Source: Earliella scabrosa
Lineage: Eukaryota > Basidiomycota > Agaricomycetes > Polyporales > Polyporaceae
Length of the DNA stretch: 64,000 bases
Direction of reading: 5' to 3'
Assembly: GCA_022605405.1 (NCBI GenBank)
Contig: JABYQQ010000023.1
Location: forward strand, 434,001-498,000
Part shown: positions 1 to 64,000 of the stretch, piece after piece
How the letters are laid out: every line of letters starts with the position of its first letter
Position numbering within the stretch: the stretch's first letter is position 1
Translations under genes and position numbers: made by a program
Notes under the pieces: generated by a model
Told to the model about the DNA's origin: nothing
The model's database searches: none
What the model saw: only the letters and a program-made list of their open reading frames with translations

Positions 1-840
1 TTGACAACGTCCGCGGGATGATGCGCGAGGAGTACGACCGCCACTACAAGAACCTCCCCGTTGAGGTCTCTCCAAACGCGTCCGCGGCCTCTGGCTCCCC
101 TGAGACACCTGCTTGTACCGCAGCGCAGGCCACTCCTAACCATGACCTCACCAGCGACACTGAGAACCCCGCGAGGCACAAGGACTCTCATGGCAAGAAG
201 CGAACCTGCGATGATGCCGCAGTCACTGACAAGCCTCCCAAGAAGAAGCAGCGCAATATTGCTGGGTCGACGGCTATCCCTGAGGTTCGTCCAAACTGAT
301 CCTGCCGCTTCATCCTCTTTGCTCACAGCGTCCCTTATGTGTTTGCCAGGGTGCAAACCAATTCGACTACCTTCTGGCACTGAAATCTCGAGCGGCGGCG
401 GCGGCTCGCGATGAGCTCGATAGCTACTTGGCGACCGGTCCCGTCAGTGTCGACGACCCCATTGCGTGGTGGCGCGAGCACGAACATATTTACCCCAGGC
501 TCTTGCGCATGGCAATTGACTATCTGACCATCCCGAGTGCGTGCTTCAGATCCTCCCTTGGTATGTTGCCTCGGCTGACCTGTGACCGCTCCCACTAGCT
601 ACTGCAGTTGACGTCGAGCAGATCTGGTCCAAGGGCCGCCTGGCTGTTTCGCACACCCGATCTCGTCTCAGTGGGCAGACCATCCGGGCACTCCTCTGTG
701 TTGGGGAATGGTCCCATCTCGACCTGATTGACAGGGACATTCTCAAGGCCATCTCCAACCTCGACGAGCTGGAAGGAGATGACGAATACGAGATGGAACA
801 AGGGTGGGATAGGATCCTTGGGGCGTACAAGCAAAAGTAA
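1..840 (+). CDS. hAT transposase, C-terminal part (5' truncated by window)
   Basis: C-terminal region of a hAT-family cut-and-paste transposase, a nuclear DNA-binding recombinase. Three exons are inferred: up to 284, 350-536 and 599-840, with GT-AG introns at 285-349 and 537-598. The first exon carries a lysine-rich stretch resembling a nuclear localisation signal (PPKKKQRN). Exons 2 and 3 form the hAT dimerisation region: an aspartate/tryptophan segment (DPIAWWREHE), then YLTIP, DVEQIWSKGRL and RALLCVGEWSH. These match the family pattern LA..YL.IPATS...ER.FS.G. The catalytic core lies left of the window. The stop is TAA at 838. The reading frame is open across both introns, so this copy is not visibly damaged here. 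It differs clearly from the hAT-A transposase at 27-30 kb. Confidence 0.85.
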
Positions 841-1151
841 GCATTCTAGACACTGTTAGAGTCGGTCTGCCCTACGCACCGAGGTCGTTCGTATCCCGAG
901 TAGTGGCTATTCCCAAGCATTAGTGTTTCTCCGTCTGATCACGCCGATTCGAGACCGCATTCGTTGTCCCTGTCCCTGATTGCCGTGTGGCCCGTATGTC
1001 TTGCTATCCAATAGATGTGCTGCCGTGTACGGCGGTAGCCTCGTGCAGCGGGTTCAAGTTCTGAGGCCGGCATGAAACCCCGACGCTAATCTTCACTTAT
1101 AGCGTCGCTGTCGATGGGTCGTCGTCCTCATCCCCTCTCATTCCCACCGCC
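841..1151. other. intergenic spacer between hAT-1 transposase and companion gene
   Basis: No gene, RNA or repeat is recognised here. It presumably holds the transposase terminator and the companion gene promoter; no clear TATA box is visible. Confidence 0.4.
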
Positions 1152-2004
1152 ATGTCCGACCCTGAGCAAGACCTGCCGCCACCGCCCATCCAGTACGTTA
1201 TCTCTACAGGTTTGGTACTCAAGGCTCATAGACGTTGCTGACTGCTCTACCAGAGCCTCTGGGGCTTCTGCCCCCGGCGACGACTCGTCCATTTCCGCCG
1301 AGACTCCCTTCGACGCCATCCGTGCAACGGTGGCCAACCAGGACCCCACCCGAACCTCCATTCAACTTCTCCAGGACCACTACATGTTCATCAATGGCGC
1401 GCGACTCCACGTCTATGTGCTGCGGATCATCGGGATGGACTCGGGGGTCAGGACGGAGGTGTGTACCTTTCTCAGCTAACTGTCTGGCTCCCAGCTCAAT
1501 GCCTCTTTCTAGTTCGTCCTCCCTGCGTCCTCGCTGACCGTTGCGCAGCTTCCTGTTCACACTTTCATGGGATGGGTCCGCGCCATTGACGAACATCGCA
1601 TCACCCTCCCTGACGAGATTACTGCACCTCAACGCCGCCTTCTTCGCAACTTCACTCAGATTTGGCAATACTTTGCGCACAACCTCATGTTTGGCCCGCA
1701 CTGGAACGTGTTCTCTCACATGCTTCAGCACATGGTCACTGAACCGTGGGCTGATGCTGACGCACCACCTGATGGTGGATTTCAACAGCTCACGGATCTC
1801 TGTGACTGGGCTCACATCAACTTCCCTGTAAGTACTCACAGTATTCAATCATCTTTTCTATGACTAATGGCTGGACGTCTTCAGAGCTGGTTCTTAGTCC
1901 ACGACAACGACTGTGACAACAAGTCCGATGTCGAGATCCCTCCGCTTGAAGATGACACACCGCCGCTGTCTGCTGGTGGGGGAGGAATGGTTATGTTGCT
2001 CTGA
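1152..2004 (+). CDS. hAT companion protein (unknown function), four exons
   Basis: Not a recognised family. Inferred exons are 1152-1192, 1254-1458, 1513-1827 and 1885-2004, all with GT-AG introns of 54-61 bp, giving about 226 residues. The start is the first ATG that splices in frame; the stop is TGA at 2002. Visible features are a short acidic, proline-rich N-terminus; a core with the pattern DHYMFINGARLHVYVL, then FVLP, then WVRAIDE, then WQYFAHN, then LCDWAHINFP; and an acidic C-terminus. The protein at 44403-45501, inside the separate hAT-A transposon, aligns along the core and has introns at the same two places (before xVLP and after WAHxxLP). That co-occurrence with two different hAT transposases suggests a transposon-borne accessory protein (inference). 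No catalytic motif is seen. Confidence 0.7.
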
Positions 2005-2029
2005 CATTGTGAAGCTCCGTCTCTCTAAT

Positions 2030-2221
2030 GCATGAACTGCCTAAGTCTCCATATACCCGACCCGCAAAACCCGTATCCATACCCGAACCCGAGACACCCG
2101 AGGACCCGGCGTCTAATACCCATACCCGATGGATACCCACGGGTGTATGGGTGCGGGTATATACCGGGTATGGGTGTGGGTCCTTCCAGCTGGACCCGCG
2201 GGTATACCCGTGCCATTGCCT
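2030..2221. repeat. subterminal CCCGTATA/GGGTATAC motif cluster of hAT-1
   Basis: About 190 bp made of repeated CCCGTATAC, CCCGAACCC and their reverse complements GGGTATAC and GGGTGTGGGT. The left half is mainly C-rich and the right half G-rich, so the tract is a degenerate palindrome. This is typical of hAT subterminal transposase-binding repeats. Open reading frames across it are low-complexity shadows. Confidence 0.6.
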
Positions 2222-2755
2222 AGGTTGATCTTGACGCTCCGCCAAACTGAACAGTCCAAGACCCCATCGCGTATTGGAATGCGCTGTTGGCGAGCGAGGC
2301 TGACCACCCCCTCGCTCGCATGGCTCTCAACTTTCTGAATGTCCCTGGTACGCTTGACTGTCTGTGCGACCCATGGACTTACCTGATGACCTCTGCACAC
2401 AGCGGTGTCGACCAAATTGGAATGCGCATTCTCCCGTGGCTGCATCACCGTGTCCCGCTTCCAACACTCTCTTTTGGATGAGTCTGTTCGGGCAAGCATG
2501 GTCTTGGGTTCTTGGGCACACATTCCCAGCTTGGTTCCCGAGAAGGCAATCCTCAAGCGGTTCCGGAAGCGTAAGTCTGGTGAGGACGACTCCGACTCCG
2601 AGGGCGACGAGCTCAACGTTAGCGAGACCGAATCTGAGGATGGGGAAGAGGACGGTGACAACGCCATCTACATCCCCTCCGACACTGACATTGCAGGCCC
2701 TGCCTCTTCGGTCACTGAGGACGATGAGGACAAGGACGTTGAGCTGCTTGACTAG
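2222..2755 (+). pseudogene. hAT transposase C-terminal fragment (hAT-2)
   Basis: Fragment of a second hAT transposase, close in sequence to the hAT-A transposase at 27.0-30.4 kb. In frame it reads LDAPP, a TGA stop (about 2244), then TVQDPIAYWNALLAS, NFLNVP, an intron (about 2349-2402, GT-AG), then VSTKLECAFSRGCITVSR and GSWAHIPSLV, ending with an acidic tail and TAG at 2753. It corresponds to the hAT dimerisation domain only. The N-terminal parts would lie left of hAT-1, outside the window, if hAT-1 inserted into this gene. The in-frame stop marks it as degraded. Confidence 0.75.
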
Positions 2756-3540
2756 ACTTCATGTATCACTCCCTTGCCATAACTAGCAATAAACTTGTCT
2801 GCTGCCATCTAACACTGTTGTGCGACTTCAAGACTTCGGAGCAGCAACTCCGACGGCATCAGAAGTTCTGCTGTACAGTGCTGAATCAGTCTGTTTGTGC
2901 GATGACACTAGTCTCTAGCTATGTATGGACTCTATGTCTACTCTCTTCATATTTGTTACTCGGTGTCCTTGTATCCCACATGTGTTGTACTTGGTGTGCC
3001 GGATGGGTGCTACTGGCCCAGACACGCTCACGTGGTCGTGGCACAGGCGCCTCATATGACATTGGCGCTGGTGAACTTCACGATCCGTAAAAATCCGTAA
3101 GTTTGGATCCCTGTGTGGATCAACCTACAGATCTATAGGTAATGATCCGTACGGATCCGGATCAAAGGGTCAAGAGGGGCACATACCTGTAGGTAAAGAT
3201 CCGTAGATCTTTGGATCAGATCTGTGCTCAGCCCTATCTGGCGTGCATTCGTCATGACATACACCAGCCCTCGTCCAGCGGAGGGAGAGGTGCCAGCTTG
3301 GATGGAACGGGAGTACTTGATTCCTCGTGTTTGATGGCTTATCGATAGTATCACCGATCTATATTAATCCCTCGCTTTTACTTTCATCTCGCTTTCACCT
3401 TGCATACTTGAATCACTCGGAGTCACTCATGTTGTGCTTGTGGCTCACTCTTGTCTTGTTTATGTTGTATATATAGCTTTGATTTGTTGCCCTTGCTCTC
3501 CTCATATCTCGTATGTATCTCTATCGGCGCTCCATGGCTT
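2756..3540. other. non-coding region with GATCCGTA motif cluster
   Basis: No gene is seen. At about 3080-3235 there is a cluster of ATCCGTA and GGATC words (for example GATCCGTACGGATCC), resembling the subterminal repeats of a hAT element and possibly the end of hAT-2. At about 3310-3410 lies a sequence related to the roughly 190-bp module that recurs in the satellite at 14.7-24.8 kb (TTATCGATAGTATCACC and nearby). Confidence 0.4.
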
Positions 3541-4909
3541 ACCACGGTCTGGCGCGGCCACTACAAATAATGAGCGTGCCCCCAATCACTACAACCTACA
3601 CGCTCTGTTGATTACCACAGTCTGGCGCGGCCACTACAAAGAATTAGTGTGCACCCACTACGGAGAATGAGTACGCACTCACTACAAATAATTAGTACAC
3701 ACGCAACTGCTATGACCTACACGCTCTATTGATTACGGTGGTGTGGCACGGCCGCTACAAATGATTAGTCTGCACCCAATGAATATCCGGGGCTTGCTTT
3801 ATTGATTTCTATGAACTAGCACGGCCGCTACAAACAATTAGTTGCAAGCGAAGCGAGCATACCCCATGCGCATTGACCGGACCCACCTTGCAGGGGACAA
3901 ACAAGGACAAATTGTCCGAGTGCAGTGAATTTTAGCGCTTGAGACTCGCTACTTGACCCACCAGCCACTGCTTCCATGAACCCCTCTACATCTCGAGATA
4001 CATGCTCGTACACATTATAGGCTCAATTATGGTAGTTTTTGTGAAGAACGGGTAGCTCAGTGAAGAGGAGTCTGCTCACCACTACCCGACACCACAACCA
4101 CAGCGAACAAGGGCCCAGATGCATGTGGTCTCAGGCGTAGCAAGCAACACCGTCCTAACGGAGACCAGTATGCACCCGTTCTTTGTGGATTGTGATCATC
4201 TGGGGTCAGAGTTTGTGTGTCACGCACGAGGGTCGAATGTTGAACTTGAACGCCAGATGATGTGTGGTTTGGTTTGGTTTGAGGTTGACGTAGAGTCAGC
4301 ACCGGGGTGGTTGTGTGGTAGTTGTGTGCATGGTGTGCATGTGGGTGCAAGCGGAAAAGCGGTCTCGACGGGCAATCATGCATCATGTCAGCGTACGCGG
4401 GTAGTGTGGTGCACAGACATTAAATTAGGTTTAGAGCGAGTCTGAAGGAGCCGAGGATTGCACTTGTCCGGATGGTGGATTTGAATTGTCTGCACGGCGA
4501 CGAGTTTGTAGTTGCAAGACATTAGCCGTGATCAACAATGTTCTTCCTGTATACAACGGTAATTTACAGGTGCAGCTTGATCGGGGTTTGCAGAAATCAA
4601 CGGAAGCCTAGAACTTGAGTATATTATGCTCTCAATCACTATATAATATGTGCTCTATTGATGATGGTGGTCTGGCACGGCCGCTACAAATGATTAGTGT
4701 GCACCCAATCACTCCCTGGGGCTTGATCGATTGATTACTACAGTCTGGTGTGACCACTACAAATGATTACCATGCTCCCAATCAATATCCGGGGCTCGCT
4801 CTATGGATTGCTACGGTCTGGCGCGACCAGTACAAATGATTACTATGCACCCAATCACTACCCGGGGCTCGCTCAATGGATTACTTTGGTCTGGCACTGT
4901 TGCTACAAA
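3541..4909 (+). repeat. satellite-related block, left copy (duplicate of 20937-22296)
   Basis: From about 3595 to 4909 this block looks base-for-base identical to the segment 17,387 bp downstream, and 3541-3595 is nearly so. Both edges are units of the 91-bp satellite (GATTACCACGGTCTGG and CTACAAAT words). The middle (about 3828-4640) is unique sequence with two overlapping antiparallel frames of about 108 codons that match no family I know; I do not call them genes. Confidence 0.8.
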
Positions 4910-6275
4910 TTACGATTGATGAGCGAAGCGAAGATATCGTCCTTTATAGACGACGTTCTCCGCCAGTTCATGTAACGCAAACTGGACACCGTGTGAAAAT
5001 ATTTCATACTCCGCTTATCTGTAGTAAGTCCTCAATAAGCGCTGACATAAGCACTCATAACAAACTTTCTTATGGAGCCAACCCTACCATAGGATTGGCC
5101 TGAGCCGCGGAAACAGTTTAGACGCTGGATACACAGCCACCTCACAAAAGTCTAAGCTCTGCTATTAAGTATTCACTAAGCTTTTTAGACACCCAGCAAT
5201 AATGACACAGTACAAATTTAGTCTCATTTGGTAGGCATAGTTTAAGGCTTTCAAATGAACTTACTTTCAGTTGTTATGGACTATTAGTACAGGAGTTATG
5301 GTCTATATACACTTGCCTAAATGCGGAAGGTTGGTTGACTTCTAAAACGCAAAATAAGCGCCCATCGGCCGAAAATAGAATTCTGCCTGTCCCATGGGTC
5401 AACGATACACCCCAAAACTTGCCCTTCGGCCGATGGGCGCCTATTTGTCACAGTCACATGATCACAGTCACAGGCATCCTCCCATCTCTGTAAACACACT
5501 TTCTGAGCCCAAATTGAAGTGAAATAAGACATGTTATATATCATTGAAATCAGTATTGAAAGCTCTATCCAATGAAAATATACATGAAGCATAAAGACCA
5601 GAATTGTAGACAGAAAAATACAGAGACTACATTTAGAGACTGCTCTGCAATTCTACAAGTCTCTAGCCACAGCACTGTTGGTACACATAGTTGGTGTGTG
5701 GTATGTATACATTTGACAAATCAGAATGTTCAAGGGGAATTAGTATTTGAGCCTCAGCTGACTAGTACAACTGGAGCTTCATGGTTTTAGTTAATGTAAA
5801 ACAACTATGCACAGATACACGCTCAGGTGAGCCCTGGGGCGGTTCCGATATCTGGGAATTCGGGGCGGCCAGATAATTTCCGACCGGCGCTTCAATACTG
5901 GAACGTCATGGGCCAGACATCGAACAGATATCGCGCAAAGCGATATGGGCTCGATGACTAGGCGCCGGCCGCCAGATCACCGCCCAATATCCAAAGTTGC
6001 TCCCACAGATAACTTCCGACCAAATATCCCAGGCTCCCGGCGCACACCTGGGCGTGTAATCAACCACTGTAATAAATCATCAGACAATCAGACAATAATA
6101 TAACAAATATTAAATCAGCCGCTGTATCACTATGTCTAAAGCAGGATTTCATTTCAGTCAGACCAGACTATGATATGTCATAAAATACTTCAACCTTCAG
6201 AGCTTTCTCTTAATTGAACAATTTAGATTTGCTCATCAATCGTTCTGTGCCAGTATTGGCCCACTTCTCCACAAG
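4910..6275 (+). mobile_element. Helitron-like non-autonomous element, copy 1
   Basis: 1366 bp without a transposase. The 5' end is TTACGATTGATGAG. Near the 3' end is the inverted copy CTCATCAATCG (about 6233), placed about 30 bp inside the terminus, followed by a hairpin GCCA-GTAT-TGGC (6250-6261) and the end CTCCACAAG. Flanks are A and T with no target duplication. The uninterrupted site is present in the duplicated block (CTACAAATGGTTAG near 22287). Internally there is an inverted repeat GCGCCCATCGGCCGAA around 5357-5450. Confidence 0.7.
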
Positions 6276-6505
6276 TGATTAGTACGCACCCACTTGCTAC
6301 GACCTACGCGCTCTGTTGATTGGTCTGGCGCGCCCGCTAGAAATAATTAGTACACCTCCAATCGCTACGGCCTACACGCTCCATTGATTACCACAGTCTG
6401 GTGCAGACGCTACAAATGATTAGTACACACCCACTTGCTAAGACCTAAGCACTCCATTGATTACCGCGGTCTGGCGTGGCCGCTACAGATAATGAGTGTG
6501 TCCCC
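6276..6505 (+). repeat. 91-bp satellite units
   Basis: Two to three diverged units of the satellite (CTACGACCTACGCGCTC, then GATTGGTCTGGCGCG, then CTAGAAATAATTAG). They match 22375-22470 in the right-hand block. Confidence 0.7.
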
Positions 6506-7085
6506 TGTTGAACTTAGGGTTATCCGGCACTGTCCGGACCGATATGTCCCCATATGGACTTGTGGCTATGCGTTCACATGACTCACAGCATGGGCTATGC
6601 TTCTTCGTTACTATATATAGATAACTCTGCATCTGTACGATAGTTCTTTCTTTCCGGACTTTATCTCTACGTACCAGTGCGTTCTACGATGTTCCGGATA
6701 GTTCCAGACCTTATGTCTGACTCAGACTTGGTGCTCATCCTCGCGTCATACTGACTCATCCTCGCACCATAGCCTCGTATGCCTCTTACTCATCGTCTTG
6801 TGGCTAACATGTGGCTGCTTTCTACGCTTACTCAGCTACCTTTCCTCCCTCTATATAAGCAGCTCACATTTCGCCTCTGCTCTTCAGTTGTTCGCTCACT
6901 GACTGCAGAGTAAGTCTCCTACATACATATGCCTTCTACTTACTTACTGACTAAGTACTTGTAGTCTCTCTCTGTTCGACTTACAGGTACTTATCTATGC
7001 AATATAGTCGTTCGCTCACTGACTGAAGATCTCTCTCTGTTCGACTTACAGTCGGCTCCCAGCCTTCCAGGTCTGAAGTTCATCA
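6506..7085 (+). mobile_element. solo LTR of a copia-like retrotransposon
   Basis: A 580-bp solo LTR starting TGTTGAAC and ending TTCATCA, flanked by the 5-bp duplication TCCCC (6501-6505 and 7086-7090). It has a TATA box TATATAAG (6854) and a predicted start at the A of TTCAGTTG (6886), 32 bp downstream. The terminal TGTTGAAC also begins the LTR of the full copia at 8125-14359, so it is a relative. The R-U5 part is duplicated internally: CGCTCACTGACTG and CTCTCTGTTCGACTTACAG each occur twice. Confidence 0.85.
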
Positions 7086-7216
7086 TCCCCAATCACTATG
7101 ACCTACACGCTCTGTTGATTACCACGGGCTGGTGTGGCCGCTACAAATAATGAGCGTGCCCCCAATCACTACGACCTACGCAATCGCTACAACCTACGCG
7201 CTACGGCTTTCTTGGT

Positions 7217-7932
7217 TAGTGTTGTAAAGTCCGGTCAAGTCCGGTTATTTGACCTCTCCGGAGATAACCGGACTTTCGACCGGACCTGACCAGTTCAGTT
7301 TGAGAGAACCGGACCGAATGTTCGGTTCTACTACAACCTGACCGAACCTCGGTCCGGTTCTCGGTTATAACCGGTCCTGAACCCATTGTGAAGTGGCTAT
7401 GCTGAAAATTGATGTTTTTGTCAAATCGTAGCCCGGAGCCGTGGGAATCAAACGGTATATATAACTATATGTTTTAGATCAAAACTGAACGTGCTATGTT
7501 CAAAATAAACTTGCCCATATTGGGACAGATGGTTTGTTTTCGGAGTTTTCCGCGAGCGCTTAGGCGCTAGACCCGGCGCCTATGTTACCAGATTGGGTGT
7601 GTTGGCGTTTGTCAGCCCGAAAGACAGCCCATCTGTCCCAAAATGGGCAAGTTTGTTTTGATTCTAGGACACTCAGTTCTCATCCAAAGTATATAGTGTT
7701 ATATACCATTAGAATCGTAGGATCATTGGCTACAATATGTGATACCATTTACAGTCGGTCATGACCGGTTCGAACCGGTTATGGACCGGTTCTGATATAC
7801 GGCCGCCAAAAATAACTCGACCTGAACCGATGACTTGACCGATTATTTTCCGGTTCTGGTCCGGTTTTTTTAAGTTGGGTCAGGTTATTTTTCGGGTTCT
7901 GACCGGTCCTAGGACCCGACTTTACAACACTA
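7217..7932. mobile_element. hAT-type MITE (non-autonomous)
   Basis: 716 bp bounded by inverted repeats TAGTGTTGTAAAGTC and GACTTTACAACACTA, with an 8-bp target duplication TTCTTGGT (7209-7216 and 7933-7940). This is the hAT signature. The empty site is visible at about 22500-22510. Subterminal AACCGG/CCGGTT words are frequent. No transposase is present. The middle (about 7391-7750) resembles the interior of the Helitron-like copy at 48355-48640. Confidence 0.85.
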
Positions 7933-8124
7933 TTCTTGGTTGGTCTCTTCACCGTAGTAATCAATATAGCGAGCCCCAGGTAGTGATTGGGGGCCAACTA
8001 ATTATTTGGAGTGGCTGTGGCAGACCGTGGTAATCAATGCAGCACATATTATGTAGTGATTGGAAGCATACTGGTTGTTTGTGGCAGCCCTGCCAGACTG
8101 TAGTAATAAATGGAGCGAGCCCCG

Positions 8125-8661
8125 TGATGGAGTGAGAACCTGTGAGGCGATGTCGCAAGCGACTAGTAAGTGAGTGGACAGACAAGTCCTCAGTCAGTGA
8201 GTGAAAGACTATATTAGCATAATGCCAAGTACCTAGTAAGTGAGCGGACAGACAAGTCCTCAGTCAGTGAGTGAAAGACTGAGGAGACGAGTCCCAGAGA
8301 GTCCTCCTTATATACCGTACAGGAGCTGCATGAGTAAGCGACAATAAGAAGAGCATGTGATGTGTCTGAGTCAGAGTGAGTCGAGGATGAGTAAGGAGAG
8401 ACGAAGGATGACTCAGACAGAACAAAGGTAACGACAAATGGAGAAAGAAGTATGGTCACAAGGACGACCTAGAGCTGTCTAAGAAGAGTCCGGAGCGTAG
8501 AAGAACGCACTGGAATGGACTGGACAAAAGAGAAGCCTAGTAACTATGTGTATCGTACAACGTATACCTAATATCAAAAGAAAGAAGCACAGCCTATAGA
8601 TCCTATCGTAAGAAGCAGTGCCCATAGCGCCTAATGCGCGTCTATAGTCCATAGTTCAACA
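8125..8661 (-). repeat. copia 3' LTR, with internal duplication
   Basis: 537 bp. It matches the 5' LTR except for an extra copy of the U5 segment that contains AGTCAGTGAGTGAAAGACT, separated by a short new sequence (TATTAGCATAATGCCAAG). Such a duplication would normally be copied to both LTRs at integration, so it arose afterwards or by template switching. Confidence 0.85.
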
Positions 8662-8672
8662 CTCCCACTCGT

Positions 8673-11600
8673 TCAAGACGCGGAGGAAGAAATGAGACCA
8701 GAGTGCTGTACGAAGTAGTCTACCACAGAGAAGGTGACATTCTTCGTCAACGCGTCCGCCAAATTCTCCTTGCTCGCGATGTAATAGATGTCCATACTCC
8801 CACTGGCGAGATACTTGCGCACGAAATGGTAGTGGACCTCTATGTGCTTGGTACGTCTGTCGATGGCTGGGTTCTCAGAGAGGAAGATCGCGCCATGGTT
8901 ATCCATACACATGGGCGTAGACGCACTCATATCGTCCCCTAACTCATCTCCAAACGTCCTTAGCCACATCATCTGACGGCTGGTGTCTGACGCTGCCTTG
9001 TACTCCGCTTCAGTAGAAGAGAGCGAAATCGTTGGCTGTCGCCGTGATGCCCATGAGATTGCGCCACCTGCCATCTTGAAGATGAAGCCAGTTTGCGAGT
9101 GCCTATCATCGCGATCCTCTGCCCAGTCTGAATTGGAAAACGCGATCAAACCGGCATTAGACGCTCCGTCATAGCGCAGACAATAATGTGATGTCCCTCG
9201 GAGATAGCGAAGCACGTATTGGAGATAATGAAGATGTGCTTCCGAGGGGTTAGCGCTGTATTTACCGAGACGGCTGATGGCAAACGCGATGTCGGGTCGC
9301 GTTCCAAGACAGGCATAGAGAAGACTGCCCATCAAGCTCTGGAAACGCTTGAGAAGTTTTGCCGATGCGTCCGTCTGAGCGGCTTCAAGCACGGCACCAG
9401 AGGGAAGAGGAGTGCGCACAGGCGTACAGTTAGCCATCTGATGGTTGTCCAGAATAGCCTCAATGTACTCTTCCTGGTCGATGTCGAGTGTCCGAGCTTG
9501 ACGATCTCGATGTATGCGTAGACCAAGGAATCGCTGTACCGGACCTAAGTCCGTCATTTTGTACTGCTTGCCTAGCGCCTTCTTGACCTTGTCAATCTGT
9601 ACGCGACTTTTCCCCATGAGAAGTAGATCGTCGACATACAAGACAATGATAGTGACATGATCAGGGTCTGAATCCCCCCCTTGTCGGCGATATACGTAGA
9701 CTCCGGCATCAGAGTACGTCCGAACAAATCCCTGTTGGACGAGCGAGTCATGAATTTTGACATTCCACTGGCGAGAGGCTTGCTTGAGACCGTAGATGGC
9801 CTTCTTAAGCAGACAGACGTGATCCTCTTTGCCTTTCATGACCCACCCTTCCGGTTATTCCATGTAGACCTCCTCGTCCAGGTCGCCATTGAGGAACGCA
9901 GTCTTAACATCCATCGTGTCGACGTCCCAGTCCTGTAGGGCAGCATGCGCAAAGAGATAACGGATGGACTCGAAACGAGCGACGGGTGAGAAGGTTTCGT
10001 GGTAATCCTTCCCATAGACTTGCGTGAATCCCCTAGCTACGAGACGTGCTTTGTAGCGACCATCTGACTTCCGATCATAGACCCAACGGCATGTGACAAC
10101 GGATCGGTCCTTTGGGCGAGGAACCAAGACCCATGTCTTATTAGCCATTAGAGATTCGTACTCTGCTCGCTCAGCCGCTTTCCAATGTTCGCGATCCGGT
10201 CTAGCCATGGCATCCTTATGGTGCTCAGGAATACCAGACTTATACCGGGAATAATGGATAAACGCGAGAATTGATTGTGCCTCAGCCTGTTCGCCGTCCT
10301 CATCGGTTCTAGCATCTATTTGAGCGGGAGGTTCGTCACCGTACGCGTTGTTCTCCGTCCGTGCCTTAGAAGGGACACCCTTGTTCTGTCGCTCAGAGCG
10401 ACGAGCAGGGGCATCTCCTGCAGCAGGAGGATGACGTCCGCGACGATGATTTGGCTTAGGAACCTGAGCGGGAGGTGGCGGAGGTTGTTGCGGTCGCGGT
10501 TCAGCTTCAGGCGGAGCAAGAGCAGGAGCAGGGTCTTGTGGAGGAGCAGGAGGAGGAGGTTCGCCGTTGTCACGAGGAACAGGGAGATCAACATCGTCAT
10601 TGGAAGAATCCTCTGACGGTTGAGCAGGGAACGGACTGTCGTCGGGGGTAGCGCGACGAGTGCCGGTGTCTGCACGTGCAGGAAATACATCCTCATCGAA
10701 GATCACATCGCGAGATACTTTGACTTGGCGGGCAGTTGGGTTCCATAGACGATACCCCTTTGAACCCGGTTCATAGCCCACAAACGTCCTCTCGACTGCC
10801 TTCACGTCGAGCTTCCCATGACGCTTGTCCTTCTGCACGTGAACATAGGCTTTGCATTCAAACACACGGAAGTATGAGACGTCCGGTTTCTTACCGGTCC
10901 AGAGTGTGATGGGGCATTGCCACTTGAGTCGTTTCATTGGCTGACGGTTATAGATGTGAACAGCTGCTTCAAGTGCAAGTTTCCAGAAGCCATGAGAGAG
11001 ACCAGCTTGGTGAAGCATACAGAGTGACTTCTCCTCAATGGTCCGGTTGAAGCGTTCAGCACGTCCATTCTGCTGAGGTGAGCCAGGCAACGTTTTGTCG
11101 TGCTCAATCCCGAATTCACGTAGCAAGGACTCAAACGATTCGGACAGGTATTCCCCCCCTCGATCGGATCGTACCTTCTTGATCTTACGACCGGTCTGTG
11201 TCTCAGCCCAGGCTTTGTACTCCTTGAAAGCGGCCTCCTGATCGGATTTACGCTTCAGGCAGTAGACACAGGCAAGACCAGTGTAGTCATCGATGAAGGT
11301 GCAGAAGTAGCTGTAGCCACCAATCGAGGTGCTCATCGGTCCAGCGACATCCATGTGGACGAGTTCGCATGGTTCCGAAGCGCGTTTTGCAGACGGAGGG
11401 AACGGACGGCGATGCATTTTGCCTTTCGCGCATCCTTCGCACGGTTTGTCCGATGAACGAGAGTCAATGCCATCTACACCGTTGACTGCATCAGGAAGAC
11501 GCTTGACCGCTTCTTTGCCAGGATGACCCCAGCGTCGATGAGCAAGGTCATGATCGAGTGTAGTTTGGGACGTAGCATTGAGATTACGTTGTCCTTTCTC

Positions 11601-12935
11601 AAGCAGAAAGTAGTATAGGTTGTGTGATGCGGCGTAGTGGGCTGTAACCACCTCATTGCCGACAACCTTAACCGTTTTGCCAGATTCGACATAGCCTTCC
11701 GGCCTAGAGTCAAAGATCCTCATATGAGATCCCCCTTGATAGATGAACCCTTTCGCGCGCTCGATGACACCAGTGGAGTAGAGACGGGTATTGCCTGCTG
11801 CTGGAACATAGCAGACATTCTGAAGCGTGAAGGAAACCCGCTTGCCATCCACATAAGTGTATCCTTTGACCGTACCTTCACCGAGTCCTTGGACATGTCC
11901 TTCACTACCTGCCTGGGCGGTGCCAAACAGAACAGGTGTGTCATATGGACGGTACTCAGTGAAGTCCTCTAAGCAACCTGTAACATGTTGAGATGCTCCA
12001 GAATCCATGAGCCAGAGTGTCGTCTGCTCAAGATCCATGCCTTTGGCGCTGTCCGCCTTATAAGCTGAAAAGGAGATCTCGTTGATGGTGCTAGTAGATA
12101 CAGGTACAAAAGCAGCTAGAGTGTGCGCGTGATCATGTCCATTCTGATTCCCAGTTCCACCCGACTGGTTCCCGTTGCCGTTGCCGTTGCCGTTGTCCTT
12201 GCCTTTGCCCTTGTTCCGTTTCGGAGCTTTCTCCGGGAACTTCTTGTAGCAGTTCGACGAGTCATGGTTTGTCTTACCGCAATGCTCGCAAGGGGGCTTG
12301 GGCTTGGACTTCGGCTTCGAGATCTTGTTCGCCTGACTGATCGATGTACCACGGAGGGAGTCCTCGAGCTTGAGTTTCGGCTTAACCTTTTCAAGGGTCA
12401 GGTCCGTCTCAGCCGTGGTGTGGAGGATAGTGGAGATCGATGGGTGATAGGAATCCGGCATCTTGGAGAAGAGCCAGTAGACCTTAATATGCTCGGCGAG
12501 GGTGTTGGTGGAGCCTGTGGTAAGCTCGTTCATCAGCCCGATGAAGGTCTGGACCTGGTCGACGATCGACTTGTTCTCGTTGAAACGAGGGTAGTTGAGA
12601 AGCCGTTCGAAGCGGGAGAAACTGTACCCGTTGTCGGTCTTCTCGTAGGTCGTGTTCAGGGCATCCCAGATCTCCTTCGAGGTGTTCTTCCCTTCATAGC
12701 ACTTGGCTACCTCGGCAGTGGTTTTGTACATGAGGATACCACTTGCCCGGGAATCTCTCTTCTTCCAATCCTTGAGACCAGCCGCATCAGTGGCAGCTGG
12801 TTGACTCTCCGTGCCGCTGACGATATCCCATGCATCGATCATCATGAGATAGCCCTTCATCTGACGAGCCCATTCCTTGTAGCCTTCCTGACCATGGAGC
12901 TGAGGGAGACTCTTTTCCATTCCGGCTTCCGACAT
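8673..12935 (-). CDS. copia Gag-Pol polyprotein (one premature stop)
   Basis: Single-frame copia polyprotein. Domains in order: Gag; zinc knuckle CEHCGKTNHDSSNC (near 12250-12292); aspartic protease WLMDSGASQHV (near 12010); pre-integrase region HRRWGHPG; integrase core with HMDVAGP, SDRGGEY and PQQNGRAERFN (about 11.0-11.4 kb); reverse transcriptase with KARLVARGFTQ, TAFLNGDL and YVDDLLLMG (about 9.6-10.1 kb); and RNase H ending in SSTEAEY and RTKHIEVHYHF. The chosen start is the first in-frame ATG (12935) in a good context (TTCACCATGTC). The frame is also open upstream to 13391 without any ATG. A TAA at 9857-9855 sits where the family has CAA (YM-stop-PEG for YMQPEG), a C to T nonsense. Downstream sequence stays in frame to 8673, so the element is otherwise intact. 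About 1,420 residues would be encoded without the stop. Confidence 0.92.
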
Positions 12936-13391
12936 GGTGAAGGAGTAGATGAAGTCGGTTGAGTCAGGCTGGTTAACGATGAGATCTAGGGCTGATAGAG
13001 GAGGGAGAGTTGGTGTAGGTGTAGGAGGAGAGATGACAATGGAAGGAAGAGGAGTTGGGACAGGAGCTTCCGTAGGATTGTTGAGAATGTCTTCAACTTC
13101 GTGTTCAGACGAAGCAGGGAATGACGAGGATGACGAGGATGTGTCCGGTGTGTTTGGTCGGCAGACTTGACCAGGGGCGACAGCAATATTGCGACGACGA
13201 CGAGTGTAGTTGTCTGGAGGGACTACTTCCGACTCCCGGTTAGGACACGGTTGTCGTTCGCAGTTGTACCACCTTCTGTCTGATTCGTCCCAGTAGGAGT
13301 CCCTGTGGCCAACTGAGTCGTGCCGATGATAGAAGTGACTACAATCAAACGATTCGTCGTCTGATGAAGCCACTGCGTCGATGCGAAAGGT
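12936..13391 (-). other. open N-terminal extension of copia gag without ATG
   Basis: The gag frame stays open for 152 codons upstream of the first ATG, back to a TGA at 13394-13392, yet contains no ATG. It encodes a motif with spacing W-x9-C-x4-C (YWDE, then CERQPCPNR) that is shared with the corresponding extension of the gypsy elements (CGNQPCPNR). The conservation implies translation, from a non-AUG codon or after splicing. Confidence 0.6.
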
Positions 13392-13558
13392 TCAGGAATG
13401 CGATGGTTTGGAGAGCCTCGTGCAAAGGCAACGTAGAGATGAACACCTGTTGAGGTGAACCTTAAACACTAGCAAGTCGGATATGCTAATGCCAAGGGTA
13501 GAAGTTGCCAACTGTGCCCTGAAAGAATCTGCTACGATGTATGTATGAAAATGGTATC

Positions 13559-13687
13559 GTAAGGAGGGTCCGAACGGTTGTCCTCCGGCTCCAAAGGTGA
13601 TGACACCCCGGATACAACAGCTGGCGGGCGCAAGTGCGTGGCCTGGCTGAGGGATATCCAAAAGACCCGTGTGCCTCGAGAGCACAA
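13559..13687 (-). promoter_or_regulatory. structured leader module shared with gypsy elements
   Basis: On the minus strand this segment aligns with gypsy leader 31035-31163. Positions 13604-13656 are identical over 53 bases to 31066-31118. A hairpin GGTG-TCAT-CACC follows; the gypsy version is GGTG-CTTAA-CACC, with the stem kept and the loop changed. It then continues with GGAGGACAACCG and GGACCCTCCTTAC in both. Role unknown: a translation (IRES-like), packaging or dimerisation signal are candidates. Confidence 0.7.
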
Positions 13688-13880
13688 TAGGTGGTGGAAC
13701 GATACGACGAGCTATGTGACTACTAAAGAGCGCTCAGGGCTGCGTCACGAGCGCAGGAATGTCCCCCTGGCAGCAGTGTCAGCGGGCACAGTCAAGAGCT
13801 AAGGAGTTAGTGGAGGATGTGCACGAGGGTAGAAGTCGTCGGGTGCGCACGATGTGACGACTAGCAACGGTCAGAGCGCA

Positions 13881-13892
13881 GGGCTCATAACC
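13881..13892 (-). promoter_or_regulatory. copia primer-binding site (half tRNA-iMet)
   Basis: Directly next to the 5' LTR the sense strand reads GGTTATGAGCCC. This is the complement of the anticodon stem-loop of eukaryotic initiator tRNA-Met (GGGCTCATAACC). It is the arrangement known from Drosophila copia, where a cleaved half tRNA primes reverse transcription. Confidence 0.75.
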
Positions 13893-14359
13893 TGATGGAG
13901 TGAGAACCTGTGAGGCAATGTCGCAAGCGACTAGTAAGTGAGCGGACAGACAAGTCCTCAGTCAGTGAGTGAAAGACTGAGGAGACGAGTCCCAGAGAGT
14001 CCTCCTTATATACCGTACAGGAGCTGCATGAGTAAGCGACAATAAGAAGAGCATGTGATGTGTCTGAGTCAGAGTGAGTCGAGGATGAGTAAGGAGAGAC
14101 GAAGGATGACTCAGACAGAACAAAGGTAACGACAAATGGAGAAAGAAGTATGGTCACAAGGACGACCTAGAGCTGTCTAAGAAGAGTCCGGAGCGTAGAA
14201 GAACGCACTGGAATAGACTGGACAAAAGAGAAGCCTAGTAATCATGTGTATCGTACAACGTATACCTAATATGGAAAGAAAGAAGCACAGCCTATAGATC
14301 CTATCGTAAGAAGCAGTGCCCATAGCGCCTAATGCACGTCAATAGTCCATAGTTCAACA
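13893..14359 (-). repeat. copia 5' LTR with promoter
   Basis: 467 bp; the sense strand begins TGTTGAAC and ends CTCCATCA. It has a TATA box (sense TATATAAGG, T at 14010) and a predicted transcription start at the A of CCTCAGTC (13978), 32 nt downstream. The same TATA-to-CAG spacing recurs in the other LTR families of this window. Confidence 0.85.
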
Positions 14360-14364
14360 CCCCG

Positions 14365-17300
14365 GGTATTGATTGGGCGCAGACTCATTCTTTGTAGCGT
14401 CTGTGCCAAACCATGGTAATCAACAGAGCGGCCCCAGATATTGATTGGGGGTGTACCAATTATTTGTAGCGGCCACGCCAGACTGTGGTAATCAATGGAG
14501 CGCGTAGGTCATAGCGATTGCGTAGGTCATAGCGATTGGGGGTGTACTAATTATTTGTAGCCGCCGCGCCAGACCGCAGTAATCAGTGGAGCACGTAGGC
14601 CGTAGGGGTTGCGTAAGTCATAGCGATCGGGGGTGGACTAATTATTTGTAGCGGCCGTGCCAGACCGTGGTAATCGATCGAGCGCGTAGGTCGTAGCGAT
14701 TGCGTAGGTCATAGTGATTGGGGGTGTACTAATTATTGCGAGATGAAAGCAGAAGCGGGGGATTAATATAGAGTGGTGATACTATCGATAAACCATCAAA
14801 CATGAGGAATCAAGAAACTTCCATCAGGATCTGCGGGTCCAACATCAGAACTGGACTGAAACAGAACGTGTGAAGCTTGCAAATGAGCGCAGAAGAGACC
14901 AACCAAGAAAGTGGTAGCGCGTAGGTCGTAGCGATTGCGTAGGTCATAGCGATCGGGGGCGTACTCATTATTTGTAGCGGCCGCGCCAGGCCGTGGTAAT
15001 CAATCGAGCGCATAGGTCGTAGCGATTGCGTAGGTCATAGTGATTGGGGGTGTACTAATTATTGCGAGATGAAAGCAGAAGCGGGGGATTAATATAGAGT
15101 GGTGATACTATCGATAAACCATCAAACATGAGGAATCAAGAAACTTCCGTCAGGATCTGCGGGTCCAACATCAGAACTGGACTGAAACAGAACGTGTGAA
15201 GCTTACAAATGAGCGCAGAAGAGACCAACCAAGAAAGTGGTAGCGCGTAGGTCGTAGCGATTGCGTAGGTCATAGCGATCGGGGGCGTACTCATTATTTG
15301 TAGCTGCCGCGCCAGACCATGGTAATCAATCGAGCGCATAGGTCGTAGCAATTGTGTAGGTCATAGCGATTGGGGGTGTACTCATTATTTGCAGCGGCCC
15401 CGCAAGACCGTGGTAATCAATGGAGCGCGTAGGTCGTAGCGATTGCGTAGGTCATAGCGATTGGGGGTGTACTAATTATTGCGAGATGAAAGCAGAAGCG
15501 GGGGATTAATATAGAGCGGTGATACTATCGATAAACCATCAAACATGAGGAATCAAGAAACTTCCGTCAGGATCTGCGGGTCCAACATCAGAACTGGACT
15601 GAAACAGAACGCGTGAACCTTGCAAATGAGCGCAGAAGAGACCAACCAAGAAAGTGGTAGCGCGTAGGTCGTAGCGATTGCGTAGGTCATAGCGATCGGG
15701 GGTGTACTTATTATTTGTAGCCGCCGCGCCAGGCCGTGATAATCAATCGAGCGCGTAGACAGAACTGGACTGAAACAGAACGCGTGAACCTTGCAAATGA
15801 GCGCAGAAGAGACCAACCAAGAAAGTGGTAGCGCGTAGGTCGTAGCGATTGCGTAGGTCATAGCGATCGGGGGCGTACTCATTATTTGTAGCGGCCGCGC
15901 CAGGCCGTGGTAATCAATCGAGCGCATAGGTCGTAGCGATTGCGTAGGTCATAGTGATTGGGGGTGTACTAATTATTGCGAGATGAAAGCAGAAGCGGGG
16001 GATTAATATAGAGTGGTGATACTATCGATAAACCATCAAACATGAGGAATCAAGAAACTTCCGTCAGGATCTGCGGGTCCAACATCAGAACTGGACTGAA
16101 ACAGAACGTGTGAAGCTTACAAATGAGCGCAGAAGAGACCAACCAAGAAAGTGGTAGCGCGTAGGTCGTAGCGATTGCGTAGGTCATAGCGATCGGGGGC
16201 GTACTCATTATTTGTAGCTGCCGCGCCAGACCATGGTAATCAATCGAGCGCATAGGTCGTAGCAATTGTGTAGGTCATAGCGATTGGGGGTGTACTCATT
16301 ATTTGCAGCGGCCCCGCAAGACCGTGGTAATCAATGGAGCGCGTAGGTCGTAGCGATTGCGTAGGTCATAGCGATTGGGGGTGTACTAATTATTGCGAGA
16401 TGAAAGCAGAAGCGGGGGATTAATATAGAGCGGTGATACTATCGATAAACCATCAAACATGAGGAATCAAGAAACTTCCGTCAGGATCTGCGGGTCCAAC
16501 ATCAGAACTGGACTGAAACAGAACGCGTGAACCTTGCAAATGAGCGCAGAAGAGACCAACCAAGAAAGTGGTAGCGCGTAGGTCGTAGCGATTGCGTAGG
16601 TCATAGCGATCGGGGGTGTACTTATTATTTGTAGCCGCCGCGCCAGGCCGTGATAATCAATCGAGCGCGTAGACAGAACTGGACTGAAACAGAACGCGTG
16701 AACCTTGCAAATGAGCGCAGAAGAGACCAACCAAGAAAGTGGTAGCGCGTAGGTCGTAGCGATTGCGTAGGTCATAGCGATCGGGGGCGTACTCATTATT
16801 TGTAGCGGCCGCGCCAGGCCGTGGTAATCAATCGAGCGCATAGGTCGTAGCGATTGCGTAGGTCATAGTGATTGGGGGTGTACTAATTATTGCGAGATGA
16901 AAGCAGAAGCGGGGGATTAATATAGAGTGGTGATACTATCGATAAACCATCAAACATGAGGAATCAAGAAACTTCCGTCAGGATCTGCGGGTCCAACATC
17001 AGAACTGGACTGAAACAGAACGCGTGAACCTTGCAAATGAGCGCAGAAGAGACCAACCAAGAAAGTGGTAGCGCGTAGGTCGTAGCGATTGCGTAGGTCA
17101 TAGCGATCGGGGGCGTACTCATTATTTGTAGCGGCCGCGCCAGGCCGTGGTAATCAATCGAGCGCATAGGTCGTAGCGATTGCGTAGATCATAGCGATCG
17201 GGGGTGGACTAATTATTTGTAGCCGCCGCGCCAGACCGCGGTAATCAATCGAGCGCGTAGGTCATAGCGATTGCGTAGGTCATAGCGATTGGGGGTGTAC

Positions 17301-17760
17301 TCATTATTTGTAGCTGCCGCGCCAGACCATGGTAATCAATCGAGCGCATAGGTCGTAGCAATTGTGTAGGTCATAGCGATTGGGGGTGTACTCATTATTT
17401 GCAGCGGCCCCGCAAGACCGTGGTAATCAATGGAGCGCGTAGGTCGTAGCGATTGCGTAGGTCATAGCGATTGGGGGTGTACTAATTATTGCGAGATGAA
17501 AGCAGAAGCGGGGGATTAATATAGAGCGGTGATACTATCGATAAACCATCAAACATGAGGAATCAAGAAACTTCCGTCAGGATCTGCGGGTCCAACATCA
17601 GAACTGGACTGAAACAGAACGCGTGAACCTTGCAAATGAGCGCAGAAGAGACCAACCAAGAACGTGGTAGCGCGTCGGTCGTAGCGATTGCGTAGGTCAT
17701 AGCGATTGGGGGTGTACTCATTATGTGTAGCCGCCGCGCCAGGCCGTGGTAATCAATGGA
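14365..17760 (-). repeat. satellite arm 1 (91-bp unit, minus orientation)
   Basis: Tandem repeats of a 91-bp unit (sense words GATTACC, GGTCTGGCGCGGCC, GCTACAAATAATGAG, TACACCCCCAATC, CTATGACCTACGC), here in reverse orientation. A variant of 109 bp carries an extra 18-bp CCTACGCAATYGC subrepeat. Units are interrupted at intervals by a module of about 190 bp (TTGCAAGGTTCACGCG, CAGATCCTGACGGAAG, TTATCGATAGTATCACC). The recurring minus-strand frames (MRSIDYHGLAR) are repeat artefacts. Confidence 0.9.
14873..16700 (-). repeat. 914-bp higher-order repeat, two tandem copies plus partial third
   Basis: Positions 14873-15786 and 15787-16700 correspond at an offset of exactly 914 bp and share idiosyncratic variants (for example a truncated unit ending CGCGTAGACAGAACTGG). 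A third partial copy runs to about 17000. I saw no differences between the first two copies when reading them side by side. Confidence 0.8.
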
Positions 17761-17925
17761 GCGTACATCGTGGAGAGGTGTGAAACCAGAGGTATGATGG
17801 GTGCAAGGAACTTCTGAGGTTGGAATGGTGGTTCCAGCACCATGGAGAAGTGTGAAACCAGCGGTATGATGAATGACACAAGAGCCCCATCCTTGTCACA
17901 CCAGTATGCCCCCAATTGCTACAAA
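17761..17925. repeat. palindrome centre, spacer type 1
   Basis: About 165 bp separating the minus-oriented arm from the plus-oriented arm. It contains two copies of GTGTGAAACCAG(A/C)GGTATGATG about 80 bp apart. A nearly identical spacer lies at 23247-23400, again at an orientation switch. Confidence 0.75.
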
Positions 17926-20900
17926 CTACACGCTCCATTGATTACCATGGTCTGGCATGGCCGCTACAAATAATGCGTGCACCGCCGATCACTATGATCT
18001 ACGCAACCGCTACGACCGACGTGCTCCATTGATTACCGCGGTCTGGCGCGGCGGCTACAAATAATGAGTACACCCCCAATCGGTATGACCTACGCAATCG
18101 CCATGGCCTACGCAATCGCTACGGCCCGCGTGCTCCACTGATTACCGTGGTCTGGCGCGGCCGCTACAAATAATTAGTCCACCCCCGATCGCTATGACCT
18201 ACGCAATCGCTACGACCTACGCGCTCCATTGATTACCACGGTCTTGCGGGGCCGCTGCAAATAATGAGTACACCCCCAATCGCTATGACCTACACAATTG
18301 CTACGACCTATGCGCTCGATTGATTACCATGGTCTGGCGCGGCAGCTACAAATAATGAGTACACCCCCAATCGCTATGACCTACGCAATCGCTACGACCT
18401 ACGCGCTCGATTGATTACCGCGGTCTGGCGCGGCGGCTACAAATAATGAGTACACCCCCAATCGGTATGACCTACGCAATTGCCATGGCCTACGCAATCG
18501 CTACGGCCCGCGTGCTCCACTGATTACCGTGGTCTGGCGCGGCCGCTACAAATAATGAGTACACCCCCAATCGCTATGACCTACGCAATCGCTACGACCT
18601 ACGCGCTCGATTGATTACCGCGGTCTGGCGCGGCGGCTACAAATAATGAGTACACCCCCAATCGGTATGACCTACGCAATTGCCATGGCCTACGCAATCG
18701 CTACGGCCTACGTGCTCCACTGATTACCACGGCCTGGCGCGGCCGCTACAAATAATGAGTACACCCCCAATCGCTATGACCTACGGAATCGCTACAACCT
18801 ACGTGCTCCACTGATTACCGCGGTCTGGCGCGGCCGCTACAAATAATTAGTCCACCCCCGATCGCCATGACCTACGCAATTGCTACGACCTATGCGCTCG
18901 ATTGATTACCACGGAAGCCTAGGCTATGGCTGTTTGTATAGCATCATTGAAGAGAAGAAACAGCCAGAGAATGACAAAGAAACAAACAATGCCAGCTATG
19001 ACCATGATGAGGAGTTTGTCAGAGAGTTTGGCAGAGAGGTTGACGAGGGTGGCATTAAATTCACGTTCAACCCACCCCCCTCACGCTATATGGCCAATGT
19101 GGACATGAGGAAACCAGATATGTCAATGACTGCCTCCACATCTGAGTCTGCCAGTAAGTCAGCTTACCTATGCGCTCTGTTGATTACCACGGCCTGGCGC
19201 GGCCGCTACAAATAATGAGTATGCCCCCAATCAGTATGACCTACGCAATCGCCATGGCCTACGCAATCGCTACGGCCCGCGTGCTCCACTGATTACCACG
19301 GCCTGGCGCGGCCGCTACAAATAATGAGTACACCCCCAATCGCTATGACCTACGGAATCGCTACAACCTACGCGCTCCACTGATTACAGCGGTCTGGCGC
19401 GGCGGCTACAAATAATGAGTACACCCCCAATCGCTATGACCTACGCAATCGCTACGACCGACGCGCTACCACGTTCTTGGTTGGTCTCTTCTGCGCTCAT
19501 TTGCAAGGTTCACACGTTCTGTTTCAGTCCAGTTCTGATGTTGAACCCGCAGATCCTGACGGAAGTTTCTTGATTCCTCATGTTTGATGGTTTATCGATA
19601 GTATCACCGCTCTATATTAATCCCCCGCTTCTGCTTTCATCTCGCAATAATTAGTACACCCCCAATCGCTATGACCTACGCAATAGCTACGACCTACGCG
19701 CTCCATTGATTACCACGGTCTGGCGCGGCCGCTACAAATAATGAGTATGCCCCCAATCAGTATGACCTACACAATCGCCATGACCTACGCAATTGCTACG
19801 GCCCGCGTGCTCCACTGATTACCGCGGTCTGGCGCGGCGGCTACAAATAATTACTCCACCCCCGATCGATATGACCTACGCAATCGCTACGATCTACGCG
19901 CTCGATTGAGTACCGCGGTCTGGCGCGGCGGCTACAAATAATGAGTACACCCCCAATCGCTATGACCTACGCAATCGCTACGATCTACGCGCTCGATTGA
20001 TTATCACGGCCTGGCGCGGCGGCTACAAATAATAAGTACACCCCCGATCGCTATGACCTACGCAATCGCTACGACCTACGCGCTACCACTTTCTTGGTTG
20101 GTCTCTTCTGCGCTCATTTGCAAGGTTCACGCGTTCTGTTTCAGTCCAGTTCTGATGTTGGACCCGCAGATCCTGACGGAAGTTTCTTGATTCCTCATGT
20201 TTGATGGTTTATCGATAGTATCACCACTCTATATTAATCCCCCGCTTCTGCTTTCATCTCGCAATAATTAGTACACCCCCAATCGCTATGACCTACGCAA
20301 TCGCTACGACCTACGCGCTCCATTGATTACCACGGTCTGGCGTGGCCGCTACAAATAATGAGCGTGCCCCCAATCGCTATGACCTACGCAATCGCTACGA
20401 TCTACGCGCTCGATTGATTATCACGGCCTGGCGCGGCGGCTACAAATAATGAGTACACCCCCGATCGCTATGACCTACCCAATCGCTACGACCGACGCGC
20501 TACCACTTTCTTGGTTGGTCTCTTCTGCGCTCATTTGCCAGGTTCACGCGTTCTGTTTCAGCCCAGTTCTGATGTTGGACCCGCAGATCCTGACGGAAGT
20601 TTCTTGATTCCTCATGTTTGATGGTTTATCGATAGTACCACCGCTCTATATTAATCCCCCGCTTCTGCTTTCATCTCGCAATAATTAGTACACCCCCAAT
20701 CGCTTTGACCTACGCAATCGCTACGACCTACGCGCTCCATTGATTACCACGGTCTGGCGTGGCCGCTACAAATAATGAGTGTGCCCCCAATCGCTATGAC
20801 CTACGCAATCGCTACGATCTACGCGCTCGATTGATTACCACGGCCTGGCGCGGCGGCTACACATAATGAGTACACCCCCAATCGCTATGACCTACGCAAC

Positions 20901-20936
20901 CGCTACGACCGACGCGCTCCATTGATTACCACGGTC
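17926..20936 (+). repeat. satellite arm 2 (91-bp unit, plus orientation)
   Basis: The same 91-bp unit and 190-bp module as arm 1 but in the opposite orientation, so 14.4-20.9 kb is a giant imperfect palindrome. Unit starts at 18231, 18322 and 18413 give the 91-bp period. It is interrupted by a non-satellite insert at 18911-19160. Confidence 0.9.
18911..19160 (+). pseudogene. gene fragment captured in the satellite
   Basis: About 240 bp of non-repeat sequence between two satellite units. One frame is open throughout and looks protein-like (segments EEFVREFGREVDEGG and PPPSRYMANVDMRKP, then SASTSES-type residues). It ends in a consensus 5' splice site (GCCA then GTAAGT at about 19152). No start and no family recognised. 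Most simply it is an exon and the beginning of its intron, trapped during array rearrangement. Confidence 0.45.
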
Positions 20937-22296
20937 TGGCGCGGCCACTACAAATAATGAGCGTGCCCCCAATCACTACAATCTACACACTCTGTTGATT
21001 ACCACAGTCTGGCGCGGCCACTACAAAGAATTAGTGTGCACCCACTACGGAGAATGAGTACGCACTCACTACAAATAATTAGTACACACGCAACTGCTAT
21101 GACCTACACGCTCTATTGATTACGGTGGTGTGGCACGGCCGCTACAAATGATTAGTCTGCACCCAATGAATATCCGGGGCTTGCTTTATTGATTTCTATG
21201 AACTAGCACGGCCGCTACAAACAATTAGTTGCAAGCGAAGCGAGCATACCCCATGCGCATTGACCGGACCCACCTTGCAGGGGACAAACAAGGACAAATT
21301 GTCCGAGTGCAGTGAATTTTAGCGCTTGAGACTCGCTACTTGACCCACCAGCCACTGCTTCCATGAACCCCTCTACATCTCGAGATACATGCTCGTACAC
21401 ATTATAGGCTCAATTATGGTAGTTTTTGTGAAGAACGGGTAGCTCAGTGAAGAGGAGTCTGCTCACCACTACCCGACACCACAACCACAGCGAACAAGGG
21501 CCCAGATGCATGTGGTCTCAGGCGTAGCAAGCAACACCGTCCTAACGGAGACCAGTATGCACCCGTTCTTTGTGGATTGTGATCATCTGGGGTCAGAGTT
21601 TGTGTGTCACGCACGAGGGTCGAATGTTGAACTTGAACGCCAGATGATGTGTGGTTTGGTTTGGTTTGAGGTTGACGTAGAGTCAGCACCGGGGTGGTTG
21701 TGTGGTAGTTGTGTGCATGGTGTGCATGTGGGTGCAAGCGGAAAAGCGGTCTCGACGGGCAATCATGCATCATGTCAGCGTACGCGGGTAGTGTGGTGCA
21801 CAGACATTAAATTAGGTTTAGAGCGAGTCTGAAGGAGCCGAGGATTGCACTTGTCCGGATGGTGGATTTGAATTGTCTGCACGGCGACGAGTTTGTAGTT
21901 GCAAGACATTAGCCGTGATCAACAATGTTCTTCCTGTATACAACGGTAATTTACAGGTGCAGCTTGATCGGGGTTTGCAGAAATCAACGGAAGCCTAGAA
22001 CTTGAGTATATTATGCTCTCAATCACTATATAATATGTGCTCTATTGATGATGGTGGTCTGGCACGGCCGCTACAAATGATTAGTGTGCACCCAATCACT
22101 CCCTGGGGCTTGATCGATTGATTACTACAGTCTGGTGTGACCACTACAAATGATTACCATGCTCCCAATCAATATCCGGGGCTCGCTCTATGGATTGCTA
22201 CGGTCTGGCGCGACCAGTACAAATGATTACTATGCACCCAATCACTACCCGGGGCTCGCTCAATGGATTACTTTGGTCTGGCACTGTTGCTACAAA
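20937..22296 (+). repeat. satellite-related block, right copy (duplicate of 3541-4909)
   Basis: Direct repeat of the left block at an offset of 17,387 bp, apparently identical from about 20982. It lacks the transposons that later entered the left copy, so it shows their empty target sites. The unique core (21215-22020) has no recognisable gene. Confidence 0.85.
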
Positions 22297-25010
22297 TGGT
22301 TAGTACACCCCCAATGGCTACGGCCTACACGCTCCATTGATTACCACGGTCTGGTGCGGCCGCTACGGATAATTAGTACACACCCACTTGCTACGACCTA
22401 CGCGCTCTGTTGATTACCACGGTCTGGCGCGCCCGCTAGAAATAATGAGCGTGCCCCCGATCACTATGACCTACGCAATCGCTACGACCTACGCGCTACG
22501 GCTTTTTTTGGTTGGTCTCTTTACCATAGTAATCAATATAGCGAGCCCCAGGTATTGATTGGGGGCCAACTAATTATTTGGAGTGGCTGTGGCAGACCGT
22601 GGTAACCAATGCAGCACATATTATGTAGTGATTGGGAGCATACTGGTTGTTTGTGGCAGCCCTGCCAGACTGTAGTAATAAATGGAGCGAGCCCCGGGTA
22701 TTGATTGGGCGCAGACTCATTCTTTGTAGTGTCTGTGCCAGACCATGGTAATCAACAGAGCGGGCCCGGATATTAATTGGGGGTGTACAAATTATTTGTA
22801 GCGGCCACACCAGACCATGATAATCAATGGAGCGCGTAGGTCGTAGGGGTTGCGCAGGTCATAGCGATTGGGGGTGTACTAATTATTTGTAGCCGCCGCA
22901 CCAGACTGCGGTCATCAGTGGAGCACGTAGGTCGTAGCGATTGCGTAGATCATAGTGATTGGGGGTGTACTAATTATTGCGAGATGAAAGCAGAAGCGGG
23001 GGATTAATATAGAGCGGTGATACTATCGATAAACCATCAAACATGAGGAATCAAGAAACTTCCATCAGGATCTGCGGGTCCAACATCAGAACTGGACTGA
23101 AACAGAACGTGTGAAGCTTGCAAATGAGCGCAGAAGAGACCAACCAAGAAAGTGGTAGCGCGTAGGTCGTAGCGATTGCGTAGGTCATATCGATTGGGGG
23201 CACACTCATTATTTGTAGCGGCCGCGCCAGGCCGTGGTAATCAATGGAGCGCACATCGTCGAGAGGTGTGAAACCAGAGGTATGATGGGTGCAAGGAACT
23301 TCTGAGGTTGGAATGGTGGTTCCAGCACCATGGAGAAGTGTGAAACCAGCGGTATGATGAATGACACAAGAGCTCCATCCTTGTCACACCAGTATGCCCC
23401 CAATTGCTACAAACTACACGCTCCATTGATTACCATGGTCTGGCATGGCCGCTACAAATAATGAGTACACCGCCAATCACTATGATGTACGCAACCGCTA
23501 CGACCGACGCGCTCCATTGATTACCACGGTCTGGCACAGCCGCTACAAATAATGAGTGTGCCCCCAACCGCTATGACCTACGCAATCGCTACGACCTACG
23601 CGCTACCACTTTCTTGGTTGGTCTCTTCTGCGCTCATTTGCAAGCTTCACACGTTCTGTTTCAGTCCAGTTCTGATGTTGGACCCGCAGATCCTGATGGA
23701 AGTTTCTTGATTCCTCATGTTTGATGGTTTATCGATAGTATCACCGCTCTATATTAATCCCCCGCTTCTGCTTTCATCTCGCAATAATTAGTACACCCCC
23801 AATCACTATGATCTACGCAATCGCTACGACCTACGTGCTCCACTGATTACCGCAGTCTGGTGCGGCGGCTACAAATAATTAGTACACCCCCAATCGCTAT
23901 GACCTGCGCAACCCCTACGACCTACGCGCTCCATTGATTATCATGGTCTGGTGTGGCCGCTACAAATAATTTGTACACCCCCAATTAATATCCGGGCCCG
24001 CTCTGTTGATTACCATGGTCTGGCACAGAAACTACAAAGAATGAGTCTGCGCCCAATCAATACCCGGGGCTCGCTCCATTTATTACTACAGTCTGGCAGG
24101 GCTGCCACAAACAACCAGTATGCTCCCAATCACTACATAATATGTGCTGCATTGGTTACCACGGTCTGCCACAGCCACTCCAAATAATTAGTTGGCCCCC
24201 AATCAATACCTGGGGCTCGCTATATTGATTACTATGGTGAAGAGACCAAAAAGCCGTAGCGCGTAGGTCGTAGCGATTGCGTAGGTCATAGTGATCGGGG
24301 GCACACTCATTATTTGTAGCGGCCACGCCAGCCTGTGGTAATCAACAGAGCGTGTAGGTCATAGTGATTGGGGACACACTCATTATCTGTAGCGGCCACG
24401 CCAGACCGCGGTAATCAATGGAGTGCTTAGGTCTTAGCAAGTGGGTGTGTACTAATCATTTGTAGTGTCTGCACCAGACCGTGGTAATCAATGGAGCGTG
24501 TAGGCCGTAGCGATTGAAGGTGTACTAATTATTTCTAGCGGGCCGGCCAGACCGTGGTAATCAATGGAACACGTAGGTCGTAGCAATTGCATAGGTCATA
24601 GCCATTGGGGGTGTACTCATTATTTTTATCGGCCGCGCCGGACCGTGGTAATCAATGGAGCGCGTCGGTCGTAGCGGTTGCGTGTAGGTCATAACGATTG
24701 GGGGTGTACTAATTATTGCGAAATGAAAGCAGAAGCGGGGGATTAATATAGAGCGGTGGTACTATCGATAAACCATCAAACATGAGGAATCAAGAAACTT
24801 CCGTCAGGATCTGCGGGTCCAACATCAGAACTGGACTGAAACAGAACATGTGAAGCTTGCAAATGAGCGCAGAAGAGACCAACCAAGAAAGTTGTAGCGC
24901 GTAGGTCGTAGTGATTGGGGGCACGCTCATTATTTGTAGCGGCCACGCCAGACCGTGGTAATCAATGGAGCGCGTAGGTTGTAGCGATTGGGTAGATCAC
25001 AGCGATTGGG
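22297..25010. repeat. alternating inverted satellite segments
   Basis: Satellite units run plus (22297-22500), minus (22510-23245), plus (23400-24240) and minus (24250-25010). The switches at about 22505 and 24245 share the junction sequence TTGGTTGGTCTCTTYACC or its complement. The switch at 23247-23400 uses spacer type 1. The arms 22505-23245 and 23480-24250 form an inverted repeat of about 700 bp. Frames called here are repeat shadows. Confidence 0.8.
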
Positions 25011-25656
25011 GGTGTCGTAGACCCGTCACAGTACAGGCTTGAGTGCTGTTTGCACTCATAATATTTTGAGGCGGCCACCTGAGATGATAGTTGACTGAAA
25101 AGTGTGAAGCAAGAGAACAGACAAAGGGGGAACAGAAGGGGGAAGCAGAAGAAGGGAGCAGAGCTACTCGGAGTCTCTGCTCAAAGCGCCAATATCCTGC
25201 GCCACATCTAAATATGTACAAACAAATGACTTCGCACATCCTTTCCCTAAGTATGCCCAATTCCGCTGAGTCTGGTGGAGTCTATTGGTTAGTACTGGAA
25301 CACAACATGTGCTCGGATTGTGCAACTAGATCGCCATAGTCGTAAGTGCGCATTCATGTGGGGTTTAGACTTGCGCACACCCATCAGCAGCAGTTGGGCA
25401 CTCCAGCCTCTCATTTGTGTCTGTGGGCCTTGTGCTTGACCAGCATAGAGAGGTCCGGTGCTAGCATCTGGCCCTGTCGTCTCTGCTCCGTGTTTGCTCT
25501 GTGTGGGATATTGCAGAGATTCGCGTAGATTCATTGAGGTAGCAGACCATCAGACATGCACTCGACACGCATCAGTGGAACCAGTGATGCGTGTGAATAA
25601 ATGAGAGCATAGACGCCAAACATTAGTCCTTGATTTGCGCACAATTCCTCTGATTC
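25011..25656. other. unassigned region left of the coiled-coil gene
   Basis: Single-copy sequence of about 650 bp with no recognisable coding motif. It may contain the left end and upstream exons of the Harbinger element, but I see no inverted repeat that proves it. Confidence 0.3.
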
Positions 25657-26508
25657 GTGAGACTGTTTTGTACATTTGCTGTCATTCGCACAGATTCCCC
25701 GACGTTTTCACTGGGCCTCAAGCCCCATGGAGTAGGCAACGCCAAGGCCAAAGTCAATGTGGACGTCATCCTCATGTCCAGAGAGGCAATTGACTCTGAG
25801 TCCCCCAACAACCTTCCTCAGGCAGACATCGACCTCAGCATCGAGCAAAGTGGAGCCTCGGAGGCTGCCGCTGGGATGGATGAGTTCCACGACGGTGCTT
25901 GTGATGAATCTCCGGCCCCATCAGGACCAACCAGCAACACCAGGTTAAAGCGGCCATCTCCCTTTGACGAGATCGAGTCTTCAAGTGACAGCGACGATGC
26001 GGAGGCAATCCGGCTGATGGACGACATCAACCGCGAGCGGAACCTTACTATGCAGACTCGAACGCTCACGCCAGTGCCTAAGGAGTTGTCCTCTAAGGAG
26101 AAGCCCAAGGCAACGTCGAAGAAGACAGCGGCCTGTGCTGGTACCTCAACGCCTGGAGCAAAGGGTACAGGCAAGACGGGTTCAGCGAAGAAGCTCAAGT
26201 TTCAGGAGCAATTTGCTGATGTTGCGGTGTTGAAGGAACAGACACGTCAGAAGCAACTCGATGTTCAGCTTGCCAAGACCGGATACGAGAAGCTCCAGTT
26301 GCAGGCGAAACTGGAGACGAAGTGTGAGAAGACACAGATGAAGCTCGAGCTCACCAAACTCCGCATGCAGTATATGTTGAACCCAGTGGGGCGAATGCCC
26401 AGCACGGCAGGTAGCAACTACTGGGAAGGCTCTCGCAGTACTCACCTAGATGGGGTGTTGGTTGTAGAGGCTGGATATAAGGCTGAGCACGGCTCGAGCC
26501 GCGGTTGA
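25657..26508 (+). CDS. coiled-coil protein, probable Harbinger accessory gene (3' end altered by hAT-A)
   Basis: Open frame without a clear initiator: 25657 is GTG, an AG acceptor lies at about 25691 (TTCGCACAG), and the first in-frame ATG is near 25772. It encodes an acidic, serine-rich region (FDEIESSSDSDD), a basic stretch (KEKPKATSKK) and a C-terminal charged coiled coil (KLQLQAKLETKCEKTQMKLE). Such proteins commonly accompany PIF/Harbinger transposases as the Myb-like partner (family knowledge), but the DNA-binding domain is not visible, so the role is inferred. The hAT-A element entered at the last codon. The uninterrupted sequence would read GCT GGA TAG; now the frame runs ten codons into hAT-A to TGA at 26506. 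A possible 39-bp intron near 26413-26451 is unproven. Confidence 0.45.
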   Translation: MRLFCTFAVIRTDSPTFSLGLKPHGVGNAKAKVNVDVILMSREAIDSESPNNLPQADIDLSIEQSGASEAAAGMDEFHDGACDESPAPSGPTSNTRLKRPSPFDEIESSSDSDDAEAIRLMDDINRERNLTMQTRTLTPVPKELSSKEKPKATSKKTAACAGTSTPGAKGTGKTGSAKKLKFQEQFADVAVLKEQTRQKQLDVQLAKTGYEKLQLQAKLETKCEKTQMKLELTKLRMQYMLNPVGRMPSTAGSNYWEGSRSTHLDGVLVVEAGYKAEHGSSRG

Positions 26509-27022
26509 TCCAGAGCCGAACCCGCAGCTCAAGTGGCTCTCACCAACGAGATCCAGATCCGCCCGGCTTGGAGCCGCCGGGAGAACCGGACCCGCAGAGC
26601 CGCATCCGCAGTTGCAGGTCGAGCTGCCGAAAGAGCTGGAGCCGTAAGTACCTGCGGTTCCTTACAGAGTTGCGGTTCAATACATCATATAGATAGCGTT
26701 ACGGGCTCTCCCAGCGAGTACACCCACTCATTTTATGCATCACTGCAGCCGGGGGACGTGGATTCACCATCGGACTGGGACGTTCCAAGGCTTCAATGCC
26801 CAATGTCCGAAAATGGCAATTCAAGCGCTCATGTCCCATCACCTCTAGCTGGAGCTTTGTAAGTTTCTCCCCCTGCCACGAGAGGGTTGTTTATCGAGCA
26901 ATCATATCAAAGGGTCGTCTCTAGGTATAATAAATAACTGATTGATCTTTATTCGTGCAGAAGTAGTACAAACAGTCAGACAGTCATAGTAGTACAGCAG
27001 ATTCGAGTAAATACATCATTGC

Positions 27023-30000
27023 TCACACGTACAAGTCCTCGTCTTCACCTGCCGAGCTCGTCGAGCGTGTCTGGGCCTCAGAGTCCTCAAACGCGGACTC
27101 GTCCAGGACCTCCGATGCAGACGCGCGGGCGGGCTGCTTACCCTTCTTGTCAGCAAGAAGGTCAATCATCTCCTTCTCCGCAACAAGCCCTGGGATGCGC
27201 GCCCACGATCCAAGGACCGTGTTCGCACGAACCGAGGCGTCACTGAGGGAGTGATGCAGACGAGAGACCGTCAGGCGACCACGGGAGAAGGCGCGTTCAG
27301 CGTCGACGGAAGTGGCTGCGGGCGGAGAATAGATCTGTTGAGTCCAGACTGCATGACAAGAGTGCATGCTAGCCAACACTCACCGGGGATGGACAAGTAG
27401 TCCAAGGCCATGCGCACGAGAGCCGGGTCCTCAGAGTGGCTCGCAAGGGCAGCATTCCAGTACGCGAGAGGGTCCTTGACGGTGGCCCTTGGGGGCGCTT
27501 CGAGGTACTTGGTGAGGGCATCCTGAACACAGCGAGTTGCACGACCCGCGATGGAGGCGAACATGTCGCGCGTGGTCTGCAACCGCTCCATTAGTTCGGC
27601 GACACATGTGTTGATGATGTAGAAGCAAGACGTACCGATGCAGCCGCTGCGCTGCGGCGACCTTGCCATCCGCCCGAACGCGACGTCGACCCGCCAGGAG
27701 CAGCGGCACTGGCGCTGTCAGCTGCCTCCACTTCGACCCGCTGGTACTTCGTGTCCCACTTCTCGGTCAGCAGGCGATGTGCCTCTTCTATCCAGTCCTC
27801 GGGCCACCCTGCCTTGCGGAAGTACTGCAGCTTGTAGGCAGGGTTCAGCACTAAAGCCGACGCGCGGTCAGAGTGGGACTATGTAGACCAAGGGGATAGT
27901 ACTCACTCATGGCGGACCGATAGATGTCGGTCTCATTGGTCTTGGAGTAGTACTGGTCGAGGAGAATCCGACCGCGCTGGGCAGCGGCGCGCACGGCTGG
28001 GGTGAGGTTGGGATTGGAGATGAAGTCGTCGACGTGCTTTGTGAGCACGTCAATGAAGGGTATCACCCCGTGCACCAAAGCTTGCGTGCTCGAGGAGATT
28101 TCATTTGTCGCGAAGAGGAAGGGCTGTACAAGGCAGATCTCAGTGACATTCATGAAGAGAAATGAAAGCGTGAGTTCTTCGAGGAGCTTCCATTCCTCTT
28201 CGGACAGGATGTAGCGCCGGAGTCGCACACCTTGGCTGCGATTGAATTGATGCATGTCGCAGAGGCCTGACAGCACCTCCTTCATCTCGATCGCGCGTGC
28301 AAGGACCATAGTGAAGGTATTCCAGCGGGTCTTGACCATGCGGACAAGAACCTCGCTGTTCAACCCCGCTTCAGTCGCAAGCTGCGAGAGCGCGGCACGG
28401 ATCTGAGGGCTGTGCCAAACTTTCTGTGACAGCTTCGTAATCTGGGACATAGGAACGTCAGTTTCCCAATTGAAAGCTACACAACGCTCACGGACCTTCT
28501 CGACAGCCACCTGCCCGAACTTGACCTCGTCCTCGGATAGGACGAGCTCGGGACTCATTCTCCTCCTCTAGTCGGTCGAGCTCGGCCTGGTCGGCGGCCT
28601 CGCGGTCTTCGTCCGCTTCTTTGGCAGCCTCGAGGTTCTTGACATCGACGTCCTCCGGGTCCCCCAAAGCCGCCAGGGCCGGGTCTACAGCTCGGCCGCG
28701 GCGGCGGCCGAACTGGGACATGATCCCCTTGACCATGATGTTCAGAACGTGCCCAAAGCAGCGCACTCGGCCCTCAGGCCCGAATGAGCCAGGGACGAGG
28801 TCAGCAAGCTCCCGCATCATAGCACCATTGGTGCTAGCGTTGTCGCAGGTGACGGCTACAACCTATAGATGTAGAAGTCAATACATCTGGTGTTCGGAGG
28901 GCGAGCGTGCGGATGTACGAATCTTCTCCTCAATGCCGTACTCCTTGAGGCACTCGACGAGTTTTGCAGCGATGTATTTCGCCGTGTGCGCGCTGGAGAG
29001 TCTGAACGTACAAGGTCAGTCGTCATCGCTCGACGGAGACATAGATGATAAATGAACCACTTACTGTATGAAGTCCAGGATGATATGTTTAATCTCACCG
29101 GCGTCGTGCCAATGAGCGGTGACCCCCAGGAAAGAGATGACATTGGGGGACGTCCACCCGTCAAGGCAGATGTGGATGGTGCCCGGGAGGTTCTGTCAGT
29201 ATGCCAGGCGTGAGTGCGACAAACTTTGCAGTAGTAAGGTCACCGAGATGTCATACCTTCAAGTGCTCACGGACTCGGACCTTGGTGCTGTCAAAGAGAG
29301 TTTGAACGTCGCGAGATACGGTCCAGCGCGATGGAATCTTGGCCTTGGAGTAGAGCATGTGTGCAACTCGTGGAACTCCGGGTCTTCGACGATGCCAAAG
29401 GGGCGATGACGGCGCGCACACCACATGGCGACCAGGAAATGAAGTTGCGCGGGGGAGTATGTCGCGCCGCCCACATACGCCGTTATCATCTCTGTCTCCG
29501 GCGTGTCAACAGGCTCGCATGCCTTGACATGATGCGAGAGGTCACCGGTGGAATCTTGATATTCCATCCGGTCGACGTGCTTGCCGGGATGCCTAGAGTG
29601 TAAGGTCAGCGATACATGCCTAGAGGCTACGCTCCACAAAGCAGGCGTGCACTTCTTGCACGTGAAGCGGTGGATGACCGTGCCATTCACGCCATGGACA
29701 ATCTTGGGCAGAAGAAAGTGGTCATAAATGGCGGACCACCAGCCCTTGGAAACAACGGCTAGAGCAGCATGAGATGAACGCACGCATAACGACAAGAGAA
29801 GTCATACGCACACAACATCTGCTTTGCCGTCAGCCCCGCGTACTTCTGAGCGAAGTGCACACGACGACTGTTCGTGACATTGATACCGGCGAGTTGAGCG
29901 GCCGTGTGCACGCGCGACTTGACGGCGGAAACTGGCTCTTCGCCGTCACTGGGAACGGGGGAGCCTTCGTCGTCCGAGATCGTGATGACCGGACTGGCAC

Positions 30001-30408
30001 GGGGGCGGCCTGAGGGCTGCTCCACGGGCGAGCGGCCGTCTTGGGAGCTCTCGTTCTCCTAAAGAGGACGAGCGAGTTAGCGTCAGCCACACTCACGGTC
30101 GCTATCAGCCAAAGGGGACGGTGGCGCACCTCGAGGACTGGATCCCCATGTTTGATAACCAGGGGACGTACGGGCCTACCGCGAGCACCTGACGTCAACT
30201 TGAGGGGCGGGGGTAACTCAGCGGCCTTGAAGCGCTTGTTAGCCCCGCTGCTTCAACCTGGCAGGGCCTTGGAGGGATTGGCGGCAGCCGCAGGGGCCTG
30301 GCGTCCGGGGTCGCTGCCTTGAGACTCCGTCTCACGACGGTGTTTTGTGGCGGCACCTTCGCCTGGAGTGGCTACAGCGGAAGAGATGGAAGACGAGGCA
30401 GAGGACAT
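27023..30408 (-). CDS. hAT-A transposase (multi-exon, one in-frame stop near N-terminus)
   Basis: Near-complete hAT transposase read right to left from ATG 30408. Features in order: a low-complexity N-terminus; a BED-like zinc finger (FTCKKC ... LSHHVKAC, about 29520-29690); the catalytic core with GWTSPNVISFLGVTAHW (about 29130), TCDNASTNGAMM (about 28830) and RCFGHVLNIMVKG; the RWNTF motif (about 28320); a helical insertion region; and the dimerisation domain DPLAYWNAALAS, ALDYLSIP, ATSVDAERAFSRGRLTVSR and GSWARIPGL. Several short introns are needed; one clear case is 27316-27383. The frame contains a TGA at 30255-30253 with homologous-looking sequence on both sides. Either the copy is disabled or an unseen splice removes it. 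It is convergent with the Harbinger accessory gene. Confidence 0.82.
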
Positions 30409-30473
30409 GTCAAATAGAAAGATATGAGCAGCGTGTGGAAGCAAGGCGGCAGAGTCAGAGACTGAGAGCCCAA

Positions 30474-30478
30474 TCGAC
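30474..30478. other. target-site duplication of gypsy IIa (left)
   Basis: TCGAC precedes the LTR (TGTCACGAAC) and recurs at 43268-43272 after the right LTR, so the whole 12.8-kb block entered as one unit that later received gypsy IIb. Confidence 0.9.
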
Positions 30479-30926
30479 TGTCACGAACGGTCCCTCAGCG
30501 TCTAGGGAAGCGCCCAACTAACCACCGTTCACGACCGTTCACTGTTTCCATTGTTCGCTATCACCATTGTACTTCCAGATTCCAGAGCCCCTTTTGTTTC
30601 TTTTCCTTTGTTCCGGACACAATTGTCGTCATACCATTGTATCTCCTCCATTGTTCCGTCACACTATTGTTCTATTGTTCTCCAAGCGCTATTGTTCTAA
30701 CCGTAGATATAAACCCTAGCACTCGCTACCTGGAGACCTCAGTTTCGACCTCTTGTCTCCAGGTAAGCCTCACTTGTATTTCACTTGTAGATACTTCGCT
30801 CAATACAACTTGTCTCCAGCCCTGTGTGTCGAGCCTTGCTCCACTCTCGCTGCACAAGCGCTCGTCGGACGCCCTCGCTCACCTCGTCGTTCCCTCCTCG
30901 TCTCGCTTGACCCCCAGGTCGCGACA
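30479..30926 (+). repeat. gypsy IIa 5' LTR with promoter
   Basis: TG...CA termini. TATA box TATAAA at 30708 and a predicted start at A30741 (CCTCAGTTTCG), 33 nt downstream. R begins with the 11-nt self-primer AGTTTCGACCT. The possible intron GTAAGC...TTGTAG just after it is only 30 nt, so probably not spliced. Confidence 0.9.
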
Positions 30927-30928
30927 TT

Positions 30929-30939
30929 AGGTCGAAACT
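30929..30939 (+). promoter_or_regulatory. self-priming primer-binding site
   Basis: AGGTCGAAACT, two bases after the LTR, is exactly complementary to the first 11 nt of the predicted transcript (30741-30751, AGTTTCGACCT). Complementarity stops at both ends. This is the Tf1/sushi self-priming arrangement. It is the same in IIb (36209-36219) and III (52636-52646). Confidence 0.85.
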
Positions 30940-31034
30940 CCTTGCGAGCGCCGGCGTGTAACTCACACTCCCTCTGAGGTAACGCGCGCCCTACGATACA
31001 TACCACGGTCTCTAGTAACTAGCATTGTGAACCT

Positions 31035-31163
31035 TTTGTGCTCGAGAGGCATCTGGGTTTTCAAGTATCCCTCAGCCAGGCCACGCACTTGCGCCCGCCA
31101 GCTGTTGTATCCGGGGTGCTTAACACCTTAGGAACGGAGGACAACCGTGTGGACCCTCCTTAC
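31035..31163 (+). promoter_or_regulatory. structured leader module shared with copia
   Basis: About 129 nt of the gypsy leader aligns with the copia leader (13687-13559). The 53 nt at 31066-31118 are identical. The hairpin GGTG-CTTAA-CACC (31115-31127) keeps its stem but not its loop in copia. The module is repeated in gypsy IIb (from about 36315) and III (from about 52742). Confidence 0.7.
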
Positions 31164-31184
31164 CTACCTCTTTTACTTTGCTAG

Positions 31185-31811
31185 TTTCTCGTACGATACT
31201 CGGGCGCGCACACCTCTCTTCCTCACTTCATCGTGGCTTGCTGGGGACTCCTCCACGCGTACCACCCAGGGGAGCAGCGCGACGTTCATTGGTCTAGCGC
31301 GGAAAAGACCTTTAAGGTCTGTGGCAATCAGCCGTGCCCAAACCGCGGCAGGGCAGCACCCCAACAGACCCTCACAGAACACGGACTCGAAAGGTGTACC
31401 GAGCATAACGCCAACGTTATCCGGGCAATCTTTGACCTCCCGGTAACACAGCCGATCACCCGTACCACCTCCCGTCCACCCAGTCGCGTTCCTAGTCGCG
31501 CCAACACTCCTCCTACCCCTACCACTGTCCTTCCCGGAGTTGCGCTTGTTGCCCAACGCTTACAAGAGCGGCGCGCATCCTCTCCGGCCCCAACCACAGC
31601 AGTTGCAGGACCAAGTCGGACCGCTGAAGAACCCGCAACCACTGTCATCCTTAACTCCCCGCCTGCCAAACCCGTTCGATCCGAACGTCTCCCCTCACCC
31701 ACCACAACGCAGCCTCCGCCACAGGTTGCTCAACCCACGCCACAGGTCGCACAACCTGTACAAACCGTCGCACAGGTAGCCGTACCTGCCCAATCCTCCC
31801 AATCCTCCACC
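31185..31811 (+). other. open N-terminal extension of gypsy gag without ATG
   Basis: The gag frame is open for 209 codons upstream of its first ATG (31812), back to TAG at 31182, with no ATG in it. It encodes WSSAEKTFKVCGNQPCPNRG followed by a proline/threonine-rich linker. The indel that distinguishes IIb here is 6 bp and several substitutions are synonymous, so the frame looks protein-coding. Confidence 0.6.
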
Positions 31812-32606
31812 ATGTCTGGCTCCATCCCGGACTCGCTGGTCAAGCTGCTCGCTCCTGAGCCATACCATGGCAAGGATCCTGTCGCCGCTCTCGCCTTCCT
31901 GTCGCGAGCAAAGGCGTTCTTCGACAACCTCCCCACCGCGGTCACAAGAGACCTGAAATTCCAGATGATTCTGGGTTTCCTCAAAGACGACGTGGCAGTC
32001 TGGGCCTTGCCCTACTACGCACAGCTGGGAGGCTCTTCGCCTTGCTGGGCCGACTTCGCAGCTTTCGAGACGGACTTCAAAGCCCACTTCTGTGCGGTCG
32101 ACGACAAGGCCTCCGCCTACGAAGAACTCCGGCAGCTCAATCGAGGGGCCCAGCGTCCCAAGATGGCCACCGTCAAGGAGTGGACGGCCAAGTTCACCGC
32201 GATTGCCGCTCGGACAGGCCTTGGAGAGGAGGACAAGCGCATGCGCTATCGAGATGGCCTCCCCGAGCAGTTGCGCACCGCCCTCATCACCAGTGGGCGT
32301 GACGTCTCGACCTTTGCCAAGATGCAGAAGGAGGCCCTCGAGATCAGCCAGGGCCTCGCGTCCATCGAGGCCAGCAAGTTCCGTCCCTTCAAAGGGAAAG
32401 GCAAGGAACAAGTCGCTGGTGCAAGCACCGACCAGCAACCGGAGACCCGCACGTGCTTCAAGTGCGGGAAACCGGGGCACATTGCACGCAACTGCAAGGC
32501 CAATAAAATCTCCGCCGCTCAGTTTGAGCAGATGGAGGCCAAGATGAAGCAGCTGCAGGAACAGCTGGCCTCTGTGAAAGCGGCAGAGAAGACAGAGGAT
32601 TTTTGA
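31812..32606 (+). CDS. gypsy IIa Gag
   Basis: Capsid-like Gag of a Ty3/gypsy element, 264 residues from the first ATG (context CTCCACCATGTCT). The capsid region includes LAPEPYHGKDP, FFDNLPTA, WALPYYAQLGG and ADFAAFETDFKAHF. A single zinc knuckle CFKCGKPGHIARNC lies near 32455-32500, and a C-terminal helix follows (QMEAKMKQLQEQLASVK). It ends GAG GAT TTT TGA. The stop overlaps pol, which lies in the -1 frame. The three Gag copies in the window are nearly identical; IIa and III differ only at the residue after CKA (N or K). Confidence 0.9.
   Translation: MSGSIPDSLVKLLAPEPYHGKDPVAALAFLSRAKAFFDNLPTAVTRDLKFQMILGFLKDDVAVWALPYYAQLGGSSPCWADFAAFETDFKAHFCAVDDKASAYEELRQLNRGAQRPKMATVKEWTAKFTAIAARTGLGEEDKRMRYRDGLPEQLRTALITSGRDVSTFAKMQKEALEISQGLASIEASKFRPFKGKGKEQVAGASTDQQPETRTCFKCGKPGHIARNCKANKISAAQFEQMEAKMKQLQEQLASVKAAEKTEDF
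32597..32606 (+). promoter_or_regulatory. putative -1 frameshift site gag/pol
   Basis: The run GATTTTTGA lets the Phe-tRNA on TTT slip back one base just before the TGA stop. The next codons (TTG ATC CGG) are the first of pol. The site is identical in all three gypsy copies (37889 and 54304 regions), and pol has no ATG of its own there. Confidence 0.55.
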
Positions 32607-35600
32607 TCCGGACCTCACTAGCGGCTGCGGGTGTAGGTCCTTGTACGAATAGTCGGTTTGCTGTACTCGGGTCCGGGATTATCTATGAACTAGATCGTGA
32701 TGGCCAACACTTTCACGTCCCAGTACAGCTAATCGGCAAGCAGCACCAGAAGGAGGTCGTGGCCATGGTTGACAGCGGTGCCACTACAACCTTCCTAAGT
32801 AGGCGGTTCGTCAAGGAGAACCGTGTGGTTACGCGGAAGTTGGCTACGCCGATACCGCTGTATAACATTGATGGAACTCTGAATCGTGATGGTACAATCA
32901 CGGATGTTGCCATCTTGGAACTGGAGATAGGAGCACACCGAGAAAAGGTGGTGTTCACAGTCACGGACATCGGCATGGAGGACATCATTATCGGACTGGA
33001 TTGGTTACGCAAACACAACCCTGAGGTCGATTGGGACCAAGGGACGTTGAAGCTGTCCAGATGTCCTGCATCGTGTCGACCCTGTTTCGAAGGCCAACTG
33101 CCTGCTCAGACGGACACGCGTGATACGGGGGTTAGGCCTACGGCGCGTCAACGTACTCGGCGAGTGCGGAAGGTTAAAGAAGTAGGGAAGATACGGGCTA
33201 CAGTGATGGTTGAGGAGGACCTCGAACCAGCCACCCCGTCGAGTATACCGGTTGAATGGGATAACTCCGAGGATGCCCTTCTGTACTCCTGGGAGCAAGG
33301 ACATGCCTTGTCCAACGCTCCACAACTGTTTGCAATGGCTGGCTACACGTACTCGCAGCAGCTTGTGGAGCAGGAGTACCAGAAGAAGGAAGTGCGTCCG
33401 GTGGAACAGATTGTGCCTGAACGGTATCACCAGTATCTACGCGTGTTTTCCAAAGACGCATCGGAACGACTCCCTGAGCATGGACCGTACGATCACGCAA
33501 TTGAACTGGTACCAGAGGCCAAGATGTTCCATTCACGAGTGTACCCCCTCTCCCCCAACGAGCAGGTAGAACTAGATAAGTTCCTGCAGGAGAACCTGGC
33601 TAAAGGCTACATTAGCGAGTCAAAGTCACCCATTTCGTCGCCCTTCTTCTTCATCAAAAAGAAGGACGGTAGTCTGCGACCCGTACAGGACTACCGTCGG
33701 CTCAACGAGATCACCGTGAAGAATCGGTATCCGATTCCTCTTGTCTCAGAGCTGGTGGATCGACTCAAACAAGCCAAGGTCTTCACTAAGTTGGACATTC
33801 GTTGGGGGTACAACAACATCCGGATTAAGACGGGAGATGAGTGGAAAGCTGCGTTCGTCACGAACCGAGGGCTCTTCGAGCCAAACGTGATGTTCTTTGG
33901 GTTGACCAACTCGCCTAGCACCTTCTCGGCTTTCATGAACGACATCTTTAAGGACCTCATTGTGGAAGGAAAGATCACGATCTACTTAGACGACATCCTG
34001 ATCTTCTCCAACGACCTTGAGACACATCGCGCCGTTACCCGCGAAGTCCTGAAAAGATTGGCAGAGCATGACTTGTTCTGCAAGCCCGAGAAATGCGAGT
34101 TCGAAGTCCCCAAGGTCGAGTACCTCGGTGTCCTTGTGTCCCATAACCGTGTCGAGATGGATCCGGTCAAAGTAAAGGGTATTCAGGAGTGGCCTACTCC
34201 CCGCAATGCGTCGGATGTCCGGAAGTTCCGAGGATTTGCGAATTTCTACCGCAGATTCATCCAGGACTTCAGTCGCATTTGCAAACCCTTGGATCGTCTC
34301 ACCGGCAAGGTGCCCTGGCAATGGGGACAGGACGAACAGGAGGCCTTTGACGAGCTGAAACGCCGCTTTGTTCAGAATCCGGTGCTGTGCATGTACGATC
34401 CGAACAAAGACACACGCATCGAGGTGGATACCTCGGGATATGCAACTGGCGGAGTACTTGCACAGTTACAGGACGATGGCAAATGGCACCCGGTCGCCTT
34501 TCACTCTGAGTCGATGAGTGAGGCAGAGCGCAACTACGAGATCTACAATAAAGAGATGCTTGCGATAATACGGGCCTTAGAGGCCTGGCGCCACTACCTG
34601 GAAGGGTTACCACGGCGTTTCGAGATTCAGTCAGACCACAAGAATCTCGAATATTGGCGCACCGCACAACATCTCACTCGTAGACAGGCGCGATGGGCAC
34701 TTTATCTGTCTAGGTTTGACTTCGAGATCACGCACAAACCAGGCACATCCAACGGACGTGCAGATGCGCTCTCCAGGCGCCCTGATCACCAGAAGGATGA
34801 TGCCGATGACAACCTAGATCAGATAGTGCTACGACCGGAACAGTTCAGGCTCCTGGCAGCTCGTAGAGGACACAACGCGGTAGTGGCAGACAAAGCCCTG
34901 CTGAAGCGTATTTGCACTTGCTCCAAACGGGAGCAGGAGGTAGCAGAAGCTCTACAGAAAGTGGAGAAACTAGGACCAGCGCGGCTCCAGAGTGACCTCG
35001 TCGATTGGAATGTCGAGCAAGGCCTCATCCTCTACCGAGGAAAGGTCTACGTACCAAAAGACGAGGCACTCCGCACTGAGATTGTCCGAATTCACCACGA
35101 CCTACCTCCTGCAGGACACCCAGGGCAGTGGAAGACACTTGAGTTGGTATCGTGCAATTACTGGTGGCCAGGGATGGGCAAATTCGTTAAGGAGTACGTG
35201 GGGACGTGCGACACTTGTCGGCGCACTAAACCCGTACGGAGTCGACCTCAAGGTCTTCTCAAACCCAATGAAATCCCTGAGAGGCCCGGACAGATTGTCA
35301 CTTGTGACTACATCGTCGGCCTTCCCGAGATTGACGGCCACAACGCGATCCAACTCATGGCAGACAGACACGGGAAACTGGTGCACTTGGTACCCTGCAG
35401 CGACGAGATTGATGCCGGAGGGACAGCAGACGTCTTCATTCGGGAGTACTTCCGCCTGCATGGACTGCCCCGAAAGATCATCTCCGACCGAGGACCGCAG
35501 TTCGCTGCAGACCTATTCCGTGCCATTCTGAAGGGCTTAGGCATTGAGAGCGCCCTGTCCACTGCGTATCATCCCCAGACCGACGGACAGTCGGAGCGGT

Positions 35601-35754
35601 TCAATCAGGAAGTAGAGGCGTACTTGCGAGCGTTCTGCAGTCAGCGACGAGATGACTGGGTCAAATGGCTCCCCATTGCAGAGTATGCACTCAACGCCAG
35701 AGTTCACTCGTCAACGGGTTACTCCCCCTTCTTCCTGATGTACGGATACGAACC
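32603..35754 (+). CDS. gypsy IIa Pol, N-terminal part (protease-RT-RNase H-integrase)
   Basis: Pol in the -1 frame to gag; the first codon is TTG, so it is probably made by frameshifting. Domains: aspartic protease MVDSGATTTFLSRRF (about 32770); reverse transcriptase LDIRWGYNNIRI and IYLDDILIFS (33790-34010); RNase H EVDTSGYATGG and SDHKNLEYW (34420-34660); integrase zinc finger (HH...CDTC, 35090-35220); integrase core MADRHGKLVH, ISDRGPQF and AYHPQTDGQSERFNQE (35350-35610). At GYEPQ the frame meets the LTR of gypsy IIb (35760). The displaced C-terminus is at 42162-42793. The gene is therefore broken by nesting, not by mutation. Confidence 0.92.
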
Positions 35755-35759
35755 GCAAT

Positions 35760-36206
35760 TGTCACGAACGATCCCTCAGCGCCTAGGGAAGCGCCCAACT
35801 AACCACCGTTCACGACCGTTCACTGTTTCCATTGTTCGCTATCACCATTGTACTTCCAGATTCCAGAGCCCCTTTTGTTTCTTTTCCTTTGTTCCGGACA
35901 CAATTGTCGTCATACCATTGTATCTCCTCCATTGTTCCGTCACTCTATTGTTCTATTGTTCTCCAAGCGCTATTGTTCTAACTGTAGATATAAACCCTAG
36001 CACTCGCTACCTGGAGACCTCAGTTTCGACCTCTTGTCTCCAGGTAAGCCTCACTTGTATTTCACTTGTAGATACTTCGCTCAATACAACTTGTCTCCAG
36101 CCCTGCGTGTCGAGCCTTGCTCCACTCTCGCTGCACAAGCGCTCGTCGGACGCCCTCGCTCGCCTCGTCGTTCCCTCCTTGTCTCGCTTGACCCCAGGTC
36201 GCGACA
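35760..36206 (+). repeat. gypsy IIb 5' LTR
   Basis: 447 bp, identical to 41710-42156. Predicted transcript start at A36022. Confidence 0.9.
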
Positions 36207-37097
36207 TTAGGTCGAAACTCCTTGCGAGCGCCGGCGTGTAACTCACACTCCCTCTGAGGTAACGCGCGCCCTACGATACATACCACGGTCTCTAGTAACT
36301 AGCATTGTGAACCTTTTGTGCTCGAGAGGCATCTGGGTTTTCAAGTATCCCTCAGCCAGGCCACGCACTTGCGCCCGCCAGCTGTTGTATCCGGGGTGCT
36401 TAACACCTTAGGAACGGAGGACAACCGTGTGGACCCTCCTTACCTACCTCTTTTACTTTGCTAGTTTCTCGTACGATACTCGGGCGCGCACACCTCTCTT
36501 CCCCTCCCTCACTTCATCGTGGCTTGCCGGGGACTCCTCCACGCGTACCACCCAGGGGAGCAGCGCGACGTTCATTGGTCTAGCGCGGAAAAGACCTTTA
36601 AGGTCTGTGGCAATCAGCCGTGCCCGAACCGCGGCAGGGCAGCACCCCAACAGACCCTCACAGAACACGAACTCGAAAGGTGCACCGAGCATAACGCCAA
36701 CGTTATCCGGGCAATCTTTGACCTCCCGGTAACACAGCCGATCACCCGTACCACCTCCCGTCCACCCAGTCGCGTTCCTAGTCGCGCCAACACTCCTCCT
36801 ACCCCTACCACTGTCCTTCCCGGAGTTGCGCTTGTCGCCCAACGCTTACAAGAGCGGCGCGCATCCTCTCCGGGCCCAACCACAGCAGTTGCAGGACCAA
36901 GTCGGACCACCGAAGAGCCCGCAACCACTGTCATCCTTAACTCCCCGCCTGCCAAACCCGTTCGATCCGAACGTCCCCCTTCACCCACCACAACGCAGCC
37001 TCCGCCACAGGTTGCTCAACCCACGCCGCAGGTCGCACAACCTGTATCCACCGTCGCACCAGTAGCCGTACCGGTCCAAACCTCCCAATCCTCCACC

Positions 37098-37898
37098 ATG
37101 TCGGGCTCCACTACCATTCCTGACTCCCTGGTCAAGCTACTCGCTCCGGAGTCGTACCATGGCAAAGACCCCATCGCCGCTCTCGCCTTCCTCTCGCGAT
37201 CAAAGGCGTTCTTCGACAACCTCCCCACCGCGGTCACGAATGACCTGAAATTCCAGATGATTCTGGGTTTTCTCAAGGACGACGCGGCAGTCTGGGCTCT
37301 GCCCTACTACGCGCAGCTGGGGGGCTCTCAACCCTGCTGGGCTGACTTCGCGGCTTTCGAAACGGACTTCAAAGCCCACTTCTGTGCGGTCGACGACAAG
37401 GCCTCTGCCTACGAAGAACTCCGGCAGCTCAATCGAGGGGCCCAGCGTCCCAAGATGGCCACCGTCAAGGAGTGGACGGCCAAGTTCACCACGATTGCCG
37501 CTCGGACAGGCCTTGGAGAGGAGGACAAGCGCATGCGCTATCGAGATGGCCTCCCCGAGCAGTTGCGCACCGCCCTCATCACCAGTGGGCGTGACGTCTC
37601 GACCTTTGCCAAGATGCAGAAGGAGGCCCTCGAGATCAGCCAGGGCCTCGCGTCCATCGAGGCCAGCAAGTTCCGTCCCTTCAAAGGGAAAGGCAAGGAA
37701 CAAGTCGCTGGTGCAAGCACCGACCAGCAACCGGAGACCCGCACGTGCTTCAAGTGCGGGAAACCGGGGCACATTGCACGCAACTGCAAGGCCAAGAAAA
37801 TCTCCGCCGCTCAGTTTGAGCAGATGGAGGCCAAGATGAAGCAGCTGCAGGAACAGCTGGCCTCTGTGAAAGCGGCAGAGAAGACGGAGGATTTTTGA
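37098..37898 (+). CDS. gypsy IIb Gag
   Basis: Gag of the intact element, 266 residues from ATG 37098 (CTCCACCATGTCG). It differs from IIa mainly near the start (a two-residue insertion TT after MSGS) and by scattered substitutions. The capsid core, zinc knuckle CFKCGKPGHIARNC (37746-37790) and terminal helix are conserved. The frame is open upstream to about 36471 without ATG and includes the CGNQPCPNRG motif. It ends in the GAT TTT TGA frameshift context. Confidence 0.9.
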   Translation: MSGSTTIPDSLVKLLAPESYHGKDPIAALAFLSRSKAFFDNLPTAVTNDLKFQMILGFLKDDAAVWALPYYAQLGGSQPCWADFAAFETDFKAHFCAVDDKASAYEELRQLNRGAQRPKMATVKEWTAKFTTIAARTGLGEEDKRMRYRDGLPEQLRTALITSGRDVSTFAKMQKEALEISQGLASIEASKFRPFKGKGKEQVAGASTDQQPETRTCFKCGKPGHIARNCKAKKISAAQFEQMEAKMKQLQEQLASVKAAEKTEDF

Positions 37899-40800
37899 TC
37901 CGGACCTCACTAGCGGCTGCGGGTGTAGGTCCTTGTACGAATAGTCGGTTTGCTGTACTCGGGTCCGGGATTATCTATGAACTAGATCGTGATGGCCAAC
38001 ACTTTCACGTCCCAGTACAGCTAATCGGCAAGCAGCACCGGAAGGAGGTCGTGGCCATGGTGGACAGCGGTGCCACTACAACCTTCCTAAGTAGGCGGTT
38101 CGTCAAGGAGAACCGTGTGGTTACGCGGAAGTTGGCTACGCCGATACCGCTGTATAACATTGATGGAACGCTGAATCGTGATGGTACGATCACAGATGTT
38201 GCCATCTTGGAACTGGAGATAGGAGCACACCGAGAAAAGGTGGTGTTTACAGTCACGGACATCGGCATGGAGGACATCATTATCGGACTGGATTGGTTAC
38301 GCAAACACAACCCTGAGGTCGATTGGGACCAAGGGACGTTGAAGCTGTCCAGATGTCCTGCATCGTGTCGACCCTGCTTCGAAGGCCAACTGCCTGCTCA
38401 GACGGACACGCGTGATACGGGGGTTAGGCCTACGGCGCGTCAACGTACTCGGCGAGTGCGGAAGGTTAAAGAAGTAGGGAAGATACGGGCTACAGTGATG
38501 GTCGAGGAGGACCTCGAACCAGCCACCCCGTCGAGTATACCGGTTGAATGGGATAACTCCGAGGATGCCCTTCTGTACTCCTGGGAGCAAGGACATGCCT
38601 TGTCCAACGCTCCACAACTGTTTGCAATGGCTGGCTACACGTACTCGCAGCAGCTTGCAGAGCAGGAGTACCAGAAGAAGGAAGTGCGTCCGGTGGAACA
38701 GATTGTGCCTGAACGGTATCACCAGTACCTACGCGTGTTTTCCAAAGATGCATCGGAACGGCTCCCTGAGCATGGACCGTACGACCACGCAATTGAACTG
38801 GTACCAGAGGCCAAGATGTTCCATTCACGAGTGTACCCCCTCTCCCCCAACGAGCAGGTAGAACTAGATAAGTTCCTGCAGGAGAACCTGGCTAAAGGCT
38901 ACATTAGCGAGTCGAAGTCACCCATTTCGTCACCCTTCTTCTTCATCAAAAAGAAGGACGGTAGTCTGCGACCCGTACAGGACTACCGTCGGCTCAACGA
39001 GATCACCGTGAAGAATCGGTATCCGATTCCTCTTGTCTCAGAGCTGGTGGATCGACTCAAACAAGCCAAGGTCTTCACTAAGTTGGACATTCGTTGGGGG
39101 TACAACAACATCCGGATTAAGACGGGAGATGAGTGGAAAGCTGCGTTCGTCACGAACCGAGGGCTCTTCGAGCCAAACGTGATGTTCTTTGGGTTGACCA
39201 ACTCGCCTAGCACCTTCTCGGCTTTCATGAACGACATCTTTAAGGACCTCATTGTGGAAGGAAAGATCACGATCTACTTAGACGACATCCTGATCTTCTC
39301 CAACGACCTTGAGACACATCGCGCCGTTACCCGCGAAGTCCTGAAAAGATTGGCAGAGCATGACTTGTTCTGCAAGCCTGAGAAATGCGAGTTCGAAGTC
39401 CCCAAGGTCGAGTACCTCGGTGTCCTTGTGTCCCACAACCGTGTCGAGATGGATCCTGTCAAAGTGAAGGGTATTCAGGAGTGGCCCACTCCCCGCAATG
39501 CGTCTGATGTCCGGAAGTTCCGAGGATTTGCGAATTTCTACCGCAGATTCATCCAGGACTTCAGTCGCATTTGCAAACCCTTGGATCGTCTCACCGGCAA
39601 AGTGCCCTGGCAATGGGGACAGGACGAACAGGAGGCTTTCGACGAGCTGAAACGCCGCTTTGTTCAGAATCCGGTACTGTGCATGTACGATCCGAACAAA
39701 GACACACGCATCGAGGTGGATGCCTCGGGATATGCAACCGGAGGAGTACTTGCACAGTTACAGGACGATGGCAAATGGCATCCGGTCGCCTTTCACTCTG
39801 AGTCGATGAGTGAGGCAGAGCGCAACTACGAGATCTACGATAAAGAGATGCTTGCGATAATACGGGCCTTAGAGGCCTGGCGCCACTACCTGGAAGGGTT
39901 ACCAAGGCGTTTCGAGATTCAGTCAGACCACAAGAATCTCGAATATTGGCGCACCGCACAGCATCTCACTCGTAGACAGGCGCGATGGGCACTTTATCTG
40001 TCTAGGTTTGACTTCGAGATCACGCACAAACCAGGCACATCCAACGGACGTGCAGATGCACTCTCCAGGCGTCCTGATCACCAGAAGGATGATGCCGATG
40101 ACAACCTAGATCAGATAGTGCTACGACCGGAACAGTTCAGGCTACTGGCAGCTCGTAGAGGACACAACGCGGTAGTGGCAGACAAAGCCCTGCTGAAGCG
40201 TATTCGCACTTGCTCCGAACGGGAGCAGGAGGTAGCAGAAGCTCTACAGAAAGTGGAGAAACTAGGACCAGCGCGGCTCCAGAGTGACCTCGTTGATTGG
40301 AATGTTGAGCAAGGCCTCATCCTCTATCGAGGAAAGGTCTACGTACCAAAAGACGAGGCACTCCGCACTGAGATTGTCCGAATTCACCACGACCTACCTC
40401 CTGCGGGACACCCAGGGCAGTGGAAGACGCTTGAGTTGGTATCGCGCAATTACTGGTGGCCAGGGATGGGCAAATTCGTTAAGGAGTACGTGGGGACGTG
40501 CGACACTTGTCGGCGCACGAAACCTGTACGGAGTCGACCGCAAGGTCTTCTCAAACCCAACGAAATCCCTGAAAGGCCTGGACAGATTGTCACTTGTGAC
40601 TACATCGTCGGCCTTCCCGAGATTGACGGCCACAATGCGATCCAACTCATGGCAGACAGACACGGAAAGCTGGTGCACTTGGTACCCTGCAGCGACGAGA
40701 TTGATGCCGGAGGGACAGCAGACGTCTTCATTCGGGAGTACTTCCGCCTGCATGGACTGCCCCGAAAGATCATCTCCGACCGAGGACCGCAGTTCGCTGC

Positions 40801-41683
40801 AGACCTATTCCGTGCCATTCTGAAGGGCTTAGGCATTGAGAGCGCCCTGTCCACTGCGTATCATCCCCAGACCGACGGACAGTCGGAGCGGTTCAATCAG
40901 GAAGTAGAGGCGTACTTGCGAGCGTTCTGCAGTCAGCGACGAGATGACTGGGTCAAATGGCTCCCCATTGCAGAGTATGCACTCAACGCCAGAGTTCACT
41001 CGTCAACAGGTTACTCCCCCTTCTTCCTGATGTACGGATACGAACCGCAATTCCTGGTACCTGCCAACCCGGACACACAAGTACCTGCAGCCAACGAGCG
41101 ACTCGCAGAGCTTGCCAAGGCGCGCGAGGATGCCACAGCTGCGCTGACACTGGCAGCCGAGCGTATGAAGGAGTACTTCGACCGGCACGCACAGGACACC
41201 CCGACGTTCACACCTGGACAGAAAGTGTGGCTGGACACACGCAACTTGAGATTCTCAGACATCCCTAAGAAGCTCGCCGACAAGTTCGCAGGCCCGTACC
41301 CCGTCGTGCGACGTGTCGGTGAACTAGCATACGAACTCAAGTTGCCCCACACGATGAAGATCCATCCGGTGTTCCATGTCTCACTCCTTCACGCACACAA
41401 GCAGAGTACGCTGCCAGGACGGGTCCCTCCTGAACCCGCCCCAATTGAAGTCGAAGGCGAGGAAGAGTACGAAGTGGAGGAAATTCGTAACTCGCGCCGA
41501 TGGGGCAGGTGGCACAAGCTGCAGTACTTAGTCCGATGGAAGGGATGGGGTCCAGAGAACGACTCTTGGGAAGATGCGGCGGATGTCGAACATGCAGCCG
41601 AACTAGTAGAGGCATTCCATAACAGACATCCAGACGCTGATGGACCTCACAAACCCTACACGCCCAAGAAGCGTCGCTCATGA
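37895..41683 (+). CDS. gypsy IIb Pol (complete, with chromodomain)
   Basis: Uninterrupted Pol of about 1262 residues in the -1 frame to gag. Protease VDSGATTTFLSRRF (38060), reverse transcriptase with YLDDILIFS (39275-39300), RNase H EVDASGYATGG (39715), integrase HHCC finger (40385-40515), and integrase core with ADRHGKLVH and ISDRGPQFAADLF (40650-40800). The C-terminal chromodomain has EYEVEEIRNSRRWG, LQYLVRWKGWG and DSWEDAADVEHAAEL (about 41465-41620), which marks a chromovirus expected to target histone marks in heterochromatin. Stop TGA 41681. No disabling change was seen. Confidence 0.93.
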   Translation: MIRTSLAAAGVGPCTNSRFAVLGSGIIYELDRDGQHFHVPVQLIGKQHRKEVVAMVDSGATTTFLSRRFVKENRVVTRKLATPIPLYNIDGTLNRDGTITDVAILELEIGAHREKVVFTVTDIGMEDIIIGLDWLRKHNPEVDWDQGTLKLSRCPASCRPCFEGQLPAQTDTRDTGVRPTARQRTRRVRKVKEVGKIRATVMVEEDLEPATPSSIPVEWDNSEDALLYSWEQGHALSNAPQLFAMAGYTYSQQLAEQEYQKKEVRPVEQIVPERYHQYLRVFSKDASERLPEHGPYDHAIELVPEAKMFHSRVYPLSPNEQVELDKFLQENLAKGYISESKSPISSPFFFIKKKDGSLRPVQDYRRLNEITVKNRYPIPLVSELVDRLKQAKVFTKLDIRWGYNNIRIKTGDEWKAAFVTNRGLFEPNVMFFGLTNSPSTFSAFMNDIFKDLIVEGKITIYLDDILIFSNDLETHRAVTREVLKRLAEHDLFCKPEKCEFEVPKVEYLGVLVSHNRVEMDPVKVKGIQEWPTPRNASDVRKFRGFANFYRRFIQDFSRICKPLDRLTGKVPWQWGQDEQEAFDELKRRFVQNPVLCMYDPNKDTRIEVDASGYATGGVLAQLQDDGKWHPVAFHSESMSEAERNYEIYDKEMLAIIRALEAWRHYLEGLPRRFEIQSDHKNLEYWRTAQHLTRRQARWALYLSRFDFEITHKPGTSNGRADALSRRPDHQKDDADDNLDQIVLRPEQFRLLAARRGHNAVVADKALLKRIRTCSEREQEVAEALQKVEKLGPARLQSDLVDWNVEQGLILYRGKVYVPKDEALRTEIVRIHHDLPPAGHPGQWKTLELVSRNYWWPGMGKFVKEYVGTCDTCRRTKPVRSRPQGLLKPNEIPERPGQIVTCDYIVGLPEIDGHNAIQLMADRHGKLVHLVPCSDEIDAGGTADVFIREYFRLHGLPRKIISDRGPQFAADLFRAILKGLGIESALSTAYHPQTDGQSERFNQEVEAYLRAFCSQRRDDWVKWLPIAEYALNARVHSSTGYSPFFLMYGYEPQFLVPANPDTQVPAANERLAELAKAREDATAALTLAAERMKEYFDRHAQDTPTFTPGQKVWLDTRNLRFSDIPKKLADKFAGPYPVVRRVGELAYELKLPHTMKIHPVFHVSLLHAHKQSTLPGRVPPEPAPIEVEGEEEYEVEEIRNSRRWGRWHKLQYLVRWKGWGPENDSWEDAADVEHAAELVEAFHNRHPDADGPHKPYTPKKRRS

Positions 41684-41709
41684 GGACATGAGCCTTAGGA
41701 GGGGGGTAC

Positions 41710-42156
41710 TGTCACGAACGATCCCTCAGCGCCTAGGGAAGCGCCCAACTAACCACCGTTCACGACCGTTCACTGTTTCCATTGTTCGCTATCACCATTG
41801 TACTTCCAGATTCCAGAGCCCCTTTTGTTTCTTTTCCTTTGTTCCGGACACAATTGTCGTCATACCATTGTATCTCCTCCATTGTTCCGTCACTCTATTG
41901 TTCTATTGTTCTCCAAGCGCTATTGTTCTAACTGTAGATATAAACCCTAGCACTCGCTACCTGGAGACCTCAGTTTCGACCTCTTGTCTCCAGGTAAGCC
42001 TCACTTGTATTTCACTTGTAGATACTTCGCTCAATACAACTTGTCTCCAGCCCTGCGTGTCGAGCCTTGCTCCACTCTCGCTGCACAAGCGCTCGTCGGA
42101 CGCCCTCGCTCGCCTCGTCGTTCCCTCCTTGTCTCGCTTGACCCCAGGTCGCGACA
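41710..42156 (+). repeat. gypsy IIb 3' LTR
   Basis: 447 bp, preceded by the polypurine tract and followed by GCAAT. Confidence 0.9.
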
Positions 42157-42161
42157 GCAAT

Positions 42162-42793
42162 TCCTGGTACCTGCCAACCCGGACACACCAGTACCTGCAG
42201 CCAACGAGCGACTCGCAGAGCTTGCCAAGGCGCGCGAGGATGCCACAGCTGCGCTGACACTGGCAGCCGAGCGTATGAAGGAGTACTTCGACCGGCACGC
42301 ACAGGACACCCCGACGTTCACACCTGGACAGAAAGTGTGGCTGGACACACGCAACTTGAGATTCTCAGACATCCCTAAGAAGCTCGCCGACAAGTTCGCA
42401 GGCCCGTACCCCGTCGTGCGACGTGTCGGTGAACTAGCATACGAACTCAAGTTGCCCCACACGATGAAGATCCATCCGGTGTTCCATGTCTCACTCCTTC
42501 ACGCACACAAGCAGAGTACGCTGCCAGGACGGGTCCCTCCTGAACCCACCCCAATTGAAGTCGAAGGCGAGGAAGAGTACGAAGTGGAGGAAATTCGTAA
42601 CTCGCGCCGATGGGGCAGGTGGCACAAGCTGCAGTACTTGGTCCGATGGAAGGGATGGGGTCCAGAGAACGACTCTTGGGAAGATGCGGCGGATGTCGAA
42701 CATGCAGCCGAACTAGTAGAGGCATTCCATAACAGACATCCAGACGCTGATGGACCTCACAAACCCTACACGCCCAAGAAGCGTCGCTCATGA
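42162..42793 (+). pseudogene. gypsy IIa Pol, displaced C-terminal part (chromodomain)
   Basis: Continuation of the IIa pol frame after the nested IIb element: LVPANPDT, the helix DATAALTLAAERMKEYFDRH, the integrase C-terminal barrel (FAGPYPVVRRVGE) and the chromodomain (LQYLVRWKGWG). It is no longer joined to its upstream half. Confidence 0.9.
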
Positions 42794-42819
42794 GGACATG
42801 AGCCTTAGGAGGGGGGTAC

Positions 42820-43267
42820 TGTCACGAATGGTCCCTCAGCGCCTAGGGAAGCGCCCAACTAACCACCGTTCACGACCGTTCACTGTTTCCATTGTTCGCT
42901 ATCACCATTGTACTTCCAGATTCCAGAGCCCCTTTTGTTGCTTTTCCTTTGTTCCGGACACAATTGTCGTCATACCATTGTATCTCCTCCATTGTTCCGT
43001 CACTCTATTGTTCTATTGTCCTCCAAGCGCTATTGTTCTAACCGTAGATATAAACCCTAGCACTCGCTACCTGGAGACCTCAGTTTCGACCTCTTGTCTC
43101 CAGGTAAGCCTCACTTGTATTTCACTTGTAGATACTTCGCTCAATACAACTTGTCTCCAGCCCTGTGTGTCGAGCCTTGCTCCACTCTCGCTGCACAAGC
43201 GCTCGTCGGACGCCCTCGCTCACCTCGTCGTTCCCTCCTCGTCTCGCTTGACCCCCAGGTCGCGACA
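42820..43267 (+). repeat. gypsy IIa 3' LTR
   Basis: 448 bp, ending GCGACA, followed by TCGAC. It differs from the 5' LTR at about five sites, including AACGG to AATGG, a CpG transition. Confidence 0.88.
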
Positions 43268-43570
43268 TCGACGTCTCGGGCGCACCTTATAACCTGGGAC
43301 CTCCTGCCCCAAGGACGTGATCCCCAAGTCCTCCGTGATCACCCGCCTCTCCCGTGCTTGCTGCGTCTCACGCCGAGTGCCCGAATGATCTCACTTCCGA
43401 GCCTTGAAGTGCGCGTTGGTCTCAGCGAGGCTGTGGGCCGCAGGTGCATCCCGCAGAACGTATCCTCGAAGTCCTGGAAAGGTTATCAGCTCCAAGTCAT
43501 GTGTGCGGGGATACGGCTTGGTTATCTGGCCGCACCTCGAACGCAGCTCCGATCGGTGAATGACTCACCG

Positions 43571-43980
43571 TCATTGTGCCTGTACCATCTGCGTGCATGA
43601 TGAGAGGGGACTGCTCGATGCGGCCGTGGACCTTGGGGAGACACAGGGCAAGGTCAGATATGGCAACAGCTCCAGCGAGCCAAGAAACCGAATGACCAAC
43701 CATTTATCATCCATCGATGGCGTCGGATGCGCGGGATATCTTGAAACAACGTCGATAGCACAGAAAAGAGACGGACGGCGAGGGGCGTACGTCAAGTCCC
43801 GCCCCACGAGCGCCTAAGTTGTTGTTGAATGAACTCTAAATGCCCAGTACCCACGGTGAAGCAGCCTCTTATGCACTGCTTGATCGTGCGCTCACAACTC
43901 TTACAGTATACCCTCCATTGCCCAAATCGCGTCGCACCACAACGCTTGCACGCCAGGCACTCATCCAGCTCCGCTCGCAT
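43571..43980 (-). CDS. small zinc-ribbon-like protein of hAT-A
   Basis: Putative two-exon gene on the minus strand: exon 43980-43855, a GT-AG intron 43854-43814 (41 bp, short) and exon 43813-43571, giving about 122 residues. Exon 1 carries paired cysteines (CLACKRCGATRFGQW ... YCKSC ... KQC) resembling a zinc ribbon. Exon 2 has no recognisable motif. Before the gypsy IIa insertion it lay directly upstream of, and in the same direction as, the hAT-A transposase, and divergent from the companion gene. Function unknown. It may be a transposon accessory gene or an N-terminal exon of the transposase gene. Confidence 0.4.
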
Positions 43981-44402
43981 CCTTCTTAGGTGAGTACAAT
44001 TCGGATCTATGAGCGCCAAGGCGCGGCGAATGATCTAACTTACCAATCTGGGAAACTGGAACACAGGTGCACATTCTCTCACTGGCAGCTCCCTGGGCCC
44101 CATCAATTCCAAATCACGCTGGATCAGCGCACCTGATCCAGAACACATGGGTCTCATCGCCGCGGAAGCAAATCCGTCAGAGCCTCACCGTGATGGGCAT
44201 CCCAACTCCATGGCCGCACAAGCGCCCGAAGGCGGGCTGCCTCTCGGAGAGTCTCCAGCCCAAGTCAAAGTCCCCATCCGCCGTCACTATAGAAGCCACG
44301 CTTATCCGCCCCCGTTCTCTCCGTCAATCCTCCGTCGATCCTCCCTGTCTCGACTCTCGCTTTTCTCGCACGCCATCCCACCTCCTGCCGCAGCACTCGC
44401 CC

Positions 44403-45501
44403 ATGGCTACCATGGAGAGCCTCCAAACCCACTTCTATCTCCTGAGCGACGTCAGCACGCTACGATCTGCCACCATGGACACGACCCAGTCCATAGTTCT
44501 ATTGGTCAACGGTCCCACAGCCGTAATGACGGTAAGTAGTTCCTGAACACTGTTCTGTGCGCACACACGCGCGTGAATGCTGAATGACTGTGATCGTTAC
44601 AGCTCGTTCTTCCTACCGCGCCGCACATTCTTTCCCTTTGTCCTTACACTCTGTTTGAGGACTGGGTGCAAGCCATTCTCGGGCGCGAGCTGAACAACTG
44701 CGACCCGAACGACCCTCAGTGCACGATCATCCTTCAACTGGCATTGGTCTATCAGTACTTCTTCTACAACATCGACGACGACGGCAACCTCGACCTCTTC
44801 CGCCTGTTCGTTGAGCACCTGCTCGGCGTGGCTCTCACCCTCGAAGACCACGATCCGGCCGAGTTCGCTCTTGCTCAAGTGGTCAACTGGGCGCATGACA
44901 TATTGCCGCCGGTATGTTCTCATATCATGGGCGCGCACATCCCGCTCATCACTAAATGCAGAATGTCTTCTGGGACCTCCCGCACGTCGAAGTACCTTCC
45001 GCGGGCTCTTCCAATGTCTCTACGGCCTTTACCCGCACCCCTACCCCGACGAACGAGCACGCAGCTTCCGATCTCGCGCACGAGGCCCAGAGCATCGACA
45101 CAGACGTCGGAGCGACCCCACTGGGGACGGCCAACACCGCTGAAGCCCCGGAGACGTACGCGTGCACTGGTTCTGGTATGCCCATGTCTGCTTTGCGTCC
45201 TCTCAGGCTGTCACTCAGTGCTCACCACACGTTGCACGGGCATGCAGACTCTCCGCCCGCGACAGGCGCGATCACGACCGAGCTAGCTTCTATGCTCGGT
45301 CTCCTCTCTGTCAATCCGACTACGTCCCCTACGGACGCCCCCCGTTCCCGTAGCGCTTCTGTAGCTGAGTCTGTCGCATCCTCCTTTGTTGTGGTGGCTG
45401 TGCCCGCAGGCGCTTCTGAGGAGATGGAGGACGGGTACGGTAGTGACGATAGTATGCCCTCTCTGATGACTCCGACAGGCTCCTCTGACGATGAGTACTA
45501 A
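44403..45501 (+). CDS. hAT-A companion protein (homologue of 1152-2004)
   Basis: Exons 44403-44531, 44603-44911 and 44962-45501 (GT-AG introns of 71 and 50 bp) give about 325 residues. The frame is also open upstream to 44067 (ATG), so a longer N-terminus is possible. The core aligns with the hAT-1 companion: THFYLLSD, then LVLPTAPH, WVQAILGR, LVYQYFFYN, VEHLL and VVNWAHDILPP. Introns sit at equivalent places. The C-terminus is long, serine/threonine-rich and acidic (EEMEDGYGSDDSMPSL). It lies inside the hAT-A inverted repeats, divergent from the transposase. No known domain or catalytic motif seen. An accessory role in transposition or silencing escape is inference only. Confidence 0.7.
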
Positions 45502-45609
45502 TACACAGGTGAAGAGTGAATCCTTGTAGATGTCTAAATAAATATCATGTGTGCTACTTTGACCCAAATGATCTGCGACGGATCGTGCTAGTTGCCCATG
45601 TGTGATCTA

Positions 45610-45727
45610 GATCCGCACAGGAGCCGGAGCCGCGGCTCCGACTTGATCGGCTCTGGCTCATGGCGGGTCCAACTCCGGATAATGGCGGGTCTATCCGCCG
45701 GGAGATCCGGAGCCGTGCTCGGCCTTA
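45610..45727. repeat. hAT-A right subterminal repeats and inverted terminus
   Basis: Cluster of GGAGCC, GGCTCC and GGCGGGT words ending in GAGCCGTGCTCGGCCTTA. The left counterpart is 26478-26640. Confidence 0.75.
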
Positions 45728-46030
45728 GCTGGATAGCGATGAGGGTACGAAGTAGGCTCGAAGTACTTGTGTTCTTCTCATTACAGTGGCAGTAGGCCCG
45801 CTATATATACAGTTGGACTGGCAGGATTATCTAATACTAAGGCAGTACAGTACCATGCGGTCCAGTGCACAGGATGACTGTGCATGTGGTTACATTAATC
45901 AGGAGGCTGCGATGCAGCTCCGGTAACCGGGTAATGTGATAAGCGGCTATGACGTCTATCACTGCCTTTGAAGGCTGTGCAGGGTGCCTGTGCGGCGTAG
46001 CCTGCTCAACAGCATAAACACGAGGAGCGC

Positions 46031-46288
46031 ATGGCCAAGATCAAGGCAAGGGCACCCAATCCTGTGGTGTCCATGTCTTCTTCGCATCTCACCGACTCGA
46101 TTGGATCATCGAGCATGCAGAACAACTGGTCGATGGACACCACAGGCAATGGGATGATGGGAGGTATGGTGGATCCATTTGGTATTGGTTTAAACACAAA
46201 TATGGATAGCTATGGGTCTTATGGCGACACAAGGACATTTGGCATCCCAAGGAGCAATGATGTCAATCATGGGGATCCGCTGGTGTAG
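46031..46288 (+). CDS. Met/Gly/Asn-rich small ORF, possible Harbinger accessory 3' exon
   Basis: 85-codon frame from ATG (GCATGGCC) to TAG, with low-complexity segments (STGNGMMGGMVDPFG type). It lies between the hAT-A right end and the Harbinger transposase. It may be the last exon of the coiled-coil gene at 25.7-26.5 kb. No independent support. Confidence 0.25.
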   Translation: MAKIKARAPNPVVSMSSSHLTDSIGSSSMQNNWSMDTTGNGMMGGMVDPFGIGLNTNMDSYGSYGDTRTFGIPRSNDVNHGDPLV

Positions 46289-46326
46289 TGCAGTTGTGTG
46301 GATTCCAAAAATAGATGCCCTCTACT

Positions 46327-46880
46327 CTACATGATGTTAGCACGGCGTCGTTCTAAAGCACGGAATAAAGCCTTCTTCAACTCCTTGCGACGCGCCTTTG
46401 CTGCAGCCAGAGAGGGCCCACCAGTGCGGCAATGCACACTATGGTTGGCCTCATCCTCTGATGATAAGCTCAGACCCGCTCTTATGAACAGATCATCATC
46501 TATGTCGTTGTCCTCCTCCCGTTCCTCTGCTTCGCACTCCATCGCAAAGTTGTGAGTGACTATGCAAGCAAGAACCCAGTATGTTGCAAACTGATGATCA
46601 TCCTTGTTATCGATACACAGGCGAAGTCCCTTGAGCGACTGGAAGCGTTCCTTCAGATACCCTATTGCATGTTCGGAGCGAATACGGATGATGGAGATGT
46701 AATTATTAAAGACTTCGTTATCAGCGAGGTCTCGATCTGGCTTCTTGTATGGTGCAATAAGCCATGTCTCGATCTAATTGAGCCTGTGTTAGCCTGTCAA
46801 CAGCAATGTGCACAGTGAAACACACCGGATATGCCGAGTCAGCCCATACAGTGATATCACTTAGTTTGATAATCCCCTCT
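46327..46880 (-). pseudogene. PIF/Harbinger transposase, C-terminal fragment
   Basis: Minus-strand remnant of a DDE_Tnp_4 (PIF/Harbinger) transposase. The upstream exon contains ITVWADSAYP, which carries the second catalytic aspartate. A GT-AG intron follows, then IETWLIAPYKKPDRDL, FNNYISIIRIRSEHAIGYLKERFQSLKGLR and YWVLACIVTHNF, closing with an acidic and then basic tail. This is the family pattern around the final catalytic residues. The N-terminal half is missing because a Helitron-like 5' end starts at 46893. It is convergent with the coiled-coil gene on the other side of hAT-A. Confidence 0.8.
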
Positions 46881-46892
46881 CATTAACTAATA

Positions 46893-47394
46893 TTACGATT
46901 GATGAGATACGAAGAAATCGTTCTTTATGCAGCCAGACACCAGCCAGACAGATGTCACAATGATCCTCACCCGTGGGAACACCATTGAAACTCAGCTTAC
47001 AGTAGTAAGTAGAGTTACTTACCAGATAAGTACATGTAAGCACTAACTAGGCGCCTATAGCACAGCCACCCCTTAGACGCTGTTTTGGGCGCTTTTGGGC
47101 GCTTTTTTGACGCGTGACATCACACTGTGACATTGTCACTGCTACTGTACTACTTCAATAACTTCTTACTATGTGGTGCTATCACCATGTATTATATATT
47201 CTTCTGTTCGCATTTTATAGCTCTATTTGAATAAATCACCCATCTGATACAATAAGCAATAACCAAATCACCACATGCAGTACACTGCTGTAGCCAGACA
47301 TGTGACTCTATGTTGAACTTTCCTGGTTCAACTTCACTCTTCTTCAGTTCCTCCACCCTCCACCCACCACACCACACCACTCTATCTCCAAACC
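46893..47394 (+). mobile_element. Helitron-like element, 5' part (copy 4)
   Basis: Begins with TTACGATTGATGAG and GAAGAAATCGTTCTTTAT like the other copies, and follows them for roughly 150-200 bp (CGTGGGAAC, AAACTC, AAGCACTAAC words). No matching 3' hairpin end was found before copy 2 starts at 47906, so the right boundary given is arbitrary. Confidence 0.5.
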
Positions 47395-47943
47395 ATGAAA
47401 TCATCTTTCAGCAGAGCATTGACCAGCCTTCAGTACATTCAGAACTGGGTTCTTGTGTACTGTTGGCTGCAGGTTTTGCTGCTGTCAGTTCATAGTATAC
47501 AGACTGATACTATATCCACTAGAGCTGTTCTGCTTATACAGAACAAGGGTATAACAGACACCCTCATGGCAAGTTCTGTGCCCCTTGTGGGCAGGGTTAC
47601 AGCAGACACTCTTATAGCAAGTTCTGTGCCCCTTGTGGGTAGGGCCATTGTGACAGACTCCCTATCAAAAAGTCCTGTCAGGGGTTTGGAAGGCACCCTC
47701 TTAACAAGCCTATCCCTATCAGTGTGTTCTTCAGACCCTGTGGTGCTTGTCACAAAACAGCATTGGTATTTTCCAGGCTATCTAGATATCACTTTATCTT
47801 TAAGTGCCTGGTTTAAAAATGTTGCACTTCTTGTTGCCAAAGTTAGATTGACTTGTGAGAGAAATGCTCACTATGCCCATAACTATAAAGCTCTGATGCA
47901 GAGAATTACGATTGATGAGTGCAACGAAGAAATCGTTCTTTAA
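47395..47943 (+). CDS. hypothetical ORF with internal 48-bp repeat
   Basis: 182-codon frame from a real ATG (AACCATGAAATC). It contains two tandem 16-residue repeats (TLMASSVPLVGRV and TLIASSVPLVGRA, 47557-47652). No family recognised. Its last codons lie inside the Helitron-like copy 2 (47906 onward), so the original C-terminus is lost. It may be chance. Confidence 0.2.
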   Translation: MKSSFSRALTSLQYIQNWVLVYCWLQVLLLSVHSIQTDTISTRAVLLIQNKGITDTLMASSVPLVGRVTADTLIASSVPLVGRAIVTDSLSKSPVRGLEGTLLTSLSLSVCSSDPVVLVTKQHWYFPGYLDITLSLSAWFKNVALLVAKVRLTCERNAHYAHNYKALMQRITIDECNEEIVL

Positions 47944-48817
47944 GTACGACGTTCTCCGCCAAAATGTGTTACGGGAAGTTGTGCCTGCGAGAAAATAGTT
48001 CATACTCCGATTACACAGAGTAAGAGCAGAGTAAGCACTGACATAAGCACTGGTAACAAAATTTTCTACTGAGCCAACCCTAAACTGAGGTTAGCTGAGT
48101 CGCGCGGGAACCTGTTAGCCGCCCACAGCACTGCCACTATGTCTAGCTTTGCTTTTATCCTATACATTGCACATTGATACTAGTTACATAGTAATGGAAG
48201 ATATAGGTGGGCTTGCATATCTTAAAACGCAAAATAAGCGCCCAAATGGCCGAAAATCCGAAGCTTTCTGTGCCTTGCTTTCGACTGGGACACAGAAAGC
48301 TTCGGATTTTCGGCCGATGGTGCTCAGCAGTTCCTGGTCACATGACTTCTGACAATCTCAGATTGTAGCCATAAATGGTGGTAACAAAACGGTATATACC
48401 ACTATATGTTTTTAATCAAAACTGTATATGCTAGAGTCAAAATACAATTGCCCAAATCGGGAAGGATGGGCTGTTTTTCGCATCTCATGGGCGCTCAACA
48501 GGTGCCTATGTTGCCAAATTCGGTAGGCATAGTCATAAATATTGACTTGAGTGTGTATCTCTGTCAGTTTCTAATCGATCAATGAAGTATTATATATCAT
48601 TGAAACCGGAAAAATCAGCTCTGTTCAATGCAACTGCTTTGAAGACATTCTAAATACAACTAAGCCAGATATTCACTGTTAACTAAGTAACATTCTGTTA
48701 TATCTATGAGATGCACATTCATTGATAAATAACGGTGCATAGTATGGTGAGTTTGCTTATAAATATATCCCCACTCATCAATTGTATCCTGCCAGACATG
48801 GCTCACTTCTCAACAAG
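47906..48817 (+). mobile_element. Helitron-like non-autonomous element, copy 2
   Basis: 912 bp, 5' TTACGATTGATGAG. The 3' part has CTCATCAATTG, the hairpin GCCA-GACA-TGGC (48791-48802) and the end CTCAACAAG. Flanks A and T. A long hairpin (CCGAAGCTTTCTGTG and its complement, 48247-48316) and the internal block shared with the MITE at 7391-7750 are inside. Confidence 0.7.
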
Positions 48818-49419
48818 TAATCAAGTGATCAATCTGAACGTCAAGAGGCTCCATTATGGGTGTGATCTCGGATTAAGCTGCCAATAATATGACAGGCTGT
48901 GTAGTACAAGGGTCTAGAGGATCAGTTAAACCAGTAGATTATCGGTCGGATTGAGGCAGTCACGCGAAGATAATCGAGCTGAAGTTCACCCACAGATTAC
49001 AGAGAGGTTAATCGCGCGGATGAATGTATGATTACAGAGAAGTTCATCGAGTGGACAGGCACATGATTAACTACAAGAGTTAGCCAAGGCGAAGGTCGTT
49101 GAGGATGGAATCGAACCCCTCGCTACTGCTTCCGCCGAGTCCAGGAGCTGCTTCAGGTACGGCCGAAGTGACTACAGGTCGTGTTAGTCCAGAGCTTATA
49201 TGAGGATATTATCAAGAACGTACTCGGGTGTGATCAAGTTTCTCGCTATCGACATCTGGCCGTCATACAGCATCGTACCGAGCGATCACTTCGCGATGAT
49301 GACGCGCTCACACTGGCATGTCGGCTTGCTTGTACGTGTAAGCTCGTTGACCACGACATAGCCCGACCGTCTCCGCAGGCGCAAGCCAGAGGGATTGCCA
49401 CTTTGCGCATCCGTCCTGT
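48818..49419. other. region downstream of the KDZ gene
   Basis: No gene is seen on the plus strand. 48930-49070 has short imperfect repeats (GATTACAGAGAGGTTAATCG and variants), possibly the subterminal part of the KDZ transposon. The last KDZ coding exon may reach to about 49300. Confidence 0.35.
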
Positions 49420-52198
49420 GTGCGTTGGAACTCGGCGCACTTGAGTGACACGGCCTCGTCCTTGCGGTACTTGTCTTCGAGGCTCCTTCAGAACTGAACC
49501 TTATCATCTAGCATATGTAGCATAAATAGCGGTGCCATACAAACCACGCAATAACTTACAATCCGATAGTCCTTGATCCGTGGCGCGAGTGGTTGAGGTC
49601 TTGGGTTGGAACACCTGCCAGATCCAGGAACCGGTTGTTTCGCTATCGCCTTGCCTACACGCAGCTGTGAGGTTTGCTATCGCCAAATCCTTATCAAGGT
49701 CGATGACTCGCAGGTGGGTGCCTGGATCGCTGTCGGTCGCTTCATCGTAATCCGCGGGGCTTAGAGCATGTATCATCCTGTGGTTCATATTGTAGTGTGT
49801 CACGAGAAGGCATGCCAAAGAAGTTGCGCGCACAATGTCCTCTTGAGCGGCAGCGTTAGCCTTCTGACCCCGCGGGTGCTTCTTTTTGGCCTCTAGATGC
49901 GCCGCTCGATGTTGCACTGCATGTTGCACTTGCTCGAGTTGGTCGAATGCCATGCCGATGCGGATGCGCAGTTCGTACTCAGCGAGCTCGTCCAGTTCAT
50001 AGTCTTTTTGCTCATCCAGAGATAAGTCGGAAGGCAGCGCGAGGATCTCGATGGTCTTGCCTGCGTCGTCAACTGCTTCTTCGAAAGCGTTGTCGTCACC
50101 ATCGGGGACAAGATCTTCGATTGTTTTCATGATTTGCTTCTGATTCTTGCGCCAGCGAGCGAGCTTCTTCCGAAACACCTCCCACGATGTGCCTACAAAC
50201 AGCTCAGCATCCTCCGTGTCCTTTCCCCGCTTCTCTTGCTCACGGACATGCTGCAGGTGTATGCTAAGACATGCATCAGCCAACAGCACCAACGGACTGT
50301 CCATACGAACACTCACAGCTCACGTTGGAGTTCAAGACCGGTCTTGATGAATAGCGCTGCACGACTGCGATCTGTGCCAACAGCTCGATCGGGATTGGCA
50401 TTGGCGGTGGATTTCGCGCGCTTCAGTAGATCACCAAAGGCCGTCGCAAGACTAGGAACTGTGAGAATCATCAGCCTCAATCCCCAAGGGGGTCGGGGAG
50501 CAACACACCCTCCGCTTGATGTAGCAAGAGGCCGCTTTGTGCAAAGGCTTCCTCCTTCTGTCTGAACGTCATCGCTGTCGGTGCCTGGTTGTCCACGGGG
50601 ACCTGGAGACACTGCTTGACAGCAGCCACACCAAGGCGTGCCATCTGACTGGACAGGTAGCAAGTTGTGCGGCGTTGACCCTTGTATGCACGTTCGAGTG
50701 TGGTCTCGAGATGAGTCACTATTGATGGGTTAGCGTCCATCGTCGTCTCAAAGGAGTCGAGTCATACCGATCCCCAGGAATTTCTGAAAGTTCCAATCAT
50801 TGTATATCGAATTGATCCAGTCGCGACGTGCACCGGCAGTCATCTCGCGCGTGGAGGTCCCAGCCTTGTTGAACTCCCTCAATGGAGTCTCAACACCCTC
50901 GCCGTAAATGTCTGCGAACCCTTCGGCGTAGCACAGAGCGTAGACCAGTTGACACAGTTCTTCATGAGCGTGTATGTGCAGTGAGGGTAGGAGCATCTTC
51001 ATGTGTTCGATGATTGGGAGCAGCTCCGGGAAGAGCTTTTTCCATCGCTTATGGATGCGGCGAATCCACCGGCATACAACATCATAGGTCACACCATGCT
51101 CGAGAAGCTCTTCTGTGCCACAGAGAGCACCTGCGAGCGCGAAATTGCCGTGTAGATTGCTGCCGGGCCAGTCAGCATTCATTCCGTTGAATCGCGGGTC
51201 ACACTCACGTCTCTGTTGTCTGAAGATCCGCTGTGCCACCGTATCAGAACATGATATGGTTGCAAACCACCGAGAGCATGCCACTAACGTCCATGAAGCG
51301 GAATTTTCCGGGGCGCTGCGAGTGAGTGACCTTGAAGTCGCTGCAGCTTGCACCCTACCATGCACCACAACTCCCCTTGAGTTTCACAATTCCCCAATGA
51401 TATACTGTCCGAGATGCGACGTACCAGACTACTCTCATCCTCCGCCTCTTCTGCGTCAGTTTCCACGTCCGTCCCTCCATCCACCTCCGCTCCCATCATC
51501 TTGGCATCAGCCTTCTTGCCCTTCCCCTTCGCATTCCCCATCTGGGTCGCATTCGCACTCTTGCCCTTCCTCTTCCTCTTCCCTCTCTTCTTCTGCTTCT
51601 CCGCATTCTCCTTGGCTTGTGCGTCAATGTGAGGCTGAATGACGGCATCCGGGACAAAGACCCCCTGGCCTTCGCTAAGTGCCACATTATCAGCATCACC
51701 CTCTTTCGTCTTCTTGCGCAAGCTGTAGTTGCCGTCCATCGCAAAGACGATCCGATAGAGATATCTGTATGAAGCATTAGTGGAAGCATCGACGACAGGG
51801 CAACGGTTACACACACCTCAGGTGAGGGGGAGCCTCTTTCCAGTTGGATGGCAGGTTGAAGTCGGGCCAGGGACAAGTGATGCAGGGGAATGTGATGTCC
51901 CGAGGATTGCGATGAGATAGTACAATGTCGTGAGCCTTCCCGGCACGCTTCATCATCGTGAGGTGACGATAGATGCGCGCCGAGATCATAAAGTCGTGGT
52001 ATCGATCCTGCGAGTGCGAGAAGTTAGTGACGACGATGCTTACGGCGAGGCTAGCCTACCTTGACATCCTCCGGAAATCTCCCATCAGTTTTGCGCACGA
52101 GACGAGACACGTAGTCTTGCGCGCTCTTCTTGGAGATGTCGAAGTCGAGTAGAAAGTCGTCCAACAGTTCCAGTGTGAATGTGGTCTCCGTTCGGGTA
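49420..52198 (-). pseudogene. KDZ-family transposase (main part)
   Basis: Multi-exon gene on the minus strand with the KDZ (Kyakuja-Dileera-Zisupton) signature. Reading right to left: the end of the CxC2 region (FTLELLDDFLLDF, SAQDYVSRLVRKTDG at 52050-52190); MDGNYSLRKKTK (about 51720); an acidic/basic linker; then the core SNLHGNFALAGALCG, GVTYDVVCRWIRRIHKRW, LHIHAHEELCQLVYALCY, YGEGVETPLREFN and RDWINSIYNDWNFQKFLG (50770-51190); and the C-terminal helical part RIRIGMAFDQLEQV, RGQKANAAAQEDIVRATS and GSWIWQVF (49600-49990). An in-frame TGA at 49490-49488 precedes the last recognisable stretch. The 5' end is displaced to 58577-58740 by gypsy III. Confidence 0.82.
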
Positions 52199-52203
52199 AG
52201 GGT

Positions 52204-52633
52204 TGTCACGAACGGTCCCTCAGCGCCTAGGGAAGCGCCCAACTAACCACCGTTCACGACCGTTCACTGTTTCCATTGTTCGCTATCACCATTGTACTTC
52301 CAGATTCCAGAGCCCCTTTTGTTGCTTTTCCTTTGTTCCGGACACAATTGTCGTCATACCATTGTATCTCCTCCATTGTTCCGTCACTCTATTGTTCTAT
52401 TGTCCTCCAAGCGCTATTGTTCTAACCGTAGATATAAACCCTAGCACTTGCTACCTGGAGACCTCAGTTTCGACCTCTTGTCTCCAGGTAAGCCTCAATA
52501 CTTCGCTCAATACAACTTGTCTCCAGCCCTGTGTGTCGAGCCTTGCTCCACTCTCGCTGCACAAGCGCTCGTCGGACGCCCTCGCTCACCTCGTCGTTCC
52601 CTCCTCGTCTCGCTTGACCCCCAGGTCGCGACA
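52204..52633 (+). repeat. gypsy III 5' LTR (18-bp deletion)
   Basis: It lacks the segment CTTGTATTTCACTTGTAG found in all other LTR copies here. The TATA box, self-primer and TG/CA ends remain. Confidence 0.88.
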
Positions 52634-53518
52634 TTAGGTCGAAACTCCTTGCGAGCGCCGGCGTGTAACTCACACTCCCTCTGAGGTAACGCGCGCCCTA
52701 CGATACATACCACGGTCTCTAGTAACTAGCATTGTGAACCTTTTGTGCTCGAGAGGCATCTGGGTTTTCAAGTATCCCTCAGCCAGGCCACGCACTTGCG
52801 CCCGCCAGCTGTTGTATCCGGGGTGCTTAACACCTTAGGAACGGAGGACAACCGTGTGGACCCTCCTTACCTACCTCTTTTACTTTGCTAGTTTCTCGTA
52901 CGATACTCGGGCGCGCACACCTCTCTTCCTCACTTCATCGTGGCTTGCTGGGGACTCCTCCACGCGTACCACCCAGGGGAGCAGCGCGACGTTCATTGGT
53001 CTAGCGCGGAAAAGACCTTTAAGGTCTGTGGCAATCAGCCGTGCCCAAACCGCGGCAGGGCAGCACCCCAACAGACCCTCACAGAACACGGACTCGAAAG
53101 GTGTACCGAGCATAACGCCAACGTTATCCGGGCAATCTTTGACCTCCCGGTAACACAGCCGATCACCCGTACCACCTCCCGTCCACCCAGTCGCGTTCCT
53201 AGTCGCGCCAACACTCCTCCTACCCCTACCACTGTCCTTCCCGGAGTTGCGCTTGTTGCCCAACGCTTACAAGAGCGGCGCGCATCCTCTCCGGCCCCAA
53301 CCACAGCAGTTGCAGGACCAAGTCGGACCGCTGAAGAACCCGCAACCACTGTCATCCTTAACTCCCCGCCTGCCAAACCCGTTCGATCCGAACGTCTCCC
53401 CTCACCCACCACAACGCAGCCTCCGCCACAGGTTGCTCAACCCACGCCACAGGTCGCACAACCTGTACAAACCGTCGCACAGGTAGCCGTACCTGCCCAA
53501 TCCTCCCAATCCTCCACC

Positions 53519-54313
53519 ATGTCTGGCTCCATCCCGGACTCGCTGGTCAAGCTGCTCGCTCCTGAGCCATACCATGGCAAGGATCCTGTCGCCGCTCTCG
53601 CCTTCCTGTCGCGAGCAAAGGCGTTCTTCGACAACCTCCCCACCGCGGTCACAAGAGACCTGAAATTCCAGATGATTCTGGGTTTCCTCAAAGACGACGT
53701 GGCAGTCTGGGCCTTGCCCTACTACGCACAGCTGGGAGGCTCTTCGCCTTGCTGGGCCGACTTCGCAGCTTTCGAGACGGACTTCAAAGCCCACTTCTGT
53801 GCGGTCGACGACAAGGCCTCCGCCTACGAAGAACTCCGGCAGCTCAATCGAGGGGCCCAGCGTCCCAAGATGGCCACCGTCAAGGAGTGGACGGCCAAGT
53901 TCACCGCGATTGCCGCTCGGACAGGCCTTGGAGAGGAGGACAAGCGCATGCGCTATCGAGATGGCCTCCCCGAGCAGTTGCGCACCGCCCTCATCACCAG
54001 TGGGCGTGACGTCTCGACCTTTGCCAAGATGCAGAAGGAGGCCCTCGAGATCAGCCAGGGCCTCGCGTCCATCGAGGCCAGCAAGTTCCGTCCCTTCAAA
54101 GGGAAAGGCAAGGAACAAGTCGCTGGTGCAAGCACCGACCAGCAACCGGAGACCCGCACGTGCTTCAAGTGCGGGAAACCGGGGCACATTGCACGCAACT
54201 GCAAGGCCAAGAAAATCTCCGCCGCTCAGTTTGAGCAGATGGAGGCCAAGATGAAGCAGCTGCAGGAACAGCTGGCCTCTGTGAAAGCGGCAGAGAAGAC
54301 AGAGGATTTTTGA
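53519..54313 (+). CDS. gypsy III Gag
   Basis: 264 residues from ATG 53519, one residue different from IIa Gag (CKAKK instead of CKANK). Capsid core, zinc knuckle and terminal helix are intact. The upstream open extension with CGNQPCPNRG is identical in protein sequence to that of IIa. It ends at the same GAT TTT TGA slip site leading into pol. Confidence 0.9.
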   Translation: MSGSIPDSLVKLLAPEPYHGKDPVAALAFLSRAKAFFDNLPTAVTRDLKFQMILGFLKDDVAVWALPYYAQLGGSSPCWADFAAFETDFKAHFCAVDDKASAYEELRQLNRGAQRPKMATVKEWTAKFTAIAARTGLGEEDKRMRYRDGLPEQLRTALITSGRDVSTFAKMQKEALEISQGLASIEASKFRPFKGKGKEQVAGASTDQQPETRTCFKCGKPGHIARNCKAKKISAAQFEQMEAKMKQLQEQLASVKAAEKTEDF

Positions 54314-57300
54314 TCCGGACCTCACTAGCGGCTGCGGGTGTAGGTCCTTGTACGAATAGTCGGTTTGCTGTACTCGGGTCCGGGATTATCTATGAACTAG
54401 ATCGTGATGGCCAACACTTTCACGTCCCAGTACAGCTAATCGGCAAGCAGCACCAGAAGGAGGTCGTGGCCATGGTTGACAGCGGTGCCACTACAACCTT
54501 CCTAAGTAGGCGGTTCGTCAAGGAGAACCGTGTGGTTACGCGGAAGTTGGCTACGCCGATACCGCTGTATAACATTGATGGAACTCTGAATCGTGATGGT
54601 ACAATCACGGATGTTGCCATCTTGGAACTGGAGATAGGAGCACACCGAGAAAAGGTGGTGTTCACAGTCACGGACATCGGCATGGAGGACATCATTATCG
54701 GACTGGATTGGTTACGCAAACACAACCCTGAGGTCGATTGGGACCAAGGGACGTTGAAGCTGTCCAGATGTCCTGCATCGTGTCGACCCTGTTTCGAAGG
54801 CCAACTGCCTGCTCAGACGGACACGCGTGATACGGGGGTTAGGCCTACGGCGCGTCAACGTACTCGGCGAGTGCGGAAGGTTAAAGAAGTAGGGAAGATA
54901 CGGGCTACAGTGATGGTTGAGGAGGACCTCGAACCAGCCACCCCGTCGAGTATACCGGTTGAATGGGATAACTCCGAGGATGCCCTTCTGTACTCCTGGG
55001 AGCAAGGACATGCCTTGTCCAACGCTCCACAACTGTTTGCAATGGCTGGCTACACGTACTCGCAGCAGCTTGTGGAGCAGGAGTACCAGAAGAAGGAAGT
55101 GCGTCCGGTGGAACAGATTGTGCCTGAACGGTATCACCAGTATCTACGCGTGTTTTCCAAAGACGCATCGGAACGACTCCCTGAGCATGGACCGTACGAT
55201 CACGCAATTGAACTGGTACCAGAGGCCAAGATGTTCCATTCACGAGTGTACCCCCTCTCCCCCAACGAGCAGGTAGAACTAGATAAGTTCCTGCAGGAGA
55301 ACCTGGCTAAAGGCTACATTAGCGAGTCAAAGTCACCCATTTCGTCGCCCTTCTTCTTCATCAAAAAGAAGGACGGTAGTCTGCGACCCGTACAGGACTA
55401 CCGTCGGCTCAACGAGATCACCGTGAAGAATCGGTATCCGATTCCTCTTGTCTCAGAGCTGGTGGATCGACTCAAACAAGCCAAGGTCTTCACTAAGTTG
55501 GACATTCGTTGGGGGTACAACAACATCCGGATTAAGACGGGAGATGAGTGGAAAGCTGCGTTCGTCACGAACCGAGGGCTCTTCGAGCCAAACGTGATGT
55601 TCTTTGGGTTGACCAACTCGCCTAGCACCTTCTCGGCTTTCATGAACGACATCTTTAAGGACCTCATTGTGGAAGGAAAGATCACGATCTACTTAGACGA
55701 CATCCTGATCTTCTCCAACGACCTTGAGACACATCGCGCCGTTACCCGCGAAGTCCTGAAAAGATTGGCAGAGCATGACTTGTTCTGCAAGCCCGAGAAA
55801 TGCGAGTTCGAAGTCCCCAAGGTCGAGTACCTCGGTGTCCTTGTGTCCCATAACCGTGTCGAGATGGATCCGGTCAAAGTAAAGGGTATTCAGGAGTGGC
55901 CTACTCCCCGCAATGCGTCGGATGTCCGGAAGTTCCGAGGATTTGCGAATTTCTACCGCAGATTCATCCAGGACTTCAGTCGCATTTGCAAACCCTTGGA
56001 TCGTCTCACCGGCAAGGTGCCCTGGCAATGGGGACAGGACGAACAGGAGGCCTTTGACGAGCTGAAACGCCGCTTTGTTCAGAATCCGGTGCTGTGCATG
56101 TACGATCCGAACAAAGACACACGCATCGAGGTGGATGCCTCGGGATATGCAACTGGCGGAGTACTTGCACAGTTACAGGACGATGGCAAATGGCACCCGG
56201 TCGCCTTTCACTCTGAGTCGATGAGTGAGGCAGAGCGCAACTACGAGATCTACAATAAAGAGATGCTTGCGATAATACGGGCCTTAGAGGCCTGGCGCCA
56301 CTACCTGGAAGGGTTACCACGGCGTTTCGAGATTCAGTCAGACCACAAGAATCTCGAATATTGGCGCACCGCACAACATCTCACTCGTAGACAGGCGCGA
56401 TGGGCACTTTATCTGTCTAGGTTTGACTTCGAGATCACGCACAAACCAGGCACATCCAACGGACGTGCAGATGCGCTCTCCAGGCGCCCTGATCACCAGA
56501 AGGATGATGCCGATGACAACCTAGATCAGATAGTGCTACGACCGGAACAGTTCAGGCTCCTGGCAGCTCGTAGAGGACACAACGCGGTAGTGGCAGACAA
56601 AGCCCTGCTGAAGCGTATTTGCACTTGCTCCAAACGGGAGCAGGAGGTAGCAGAAGCTCTACAGAAAGTGGAGAAACTAGGACCAGCGCGGCTCCAGAGT
56701 GACCTCGTCGATTGGAATGTCGAGCAAGGCCTCATCCTCTACCGAGGAAAGGTCTACGTACCAAAAGACGAGGCACTCCGCACTGAGATTGTCCGAATTC
56801 ACCACGACCTACCTCCTGCAGGACACCCAGGGCAGTGGAAGACACTTGAGTTGGTATCGTGCAATTACTGGTGGCCAGGGATGGGCAAATTCGTTAAGGA
56901 GTACGTGGGGACGTGCGACACTTGTCGGCGCACGAAACCCGTACGGAGTCGACCTCAAGGTCTTCTCAAACCCAATGAAATCCCTGAGAGGCCCGGACAG
57001 ATTGTCACTTGTGACTACATCGTCGGCCTTCCCGAGATTGACGGCCACAATGCGATCCAACTCATGGCAGACAGACACGGAAAGCTGGTGCACTTGGTAC
57101 CCTGCAGCGACGAGATTGATGCCGGAGGGACAGCAGACGTCTTCATTCGGGAGTACTTCCGCCTGCATGGACTGCCCTGAAAGATCATCTCCGACCGAGG
57201 ACCGCAGTTCGCTGCAGACCTATTCCGTGCCATTCTGAAGGGCTTAGGCATTGAGAGCGCCCTGTCCACTGCGTATCATCCCCAGACCGACGGACAGTCG

Positions 57301-58098
57301 GAGCAGTTCAATCAGGAAGTAGAGGCGTACTTGCGAGCGTTCTGCAGTCAGCGACGAGATGACTGGGTCAAATGGCTCCCCATTGCAGAGTATGCACTCA
57401 ACGCCAGAGTTCACTCGTCAACAGGTTACTCCCCCTTCTTCCTGATGTACGGATACGAACCGCAATTCCTGGTACCTGCCAACCCGGACACACCAGTACC
57501 TGCAGCCAACGAGCGACTCGCAGAGCTTGCCAAGGCGCGCGAGGATGCCACAGCTGCGCTGACACTGGCAGCCGAGCGTATGAAGGAGTACTTCGACCGG
57601 CACGCACAGGACACCCCGACGTTCACACCTGGACAGAAAGTGTGGCTGGACACACGCAACTTGAGATTCTCAGACATCCCTAAGAAGCTCGCCGACAAGT
57701 TCGCAGGCCCGTACCCCGTCGTGCGACGTGTCGGTGAACTAGCATACGAACTCAAGTTGCCCCACACGATGAAGATCCATCCGGTGTTCCATGTCTCACT
57801 CCTTCACGCACACAAGCAGAGTACGCTGCCAGGACGGGTCCCTCCTGAACCCACCCCAATTGAAGTCGAAGGCGAGGAAGAGTACGAAGTGGAGGAAATT
57901 CGTAACTCGCGCCGATGGGGCAGGTGGCACAAGCTGCAGTACTTGGTCCGATGGAAGGGATGGGGTCCAGAGAACGACTCTTGGGAAGATGCGGCGGATG
58001 TCGAACATGCAGCCGAACTAGTAGAGGCATTCCATAACAGACATCCAGACGCTGATGGACCTCACAAACCCTACACGCCCAAGAAGCGTCGCTCATGA
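54310..58098 (+). pseudogene. gypsy III Pol with premature stop in integrase
   Basis: Same domain order as IIb Pol, but codon 957 is TGA (57178-57180) where IIa and IIb have CGA, just before KIISDRG, which holds the second integrase aspartate. A second change (CGG to CAG, 57304) alters SERFNQE to SEQFNQE. After the stop the frame continues intact to the chromodomain and TGA at 58096. Integrase and chromodomain would be lost, so the copy is non-autonomous. Confidence 0.9.
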
Positions 58099-58124
58099 GG
58101 ACATGAGCCTTAGGAGGGGGGTAC

Positions 58125-58571
58125 TGTCACGAATGGTCCCTCAGCGCCTAGGGAAGCGCCCAACTAACCACCGTTCACGACCGTTCACTGTTTCCATTGT
58201 TCGCTATCACCATTGTACTTCCAGATTCCAGAGCCCCTTTTGTTGCTTTTCCTTTGTTCCGGACACAATTGTCGTCATACCATTGTATCTCCTCCATTGT
58301 TCCGTCACTCTATTGTTCTATTGTCCTCCAAGCGCTATTGTTCTAACCGTAGATATAAACCCTAGCACTCGCTACCTGGAGACCTCAGTTTCGACCTCTT
58401 GTCTCCAGGTAAGCCTCACTTGTATTTCACTTGTAGATACTTCGCTCAATACAACTTGTCTCCAGCCCTGCGTGTCGAGCCTTGCTCCACTCTCGCTGCA
58501 CAAGCGCTCGTCGGACGCCCTCGCTCGCCTCGTCGTTCCCTCCTCGTCTCGCTTGACCCCAGGTCGCGACA
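58125..58571 (+). repeat. gypsy III 3' LTR
   Basis: 447 bp following the polypurine tract AGGAGGGGGGTAC. Its R-U5 variants match IIb rather than its own 5' LTR. Confidence 0.88.
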
Positions 58572-58576
58572 AGGGT

Positions 58577-58740
58577 GGCGGGGAAGAAGCCCGTGCGAAT
58601 GAGAGAGGATCGTGGCGAGGCGCCGGAGGCACACTGGCAATACTTGATGCGGCATTGGTGTACGCCGTTCTCGTGCAACACCACAAACTCGACGGGGTTG
58701 GAGTGATCCAACATCAGGAAATCCCTCCCCGGCCAATTCG
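58577..58740 (-). pseudogene. KDZ transposase, displaced CxC2 part
   Basis: Minus-strand coding that ran directly into 52198 before gypsy III entered: NWPGRDFL, then VEFVVLHENGVHQCRIKYC, then SSLIRTGFFPATL. This is the CxC2 cysteine-cluster region typical of KDZ proteins (VLHxNGxH...C...LxRxGFFPAT). Its upstream continuation is cut off at 58741 by the CACTA end of the Plavaka element and should lie right of the window. Confidence 0.8.
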
Positions 58741-58993
58741 CACTAATTGGTGATTATTAGTAAGGGACCTCGCCAGTTAGCAGCCAATGTTGCTACTCCT
58801 CTCCTATATGAATTCTATTTGCTAACTACTTGTGCAGATCAACTATCTCTTCGCTATAAGAAAGCACCTGGTCTCTACGGCGCAGCTTACTGTACACTAT
58901 CTTGCACTATCTCTCACAGGCCGTGATCACACTAATATAACTCACGTCAATTCACGCTCAGATGACTACTGTCTTGCATTGCAATAGATCACA

Positions 58994-59889
58994 TTAAAAA
59001 AATGTCATATACATGTGAGCGTCGCTGAATGGACTGACGAAGAAATGTTTACATTGATCAAGCACAGTGCTACTCGTCCACTCCCGCGGAATCATGTCAC
59101 CACCAATTGGATATAGATGGCAACTACGCCGAATATTCCTTACTTCCACTACATCTGCCAGTCGTGCGCCTGACTCCTCGCATGCCGTGACTTTGTATAG
59201 ACCATGCACAGGGTCTGGATGCGTGAACAATGTGAACCATTCGACGTATGCGAGATGGCCAGGTGCAATCACGTCGGGGAGAAGGTCTTGGCAGGCGGAC
59301 TTAGGCAACTTGAATGCAAGCCGAACACGTCCCACCCGATAGCCTGCCATGTAATATAATCAGCAGAGACAGTTGGCAACAGCACGCTGATCAACCCAGA
59401 GTGCATCAACACAATCGGAACGCACCTTGAACGCCGGTTGCTCGACCGGTACCATCGTTCACAAGCACAGTGTCAAAGCGAGCTGGAACAGGTCTTCCTT
59501 GTCGATCACGACGAGCAGGATGGACGTGAGCCACATCTCGGGTGACATCCATGATACCAAGGGCTTGGGCGTCTTTAAGAGTAAACTTGATTTTGTGATA
59601 TGCGGGCAAGGTCGCGAAGCGGTACGAGATCCGGCATGATTCTCTTTCAACTTCGGCTTGAGTCAGGGAGGGATCGCGGTACGAAACGAGGAACCGAGCA
59701 AGTGCGTCGCGGATGTAGGTAGCCCCGTATGCATTGATGATTGTGCCAATGTGTACGGCTTTCACCGACGGCCACTTCGTCATATGGATCTTGGTGTGGG
59801 TGGGCTGCGATGACGACGGGCCAGGCTGTGTCGCAAGGAGAGGAAGATCCGAGGCGACTGGAGTGGACGTGGTGAATGTAGAGGATGAG
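58994..59889 (-). pseudogene. Plavaka transposase, C-terminal part
   Basis: Two exons with an intron at 59344-59425. The upstream exon has MTKWPSVKAVHIGTIINAYG, FRFATLPAYHKIKF-like sequence and RFDTVLVNDG. The last exon has GYRVGRVRLAFKLP, GHLAYVEWFTLF, VVEVRNIRRSCHLYPIGG and WTSSTVLDQCKHFFVSPFSD, the classic Plavaka C-terminus. Stop at 58994. It is separated from the core by a solo LTR at 59890. Confidence 0.85.
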
Positions 59890-60922
59890 TGTCACGAACG
59901 GTCCCTCAGCGCCTAGGGAAGCGCCCAACTAACCACCGTTCACGACCGTTCACTGTTTCCATTGTTCGCTACCACCATTGTACTTCCAGATTCCAGAGCC
60001 CCTTTTGTTTCTTTTCCTTCGTTCCGGACACAATTGTCGTCATACCATTGTATCTCCTCCATTGTTCCGTCACTCTATTATTCTACTTGGTTGGAAGTGG
60101 GCCATTTCTGGCAGAATCGATTGATGAGATTAGGGTTTGAGATCTGAGATGTCTAGTAGCAATGATGACTATTGAGCAGTATAAAAATTGCTTGAAGTAA
60201 TGAAGAATACTCATTTTAAACCAGATGTCTATACTTTTCATATGCAAGCAGGTATGACTACTAGTAGACGCCCATTGCTGAGCAGGCCTCCACTGCAATG
60301 GAGGCCTGCCCAGCGGTGACTGCCAAGCTGACAGCCAGTACCATAAAGCACAGTATGTTTGCAAGTCATGTACAGCAACAGTGTAGTAACTAGCTAATGT
60401 GATAAAAGACTTAGCCATGGTAGCACTTAGGTATTGAGAAGTACTTAAAACTCAGTACACATCATTGTCGTGATGGGCGCCTGTTCAACCCTATGTGCTG
60501 GACCTAACCCTGGCTTAGGGCTTATTACCCATAAGAAATTTAGTTACAAGCGCTGATGTAAGCATAAGACTTGAGTAATCGGAGTTTAAATATAGTTCCC
60601 ACGGGGTCGAATCATCGTGACAGGCAATGTCGACATAAAGGACGATTTCTTCGTTACCTCATCAATCGTAATTGTTCTCCAAGCGCTATTGTTCTAACCG
60701 TAGATATAAACCCTAACACTCGCTACCTGGAGACCTCAGTTTTGACCTCTTGTCTCCAGGTAAGCCTCACTTGTATTTCACTTGTAGATACTTCGCTCAA
60801 TACAACTTGTCTCCAGCCCTGCGTGTCGAGCCTTGCTCCACTCTCGCTGCACAAGCGCTCGTCGGACGCCCTTGCTCGCCTCGTCGTTCCCTCCTCGTCT
60901 CGCTTGACCCCAGGTCGCGACA
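59890..60922 (+). mobile_element. gypsy solo LTR split by a Helitron-like element
   Basis: Same LTR family as gypsy I-III (196 + 251 = 447 bp), with target duplication ATGAG (59885-59889 and 60923-60927). It is interrupted at 60086-60671. The self-primer motif is mutated (CAGTTTTGACCT, a CpG transition). Confidence 0.9.
60086..60671 (-). mobile_element. Helitron-like non-autonomous element, copy 3
   Basis: 586 bp on the minus strand: 5' TTACGATTGATGAG at 60671, 3' end with CTCATCAATCG, hairpin GCCA-GAAA-TGGC and CCAACCAAG at 60086. The known LTR sequence on both sides shows that nothing was duplicated or lost: the element sits exactly between A and T. Confidence 0.8.
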
Positions 60923-60927
60923 ATGAG

Positions 60928-62610
60928 GAGTCTGGGGCCATTGCCGCCACCGCCGCTGCCACCTCTGCAGCAGAGATGCGTTTGAGACGCCACCGGACAT
61001 ATGCATCATGACGCATGATCTTCTCGCGTCGCTCGAGCCACTTCGTCATTTGCGGGAATTCGTCTCGGTGGTTAGTAGCCCGATATGCATTCTTCGTGAA
61101 GTCGATGTGCAGCCGTTCCGTGTACTGGGTATCGTAGTTGTCGGTAGTGCCATAGAGTTTGATTGAGTTGATATAGTGGTCAAGGGAATGCAGCTTTGGT
61201 AGCTTGAAGTGAGTTCGGATACCGAGGTCCACGAAGATTGACTTGTTCGCATGGAAGCGTTCAAGTGCGTTGCGGAGCTGACCAAGGGTGTCAGAGGTGT
61301 GCGCGGGGTACTGGGCAAGATACAAGAAGTCGAGCATTGCTCGGACAGCCCGAACGAGTCGTACAGAGGAGAAGCCGCCCCGAAGAGGAAGTCCAATGAC
61401 GAGACCAAGAAGGAAGCGGGAGATGTCGGCATGCTCCTTCCCGGTAACCCTTGTCAGCTTGGTGATGCCCTTCAAGAAGAGACAGATCTGATGGTTCGGT
61501 GTGAGACGTCGGCATCGTGTGTCAAGCTCGTCCGCTCCGAGGGCGTCTTTCAGCCAGGAGATGAGATGTTTGATGACGCCTTGGTAGAGTTGGTGGAGGA
61601 TGTCTGGCATGATGGATTGGAAGATGTTGACGTATGGGAGCTCTGCCCAGAACGGGTTGCGTACAGGCTTGATTCCGGCCTCCTTGCATGCACGTGTGAA
61701 TGTGGTCACCGGGCCATTGACCATCCCCACTGCGTCTAGGACCTTCTCCAAGTCGCGCAAAGCTCGGTTGGAGTCAGTCGTACTCCCGATGTCGTTTCGA
61801 GGTATGTCGCACTGGGGACAGGTGCCGTTCTTGCAGCAGGTGACTAGAAGTTGCTCGGGATAGTCACCCACATACATGGCAAAGATCGGGTGGCCGCGTC
61901 GTGTGAGTCCGTCGCCGCTCGTGAGGGCTAACCCATGGACGCCAGCCTTAGCTAGAGGCTTGAGGATCATCGCCATACATTTGTGAAACAGGTTCGTGAG
62001 GACGCGTCGTCGCGATGTCTTGCTTGTGATGTGCTCGAGACGGGTTGCAGGAAGATATGCAAGGAGAATCTGACCTCGGCGAGACGGCTTGCGGCGCACG
62101 TCCTTGGGAAGGTTGCCGATGGTCATGTATACCGGATAGGCTGTCTTGTTGCCGAACACTGTAAGCTGAGTCTTGTCGGAAGAGATGATGATCGGAATGA
62201 CGGTGGCCCCTGGCTTGCGCCTCTCGAGCTCCTTCTACAACTCAGTTAGTGGAAAGCACAAATGGCTGAAGAGCACGAGGGTGCATACCAGCGTATCCCA
62301 CCACCATCGACCCGTATGCATGTCAAAGTACACCCGCACTGAGTGGTCCGCGTCGGCGTAATGACGCTCGGGCATGAACACAAGTATCCCTGTGAAGTCG
62401 GGATCTCCGTAGAGTGCACGGATACATTGGATCACGTCGCGGTAGAAGACTTCAAATGCTTTGCCTGCAACGATGATTTTGCGACGCGTGAAACGCGGGC
62501 GGCCAGACGTAAGTTCCTCGTCGACGATGTCATTGAGCTCCTGCGAGTTCTTGAAGGATAAACCCAGGAGAGAGACGAGCTATGGATTGCAGGAGATGGG
62601 TTTTGGTAGA
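60928..62610 (-). pseudogene. Plavaka transposase, catalytic core part
   Basis: Minus strand, two or more exons (intron near 62236-62290). From right: NDIVDEELTSGRPRF, FEVFYRDVIQCIRALYGDP, FMPERHY, MHTGRWWWDTL, then VIPIIISSDKTQLT, AYPVYMTIGNLPKDVRRKPS, LAYLPA, FHKCMAMILKPL, DGLTRRGHPIFAMYVGDYPEQLLV, CCKNGTCPQCDIPRND, MPDILHQLYQGVIKHL, and TERLHIDFTKNAYRATNHRDEFPQMTKWLERREK. These are the standard Plavaka core motifs. The frame then runs into the solo LTR at 60922. Confidence 0.87.
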
Positions 62611-62653
62611 TGACTCAATGAGGAGAAATCCGAGTCAACTCACATCTTCGATC

Positions 62654-63162
62654 TGTTACGATTATTCCAGCTAAGTAGCTTCATTACGTAACACCCCTTT
62701 CTTTTCCTTTATCGTCGTCTTCCTCGGACTCCTCGGTCGTCATCTCCCTCGTCATCTGCTACTTTCATATTCATCATCGCCTCGCTCATTGCCTCGCTCA
62801 CCGCCTTGCTCATCGCCCCGCTCCTATTTCATATTCGTGTACAGCCTCGGACACTGCCTCGCCTTTTATTTCCAATACTCGCACAGCTTCCGTACAGCCT
62901 CCTTATTTCTATTTCACATGGACACTGCCTCGTATGTATCACGTGCGCCCTGTGGGCCAGTATATAAGGCTGAGGGTCTCCAGCAAGGAGCCCCAGTTTC
63001 GATCTCCTGTTTACCTTCCTCGTTTACTCTCGGACTACATACATGCCTCCGGGCTTGTATCACATCTGTACTAGCATCGTTATCGACGAATAGACATCTT
63101 TCTACGGGTCATTTGAAGTCTCCTTGTGCGCTCGAACGCCTCAAGTAACTTCAATCTTAACA
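62654..63162 (+). mobile_element. solo LTR of another retrotransposon family
   Basis: 509 bp, TGTTACG...CTTAACA, with target duplication CGATC (62649-62653 and 63163-63167). TATA box TATATAAGG (62963) and predicted start A62995 (CCCCAGTTTCG), 32 bp downstream. The start sequence AGTTTCGATCT resembles the gypsy self-primer, suggesting a self-priming relative. Confidence 0.85.
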
Positions 63163-63167
63163 CGATC

Positions 63168-63930
63168 TTTAAGAGCTCTGTGACTGCAGTAGATCCCGGT
63201 CCACGTGTCTTCGCCCACTTCGCAATCTCCCAATCGATGCGCGAGTGAAATGGAGCATATGGGTTGTCACCTGAGGCGTCAACCGAGGCTTCATACAGCT
63301 CGTAGGAGGAACTGGTACGGCCTTGATTGATGGGGGCACCCGCATGGGTTCCAGGAAAGCGGACCACGTACGTTTTGAACCGCAGTCGCTCCTGTGCCTG
63401 CCGCTGGGCCTCTTGCTGTTTGGCAACTTCATTGTCGGTGACCCCGGCATCTTGAGCTGCTGCACCTGCACCAACATTAGTCGGCGGGGGTTCCTAGCCT
63501 GTCTCCTCCTCAAGGTGGTCAGCATCCTCCTCGGCATCGCCCTCCTCTTCTGCGCCGTCCTCATCATTGTGGCCGTCTTCACCCTCTCCACCTTCCTCGG
63601 CCCCTTGATACTCATCGTAGTCGTCAAACTCTCGAGCGTCGTAGTCACCAAAGAAATCACTCTCGAAGGGCTGTGCGATTTTATCGTCGCCAGGTTCGCC
63701 ATCGTTTATGGGTTCGACGGGCGGGTCAGACGTAGGTGGTGGCGGCCCATTGCTGTCGGAGTCGGAAGCAAAGAATTCTCTTTCCCGGATAGCAGTGCAT
63801 AGAGGGCGGCAGGTCTGCAGAAGATGCTGGTTATAGCCCGTGATTGAGAAGTCCTTTGAACATCCCGCGCATACTCGACGAGCCGGGTTAGGTAGAGCCT
63901 GTGTAGAGGTTCGCTTTTTACGAGCGGGCA
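63168..63930 (-). pseudogene. Plavaka transposase, N-terminal part
   Basis: Starts at ATG 63930 (MPARKKRTST). An N-terminal zinc-finger-like motif follows (CAGCSKDFSITGYNQHLLQTC), then a long acidic region, then EVAKQQEAQRQAQERLRF and NPYAPFHSRIDWEIAKWAKT, the conserved Plavaka segment before the core. A TAG at 63496-63494 interrupts an otherwise continuous frame (ETG-stop-EPPPTN); CAG to TAG is the simplest origin. The frame then runs into the solo LTR at 63162. Confidence 0.82.
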
Positions 63931-64000
63931 TCGTGCAGGGGATGGTGATAGTGAGCAAGATGGATCGATTGCACGAGGACAATGTGGAAGTACATGTCAC

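Follow-up and report, generated by a model that had tools for sequence, protein, structure and literature searches.

The window analysed here is a 64,000-nt stretch of the Earliella scabrosa genome (contig JABYQQ010000023.1, positions 434,001 to 498,000). It contains LTR retrotransposons of two superfamilies whose leaders carry a common module. The element on the minus strand, Copia B, encodes a Retrotran_gag_2 domain and an integrase located before RVT_2 (Pfam), the order expected of Copia. The elements on the plus strand, Gypsy A, contain RVT_1, RNase H and rve domains (Pfam), and a chromodomain was found in the pol ORF of the second copy. With reverse transcriptase, RNase H, integrase and chromodomain, family A is a chromodomain Gypsy, and the assignment of the two elements to different superfamilies in the preliminary description is borne out. 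The labels A, B and C used throughout follow the module variant. Gypsy A occurs as tandem arrays with common LTRs at 30477-43268 and 52203-58571 of the window, with LTR copies near 30477, 35760, 41710, 42820, 52204 and 58125. These arrays look like products of recombination between LTRs or cDNA copies. The region between the Copia element and the Gypsy array (14360-25015) is densely filled with nested direct and inverted repeats, ranging from tens of nucleotides to about 1500 nt and, among the matches listed, about 72-99% identical. The features discussed below are collected in Table 1.

Table 1. Leader and Gag features of the Copia B and Gypsy A elements in the window.
Feature	Position	Strand	Remarks
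5' LTR of Copia B	13931..14363	-	3' LTR at 8233-8666, 98% identical
GGTTATGAGCCCTG, Copia primer-binding-site-like sequence	13878..13891	-	
Block 2 of the Copia leader	13751..13780	-	72 copies, each 124-127 nt upstream of a different module
Leader RNA module, Copia B copy	13559..13686	-	13559-13687 in the preliminary description
Candidate Copia B Gag extension	12936..13373	-	146 codons, no Met; candidate start GTG 13373
First Copia B ATG after the primer-site uORF, gag frame	12933..12935	-	context TTCACCATGT, 22/22
5' LTR of Gypsy A copy 1	30479..30926	+	
AGTTTCGACCT in the Gypsy A 5' LTR	30741..30751	+	complement of 30929-30939, 11 nt
Leader RNA module, Gypsy A copy 1	31037..31163	+	31035-31163 in the preliminary description
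Candidate Gypsy A Gag extension	31233..31811	+	193 codons, no Met; candidate start GTG 31233
First ATG of Gypsy A after the 5' LTR start, gag frame	31812..31814	+	context CCACCATGTC, 14/14
Leader RNA module, Gypsy A copy 2	36317..36443	+	
Leader RNA module, Gypsy A copy 3	52744..52870	+	

A match of about 130 nt between the Copia and Gypsy leaders had been described, and alignment reproduces it in all its parts. Positions 13687-13559 (minus strand) align with 31035-31163 (plus strand), 129 nt each, including a run of 53 identical bases (13656-13604 and 31066-31118). By our estimate, chance falls far short of explaining an identity of this length between two 1-kb segments. One hairpin stem is kept while its loop changes (GGTG-TCAT-CACC versus GGTG-CTTAA-CACC), CGGAGGACAACCG and GGACCCTCCTTAC are common to the Copia and Gypsy modules, and the module is repeated in the other two Gypsy copies. 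Local alignment of the two leaders covers 136 columns and reaches no further than the module edges. Outside the module, the leaders of A and B have only short matches at chance level.

The 51.7-Mb assembly of this one genome was searched with a 30-nt piece of the module, allowing up to three mismatches. This yielded 99 places, and a 29-nt piece from the 3' part of the module was located at 98 places genome-wide; the reversed 30-nt pattern, used as a control, gave 0. The sequence context was taken for 78 of the 99 places, resulting in 75 distinct contexts: 22 of Gypsy A, 23 of the Copia B of the window, and 30 of a second Copia family, C. The placement of C in Copia rests solely on its 32-33% gag match and on RVT_2 matches downstream of its modules. 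Gag proteins of B and C are 28-36% identical, mostly 32-33%, and the module stretch has a DNA identity of 86% between A and B and 91% between A and C. A matching gag is located about 1.2 kb or less downstream in 70 of the 75 contexts, among the matches listed. The five contexts with no match to their own gag listed within about 1.2 kb (L020 first site, L056, L064, L065 minus, and L071 first site) are cut, interrupted, or have only their best match listed; they were placed by module type, block 2 or an A-like peptide. Copia B and C together account for 72 modules, each with the Copia leader sequence block 2 upstream at the distance given in Table 1, and each of the other 27, those of Gypsy A, has an A-like Gag peptide within 500 nt. 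Thus, all 99 modules are located in leaders of these families.

This distribution bears on the possibility that the module is a small independent transposon inserted in both leaders, as raised in the preliminary description, or else a fragment of coding sequence. The abrupt end of the similarity between A and B at the module edges would fit such an origin, but no copy was found outside these leaders at the sensitivity used, Copia B and C also share the surrounding leader, and one extra base in C puts its module out of the frame shared by A and B. An independent transposon or fragment is therefore an extremely improbable explanation. No host gene with the module and no free-standing module copy was found in the genome (30-mer, up to three mismatches), and the module was not found in five module-lacking families examined, one Gypsy and four Copia. 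A coding function of the module itself was rejected: A and B have a common open frame across the module, with two compensating 1-nt gaps, but C holds both bases and is out of frame. Judged from its sequence, the module is almost certainly a non-coding element common to these families. In IMG/VR, neither a 21-mer of the module nor a 22-base pattern of its 3' part had any match, and protein relatives were not found in viral and prokaryote collections. Four actinomycete sequences matching the 21-mer contain no other part of the module and were taken as unrelated.

For the analyses of intact copies (start codons, gaps and variable sites), 13 of the 75 contexts were left out (7 A, 1 B, and 5 C), being interrupted, cut or decayed; some were picked for holding ATGs in the stretch before gag. 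In the comparison of the commonest modules, 3 of the 75 were dropped as interrupted or cut. Among intact copies, the module varies at 8/128 sites in A, 0/128 in B, and 5/128 in C, as opposed to 74/181, 47/190, and 13/50 for third codon positions downstream of the gag ATG (Fisher test, 6e-13, 2e-12, and 5e-5, respectively). Compared with the stretch between module and candidate Gag start, its variation is lower in family B (p 9e-7) and in family A (p 0.048); in C, no reduction relative to the leader downstream of the module is seen (p 0.2). With decayed copies included, the A module varies at 25/129 sites.

Within the 53-nt core, the commonest C module differs from A and B at two positions only. 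These two positions pair with each other, exchanging A-U for U-A in the stem CAGC/GCUG. The three-tier stem that includes CAGC/GCUG has a pair probability of at least 0.83 in A, B and C, and across 25 distinct modules 98% of the cells pair, compared with 15-52% when the strands are slid by 1-3 columns. The folding energy is not below that of shuffled sequences (z 0.43, -0.83, and 0.57). Since this energy is ordinary and the covariation amounts to one pair and one inherited event, the case for structure is moderate. No Rfam covariance model matched the module at E up to 1, with one window stretch of A and one locus each of A, B and C as queries. Of the functional RNA suggested in the preliminary description, the conserved non-coding leader element in two superfamilies stands, with its low variation and one compensatory change; the folding argument is the weaker part.

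The leaders around the module differ in their priming sites. In Gypsy A, the sequence directly after the LTR (30929-30939) is complementary to AGTTTCGACCT inside the LTR, which starts about 30 nt after a TATAAA box; this box is present in three of four Gypsy A copies inspected. We take the 11-nt LTR complement to be a putative Tf1-like self-priming arrangement. Copia B carries GGTTATGAGCCCTG behind its LTR, presumably a primer site of the initiator-tRNA-half type. The ATG in GGTTATGAGCCCTG opens a uORF of 5 codons and is the sole ATG from the TATA box to the first gag ATG in this copy. GGTTATGAGCCC is found close behind the LTR in Copia B and C, and also in all four module-lacking Copia loci examined. 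Block 2 is exact over its 30 nt in 71 of the 72 copies, contains a hairpin-like CTGCG/CGCAG, and is specific to Copia B and C, with none at the 27 Gypsy A modules. The representatives of B and C have a leader in common from about -328 to +159 at 78% identity, block 2 included. The portion of the A leader in common with Copia extends from about -36 to +106 only.

Whether the module was exchanged between the superfamilies or independently retained had been left open in the preliminary description. Retention looks unlikely, because the five module-lacking families examined have no copy of it and A possesses only part of the conserved Copia leader, and exchange rather than common descent is the likely reading. 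The direction from Copia to Gypsy is favoured on sequence grounds, as Gypsy A lacks the other conserved blocks of the Copia leader and carries a subset of it.

In most contexts, the region between the module and the first gag ATG is devoid of ATG codons. Measured from the start of the core in one representative each, the first downstream ATG is found at +745 (A), +720 (B), and +810 (C). It is always in the gag frame, which is open from +118, +264, and +264, respectively. Considering all frames, the ATG-free stretch is 1334 nt in A, 952 nt in B, and 1053 nt in C (again one representative each). Dinucleotide shuffles of these stretches contain 6.8, 8.4, and 8.5 ATGs on average, and 1, 0, and 0 shuffles per 1000 contain none; the triplet CAT occurs 14, 25, and 17 times in the same stretches. 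In the full set of 75 contexts, 62 are ATG-free from before the module to near the first gag ATG, 10 hold at least one ATG, and 3 are cut, so that the ATG desert is kept in 62 of 72 informative contexts. Several of the ten are clearly broken (e.g., L047, L050, and L071 first site); L022 has an ATG in the desert though its gag frame is still open, and L012 has one ATG ahead of the candidate start. These counts were made on all 75 contexts and not on the intact copies, which are no test of the desert because some contexts had been dropped for holding desert ATGs.

The desert starts with the LTR in A and after the primer-site uORF in B and C. Two further B copies and one C copy have 3-4 uATGs upstream of the module, including one uORF of more than 50 codons; hence, only A is AUG-free from the LTR onward. 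In four of the five module-lacking families, the gag ATG follows 12-42 nt after the opening of the frame, and the 950 nt upstream, which may include untranscribed DNA, contain 7-11 ATGs. The module-lacking Copia locus L084 has 288 nt of gag frame with no in-frame ATG (1593-1881) and 12 ATGs upstream, and its gag homology begins ahead of the first in-frame ATG. An AUG-less opening of gag may therefore not need the module.

Between a candidate near-cognate start and the first gag ATG lie 438-579 nt of open gag frame. In the aligned intact copies, the near-cognate codon is conserved as GTG in A (14/14), GTG in B (22/22), and TTG in C (25/25). All three have a purine at -3 and a G at +4, with A at -3 in family A and A or G at -3 in family B. 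The distance from module to start is about 69 nt in A, 185 nt in B, and 176 nt in C. The stretch from start to ATG shows a coding pattern of change: variable sites at codon positions 1, 2, and 3 number 23/21/68 in A, 24/22/45 in B, and 28/13/43 in C among intact copies. Among the gaps listed, those between candidate start and ATG are 3, 6 or 9 nt long, and those before the start are 1, 2, and 5 nt, with one of 6 nt in A. The ratio of non-synonymous to synonymous changes, decayed copies included, is 0.91, 1.30, and 1.26, compared with an expected 2.34-2.45, indicating an excess of silent changes. These patterns make it very probable that the stretch is translated as an N-terminal extension of Gag. 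Coding evolution ahead of the first ATG implies that Gag must start at a non-AUG codon, a conclusion held with high confidence.

The conventional start could nevertheless be the only one, with Gag beginning at the first AUG after a long AUG-free leader and the preceding open frame untranslated. In each of the three families, the context of the first gag ATG is strong (mainly TCAATCATGG in C), and the public Gag cluster P0001 with its 168 members starts there. Exclusive use of this AUG fails to explain the codon-position bias, the triplet indels and the peptide conservation across families ahead of it, and is very improbable. A hidden intron that brings an AUG from elsewhere would likewise restore a conventional start, and a GTAAG donor-like site exists in the A LTR. 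On the other side, the A representative has no ATG from the start of the 5' LTR to the first in-frame ATG, and no ATG-creating splice junction was found in any of the three representatives for the intron types scanned (GTRNG-type donors, YAG acceptors, 40-900 nt). The chance of such an intron is slight. Within the Gypsy A LTR (30750-30830), a donor-like GTAAGC and an acceptor-like CTCCAG are located less than 60 nt apart; this pair is possibly a short leader intron, itself free of any ATG.

The predicted extensions of the three representatives comprise 518 residues and 0 methionines. A motif C-x3-P-C-P-[NH]-R is common to both superfamilies. When a 53-residue piece of A was used in a six-frame search of the genome, 29 A-like places were found first, followed by 22 places that all belong to Copia B, with 41-42% identity and E of 0.003-0.04. 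Of these 51 matches, 49 have a module no more than 1.5 kb upstream; the remaining two are A-like. A corresponding search with a B piece gave B, C and A places only, all 75 downstream of a module within this distance. Equally good peptide similarity was obtained in 0/2000 shuffles for A versus B and B versus C; similarity of A to C is weak, partly reflects a proline-rich composition, and was equalled by 8/2000 shuffles. The net charge is -11 in B and -25 in C, which are acidic, and +7 in A. By hydropathy, no membrane-spanning stretch was found in the extensions (maximum over 19 residues 0.53-1.02). Pfam gave no match to the A and B extensions, PDB none to the A piece, and a region-limited protein search none to the B extension. 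An alignment search of public proteins matched three ORFs, known as protein only. One of them, P0005, begins at the position of the B start and runs via the extension into Gag at 84% identity, with its first codon not recorded; a C-like ORF is 54% identical.

Based on these sequences, we tentatively propose, at somewhat less than even confidence, that a 5' cassette common to Gypsy A and to the distantly related Copia families B and C was exchanged once between the superfamilies, and that it directs dual initiation of Gag with the module in a translational role. The cassette would consist of the module, a leader of about 69-185 nt, the non-AUG Gag start, an extension of 146-193 residues with the cysteine motif and a Pro/Ser/Thr-rich linker, and the conventional Gag AUG in its strong context. 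Some ribosomes would start at the near-cognate codon and produce a long Gag, and most would scan past it to the first AUG and produce normal Gag. Such leaky scanning to the conventional AUG is likely. The transfer between Copia and Gypsy most likely happened long ago, probably by template switching. The module would face the host machinery and promote non-AUG translation through ribosome entry or retention. That the module is mainly translational is a tentative assignment: it is accompanied by the unusual start in all three families, and a host machine as its partner would make exchange between superfamilies easier to understand, but the varying module-to-start distance and the L084 locus count against this role.

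Alternatively, the module could be a packaging or dimerisation signal of the genomic RNA, recognised with the help of the co-transferred Gag extension. Its position between primer site and gag suits this function, as do the link of module and Cys-motif peptide in all three families and a CTCGAG palindrome in or at the loop of hairpin 1, kept in 67 of the 75 contexts (A 17/22, B 23/23, and C 27/30). The palindrome is short, though, and Pfam places the main Gag bodies of Copia and Gypsy in different families. The acidic B and C extensions are poor RNA binders by charge, which makes simple binding of RNA by this peptide less plausible. As an explanation of the module, packaging is rather unlikely. 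A narrower version, in which module RNA and Gag extension form a matched, portable recognition pair and low-level long Gag from the non-AUG start binds the module, is unlikely as well. If true, Copia and Gypsy elements would share a packaging code, enter each other's particles and recombine there, and the cassette would be both cause and product of superfamily exchange.

The module could also bind another host factor acting in nuclear export, RNA stability or escape from silencing, with its nearness to the non-AUG start being incidental. The constitutive transport elements of simple retroviruses are an analogue. Conservation of sequence rather than of structure alone, the different module-to-start distances, and the ease with which a host partner would allow superfamily exchange agree with this. 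The absence of an Rfam match and of a host copy of the 30-mer (up to three mismatches) does not, and the joint occurrence of peptide and AUG desert would be left unexplained; binding of such a factor is a doubtful account.

If exchange and dual initiation hold, expression and RNA-handling signals of LTR elements would prove able to move as modules, uncoupled from the polymerase lineages on which their classification is based. Neither feature was found for fungal retrotransposons in titles and abstract openings of the open-licence literature, which is weak evidence of absence. Gags annotated from the AUG, such as P0001, would then miss 146-193 N-terminal residues.

The proposed dual initiation resembles several known systems. 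Ty1 is a retrotransposon with a long and a short Gag, the short form being produced from an internal RNA. The elements described here would also have both forms, and differ in that long Gag would be the unusual product, requiring a non-AUG start. The glyco-Gag of the gammaretrovirus MLV starts at a CUG codon in a favourable context upstream of the Gag start and in frame with it, and its extension accounts for 6.7% of gag translation, giving a low-level extended product beside normal Gag (PMC5778647). An in-frame extension translated from a near-cognate codon, the mark of glyco-Gag dual initiation, is likewise indicated here, on the strength of sequence evolution only. Unlike glyco-Gag, the present extensions occur in Copia and Gypsy elements and have no membrane-spanning stretch, AUG is absent from all frames between the two starts, and an RNA module is shared upstream.

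RTBV uses an AUU start taken by about 10% of ribosomes, followed by leaky scanning over 900 nt free of AUG (PMC5902531). The present elements match this layout, with a predicted non-AUG start followed by hundreds of AUG-free nucleotides. RTBV, as described there, expresses distinct ORFs once ribosomes have shunted past a structure in the leader (PMC5902531), whereas here one gag frame would have two starts, and the Gypsy A leader is free of any ATG. The pararetroviral shunt layout, a short uORF that stops right before a large stem, is not seen with the module as that stem in the B and C representatives, in which the primer-site uORF stops at -218 and -229, nearly 200 nt before the module. Ribosome shunting was rejected as a common mechanism because Gypsy A has no uORF.

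Self-priming has been described for retrotransposons (PMC2864245). In Tf1-like elements, the 5' end of the RNA is complementary to the site after the 5' LTR, and the complement in the Gypsy A LTR may be of this kind. The module that A has in common with Copia lies apart from its putative priming site, and the primer sites of Copia B and C are of the tRNA type. Copia B and C resemble other Copia elements in carrying GGTTATGAGCCC. Unlike these, they also possess an extended, conserved leader that contains the module, and a candidate non-AUG Gag start. In L083, a locus of a Copia family, the first ATG in the gag frame is the ATG within the primer-binding-site sequence (1573-1600).
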